In this document: positions 1 to 21,957 of the stretch, in pieces
How the letters are laid out: every line of letters begins with the position of its first letter
How positions within the stretch are numbered: the first letter of the stretch is position 1
DNA from: Baffinella frigidus
Taxonomy: Eukaryota; Cryptophyceae; Cryptomonadales; Baffinellaceae
DNA: 21,957 bases
Reading direction: 5' to 3'
Assembly: GCA_026770585.1 (NCBI GenBank)
Contig: MU647844.1
Location: 1-21,957, forward strand
Translations under genes and position numbers: made by a program
Notes under the pieces: model-generated
Database searches by the model: none
What the model saw: the letters and a program-made list of their open reading frames with translations, nothing else
What the model was told of the DNA's origin: nothing

Positions 1-420
1 CCCCCCACCTGCTCTCAGGCGAAGCACGACCAGCTACTGGCGGCGCACACTCTTCTGCTGGGCGTCATCCAGCGCGACAAGGAAGACATAGTCAAGGACG
101 CTAAGGTTCCTGTATGGGTTGCGATGGCGAAAGCGGTAGGAAGTCGTTTTGCCCATCCTGCCTGGAAGGACATGTGGATGGAGGTGTTTTGGGAACACGT
201 TTTCTGCAAGAAAATAGTCAGCAGTAGCGAGACAAGCGCCAATCATGTTACAAAGCAGATTGATGTCTTGGTTGGTCTAGGAAGTTGTGAGAAGTGGAAA
301 AGCTACATCGAGGAGACACGTTCTGTTTTCTTCGATGTATCCCGGGAAAACCCCCCTCAAACCTGCAAAGTCGTAGGAAACCGACCACTATTAAGACCTT
401 CCTCTCAAGAGGAAGGCTGA
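1..420 (+). CDS. 3' end of an unidentified protein-coding gene, cut by the window edge
   Basis: Frame 1 is open from the first base to a TGA at 418-420, about 139 codons, and has no in-frame stop although the region is not very GC-rich. The predicted protein looks like ordinary globular sequence with mixed charged and hydrophobic residues, including LLAAHTLLLGVIQRDKEDI and the aromatic-rich stretch WKDMWMEVFWEHVF. I do not recognise a family. The first in-frame ATG is at 124, but the open frame and the similar composition upstream suggest the true start lies outside the window. The stop codon sits directly after a 9-bp-stem hairpin (397-416). A shorter antisense frame covers part of the region and looks like a shadow. 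That this is a real coding exon is inferred from the open length only. Confidence 0.4.
   Translation, partial: PPTCSQAKHDQLLAAHTLLLGVIQRDKEDIVKDAKVPVWVAMAKAVGSRFAHPAWKDMWMEVFWEHVFCKKIVSSSETSANHVTKQIDVLVGLGSCEKWKSYIEETRSVFFDVSRENPPQTCKVVGNRPLLRPSSQEEG
397..416. repeat. Perfect 9-bp hairpin at the stop codon
   Basis: The arms ccttcctct (397-405) and agaggaagg (408-416) are perfectly complementary around a 2-base gap, and the stop codon of the upstream frame follows directly. This is the first of three hairpins within 120 bp. Confidence 0.6.
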
Positions 421-434
421 ATTTATTAACCATA

Positions 435-467
435 TAGTCCTCTTCGATAGTCCTTCGAAGAGGACTA
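435..467. repeat. Perfect 13-bp hairpin, 7-base loop
   Basis: Arms tagtcctcttcga (435-447) and tcgaagaggacta (455-467) pair without mismatch. It lies in A/T-rich sequence just after the end of the left-edge gene and could form in its 3' UTR. Function is unknown; it resembles a 3'-end or processing hairpin, but this is inference. Confidence 0.65.
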
Positions 468-490
468 CAATTTATTTACATTCTTAATCT

Positions 491-514
491 AAGCCTTTCT
501 TCGCGGGAAGGCTT
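491..514. repeat. Third short hairpin, 7-bp arms
   Basis: Arms aagcctt (491-497) and aaggctt (508-514) flank a 10-base loop. It is spaced like the two hairpins upstream but has an unrelated arm sequence. Confidence 0.45.
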
Positions 515-620
515 GAATGAACATTTACCTTTGGGTGTGGCTGGATGCTGTAAGAGGGGAGTTCAATTCTCCCCATGTCTGTGAGCGGTAAATGAATGTG
601 CGAAACATCTCTCTCTGTGC

Positions 621-662
621 CGTGCTTGCGTGCGTGCGTGCGTGCGTGCTTGCGTGCTTGCG
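621..662. repeat. GCGT/GCTT tetranucleotide microsatellite
   Basis: About ten copies of a tgcg or tgct tetramer run in tandem with a few t/g interruptions. It is a simple-sequence repeat with no visible role. Confidence 0.85.
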
Positions 663-1702
663 GGATAGACACAGAGATACAGATTTTTTTGGTCCTTGAC
701 GGTCCTTCACGGTCCCCATTCATTCACATCTTGCTTACAGTGCCGCGCGATTTCCTGCATGCGCGGGCAAGGGGGGACCCTTGGGGGATTAGTGGGGAAA
801 AGATGAAAAAGTTGTAAAAAAGGCAAGGGTATGCCCTTGGCGATTTTGCCATTTAGGGTGGGGATAGCTACTCTCGTCGTCGCTTCTGCGTCTTCTTCCC
901 CTGTTGCGGGAAACTTCGAACCAGATTTCCCTCAACCTTGAGAACTATTTGAGCCGTTGAAAATAAACCCACGTACCTCTTTGTGAGGCACGGTGTTCTG
1001 AGCCCTGGAGGCCCCGGCCTGCCTGGCGCACCCCGCACTGCTCACCTAGCTGCCAGCTAGCTACCACAGAGGACACCTTTACCCAGAGCTGCGAGCCGCC
1101 TGCGCTCTCAAACCCCTCAGCCGAAATCACTTCTCTCGACAGTTCTTCAATCCCTAGGGGCACCTTCTCGAAAAAATCCACTCATGCAACCTGGGGCAAA
1201 GAATCTCAAAAGATTCAGTGTGAACTTTCCACGAATAAGTCACCGTTTGGCATGTTCCTTTGGTCCAAATATCCCCACCGATGGGTGTAGCCAAGGTCGA
1301 AGCGACTGTCGTACCCGAGGCGACGCCAGGGGCACTGCCATAGAGAGAACACGAGTGTTCTGACGTGTTGCTGTGGATGGGAAGGTCAGCGCCATGGTCC
1401 CTTCCCTAAAGCCTCAAGCCTCAAGCCGGCATATCTCGACGACTTGGCGTTCTCAAAACACTGCTTTTTGTTTGGTTCACTCAAACACGATGCCAGTCAT
1501 GAAGTACTTGTGGAAAATTGAAGGACACACCAGGGACGGTGAGCACAGACGCCGTTGTCGAGACCAAAAGCCGATTCTCTCCGTGACTCCGTAACACTGT
1601 TTTCCGCCGCGTCTCGCTTAGCAATGATCGACGATTGCTCAAAAAACAAGGACACCGATTCTCCACCCAGAGCAAGTGATGCCCCACATGGAGCAAACGC
1701 GG

Positions 1703-2608
1703 CTATTGGCTGGGAGACCATGCTTTTCCAAGACCGAAAAATATGTTTTTCGTGAATTTTCGTTTCATGAACAAGATTTCTTTCAGCTTCTGTCTCGGGA
1801 TGAACGTGATGTTGCTCATTAAGCGACGTTGGGGAATGACAACCAAGTTCTTTGCTTCCTCACTGTCGTTCAAAGAGCTGAGGTGGGTAAGATACAAGTA
1901 GTATCCAAGGTCATAATACTGATCCAAAATCGCCACTGCTTCGTTATCGCTGATGCCAAAGTGTTGATCCCAAATAGAGATTGTGATTTCTGCGATAATA
2001 TTCCCGACCGAGAATCGTTGGAGAATTGGCGGAAGGTCGCGAAGAATGATCGCCTCAGGACCATCTACATCGATTTTCATGAAGGAAAAGTTTCGATCAA
2101 TGATGGAGCTCAGGGCCATTTTTCTCGCGCTCCGTTGTCGCTGCTCTCAACGTTTGCCCGGTGCCCACAAAGTTCTTGTGATGTTGATGTGCCCATTGGT
2201 GTCTCCCACATACACAGGATGGTGAACAACAGTGCCATCGACGTCCCAATCGTTTACCATCAACATGGCAGTGAAGTATCTATTCATTTCATCCTGAGGG
2301 TCCACAGCAACAACAGCACAACCCATTGCCCTCATAAATCCTGTCATTTGGCCAATGTTTGACCCTAAGTCCAAAACTGTGTGCGAACCCGGGTTCTCAC
2401 GATCACAAACGCCCACCAAAGAACTTTGTATTGCCTCCATTACATGCAAATCGCCTCTGGCCTCGGCAAAACTGTGGCAAGCTTGGTTAAAAGCACATTT
2501 GCCGTGCAGATCTGTTGCGAACAACTTGTGTCCAGGAATGATCACTTCACCATTGTCCAAAAGAACCGGTTTAACAGCGATCGCGATGGATTTAAGCGCT
2601 GATTTCAT
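1703..2608 (-). pseudogene. FkbM-family SAM-dependent methyltransferase domain, interrupted by an in-frame TGA
   Basis: FkbM-type enzymes transfer a methyl group from S-adenosylmethionine, usually to a hydroxyl on a sugar or small molecule. The frame from ATG at 2608 contains the cofactor-binding motif LDLGSNIGQMTGF, followed by a VVAVDPQ strand end (motif I and the acidic ribose-binding residue). After one stop codon the same frame continues with FSFMKIDVDGPEAIILRDL, the characteristic FkbM KIDVEGxE motif. The two parts total about 302 codons, a usual length for the domain. The TGA at 2147-2149 is the only break; it could be a C-to-T change at a CpG (CGA to TGA), a very short intron, or recoding. 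An AG lies directly before the ATG (tggtcag), so this may be an internal exon joined to the signal-anchor segment at 3900-4127. The family call is firm; whether the gene is dead is not. Confidence 0.7.
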
Positions 2609-3899
2609 CTGACCACCCTAGATTCTACGAAATGCAATCCAGGGCTGGACGCTTGTTGAAGTTGACAGTAATGGCTCAAATTCCGCCGCAGAAAATGGCG
2701 TTCGCCGGTGAGTTTGGCACCCTGGCGGCGCAGGTGCAGGGGCAATGGAGCACGCACGGTGAACAAAACGTCAAGTATCGATCCCGTGGACTCATCGCCC
2801 CACAGCTGGGGTGCGCATTTGTGCAGAATCATGCCAGGTTCCCTTGATTTGGGTCGGGTCCCAGCTTCTGGAGGCCCTTGGCCGCGCCCCAGCTGCCTCT
2901 GGTGCGTGTGTTTGCAGCGGATCGACTGTGCAGTCCATCGGGGTGGTGTAATGGTCGGTCGGGGCACTTTGAATCAACTCCTGGCCGCCTGACACGCGTG
3001 CACGCCTTTGCTACGCGGTCGCTCCCGCACAAGCCTCGTCAGACGAGTACAAACTCACTCCAGGGTACGCCCACAACTTGAACTGTGGACCCTGAGCCCT
3101 ACGCAGCACCCAGAGGGTGGAATGTAGCGTGTGTCTGGTTACACCAGCGGCTCCTCAGTCACCGGTATTGGCGTCCAGGGGCGCTGACGCACAAACAGGA
3201 TCAAACGCGGACCATGTCCCTGGCCTGGCTCTGCAGCTGCTGTGGTCGCGCGGGTGTGTCGGAGAAGTCTCTAACCCGACCAGAACGTACTATGGTGGAG
3301 TCTGACCGCTTTGGGTGAACATCCGACGGCTGGCAACGGAGGTATGAATATTTGGAGCATGTTGATGACAACCATGCACCGTGCAAAAAGCAGTTGCAAG
3401 GGGTTCCAACCCCATTCCTGCGCACGAATGGCCAAAATACCTCATCGTGGATCATGACACATGCTAGGCCGAAGCGAAAAGGTATGTGACTCGGCCAGGC
3501 ACCGGCGTAGACGTCCCAGGGCGCGGGCTTGGTGTTGAGACCAAATTTGAGTGCAACCACAAACACGGGCACGCAGCCGCGTATATCAACTCTTTGCAGC
3601 CAGAAATTGCTTCCACGCGATCGCTCAAGTGTGGCCTTCGCAGCGCCCCACCTCCTGGACCTGTCGCTCGACGGAAACACCACCAGCTTGGTCGCCCAAG
3701 AAAACCCAAAAGCTGCCCCCAGAATAGACCACTCCACCTCGTACCCAGCTGTGGCTGTGCGCGTCGCGGCGGCGGAAAAACTTGACCACCGTACGCAGGG
3801 GGCTTGCACCGTGGGATTCCACTCCTCAGATCCTCCTGAGTCCCCCGGGGGGCTTCCCACGGGCCCCAAGCAGAGGCGGGAACAGAATCTGTTCCCGGC
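2609..3899. other. Non-coding or intronic stretch between the methyltransferase and the signal-anchor segment
   Basis: Several overlapping ORFs of 60-220 codons lie here on both strands, the longest on the minus strand at 3201-3869. None contains a motif I recognise, and they overlap one another in different frames. A tRNA-Gln-like piece lies at about 2941-2975. If 1703-2608 and 3900-4127 belong to one minus-strand gene, this stretch would be mostly intron, but I cannot place splice sites with confidence. Confidence 0.35.
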
Positions 3900-4127
3900 T
3901 CAAGGGCTGTCAACTTTTGATTGCTCCGCGTCAACTCTTGGGTGTTTGAGTGATTGAAGACCCGAGTTGAGCTCATCTGTGAAATCTTCAACCACCCTTT
4001 CACATTTCCGCTCCACCGGTCGCAGCAGGAAGCCAAAAATGCAACAGGACGCAAAAAGGGTGATAACGATGCCAGTTTGAAGTCTCAAACGCTGCAAAAC
4101 ATTCCGGGCAGACTTGTTTGCTTTCAT
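3900..4127 (-). CDS. Putative first exon with signal-anchor helix
   Basis: The frame from ATG at 4127 encodes about 75 residues. A basic N-terminus (KANKSARNVLQRLRLQ) is followed by the hydrophobic segment TGIVITLFASCCIFGFLL and then by a charged region (RPVERKCERVV). That arrangement is typical of a type II signal anchor, as found on Golgi or ER lumenal enzymes. It lies upstream of the FkbM domain on the same strand, and membrane-anchored FkbM proteins are known in eukaryotes, so the two may be exons of one gene. The frame ends at a TGA at 3900-3902; a splice donor inside the segment would remove that stop. The retrotransposon begins only about 10-15 bp upstream of this ATG. It could also be a small stand-alone membrane protein or chance. 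Confidence 0.35.
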   Translation of the reverse strand: MKANKSARNVLQRLRLQTGIVITLFASCCIFGFLLRPVERKCERVVEDFTDELNSGLQSLKHPRVDAEQSKVDSP

Positions 4128-4136
4128 AAGAAGATG

Positions 4137-4142
4137 CAATAA
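4137..4142. other. Left target-site duplication (caataa)
   Basis: The hexamer caataa directly precedes the left LTR and recurs one base beyond the right LTR (21625-21630). The match extends to caataact if the first two LTR bases are counted. Confidence 0.6.
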
Positions 4143-4322
4143 CTAATGGAACCACGTCAACTTAAGGAGACTTCCCGGGCCTGTGTCTCACCTGAAGGGC
4201 CAACCGCACTCTCTGGGGAAGGATCCGCTTGTCGCGAGGCAAAGGCGTGGGAACTCAGCTTTGGGAAACGAAGGGTGATTCATTAATCACTCAACAGGCC
4301 ACTTGAACCCTTTTGAGTGATC

Positions 4323-4346
4323 CATAAGTGGAGAGAACCACTTATG
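4323..4346. promoter_or_regulatory. LTR inverted repeat, cataagtgg / ccacttatg
   Basis: Nine-base perfect arms at 4323-4331 and 4338-4346 are separated by 6 bases and recur identically in the right LTR at 21513-21536. A further half-site, ccacttat, follows at 4380-4387. This could be a binding site for a dimeric regulator or an RNA stem; which one is not known. Confidence 0.4.
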
Positions 4347-4393
4347 TAACCCAAGGGATATTAGAGCCCTTTGGAGAGACCACTTATAGTCGG

Positions 4394-4405
4394 CCTTACG
4401 TAAGG
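4394..4405. promoter_or_regulatory. LTR 12-bp perfect palindrome (ccttacgtaagg)
   Basis: The palindrome is centred on TACGTA and is preserved in the other LTR at 21584-21595. The core resembles bZIP/CREB-type palindromes (TACGTA, ACGT), which would suit a promoter-proximal activator site. Function is inferred. Confidence 0.35.
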
Positions 4406-4430
4406 GCGACAACTTAAGAAGGTTGAAATT

Positions 4431-4458
4431 ACGAAATCAACGAAATCAACGAAATCAA
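4431..4458. repeat. Three 9-bp tandem repeats (acgaaatca) at the inner edge of the 3' LTR
   Basis: Units at 4431-4439, 4440-4448 and 4449-4457 start with the last three LTR bases. This is where the polypurine tract for plus-strand priming is expected, but in element orientation it reads TTGATTTCG repeats and is not purine-rich. Confidence 0.75.
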
Positions 4459-4793
4459 CCAACGTCACCCCCGTTCGGTTCCAGTGGGATAACTACCACA
4501 CCGGACCGACATACCATAGTATTCTCAACCATTTTTCGGTTAGAAAAATTCGGACTCCTTCAGGATTTCCAAAATTTCTCACACCGCTTACTCTCGTCTC
4601 TTTTTCTGTAGCGTCCTCAGCGTCTACATCGATCTCTGACCTCAACCCAGAGTCCTCACATTTCCGGTGAGCAGTACGCCTCAAGGAGTTCCTATTGAGG
4701 TATCCTCCGCGTCCTCACCTATATCTCACGCTACTGTAGATCCTCGGAAGAAGAGAAACAGCGATGGAGTGACGAAGTCGAGGAGTAGATCTT

Positions 4794-4873
4794 GAGAGAG
4801 AGAGAGAATCCGAGAGGAAGAGAGAGAGAGAGCGAGAGAGAGATAGAGGGAGAGAGAGAGAGAGAGAGAGAAA
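4794..4873 (+). repeat. GA-dinucleotide tract upstream of histone H3
   Basis: About 80 bp of nearly pure GA repeats on the histone-sense strand, with a few c and t interruptions. Its last base lies about 190 bp before the H3 ATG. GA tracts in some eukaryotic histone promoters bind GAGA-type factors; here it could equally be neutral slippage sequence. On the element-sense strand it is a CT tract and so is not the retroviral polypurine tract. Confidence 0.9.
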
Positions 4874-4963
4874 TTTGGACCACTTTTGGAGAAAAAGGGA
4901 CAAAATTTGACTTAACGATTTCTCCGGAAGTTGACCGATAAATTCGCCCAAAATAGATCCTCC

Positions 4964-4973
4964 AAATAAAAGG
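4964..4973 (+). promoter_or_regulatory. Possible TATA-like element for histone H3
   Basis: The sequence aaataaaagg lies 88 bp before the H3 ATG, inside a short A/T-rich patch between the two arms of an inverted repeat. It resembles TATA boxes of histone genes, but many protists do not use TATA boxes. Confidence 0.25.
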
Positions 4974-5060
4974 ATCCGTTCCGGAGATTTCTCTCACAAA
5001 ATCCAGAACCGGCACGTTTTTGCCTCGAAAAAGAGTCAGGTTTTCTGCTCTCCGCCTGGC

Positions 5061-5546
5061 ATGGCGCGCAGTAAGACAAGGTTGTCGGAGTCCCCCGCGC
5101 CATCCAAAGGCGAGAAAATGAGCGGATCGCCCTCGAAAAAGAGCTCCAAAGTCATCCCTCCTCATCCTTATCGTGCCTCGCACCAGTTCGTCGGAGTCAA
5201 ACGTCCGGATCGTCTCCGCTCCGGTACTCTCGCTCTGCGCGAAATTCGTCGTGCACAGAAGTCCACCGGCCTTCTCATCCCCAAGACCAACTTCAGTCGT
5301 CTCGTACGTGAGATCGGCGGCGACCTTCAGTCCTGCACTCGGTGGACAGCCAATGCCCTAGAGGCGCTCCAGGAGAGTGCTGAGGACTACGTCGTAACTC
5401 TCATGCAGGATGCCAACCTGTCTTCCATCCATCGAGGTGCCATCACCGTCACTCCTAGTGACGTCCGTCATGCCCTCACCCTCCGTAAGGACTCCGTCAC
5501 CCCCCAAGACGTCGACCGCATGCTGAAGCTCCATCAGAGGGCGTAG
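5061..5546 (+). CDS. Divergent histone H3 variant carried antisense inside the retrotransposon
   Basis: The 161-residue product starts MARSK, like MARTK of H3, and carries the H3 core: LALREIRRAQKSTGLLI, then FSRLVREI, then ALEALQES and NLSSIH. H3 pairs with H4 and wraps DNA in nucleosomes. In mature numbering its core runs 10 positions ahead of canonical H3. Loop 1 has the canonical length, so it lacks the CENP-A insertion, but residue 94 is Trp where H3 has Phe84 and where CenH3 usually has Trp. R69, R72 and R83 equivalents are kept. R63, K115, R116 and K122 are replaced by P, G, A and S. Cys110 is Ser. The tail keeps the K4 context (ARSK) and the K36 context (GVKRP) but has no ARKS motif for K9 or K27. 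There is no intron. The ATG has G at -3 and +4, and an upstream in-frame stop lies at 4932. The C-terminus is about 15 residues longer than usual through a duplication. The TAG abuts the polyprotein TAA. The H3 family call is very secure; the function is not known. Confidence 0.93.
   Translation: MARSKTRLSESPAPSKGEKMSGSPSKKSSKVIPPHPYRASHQFVGVKRPDRLRSGTLALREIRRAQKSTGLLIPKTNFSRLVREIGGDLQSCTRWTANALEALQESAEDYVVTLMQDANLSSIHRGAITVTPSDVRHALTLRKDSVTPQDVDRMLKLHQRA
5448..5543 (+). repeat. 48-bp tandem duplication at the 3' end of the histone gene
   Basis: Codons 130-145 encode VTPSDVRHALTLRKDS and codons 146-161 encode VTPQDVDRMLKLHQRA. Both fit VTPxDVxxxLxL and have the same 16-codon length. The unit is loop 2 plus the last helix of the histone fold. 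Nucleotide identity is only partial, so the duplication is not new. Confidence 0.65.
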
Positions 5547-8500
5547 TTACTTCCCCACCTTCGATTTCTTCTTCTTGGGTCCCTCGAGACCCTTGCGAGT
5601 GTCCTTAGGGGAGAGAGGAGGTGTCCAATCAGCATGTCCCAGGATCGCCGCCCGCAGCTGAGTTTGTTGTTCGTGGGGCAGGGTCTTGGTCAGAATGTCC
5701 GCCAGCTGGTGAGTGGTGTCCACTTTGACGCAAATAAAACGCCCCGCCCGGTCCTCGTCCCGAAGTCGGAATATGGTCACGTCAAACCAGCGCACTCTCG
5801 AGCTCAGCTTGTCGCCCTGTACCAGCGCGACAGTGGCTGCGTTATCCTCCCCGTATCTGAGTGGTTTCTCCATAGAGAACCCAAAGAAGGTCACGATTTT
5901 GCGTACAAAGAGCGTCATCCTCATTTGTTCCACCGCCGCATAGGCCTCCGCTTCGCAAGTGCTGATGGCGCAAACGGGCTGTCGAGTTGATTTCCAGGCG
6001 ACGGCTGCTCCATTCATCAAACACAGCGCCCCGGTTTGTGACCGTCGGGTTTCGAAACAGTCTGCAAAAGAGGCATCGCAAAACGACACTTCCTCATTCT
6101 TTTCGACTTTCACTCCTGCCAGTTCTTGTTTGAACGTTGCGTCTCGTCTCCAGGTTAGCTCGTTGTAGCGTGTGATGTAGGCGTGCGCCAGGAGGTGATA
6201 GAGAGAGGTCAAATGCTCGGTTGACGGGTCACTGCAGAAACTGGCCAGTACGTTAAACGCATGGCTCATGTCAGGACGCGCGAAGTTGGTGAGGTATCCC
6301 AGGGTGCCCACAGCTGCGTAGTAGAGTTTCTTCTCTTCCACGCTTGCTGCCGGAGCCCCAGTAAAGTTTCTAGACTGTAGCCGTTCAGAGTTTGGAAGGG
6401 TCTTGAGGTAGTTGGACCCCCCGTTCAACCTCTTCTCCTCGAGTCTTTCCACATCCAAATTGAACTTCTCCGCCATCGCCTCGATGTAATGCCTCAAACT
6501 CAGCGTGATTGTCCCCGCACCCAAGTCCTGAGTCACCTTGGCCCCCAAATATTGCCCAATGTCTCCAGATGAGGACAGTTTGAACTGGCTCCCCAGCTTG
6601 TCCACGACCATATCCCACGCGCGAACATCGGAAACAGCGACCGCTGCGTCGTCCACGTGCCACGCACTCAGGATTTTGACGGGGAGAGTTTCGCCCGACG
6701 TTTGGTCGGTGATCGTCCCTGTGAAGCAGAACAGTCCTCCATCAGCCTCACACACTTTGAAGTTCATTTCCTCCCTCAAAAACTTCGCCAGTACCAGGTA
6801 CCAGAGTCTCCCGGAGTTCCTTCCTCCGTATAGTGCCTTCAGCAGAGGCAGGATCCACCCTGCACCTCCGTAGCGTGACTCGAAATCGGGAGGGAGGGAG
6901 CAGTAGATGGTCTCCGACTCCGGGATGGTTGCCTGCAGATATGCCGCACTTACATCCAACTGCTTCACCGTAAATCCGCACGCAGCCGCAATCGAGAGGA
7001 GTGTCCGGAAACTGGTCATATCAGCAGTGGGAGAGTAACAGTCCGCCGAGTTGATGTGCTTCTGCATGTCTCCTCGAATGCAGCATCTGGCCCTCCGCTC
7101 CTGTTCTGTCCCAGTGGTATCCACCTTCATCGTGTATACCCAGGTCAGAGGAATCACATGAGTGCCCGGAGGTAGATCCCCCTTCTGCATTGGTTGCGCG
7201 AAAGTTCCGTTCCGCTCCAGAGTTTCGATCTCGACCAACATTGCTTGCTTCCAAAATTTCCAGTCCACCCTCCTTCGAGCGTCATACACGTTCCCGGGCT
7301 GCGCCGGCAAATGTTGGGGTACTGTCGACTGATCAAGCCCCCCCGTGGAAGACACCACCATCACGATCTTGGAGTTCCCGTCTTCGGCCTGTATGAGTTC
7401 ATACTCGGGAACAGTGTGGAGAAACACTGTCTTCCCGAAGTAAAGTTCCTCCACTGCCGGAGGGAGGGTTTTCATCTCCCATTTTCCTCCTCTCAGGCAG
7501 GGGGGCAAGCGAGACGTAATCATCTTGTTGATCAGTCGAGTCTTTGGTGCCCCCGTGGAGTCCGGAGTGTAGCGTTGAAAAGATGGGAGTGTCACTTCTT
7601 CTACAGGATGGCTCTTCTTCTTAGTCACCATCTGTCGAAGAACCCGTTCTTTCAGAAAATGAGCCGACCCGTCCGAGAAAGATGTCTCAAAGCGCTGTTC
7701 CATGCGTGACCCTGAGGCAGCTCCGTCATGACGGTGTACTCGAACCAGCACACGTCTCATGACACGGCCAGTGATGGGAGCGAGTTCTCCGGTCTGTGCG
7801 TTCCAGTCCACCTTCACCACCTGTGCAAGATTGAAACTTCTGGAGTTATGATCATTCCTGAAGTCGAGAACCATCTGAGCGTGGCACAGGAGAGGGTCCT
7901 TCTGTTTCCCTCCAGCCTTCCTGCCGAAACGAGTCGTGACTGCTGGGGCCCGTCCTGCTTCCCGAAGTTTCTTCCGGCTCTGTGAAGCAAACTTCCCTGG
8001 TCCCTTCCTGGTTCCCCCGTCGATGGATTCGTCAGCGACTATCTCCTTGTGCAAAGGTAAAGTCCCCAAACCATCTTCCTGTTCATTGTCCGGGGAGCTG
8101 TGTCCCCCGTCCGATAGGTAGGTGGCCGTGGAGTCGTATTCTTCAGCAAAAGGATCTGCGTCGTACCCTTCGAGTGAGTCAGCCTCGTGTCCCCCCGTCG
8201 ACTCTGTGGTGTGAACCTCTGAACCCACTTGAGTTGCAGCCCCAAACGTAAGCCGGCGCGTGTCCTTTTCTCCTCCTTCTGGATAGATCCTGGTCACTTC
8301 CTCGGGGTGGCTCTCGATGCTGGTGTTCAATTCCCGGTTTTGACCAGCTTCCAGTGCCCGTCCGGAGGCTTCATCCAGGTCCCCTTGAGTGAACGGTGGC
8401 CGATGTGCATTCGACCCCGGCGTACTTCGCCCGGAGTGTCCCAGGCGATCCTCATATTGAGAGGACGGGCACGATCCATCCTCGAAGTCGCTCATCACTG

Positions 8501-11500
8501 TATCCCACGAGTGCCTCAGCTGGGACGGCAGGTACAGGGGAGTCACGTCTCGTCCCTCGATGTATCTGTTTGCCTCCGACGCTGGTCCCCTGGAAGCATC
8601 GCGAAGGAGCTCCTTGTCCACCTCTAGCAATAGCTCATCGCCCGTTACCAGCTCAAATCCAGGACGGTTGTCAAAGTCCTCCACGAGGTTATCCAGCGTC
8701 GTTAGGTGCACCAGTCCACGGAAAAACTCTGTCATGGTGTCAACCAGGACTGCGTCTGGATTTGAGTCGAACATCTCTTGCAGCAGAGTGGGAGATCTAT
8801 CCATCATACACAGATTCAAGCCACTTCCCCATCCAAGATCCTGACGTGAGTGCTGAGGCCTGGCGGGAAAGTAGGTGTCGTTCGTGGAGATGGTGTCAGC
8901 CACGTGAATCTTTCCCGTGTGTGGCGTGAACACGTACCACCCCTGAACCTTGAAGAGGTGAGATGTTGTTCCAAGGTATATCCCGGTGAAAGCATGAGGC
9001 AGTAGTTTTGGAGACAACCCTTCTGCAATCATCTTCGTCTTGGAGCGGTGAGCGAACGCTAGGCACCCGAAGATTTTCAGTGACCGCAAGTCCAGCTTGT
9101 CCTTCTCGAAGTAGATCAGTTCGGCTATGCCCCCGTGTCCTTTCCCCTCGTTTGCTCGGCTTGGCGTCTTGTTCAGAATATCAATTGCAGTTTCGAAGGC
9201 GTAGTTCCAAACATGAGCGCCGAGTCCCGAGTGCAGGAGCAGACCTTTCCCAGCTCTAGCCACACGGTATAAGGAGTGTTCCGCCATCCCGTTCCGGTCC
9301 TGTCGATACGAGCAAGAGGCTCTGGACACAAACCCATAGACCTTTCCCAAGTCCGCCAGGGCTTTCACCAGAACTGGAGCGTTGTCACTTTGTACCGTGC
9401 CCCACGGTTTTCGGTGACACCGAGATGCCCACGCCGCCTCAGACTCCAGTTTCGCGACGACTGCGTCCTGGGTTTTCGCGAAGAAGCCTCTCAGGTACCC
9501 CGAAAAACGATCCGCGAGTATGAGAAGGTATCGATCACCGTTCACTGCCTTGTTCCCCTTCCCCACGTCCAGAACGTCGCAGTAAAGCTTCTCGTTCACA
9601 CGGGTGCACTCGCTCGGGGCCCATTTTCCGGAGTTTCCTCGTCTCATCTTCGAAAGAGCACACACAGAGCAAAAGGAGGGATCGGAGTATTTCCTTTCCA
9701 CTACGTCGTGTTTCACGTCCTTCGGCCAGTGCGATACGTGTGGACTCATTGACTTTAACTTCGCGAGAGGAGCGTGCCCAAGGCACGCATGTACGGTCTG
9801 AATCGGATCATACAAGGTCCCACGAGTCGAGCGTCTGTTGTGTGAGTCGGCCATTGCTCCCACCACATGCACATTCGCTGTCGCTTGAGGTTTCTGCCGT
9901 CGGGAGCGCTCCATGTATTGGTCCTGCCTTGCCTCCCTGTACCCCGCGTACAGTGGAAGCATTGTGAGGCCTCCCAGTTCAAAGAAGCGTTTGAAGACCA
10001 TCCTTGGTGCCGAATCTGCTTCTCCGTGACTGACGAAGAGCAGTCCGGAGGTTGAGTAGTTTCCGGACAGACGGGGGGCGAGTCCCTCCTTCACCATGCT
10101 GCTCCAGCTCAAGATGTTCCCGGCCTTACCTGAGCTGTCAAAGTAGACCTCCGGCAGCTTCAGGCGGGCACCATCTCCGAGGTCTATGTCGATTTCTCCC
10201 ACTTGTTCGAGGATAGACGTTGAGCCACACGCCCCAGAGATCTGTAGAGAGCACGGTCTGATGGATCCTTCCACGAAGTACTTCGCATCAGACAGAACGT
10301 CAATTTGAGATCCTGTGTCAATCAGGGCGTGAGCCCTCATCGTGGTCCCAGACATGAGCTGGTACACCGCCGCTACCTCGTCTTCGGAGGGCAGTAGCGA
10401 GTTCCAGCCGAAACATGCGCGCGTCTCGCTACCGAGTGAATCAGGAACCTCGAGCTTCGAAGCCGCTTGTCCATTCGCCTTTGGTGAGGCCTCCAGCACT
10501 AGTAGCCCATCCCGAAATCCACACACGTGTTCCAGCGAGGCATCCGATTCAGAAAGTGTGTTGCCAAGAACAGCCCTCGCGGGGATTGATACCCTTGCCG
10601 TGTTCTCCCGCAGTTCCACTCGAAAGCCCGATTTCTCCAGTGCTGGAATGGATAGCAGCGTCGCACCCATTTCGTCACTTCCCAAGTATACGTCAGGAAC
10701 GTTCACCCTGCGGGTGACTCCGTCGTGACTGATCTCCAACTCGACATCCCCAACATGGGTGAATCGTTGGACGTTTGAATGCATCACGGCTATCATGTCT
10801 GAGGCCAGTCGTCGAAGGTTGAACAGGATCGAGCTGTCACAAGTGACAGAGAAAAGGGAGTTGCTGTCCAACACGACCGGGCGCTCCGACGCCAGAGGCC
10901 TCCATACTCTAACTTGTCGGTGTGTCCCCCGTTCGAGAATGGCATCCAGTCCGCGACCGACTGTCATCTCCGTTGAATCGTCGTCGGAAACATCCGGGTC
11001 CCTTCCAGGCTGCACGTTTCCGCACTCACAGGTCTTCTGCGGGATTTGGTTTTGGTCCAACCAGTCCAGTACCTTCTCCCGTGTGGGTCCTTCCAATTTC
11101 GCATTCGCGACACCGCCACTCAAGATGTTGTGGGAATGGTCAGTGTGGGAGTGTCCCGACGGTGATCCGGGGACTTCGGCAGCAGTCCCCGCGTTCAAAT
11201 TCGCCAAAGAGGTATCGTCAACATCTTCCATGGAGGTGTCCCCTTCCGACTTTCCCACTTGAGCATTCCGCCCTTCCTCAGTCGTAGCCTCAGCAAGCTC
11301 CACACGAGGTCCATCGTCTGAAGGATCGGTGTCCCTAGGCGGTCGGGGGTCCACAGCTCTTGGAGCAGTCGAAGGGCGAGTGCCTCTCGGCGGTCGAGGG
11401 TCGACCGCCGGAGGACGCGTTGGACGAAAAATGGGGCGAGGCCTTACACCTTGGGGTGGGGGTACTCCGCCTTCGTCTCCATCATCATCCGGTTCGTCCG

Positions 11501-14500
11501 ATGGTGCTGGAGCACCACCCTGTGCCCAGCTTCCCTGCCTTTCGTCTGGAACCGCCCAGGGCGGTCTCCCTGTGTCCATTTCGAAACTGTACAAATCCAG
11601 AAGTTCACGTATGCTCCATTCAAGACCCCTTCGCTTCGTCAGTTCCTGATGGTTATTGAATTGCTGAGCCCACGCGCGTTGTGTCATGCGTGCCGCGAGT
11701 ACACCGTCCTCCGACGCCGTGTAATGAGGGCCCCCATCAGGAGGGTCAATTTGTTCCCTCCGCCACCTTGTCATTCGCGATGTGGTGTACTGAATGTCAT
11801 AGTGATCGCGCATCTCCCTCGCCCTCAATTCCGGGTAAAAACATTGGGCCTCCAGGGGACTGTGCAAGTGCTCTTCTTCCGCCTCGCATTGGTCCATGTG
11901 AAGGTCGTACTCGTCACCAACAAACTGACTCAGACGTTCTGCTTCCGAGGCCAGGTCCCTGCGGCTCAGTGCCGCCTCGGTCCACCTGGGGTTCCTCGGA
12001 ATCGCGAGTGTGCCTGGAAAGTGTTGTTGAATCCCAAACACTTCTGCCCAACGAACGTTTGCGGCCCGTCGTGCGAAGAATATGGCGGCCTCGGCCAAAT
12101 GAAATTGTGTCAGCAGAAAAGGGGAGATATCAATGAAGTAGTCTTGCCGGTAATCTCCCGAGACGAATATATTCTCCAGAGGCTCCGCTTGTCTCGTCAA
12201 GTGGTGAGTATTAGAGTACGCGTCGATGTCCACGCCCGCGAGCAGGGCCCTGACCTTTCCGAGCTCCTTGTGCATCACCTTAATCGCCGATCCTGGACCG
12301 CCATCACGCCTCCGACGTCCCGTAAAGAGAGGTCCCATCTGTAGGTCGGAGCGTACCCTTCCGTCGCGTACATATTGGCGCTCACGTCTCCGATACAGGT
12401 CCAGAGTTTGAAACATGCTCTCCAGCTCCCGATCAACCGCCATTTCAATCCTCCCGATGGAGTTCCCGAAATTGATCCGGACGAAGGTGACGAGACACCG
12501 AATGTGCTCTGGGTTGACCGGGAGGATCCCAAAAGGATGAAGAGGGCGAGTCCCTTTCACCCACAGGATACGAAGGTCTTCGGCAGGGAATCCGCAGGTC
12601 TCCCTCGCGAGCGAGTCACGCGCCCGCAGAATGGTATGCCAACAGAGGGCTTCCCTTTCCCAGTGTTGCGTGACTCCCGGATCCTCATTGGGATTGATCA
12701 TGAGTGTCTCTATGATGACCCCAGCGCCGTAAAAAGGGTGAACGTCCTGTGGTGTAGTGTCCTCGGGGAGACCATCGAAATTCCTTCTGGGGGCCGCCCA
12801 CGGTGGCGTCACTCCCGGCTCTCTCCGAGTCGTCATGTATGCCGCCATCGGGACCCCGTTCGTGAGTCCCATCTCCTTTGCAGCAAGGTCCTGGGCCTCC
12901 TGCTCAGAACGATTCTCGCCCCACTGCATGGAGAGATAGCGTGGCCTTGGTCCGTGCTCCGTGATCCTCGGATAGGGGGCTCCTGCTTCGACATCTTCCT
13001 CAGGATCATCCCTCTCACCAGGGTGTGCGTCTGATCCAGCCACGCCTCCAGGTCGCGCCCTTGCGCCCGAGTTCTGACCTCGTCTGTTACCTCGTCGGTC
13101 AAGCGACGACGGGGCGTTCCTAGACATATCCAGAATGATTGGGCCCGAGAGTCCGCCATCTTGCAGAGAGCTCCGGGTCACCCAGTCCCTTACCACTGAA
13201 TCCATCATATCGAGCCTTACGTACGCAGACGTGAAATCCCGATCCAGAGCCCAGTCGGCCTCCATACCCCAGCGCTTTGGTATTCTCTGACGGAGTAGCA
13301 TACTGTCTCGCGAGTCGGGATGAGGTTCACCCGTCTCTTCGTCGAAGTTGCGAACGGTCCTGGACGGGCTTTGGCGGAACAAATCTGGGAACAGAGTCGC
13401 GTAAAGCAGTTGCGCTCGGACGTGGTGTCTTCGCAAGATGGTCATGCGCTCGCGTGCTGGACGCCTCCGTGCGGGTGCCTCGTCCCGTGTCGAATCACAG
13501 AGTGCCCACCCGTACTCTTTCTCGTCGTTCGTCCACAGAGCCTTCAAGTGTCCCATGACGACCATGAACCCTTCTGGGTTGGATACCCCCAGGGGAAAAT
13601 GCAAGGCTGGGATCTGGAAGAGATCGTGCAAGTTATGTTGCGACTCGAGAAGCCCAGCCAGGAGTTTCAGTCTCTCTCCGGCTGCCACCCTTCTCCGAGT
13701 GATGATGCTTTCCGGAGGAGAGTTACGGTCGCATGGCGCGATCAAGAATAGGTCGTCTTCGCGCGGGATGAGGGTCGGTCTGCGCCACGTTCGTGAACTT
13801 GCCAGCAGATTGTTTGCAAATTCCCCTCCCAGAGGGACCAGTATGAAGTCCCCCTCATCCAGGTCTCTTGCGGTTTCCGTCCCCCAAGCGAACATGTCGC
13901 CCTGGATCAGGCGAAGTCGGAATTCTTGGAGAGTTTCTGTGCCTTCGCGCTGACCTCCCCTTGCTCTCCCTGAGGTGGCCTGTGGTCTGACAAAGCTCCA
14001 CCCTAGTAGTCCGAGATGTTCAAGCTCTTCTCCAGGAACGAATGTTGGCCGCGGAACTGGAAATACCGGGAGTTCCCATTCAACGCGGGTAGAGTGAGCC
14101 ACGAGCTCGGAGTCCCCTCGCATATCCGTGGGGGCACCTCCCGCTCCGCGGAGGATCACAGCGGCATCTGGATTGAGTATGCCCGTCCTTCCCAAAAATT
14201 GAAGAGTAGTCCGTGTTTCAAACCGTGACTCTTGCTCCTCGGAACGTTCTGGACCCCGGGACGGCGGATTCCGTGCCCGGCTTGGAAAGCTTGTCGGCGC
14301 AGATCCAGGTTCTTGGTCTGCATCTGCGTCTCCCAAAGGTATACCCGTGAAGGTGAAAGTCGCTCGTATCTGGAGTGTGCTTCCTCTGGTAATTCGAGAC
14401 TCTGAGTGCTTCTCAAGTGAGGTGATGAGGCCCTTCACTCCGTCTTTCCCTTCCGGATCCTCTGACAGATTCCCTTTCGGGGCTTTTGTCAGAGGTTCAG

Positions 14501-17500
14501 TGCCTGGAGGTTCAGTGCCTGGTCCCTTAGGTCCAAGGCCATCTTTCCATGAAGAGTAAGGCTCGCTCACTGGTCCACGTGGAGGAAGGTCACAGGAGTT
14601 TCTTGCTTCAACGTTGTCAGTCGTCCCGCTCTCCGGCTTGTCGTGCGTAAAGGTAAAGTTTGAGCTCTTCAGAGCCGATTTAAGAGCTGGCTTTCCGTCT
14701 GCGTTTTCTCCGACCCCCCCCCCGTGAATCGCCTTGACAGCATCTTGATCTGGAGAGGGCGGTTCAGAGTCCTCGTCCTTGGGCAACACCTCGGGAGCAC
14801 GTCCTCCGACAGGTGCAGATTTGGTCTTCTTCTTCTTTTTGTCAACCGTCGGAGGTTTCTCAACGTCATGGTCCCCGTCGTCTGGCAGGTCTTTGACGAT
14901 GTGAGCCTTTACACATGCAGGTTCAGGAAAGGGACGTTGGTTCCACTCATCCACCTCGACTGGCTGATTCAGCAAGAGCTTTACTACCCGTACGTCGGTG
15001 TTCCTTTTTGGTACGTGAACCTGCAGGGACGAATTTTGCTTTCCTCGGGGAGGGTCTGGTGCAACTCCTTGGGCACGGCGCAAGTTTGCTCCAGGTGCCC
15101 CGCCTCCACGGCCACGTTGCGCAGCCCCGGCTCCTCCACGACCGCCTCCTTGGGCTGCACCACCCCGTCCCCCGCCCCTTGGGGCGGCGCCGCCACGTCC
15201 GCCTCCTCGAGCGCCGCCTCCGGCAGGTCCGCCTCCTCGTGCTCCACCTCCAGCACCACCGCCTCCTCGGCCTCCGCCACCATTACCACGTCCCCCTCCC
15301 GGGCCTCCTGGACCACCACCTCCTCCACCTGGCTGAGCATCTGCCATAGCTTCCTGAGCCTTGGCACAGGTGGCGTTGTGGTCTCCTTTGAAGGGCGCCT
15401 CGCAATATGCGCACGTAGGAAGAGCCCCCTTTTCACCAAGGATAGGAAGGCGTGCCTTTCGGTACTTGCATGTGGTTTGGTGTCCTTGGAAGTACATCAC
15501 TCCACAGTTCTTCGCGCACTTTCGCTTGGGAACTTCTGGGTCCGAGTGAGTCCTGTTCGCTCGCAGGGCCTGCACATATTTCGTGTACCCCAGTGTTGCC
15601 CACGCCCCGCTCTCTCCTTCGCCAGGTCCCGTGGTTGCGCCGTAGTCTTCGTCTTCGTATCCAGTGTCAAAGTCTTCGTCGTAATTCGCGGTCACCTTTT
15701 GCACCGTGGCCTTTCTCCTTCGCAGTGCGGCTCCTCGATCGGAGGGGTCCAGCCCCCTACCCGACTGAAGATCAGTGTACGGAGCCGCAGGGGGAGTGAA
15801 GGTTTCCTGATCCCACGTCCACATCTGCTTGATCAGCTCCGTCACCGTGTACACTCCAGCATCGTTTCTCGTGTTGAGATACAGAAGTCTCTCGGCGTGT
15901 GCAAGGTGTGCTGCTGGTAGGAGATGGTTGGACGGATCCGCTAGCAGTTGCTTGTATCGGTCTATGAAGTCCGAGATGAGTCCCCTGTCTTCGTGAATGA
16001 TTTGTCCCGAGCTTCCTCCGCTGGAGCCCAACACCGCGGCGTGAAAGTGATCCAGGTCACGCGTCATAGTGTCGAGGAACAGTTGGGCGGCGAATTCGCA
16101 CCTGGGCCCGAAAGAGATACTGTTCTGAAGAGCTTTGCGAAGTGCCGTCACGTGTCGTGCGTGATTTGGTTTCGAGATGGCGTACCAGTCCGACAGGATC
16201 CAAAGTCCGTAGAAAGGATGAATGTGTACGCCTGCTCCAAAACCTAATTTCCTGGAGGACATGATAGCCGAGATGATGTTGCTCCCGGGGCCACTCTTCC
16301 ACTTTGAGTTCACATTTGAGGTGGCGCGTTCCTCGATCGCAGTGAACATCGTCAGCCAGCCGGTCAGGATCCCGTACTTGAGAGTCACGTCCTGAACGTA
16401 CTGTCTGTAGACCTTTTCGAAGTGTATATGCGTGGGCTGCAATTCCGGGATGCCCGCGTCCAGTTGAGACGACTCCGCCACCGAACGTCCCACGTCATTC
16501 AGTTCCGTGGAGTCCATCCCTTTCAGTCTGCACTCCAGCCAAAGAACTGAAGCTTCCTTGAACCGCAGCGAATCTGGGTCGTCAACTATCCTCTCGCCTT
16601 CAATCGTGTCGTGTAGGCGAGAGGGGACTCTCGACGGGAACATCGCTGTGATGGCGCCCACCTTCCCACACACTCGGAGCATCGTCGAAAACGAAGGGTC
16701 GAGTCTCTGCTGAATCAATGGAGTAATTCGGTCAAAATGCCTTTTGGCCGCCGTCGAGCGCTCGAGATCTGTTGCGCTTCCAGCGCACTCGATTGCATGT
16801 CCATCCAATTCCAGAAGTACCGACTTCATAATTTCCGGCGTGAAAATAGGTTTGATAGTTGGTCTGTTGCCTCCGATGCCAGCCGGCCCTGTTTCAGCAA
16901 CTCTCTGCAGAGCAGCATCCACCGGGTGAGCTGCGCCTTGAAGATGCCCTGCCGTCTCAAAGAGCATCGACTCACGTAGGGGCGAGACTCTCGGGCCCAG
17001 GCTCTCCTCAGGATCACGTCCCGCGATGTGAGTGTCGGACTCCCATGCTTTTAGAGGTTCATTTCCCGTTCCGGACTCTTTTGCTGATGAAGGCTTCGGA
17101 GTCTCCCACACGGATGTTGAGAGGAAACCTGGCGGGCTTTCGGTGTGCGCCCGACGTTCCCCAGACGAAACACGCGCGCGAAGTTCCTCGGGAGTGGCCA
17201 GAAGAGCGAATGCAGTTCCTCGATCCCTCTTTCTGTTTGTTCCACGCTCGCCGTCCCCCACGAGTGAGTGCCGTCGGCCATATTCTAGTTCACGGCGCTG
17301 TTCCTCCCTCGCGTTCAGCTCTTGGGGCCCACGTTCTTGTCGGAAGGAGTACCTGGATCCAGGAGGGTCCGGTTGTTCATGGCGGTTGCCTACTTCGGTG
17401 TCCACATGCACGTGTTCACGTCTTCCCACCCGAGGCTCGCCGTCCTCGGTCGGCGTGCGTCGTCGCTGTGTGTCCCCACAGGTGACCTTGCTGCCCCGCG

Positions 17501-20258
17501 AGTCCTCTTCCGACTCTTCATCGCCTGTGTATACCTCTTCTTCGCCTGAGTGGATGGATTCCCCCCTCTCGTCGTCGGTGGTGGATGCTCCCAGGTCCTC
17601 GCTCGGGGGACCCCCCTCTCCCGGTCCCGACGACATTGCGCGGTTCCGTTGTTCCGGTACCCACTCTGGGAAAAAGGGTGACGTTCTCCGTCCTCGCTTC
17701 CGGTCCGCAGCTCTGGCTCTCTGATTCCGCTGGTTCACCTGGTCTTGTAGGGCGGCGTCCTCAAGTGTGAGCGCTTCCACTTTCGCTGCGAGCACCTTCC
17801 GCGCCCCCCCCAGGTGATGGTATGCTGCAAAAGCTTGACCGCGAGCCTCACTTGCGTCCTGGGTGACTTGATCGAGGCTCTCTTGCAGGCCCTTCATGAA
17901 GGCGAGTGCCTCCTCTTCGTTGTCTTCACCCTGGTTTCCGGTATCGAGTGCATCTCCAAGAGCCGTCTCAAGGCTCGCACGTTCTTTTCCAAGCTCTCGA
18001 GCCCGAGAGTTCGCCACGGTGACGGCTGTGGTGGCGCTCAGCACGATTCCCACGAGTAGCTCGAGTTTTGCCGTGTATCTGCCTGTGCCCGGGGCTGAGA
18101 AGTCGAGAAGGTCTCCACCATCTCCTTCGAGGACTTTCGTGTAGAAGTCCAATTTCTCTGCCTTTGTGCCTGACTTTCCAGCAGCCTCCACTGCGCGCGC
18201 ATAACAGTCGAGCCTGAGGGCCGCACGCCGGTTCTCCTTGAAGATGAGATCCTTCGCCGAGTGACGCTCGGCCCGACGTTCCTCCTCCTCATCTCGGAGG
18301 CGGCGCCGTGAATCCCTCTCTTCCGTTGCGAGCTCGTGAGCTGCGCGCGCCTTCTCCATCCCTTCAGCCCTTTTTCGTGAGTCAGACAGAGCCTCACGCT
18401 CCTTCTCCGCCCTGCGCTGCCTTTTGAAAAAGGCCTCCTTCGAGATCGGTTTCCCAGTCGTGAGGCACTTGTACCTCCCGTCCTCCGGCGCCAAGTTGTT
18501 GATTTCGGGGTGAAGGATACCGAGGGGTACGCCATCCTTGTGGAAGACTGATGCCGCGGTGTGGGCTCGCCAGCTCAGTAGTCTCGGGGCAGGTGCTGAG
18601 GTTGACGAGCGAGTCCAGTCTTCTCCCAGGAGTGAGGTGGAAGGAGAGGGCGTCTTCTTCCTTGGGAGAAGGAGACTCCACCCTGAGCTGTCCGAGCTTT
18701 CTTCCCCCTGCGAGGGCTCCCCTTCCGAGGGTTCGTCTTGCTTGTCCGACAGTTCCTCTGTGTCCGAGTTCTGGTCTTCCTCTGAGCTTGAGTCTTTCTC
18801 ACTTCCTGGCTTGCCCGACAGTTCTCCTGTGTCCAAGTTTCGATCTTCCCCCGAGCTCGAGTCCTCCTCGCTTCCCGATGAGGAGGCTGAGTGTTTTCTC
18901 TTCGCTTTGAGCCCCTTCAGGAAAGACTCAAAGTCCTCGTACTGCTGGATCTCTCGGACGTCCTTCTCGAGTGACGACTTATACTCCCTTGTCGTGCGGG
19001 GGTTCGGTCCCGACTGTCGAATACGTGCTTCGGCCAGCTTTTGACCCAGAAGGGCCACTGTGGAGCGAAGGAGTTTCCGTCCACTGCTTGGGATCCCCAC
19101 CTTCGACTTGGTCCTTGCCTCGCGCGCCATGCACTCTAGGCGCACATCACGTCGCGCGAGAAGGTCCTGGATCTGTTCCTCGATCCCAGCCTCTTTGAAT
19201 TCCACATCTCCGAGAGCGTCTTCGCCCTCCTTCAGGATCCATGGTTCGAAAAGGGCCACTATGCCCTTGAGGGCGACGTGGTAGTGGGTCGGGGACTGCA
19301 GTGCAATCCGTGCCCCGACTTGGTAGATCCGACGTCCACGCCCACGGGTCGGAGGCTCCTTGTTGCTTGCCTTGAAGAGGGATGCTCGTTTAGTCGCTTC
19401 CCTCCAGTCCTGGTCAGCAGGTAGGAGCAACTTGGAAGCCGCTTCCCGAGAGTCGGTGCAAGAGAGGTTTGCGTTGATCCACTCCGGTCCGTCTGCCGGA
19501 AGGACTTCTCCCCGAGAGAGGACGTCCAGAATCCTGGAGTCACTTGGCCAGAAGTCTGGTACTGTCTCTTGGTCCTGCACGACGGATTCCTCCCCTTCTC
19601 GCTCCTTCCCATCAGGTCTCGCTCCGTCCGCTTTCCTCTCCTTGCCCCTGTTCTTCTTCTGGCGTTTGTTGGACTTCTTTGGGGAGGAGAGTGGCGAAGG
19701 TTCCTCATTCTGAGGGTCCCGAAGAACCAGCGGAGGCACCGCCCGTGCATGGTTGTCGAGGTACGCCCGAAGGATGTACTTGTCCTGCTGAGGCGTCGCG
19801 AGTTTCTTCCACTTCTTCTTCTGGGCGAGCGTCCGCTCCTCCGCCGATTTCTTGTTCTCGGGATCCAGAGTGATGGGGTGCATTTCGCAGTATGCGTGGA
19901 AACCGGCCGCATCGTCCCCTGAGCTGCGGGCTCCCCAGATTGCGTGGGCTCCAGGGTGCCACTGTTCAGCGATCTCCTCTGATGTCCTCTGGAAGAAATC
20001 CTCCGCTTTGCGGGCGGCAGTTCCCTTGCCGTCCCCGAGTCCCCCGCCGTTGCCTTCGATAGCTGCGGTCGGCTTCCTTTTCTTCTTGAGCGGGGGTTTT
20101 GTCCCACTTCCGTCCTTTTGGGGACGCATCGTCTTCGGATGCCCGCTCGAGGCCTTGGACCCCACTTTGGGGAGCGACGTCGACCCCTTTCCCGCACCTT
20201 TCCCCCCCTTTTTGCTCTTCCCCGCGCTCTCCATAGAGGACGTCCCGTTCTTCCCCAT
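5547..20258 (-). CDS. Giant Ty1/copia Gag-Pol polyprotein, 4,903 residues
   Basis: One uninterrupted frame encodes capsid-like sequence and all enzymes of retrotransposition. I start it at the ATG at 20258 (MGKNGTSSMES); the frame is open 20 codons further up, but only a GTG is available there and it lies in the leader repeat. In order (ATG numbering): basic N-terminus with LKKKRK at 57-62; HMG-box-like patch 118-172; acidic Ser-rich repeats about 455-530; charged coiled coils about 613-683 and 735-860; disordered charged region to about 1125; capsid-like helical region 1130-1540; two C2HC fingers 1581-1631; Gly/Arg tract 1644-1723; unknown 1725-3110; protease-like domains near 3131 and 3314; integrase 3480-3780; acidic linker; reverse transcriptase 4333-4580; RNase H 4720-4860; C-terminal PKKKKSKVGK, a likely nuclear signal. 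Copia itself has about 1,400 residues. No frameshift separates gag from pol, so excess Gag would need splicing or proteolysis. Confidence 0.95.
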   Translation of the reverse strand: MGKNGTSSMESAGKSKKGGKGAGKGSTSLPKVGSKASSGHPKTMRPQKDGSGTKPPLKKKRKPTAAIEGNGGGLGDGKGTAARKAEDFFQRTSEEIAEQWHPGAHAIWGARSSGDDAAGFHAYCEMHPITLDPENKKSAEERTLAQKKKWKKLATPQQDKYILRAYLDNHARAVPPLVLRDPQNEEPSPLSSPKKSNKRQKKNRGKERKADGARPDGKEREGEESVVQDQETVPDFWPSDSRILDVLSRGEVLPADGPEWINANLSCTDSREAASKLLLPADQDWREATKRASLFKASNKEPPTRGRGRRIYQVGARIALQSPTHYHVALKGIVALFEPWILKEGEDALGDVEFKEAGIEEQIQDLLARRDVRLECMAREARTKSKVGIPSSGRKLLRSTVALLGQKLAEARIRQSGPNPRTTREYKSSLEKDVREIQQYEDFESFLKGLKAKRKHSASSSGSEEDSSSGEDRNLDTGELSGKPGSEKDSSSEEDQNSDTEELSDKQDEPSEGEPSQGEESSDSSGWSLLLPRKKTPSPSTSLLGEDWTRSSTSAPAPRLLSWRAHTAASVFHKDGVPLGILHPEINNLAPEDGRYKCLTTGKPISKEAFFKRQRRAEKEREALSDSRKRAEGMEKARAAHELATEERDSRRRLRDEEEERRAERHSAKDLIFKENRRAALRLDCYARAVEAAGKSGTKAEKLDFYTKVLEGDGGDLLDFSAPGTGRYTAKLELLVGIVLSATTAVTVANSRARELGKERASLETALGDALDTGNQGEDNEEEALAFMKGLQESLDQVTQDASEARGQAFAAYHHLGGARKVLAAKVEALTLEDAALQDQVNQRNQRARAADRKRGRRTSPFFPEWVPEQRNRAMSSGPGEGGPPSEDLGASTTDDERGESIHSGEEEVYTGDEESEEDSRGSKVTCGDTQRRRTPTEDGEPRVGRREHVHVDTEVGNRHEQPDPPGSRYSFRQERGPQELNAREEQRRELEYGRRHSLVGDGERGTNRKRDRGTAFALLATPEELRARVSSGERRAHTESPPGFLSTSVWETPKPSSAKESGTGNEPLKAWESDTHIAGRDPEESLGPRVSPLRESMLFETAGHLQGAAHPVDAALQRVAETGPAGIGGNRPTIKPIFTPEIMKSVLLELDGHAIECAGSATDLERSTAAKRHFDRITPLIQQRLDPSFSTMLRVCGKVGAITAMFPSRVPSRLHDTIEGERIVDDPDSLRFKEASVLWLECRLKGMDSTELNDVGRSVAESSQLDAGIPELQPTHIHFEKVYRQYVQDVTLKYGILTGWLTMFTAIEERATSNVNSKWKSGPGSNIISAIMSSRKLGFGAGVHIHPFYGLWILSDWYAISKPNHARHVTALRKALQNSISFGPRCEFAAQLFLDTMTRDLDHFHAAVLGSSGGSSGQIIHEDRGLISDFIDRYKQLLADPSNHLLPAAHLAHAERLLYLNTRNDAGVYTVTELIKQMWTWDQETFTPPAAPYTDLQSGRGLDPSDRGAALRRRKATVQKVTANYDEDFDTGYEDEDYGATTGPGEGESGAWATLGYTKYVQALRANRTHSDPEVPKRKCAKNCGVMYFQGHQTTCKYRKARLPILGEKGALPTCAYCEAPFKGDHNATCAKAQEAMADAQPGGGGGGPGGPGGGRGNGGGGRGGGGAGGGARGGGPAGGGARGGGRGGAAPRGGGRGGAAQGGGRGGAGAAQRGRGGGAPGANLRRAQGVAPDPPRGKQNSSLQVHVPKRNTDVRVVKLLLNQPVEVDEWNQRPFPEPACVKAHIVKDLPDDGDHDVEKPPTVDKKKKKTKSAPVGGRAPEVLPKDEDSEPPSPDQDAVKAIHGGGVGENADGKPALKSALKSSNFTFTHDKPESGTTDNVEARNSCDLPPRGPVSEPYSSWKDGLGPKGPGTEPPGTEPLTKAPKGNLSEDPEGKDGVKGLITSLEKHSESRITRGSTLQIRATFTFTGIPLGDADADQEPGSAPTSFPSRARNPPSRGPERSEEQESRFETRTTLQFLGRTGILNPDAAVILRGAGGAPTDMRGDSELVAHSTRVEWELPVFPVPRPTFVPGEELEHLGLLGWSFVRPQATSGRARGGQREGTETLQEFRLRLIQGDMFAWGTETARDLDEGDFILVPLGGEFANNLLASSRTWRRPTLIPREDDLFLIAPCDRNSPPESIITRRRVAAGERLKLLAGLLESQHNLHDLFQIPALHFPLGVSNPEGFMVVMGHLKALWTNDEKEYGWALCDSTRDEAPARRRPARERMTILRRHHVRAQLLYATLFPDLFRQSPSRTVRNFDEETGEPHPDSRDSMLLRQRIPKRWGMEADWALDRDFTSAYVRLDMMDSVVRDWVTRSSLQDGGLSGPIILDMSRNAPSSLDRRGNRRGQNSGARARPGGVAGSDAHPGERDDPEEDVEAGAPYPRITEHGPRPRYLSMQWGENRSEQEAQDLAAKEMGLTNGVPMAAYMTTRREPGVTPPWAAPRRNFDGLPEDTTPQDVHPFYGAGVIIETLMINPNEDPGVTQHWEREALCWHTILRARDSLARETCGFPAEDLRILWVKGTRPLHPFGILPVNPEHIRCLVTFVRINFGNSIGRIEMAVDRELESMFQTLDLYRRRERQYVRDGRVRSDLQMGPLFTGRRRRDGGPGSAIKVMHKELGKVRALLAGVDIDAYSNTHHLTRQAEPLENIFVSGDYRQDYFIDISPFLLTQFHLAEAAIFFARRAANVRWAEVFGIQQHFPGTLAIPRNPRWTEAALSRRDLASEAERLSQFVGDEYDLHMDQCEAEEEHLHSPLEAQCFYPELRAREMRDHYDIQYTTSRMTRWRREQIDPPDGGPHYTASEDGVLAARMTQRAWAQQFNNHQELTKRRGLEWSIRELLDLYSFEMDTGRPPWAVPDERQGSWAQGGAPAPSDEPDDDGDEGGVPPPQGVRPRPIFRPTRPPAVDPRPPRGTRPSTAPRAVDPRPPRDTDPSDDGPRVELAEATTEEGRNAQVGKSEGDTSMEDVDDTSLANLNAGTAAEVPGSPSGHSHTDHSHNILSGGVANAKLEGPTREKVLDWLDQNQIPQKTCECGNVQPGRDPDVSDDDSTEMTVGRGLDAILERGTHRQVRVWRPLASERPVVLDSNSLFSVTCDSSILFNLRRLASDMIAVMHSNVQRFTHVGDVELEISHDGVTRRVNVPDVYLGSDEMGATLLSIPALEKSGFRVELRENTARVSIPARAVLGNTLSESDASLEHVCGFRDGLLVLEASPKANGQAASKLEVPDSLGSETRACFGWNSLLPSEDEVAAVYQLMSGTTMRAHALIDTGSQIDVLSDAKYFVEGSIRPCSLQISGACGSTSILEQVGEIDIDLGDGARLKLPEVYFDSSGKAGNILSWSSMVKEGLAPRLSGNYSTSGLLFVSHGEADSAPRMVFKRFFELGGLTMLPLYAGYREARQDQYMERSRRQKPQATANVHVVGAMADSHNRRSTRGTLYDPIQTVHACLGHAPLAKLKSMSPHVSHWPKDVKHDVVERKYSDPSFCSVCALSKMRRGNSGKWAPSECTRVNEKLYCDVLDVGKGNKAVNGDRYLLILADRFSGYLRGFFAKTQDAVVAKLESEAAWASRCHRKPWGTVQSDNAPVLVKALADLGKVYGFVSRASCSYRQDRNGMAEHSLYRVARAGKGLLLHSGLGAHVWNYAFETAIDILNKTPSRANEGKGHGGIAELIYFEKDKLDLRSLKIFGCLAFAHRSKTKMIAEGLSPKLLPHAFTGIYLGTTSHLFKVQGWYVFTPHTGKIHVADTISTNDTYFPARPQHSRQDLGWGSGLNLCMMDRSPTLLQEMFDSNPDAVLVDTMTEFFRGLVHLTTLDNLVEDFDNRPGFELVTGDELLLEVDKELLRDASRGPASEANRYIEGRDVTPLYLPSQLRHSWDTVMSDFEDGSCPSSQYEDRLGHSGRSTPGSNAHRPPFTQGDLDEASGRALEAGQNRELNTSIESHPEEVTRIYPEGGEKDTRRLTFGAATQVGSEVHTTESTGGHEADSLEGYDADPFAEEYDSTATYLSDGGHSSPDNEQEDGLGTLPLHKEIVADESIDGGTRKGPGKFASQSRKKLREAGRAPAVTTRFGRKAGGKQKDPLLCHAQMVLDFRNDHNSRSFNLAQVVKVDWNAQTGELAPITGRVMRRVLVRVHRHDGAASGSRMEQRFETSFSDGSAHFLKERVLRQMVTKKKSHPVEEVTLPSFQRYTPDSTGAPKTRLINKMITSRLPPCLRGGKWEMKTLPPAVEELYFGKTVFLHTVPEYELIQAEDGNSKIVMVVSSTGGLDQSTVPQHLPAQPGNVYDARRRVDWKFWKQAMLVEIETLERNGTFAQPMQKGDLPPGTHVIPLTWVYTMKVDTTGTEQERRARCCIRGDMQKHINSADCYSPTADMTSFRTLLSIAAACGFTVKQLDVSAAYLQATIPESETIYCSLPPDFESRYGGAGWILPLLKALYGGRNSGRLWYLVLAKFLREEMNFKVCEADGGLFCFTGTITDQTSGETLPVKILSAWHVDDAAVAVSDVRAWDMVVDKLGSQFKLSSSGDIGQYLGAKVTQDLGAGTITLSLRHYIEAMAEKFNLDVERLEEKRLNGGSNYLKTLPNSERLQSRNFTGAPAASVEEKKLYYAAVGTLGYLTNFARPDMSHAFNVLASFCSDPSTEHLTSLYHLLAHAYITRYNELTWRRDATFKQELAGVKVEKNEEVSFCDASFADCFETRRSQTGALCLMNGAAVAWKSTRQPVCAISTCEAEAYAAVEQMRMTLFVRKIVTFFGFSMEKPLRYGEDNAATVALVQGDKLSSRVRWFDVTIFRLRDEDRAGRFICVKVDTTHQLADILTKTLPHEQQTQLRAAILGHADWTPPLSPKDTRKGLEGPKKKKSKVGK
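5679..6101 (-). other. RNase H domain of the polyprotein
   Basis: RNase H degrades the RNA strand of the RNA-DNA hybrid during reverse transcription. The four acidic positions of the copia family are visible: D4728 in SFCDASFAD, E4769 in STCEAEAYAA, D4805 in YGEDNAAT, and D4826 in RWFDVTIF. The domain ends with QLADILTKTLP, a hallmark of Ty1/copia RNase H. It appears intact. Confidence 0.9.
6519..7262 (-). other. Reverse transcriptase domain (RVT_2 type)
   Basis: The domain begins WKFWKQAMLVEIETLERNGT, the copia RT start. The first catalytic Asp is D4435 in KQLDVSAAYLQA. The active-site box is WHVDDAA with D4536 and D4537; HVDD replaces the more common YVDD. The FLREEMNF and GQYLGAKV blocks are also present. 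All catalytic Asp residues are present. Confidence 0.93.
8919..9821 (-). other. Integrase: HHCC zinc domain and DDE catalytic core
   Basis: The integrase inserts the cDNA into the genome. The N-terminal zinc site is H3490-x4-H3495 and C3530-x2-C3533 (VHACLGH, FCSVC). The catalytic triad is D3561 (LYCDVLDV), D3625 (QSDNAPVL) and E3660 (NGMAEHS), spaced 64 and 35 residues, as in retroviral integrases. The KIFGCLAF block of copia integrases follows. It appears intact. Confidence 0.93.
10029..10343 (-). other. Aspartic protease domain 2 (DTG active site)
   Basis: ALIDTGSQIDVLS places the catalytic triad at D3314-T-G, followed by GEIDIDLGDG, KLPEVYF and a GNILSWSSMVKEGL segment. This is the copia protease pattern of DSG, G-V-L, and LxxVLYVP...NLLSVxxL. 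It should release Gag, integrase and RT by cleaving the polyprotein. Confidence 0.75.
10509..10886 (-). other. Aspartic protease-like domain 1 (degenerate DSN)
   Basis: VVLDSNSLFSVTCDSS at D3131 is followed by GDVELEI, NVPDVYLG and ATLLSIPALEKSGFRVEL, the same order of blocks as domain 2 and as copia proteases in general. The Gly of the D-S/T-G triad is Asn, so this copy may be inactive alone or may serve as the partner subunit of domain 2. Confidence 0.6.
10929..15086 (-). other. Unassigned middle of the polyprotein, about 1,390 residues
   Basis: Ty1/copia elements normally pass almost directly from the zinc knuckle to the protease. Here two blocks that look folded lie between: about 2055-2380 (aromatic-rich, with GDFILVPLGGEFANNLL and HFPLGVSNPEGFMVVMGHLK) and about 2435-2900 (with HPFYGAGVIIETLMINPNED and LRILWVKGTRPLHPFGILPV). 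They are joined by low-complexity linkers. A Pro-rich linker with a repeated AVDPRPPR follows at about 2900-2990. I see no transmembrane segment or signal peptide, so an envelope is unlikely. I do not recognise either block. Confidence 0.7.
15090..15329 (-). other. Gly/Arg-rich RGG-type tract
   Basis: About 80 residues (1644-1723) consist almost only of G, R, A and P with many RGG and GGR units. RGG tracts bind RNA and drive condensation; next to zinc fingers this fits a nucleocapsid role in packaging element RNA. The DNA is a ccncc-rich low-complexity run and could be prone to slippage. Confidence 0.85.
15426..15518 (-). other. Paired C2HC zinc fingers of the nucleocapsid
   Basis: The first finger is C1581-x3-C1585-x7-H1593-x3-C1597; the second is C1616-x2-C1619-x7-H1627-x3-C1631. 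The coordinates span the first finger and the linker; the second lies at 15368-15413. The spacing departs from the classical CX2CX4HX4C knuckle but position and pairing fit nucleocapsid function. Confidence 0.65.
15639..16871 (-). other. Capsid-like helical region of Gag
   Basis: Residues about 1130-1540 are the best-ordered part of the N-terminal half. They have regular hydrophobic spacing and stretches such as YGLWILSDWYAI and CEFAAQLFLDTMTRDLDHF, and they end before the zinc fingers, where Gag capsid domains lie. The assignment rests on position and helical character, not on a sequence match I can show. Confidence 0.5.
18741..18878 (-). repeat. 69-bp tandem duplication encoding an acidic Ser-rich repeat
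   Basis: Units 18741-18809 and 18810-18878 are close copies, for example cttgtccgac against cttgcccgac, and keep the reading frame (23 residues each, pattern GSExDSSSxED). Related acidic sequence continues on the C-terminal side. Confidence 0.75.
19743..19907 (-). other. HMG-box-like patch near the polyprotein N-terminus
   Basis: Residues about 118-172 contain FHAYCEMH, then an acid/base-rich helix, then KKKWKKLATPQQDKYILRAY. The order of an aromatic-rich helix 1, a W-K-L-x-x-x-x-x-x-Y helix 2 and helix 3 resembles an HMG box, which binds and bends DNA. The similarity is modest and rests on a few key positions. Confidence 0.3.
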
Positions 20259-20297
20259 GTTTTGAGGCAGAGCTAGGACGAAACTTCCGATTTTGTG

Positions 20298-20755
20298 TCC
20301 AATCACACCCACCCCCACTTAGAGGGCGCCAGGCGCGGCTCTTAGAGGGAGAAGGAGGAGGGGTGCGAGGTGATGTTCGGTGCGCCGGGCGCGTCCTGCG
20401 TCCCCGGTAGTGCTCCGAATACCCCTTGGGTGAACTTTTGCCCAATCACACTCACCCCCACTTAGAGTGCGCCAGGCGCGGCTCTCAGTGAGGGGTAGCA
20501 GGGCAGAACCGTGGCGAGAAGATCCGTGGCGCGACCGACGCGCCCCGTCTCGATCTGTGCCGGTCCCTCCTCCGAATGTCTTCGAAGGTGAATTTTTGCC
20601 CAATCACACCCACCCCCACCTAGAGTGCGCCAAGCGCGGCTCTCGGTGAGGGGTAGCAGGGCAGGACCGTGGTGAGGAGAGTCGTGACGTGCCGACGCAC
20701 CTCGTCGCGACCTTCAGCCGGTCCTTCCTTTCCTGGCGGGAGCAATCCCGCCTTG
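20298..20755. repeat. Three diverged tandem repeats of about 143-158 bp in the leader
   Basis: Each unit opens with a ccaatcacac(c/t)caccccca motif (20298, 20441 and 20599), followed by cttagag and gcgccaggcgcggctct, then a variable G-rich part. The copies differ by many substitutions and small indels. The leftmost unit lies just upstream of the polyprotein ATG. The end of the third unit is uncertain. Confidence 0.8.
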
Positions 20756-21301
20756 CGCTCGGATCCTCAGCTTCCCACGTGCGTCCGCTGGAAGGCGGAG
20801 CGCTCGAGGTAGAGCGAAGGTGAGCTGCCTGACCTCCTGTCAGGATGGCGCCGAGCCCTTCGGCAGGACGAGTGCACCTCGTCCCACAGGCTGTGGCGTT
20901 TCCACCAGGTCGGCCGCGATGGCTCACCTGATGTGCACCTTTCGAGAATTTGGTGCTCTGGCTCGTGGTTTGCGCACCGCCGTTCTTCTGTGAGGGTGGT
21001 GGCCCCCGCGTGGTCTGGTCTCGTGCGCGCAGCTAGACGGCTCGCGCTGCCCGACCTCGTGCCAAGCGTGTCCCGTGGAAGAAATTTCCCCCCACGGCCC
21101 GCCCGATCCCCGGAGATCGCAGATCCTCGCAGAACTACACGTTCCACGCGTACAGGTCTCCCCTGCTTCGGGGGAGGAGCGTAAGTATGCGTTTCGCTTG
21201 GGTCTCAGTCAAGGCTGTGACGAGCGCTGTGCTCCTCTGGCTCACCTGGTTGCAAGCCTGAGGGGTCAGTGCTTTGGCTTCTCAGTTCTTTCCTTGACTT
21301 C

Positions 21302-21330
21302 CCGCAGCGCTGGGAGCGCCAGGGCTCATA
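21302..21330 (-). promoter_or_regulatory. Primer binding site: complementary to the 5' half of a Met tRNA
   Basis: Two bases inside the 5' LTR, the + strand reads like the D-arm and anticodon arm of a methionine tRNA: CGCAGC, GG, AGCG, then CAGGGCTCATA, in which CAT is the anticodon and GGG is the initiator-type stem. The element strand would therefore pair with the tRNA from the D-arm to the anticodon loop, not with its 3' CCA end. Drosophila copia is known to prime from such a cut initiator tRNA-Met half molecule, so the same mode is likely here. The tRNA comparison is from memory of typical eukaryotic sequences. Confidence 0.7.
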
Positions 21331-21332
21331 GC

Positions 21333-21623
21333 CTAATGGAACCACGTCAACTTAAGGAGACTTCCCGGGCCTGTGTCTCACCTGAAGGGCCAACCGCACT
21401 CTCTGGGGAAGGATCCGCTTGTCGCGAGGCAAAGGCGTGGGAACTCAGCTTTGGGAAACGAAGGGTGATTCATTAATCACTCAACAGGCCACTTGAACCC
21501 TTTTGAGTGATCCATAAGTGGAGAGAACCACTTATGTGACCCAAGGGATATTAGAGCCCTTTGGAGAGACCACTTATAGTCGGCCTTACGTAAGGGCGAC
21601 AACTTAAGAAGGTTGAAATTACG
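21333..21623 (-). repeat. Right LTR (5' LTR of the element)
   Basis: It matches the left LTR with one difference (g at 21538). As the 5' LTR it should hold the promoter and RNA start. In element orientation a TATAAG lies at 21573-21578, about 45 bases from the outer edge, followed by the palindrome pair described for the left LTR. Confidence 0.93.
21573..21578 (-). promoter_or_regulatory. Possible TATA element in the 5' LTR
   Basis: The minus strand reads GACTATAAGTGG here, inside U3. The same sequence is present in the 3' LTR at 4383-4388. Without a mapped start site this is a pattern match only. Confidence 0.3.
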
Positions 21624-21624
21624 T

Positions 21625-21630
21625 CAATAA
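21625..21630. other. Right target-site duplication (caataa)
   Basis: It repeats the hexamer left of the element. One extra t (21624) lies between it and the last base shared by the two LTRs, so either the LTR has a 1-base edge difference or the duplication has one mismatch. Confidence 0.6.
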
Positions 21631-21957
21631 CTGATATAAAAAAATTATTTATCAAAAAGAAACTGTTATTATTAAATATTTTAGTACAAACAGAGAGTGC
21701 GTGGAACAACACACGGTTGGGGGGCACCGCTCCGGCGGCAGCGGTCAGATCCCAGCGAATTTTGGCTCGCTGCATGCGTCTCGGTGCGGCACGTCGGTTG
21801 ATGGCGGTCGGCACCGCGTGCGCGGCGCGAGCGTCGACAGGCCGCTGGACTTGGGATTGGGAACGGCTCTTCGCCAAGGGGCGGACCCGCTCAACCAGTG
21901 CCCGAAAGCACCAGAGCGGACCGCCGAAAAGATTGGTGTGCCGGGACCGCGCTGCCG
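21631..21957. other. Right flank, no recognised gene
   Basis: An A/T-rich patch (21632-21690) is followed by GC-rich sequence. One + frame stays open from inside the LTR to the window edge (encoding for example GRWTWDWERLFAKG), and an antisense frame is also long, so neither is strong evidence for a gene. It is the former upstream neighbour of the signal-anchor ORF at 3900-4127 and may hold that gene's original promoter. Confidence 0.3.

Follow-up and report, generated by a model that had tools for sequence, protein, structure and literature searches.

What is a complete histone H3 gene doing inside a retrotransposon, and does it stay there because the element makes use of it? The question is raised by a contig of Baffinella frigidus, analysed here over its full length of 21,957 nucleotides (the window). 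It contains a Ty1/copia element of ~17.5 kb, coded on the minus strand, around a single-exon frame of 161 codons at 5061–5546 of the plus strand. The initial annotation had described an intact, intronless H3 gene between pol and the 3′ LTR, on the strand opposite gag-pol. The open reading frame (ORF) list, Pfam, PDB sequence matches and the LTRs confirm this description, and the histone gene is borne by the element.

Architecture of the element and its histone gene

The features of the element, in window coordinates, are as follows.

4139–4143: target-site duplication ATAAC, outside the 3′ LTR; identical five bases at 21627–21631
4144–4467, minus strand: 3′ LTR (repeat search, TRF 4431–4459, copy comparison)
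4468–4478, minus strand: polypurine tract CCGAACGGGGG (element sense), adjoining the 3′ LTR; putative role, from its position
4468–5060, plus strand: H3 upstream region, candidate promoter and leader; putative promoter role (copies compared, TRF)
5061–5546, plus strand: histone H3 cargo gene, 161 aa, antisense to gag-pol (ORF, Pfam, PDB, copies, dN/dS, structure model)
5547–20258, minus strand: gag-pol polyprotein, 4903 aa in one frame (ORF list)
6456–7178, minus strand: reverse transcriptase RVT_2, residues 4361–4601 (Pfam E 7.7e-35, over cut-off)
9303–9602, minus strand: integrase core rve, residues about 3553–3652 (weak Pfam match, E 0.0039, below the curated cut-off)
20289–20689, minus strand: repeats in the 5′ leader ahead of gag; two repeat families, TRF 158-base period
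21322–21333, minus strand: candidate primer binding site GGCTATGAGCCC, directly after the 5′ LTR
21334–21626, minus strand: 5′ LTR (repeat search; 1/291 bases unlike the 3′ LTR)
21627–21631: target-site duplication ATAAC, outside and abutting the 5′ LTR

The LTRs are direct repeats with one difference in the 291 bases compared. Their edges, TGACGTAATTTC...GGTTCCATTA, were corrected by comparison with copies C104, C236, C512 and C894 elsewhere in the genome, and the 3′ LTR carries near its start an insertion of ~31 bases holding TTGATTTCG repeats with a 9-base unit. Directly at the 3′ LTR of C104 and C236 lies a purine run, GAACGGGGG, of the same motif as the window tract, and C512 has GGTTATGAGCCC as counterpart of the candidate primer site. 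Copia and Ty5 prime from the anticodon arm of the initiator tRNA-Met, which the candidate primer site presumably resembles. The gag-pol frame has no stop codon in the readable parts of C104 (aa 18–4903) and C236 (aa 2746–4903). A retroviral SH3 domain, over its Pfam cut-off, lies between the rve match and the reverse transcriptase, and both stand upstream of the latter, which is the copia order.

With other Ty1/copia elements (Pseudoviridae), the window element shares LTRs that start with TG, a 5-base duplication and an RVT_2-type reverse transcriptase, and it may share a half-tRNA-like primer site and, from the weak rve match, a putative integrase before the reverse transcriptase. It differs from them in its single gag-pol frame of 4903 aa, its antisense H3 gene and LTRs that end in TA. 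The first 3000 polyprotein residues are very long for a copia Gag region and include a glycine/arginine-rich stretch as well as possible Cys/His knuckles recognised by eye; a Pfam scan of these residues in three pieces (window 11259–20258) returned no family at E 0.1. To the left of the element, at 1703–2608 on the minus strand, an FkbM-type methyltransferase is spread over two frames, and the break between 2119 and 2147 may reflect a broken gene, an unrecognised intron or a sequence error.

The 161-residue protein matches the Pfam core histone family at E 3e-24 (86 bits against a cut-off of 26.4), and its top PDB match is an H3.3 chain (E 3.4e-26), the other best matches being H3 proteins as well. 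Pfam, PDB sequences, the structure model and a fold match agree on a complete H3 histone fold, to which the model adds a predicted C-terminal helix (residues 148–160) past the end of host H3. The gene is flanked by the gag-pol stop on one side and the 3′ LTR on the other. Its own stop codon (ending at 5546) directly adjoins that of minus-strand gag-pol (5547), such that the two genes converge. Upstream of H3, TRF marks a GA-rich stretch at 4794–4871; no histone 3′ stem-loop was found by Rfam at E 1.

The initial annotation knew of no established copia family that carries a core histone. A literature search of open-licence papers found no report of a core histone in any LTR retrotransposon, but H3 cargo as such is known from fungal hAT DNA transposons (PMC3538342, PMC6710886). 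A hAT element of Pyrenophora tritici-repentis carries an H3-like gene that fits neither H3 nor CenH3 and for which ESTs exist; its copies are nearly identical, and the authors suggested drift (PMC3538342). H3 capture by hAT elements is also described in Cercospora, Pseudocercospora and Sphaerulina, the captured Pseudocercospora sequence being without introns and its copies inactivated (PMC6710886). Like the window element, these are mobile elements that carry and multiply an H3-like gene. They are, however, class II elements with a transposase, whereas the window holds an LTR retrotransposon whose copies are few and diverged, with dN/dS values that show selection. A hAT transposon with H3 cargo was considered for the window itself and is excluded by the direct LTRs, there being no inverted repeat of 30 bases or more; Pfam found no transposase in the whole polyprotein or in four 1000-aa pieces of it.

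A parallel in position is offered by the Retand lineage of Ty3/gypsy elements in flowering plants, which carry antisense ORFs between pol and the 3′ LTR (PMC11963269); extra ORFs behind pol are also described for LTR elements in PMC6431247. Retand and window elements share an accessory gene at the same place and in the same orientation, coding for a predicted DNA-binding protein. The Retand cargo is mostly a TRP28 domain in a Ty3/gypsy element, however, whereas here it is a histone in a copia element.

Copies of the element and relatives of its histone

Copies were sought in the 382-Mb genome (1364 contigs, the window being C1224), and repeat counts from these searches are lower bounds. A light-harvesting protein encoded in this genome has its best PDB matches among antenna proteins named ACPI and CAC (1.2e-77 and 7.3e-72), which are cryptophyte structures, and a second such protein (L042) gave mixed best matches; a cryptophyte host is therefore probable, a group in which genomes sometimes exceed 500 Mbp (PMC12220804). 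The H3 query returned eight matches: the window, C236, C104, four host H3-type genes and a fragment on C1220. C236 and C104 carry an intact H3 gene at the same place, each with 94% amino acid identity to the window H3. Their matches to the window begin at base 4138–4139, the element edge, and the left flank of the window matches neither, so both are insertions separate from the window copy; this comparison concerns the left flank, as C104 runs into N and C236 begins inside pol. C1220 has a large internal deletion that removed most of H3 and much of pol. It keeps the first 40-odd H3 codons, with an in-frame difference in the tail, and reading from the H3 start gives 48 codons to a stop.

The LTR query gave at least 13 matches on eight contigs. 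C512 runs into N, C894 runs into the contig end, C833 has only 45–48 bases of LTR, and C18 is a truncated 3′ relic in which similarity stops before H3. On C833, two of these short LTR ends (45–48 bases) overlap as an inverted pair at 128736–128803, with no other window match in the surrounding 10 kb, part of which is N. All four copies with a readable place contain the H3 gene at least in part, and it is complete in all three whose pol end is preserved at 99% or more. The possibility that the gene belongs to a single copy is thereby contradicted by full genes in C236 and C104 and a fragment in C1220, all at the same place. Apart from these copies, the H3 query of the 382-Mb genome revealed no further H3 of the element type. 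These observations show that a giant Ty1/copia family of low copy number has H3 as a resident accessory gene, found at the same place in separate insertions.

A related pol on C603 is 52–58% identical over the pol end, where it has a frame change, and no H3 lies in the approximately 3.1 kb behind it; H3 was therefore either gained on the element branch or lost in C603. Among the 30 pol matches listed, the rest are more distant copia pols, mostly at 23–36%. Behind the C603 pol (221401–225000) stands a frame with Cys/His-rich, gag-like knuckles recognised by eye, followed by a 93-base tandem repeat.

Beyond this genome, two metagenomic H3 proteins on short contigs resemble the element H3: P0001 (98%, sources jgi and lgn) and P0002 (68%, jgi). 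A search with the pol C-end gave ten matches, two of them close: P0112 (64%, contig of 2006) and P0113 (61%, contig of 10804). No pol match fell on a contig of the size of that of P0001 (longest 1090) or P0002 (1265), nor did contig sizes 2006 and 10804 recur among the 111 H3 matches, so that the metagenomes gave no sign of H3–pol linkage or of an H3 beside P0112 or P0113. Among viral contigs (IMG/VR), no relative was found with the H3, the last 1804 aa of the polyprotein, the H3 alignment or the pol C-end alignment, and the last 1804 aa found none among genome contigs of GTDB species. A whole-polyprotein search (residues 3000–4903 scored, candidates limited by length) yielded none at E 0.001 among 1284 scored.

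Origin of the histone gene and selection on it

The four host H3-type genes are 38–47% identical to the element H3 over the matched part, three of them 46–47%. Third-position GC is 0.667 in the element H3 and 0.613 in gag-pol, against 0.934 in host H3 L004. With this low identity and a GC3 of 0.67 rather than 0.93, the element H3 is not a recent host copy. The idea that it might be nearly identical to a host gene is further contradicted by its placement in a clade of its own, on a branch of 0.61. The stretches surrounding the four host H3-type genes contain no match to the element polyprotein; that of L016 consists mostly of N. By comparison, single H3 genes are known in DNA viruses, including a xenomavirus, a sylvanvirus, a phycodnavirus and others (PMC9145170). 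Viral and element H3 are alike in that a selfish element carries one core histone thought to need host histones, but the six viral H3s discussed in that source are 73–87% identical to possible host H3 in the fold, compared with 46–47% to three host H3s, over the matched part, for the element H3.

The H3 tree was built from 88 rows and 96 columns, comprising 81 of the 111 database matches (ids up to P0084, at least 105 aa) and seven genome sequences; the bootstrap had yet to converge, with 41 of the 82 inner branches left open. A tree of this kind had been proposed with host H3, CenH3 and variants: host H3s are included and the element clade is supported, but the tree is without named CenH3 sequences. 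The element H3s, P0001 and P0002 form one clade (100/97). On the strength of P0001 and P0002, and given a putative link of these proteins to the element, the lineage may be old enough for more than one species. The divergent host sequence L007 (C1262:36187–36534) as sister of the element clade was not rejected (p-AU 0.43). L007 shares 38% identity with the element H3, has W at 84, lacks ARKS and is a possible centromeric H3 of the host, though its best PDB rows are ordinary H3. Two further host variants, L005 (C1065:53458–53757) and L006 (C253:445658–445972), have altered tails, with L005 running into N at its end and L006 changed around loop 1. A 5496-aa frame around L005 was rejected as a gene, being only a run of N.

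From the open frame kept despite divergence, the initial annotation had suggested selection, and it had proposed dN/dS between copies as a check. The comparison bears this out, with ratios of 0.19–0.24 (Fisher 5e-5 to 0.017) and no indels between the three intact genes. By the NG86 method, window and C236 differ with dS 0.147 and dN 0.028 (ratio 0.191, Fisher 4.8e-5), window and C104 with dS 0.117 and dN 0.028 (0.239, 8.7e-4), and C236 and C104 with dS 0.052 and dN 0.011 (0.213, 0.017). When an equal number of changes was placed at random and amino acid differences were counted, the nine observed between window and C236 compared with 17.6–18.3 (P 5e-5 to 2.5e-4), the nine between window and C104 with 15.6–16.3 (P 0.001 to 0.003), and the four between C236 and C104 with 6.9–7.2 (P 0.03 to 0.05). 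Because the pairs have a common history, these tests do not count as independent. For pol, dN/dS is 0.04–0.11, and for polyprotein residues 18–3410 (window and C104) it is 0.22. Taken at the level of coding changes, the differences between H3 copies show the mark of purifying selection on the protein.

Identity between copies is 95–98% in the H3 region versus 91–95% in the upstream region. Exchange between copies may also have shaped the dN/dS values, since H3 dS (0.05–0.15) is below pol dS (0.10–0.26), which matters for the very improbable reading that H3 is a passenger, captured once, without a role and not yet decayed. Fungal hAT elements did amplify captured H3, with the copies of one clade inactivated by RIP (PMC6710886), and C1220 lost most of its H3 and much of pol by deletion. 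A passenger would nonetheless not be expected to show a significant deficit of amino acid changes, unless exchange between copies explains dN/dS, and P0002, with its putative element link, is still a full H3 at 68% identity. That the useful product is instead an antisense transcript and the protein a relic is barely credible: the convergent H3 and pol genes have adjoining stops, which would give overlapping transcripts, but the ratios of 0.19–0.24 and the lack of indels in three copies point to selection on the protein.

Altered residues and possible roles of the histone

The element H3 departs from canonical H3 in its tail and at certain putative DNA contacts. A canonical tail with K9 and K27 in ARKS was not found: ARKS is absent from all five element-type sequences, P0001 lacking the tail start. 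R2, K4 and K36 are kept, unlike lysine 9. SKKSS may supply a lysine close to position 27, and a claim of K27 loss was dropped as the tail alignment is uncertain. The context of K4 is not conserved, because VRHK replaces ARSK at the N-terminus in two of the three intact copies. In the core, R49, R52, R69, R72, R83, H113 and D123 are kept, while R63, K115, R116 and K122, residues that we take to lie on or near the DNA path, are replaced.

Centromeric H3 commonly has W84, a replacement of T107 and a divergent tail, and a longer loop 1 is a further criterion. The element H3 has W84, A at 107 and a divergent tail, and L007, whose sister relation was not rejected (p-AU 0.43), shares its P63 and W84. 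On these grounds, the protein might derive from, or work like, centromeric H3 and tie the element to centromeric chromatin, which is improbable. W84 and A107 are weak markers because they occur in 22 and 45, respectively, of the 88 rows of the tree alignment, and the tree is the one without named CenH3. In the core alignment with host H3 L004, loop 1 has no extra residue, and the 60 PDB matches listed (of 180 and 179) are all named H3 or H3 variants, with no CENP-A among them.

Transposon silencing works largely via marks on host histones. At about even chances, the element H3 would take its place in nucleosomes and change chromatin to the advantage of the element, and new copies could thereby go on being transcribed. 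H3 would be transcribed in the direction of pol, starting either at a promoter within the 593 bases that separate the gene from the 3′ LTR or in the LTR itself. Its product would then pair with host H4 and enter nucleosomes, and the benefit to the element would be altered chromatin, most likely on its own copies. As the tail has no ARKS and R63, K115, R116 and K122 are replaced, such nucleosomes are proposed to take up silencing marks less readily and to be less tight at the dyad, which would keep new copies transcribable. More tentatively, the captured H3 may have become the retrotransposon lineage's own specialised variant, whose tail is without the silencing site K9, such that nucleosomes on its own copies could not be marked as heterochromatin.

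Several observations weigh against this nucleosomal reading. Three of the four host H3-type sequences (L005, L006 and L007) also lack ARKS, L006 keeping ARKT, so that its absence does not set the element apart; P63 and W84 likewise recur in host L007. The altered K4 context in two of the three intact copies does not favour it either. The protein may act on chromatin at large rather than on element copies, and the three copies are related, with H3 dS below pol dS and a possible history of exchange.

As possible roles, the initial annotation had named marking new copies as active chromatin, steering integration and packing cDNA. It is unlikely that H3 acts before integration, packed with cDNA in particles or steering the integration complex, with any chromatin effect secondary. 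In plant Retand elements, the antisense accessory ORFs found at this position are predicted to encode DNA-binding domains (PMC11963269), and the modelled extra helix (148–160) beyond the host H3 end, together with a lysine-containing tail, would suit such a task. The C-terminal extension is absent from P0002, however, and the kept R49, R52, R69, R72, R83, H113 and D123 are as in nucleosomal H3. Action on the host, as a decoy or dominant-negative that loosens host chromatin or silencing in trans, somewhat like bracovirus H4, is slightly less likely still. Bracovirus H4 enters host nucleosomes, and single DNA-virus H3s are thought likely to do so (PMC9145170), but few copies would mean a low dose unless the gene is strongly expressed.

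If a nucleosomal role is correct, an element that arrives with an H3 of its own, retains it and lets it evolve would represent a counter-strategy at the level of the nucleosome. The element H3 would also provide a natural H3 with an altered tail and altered DNA contacts, in which the roles of those residues could be tested. With it, histone capture, known from DNA viruses and DNA transposons, reaches LTR retrotransposons, together with evidence of selection on the H3 cargo of a kind not seen in the fungal hAT accounts consulted (PMC3538342, PMC6710886). An H3 kept intact by apparent selection suggests that some of the chromatin in which DNA is packaged comes from the element.
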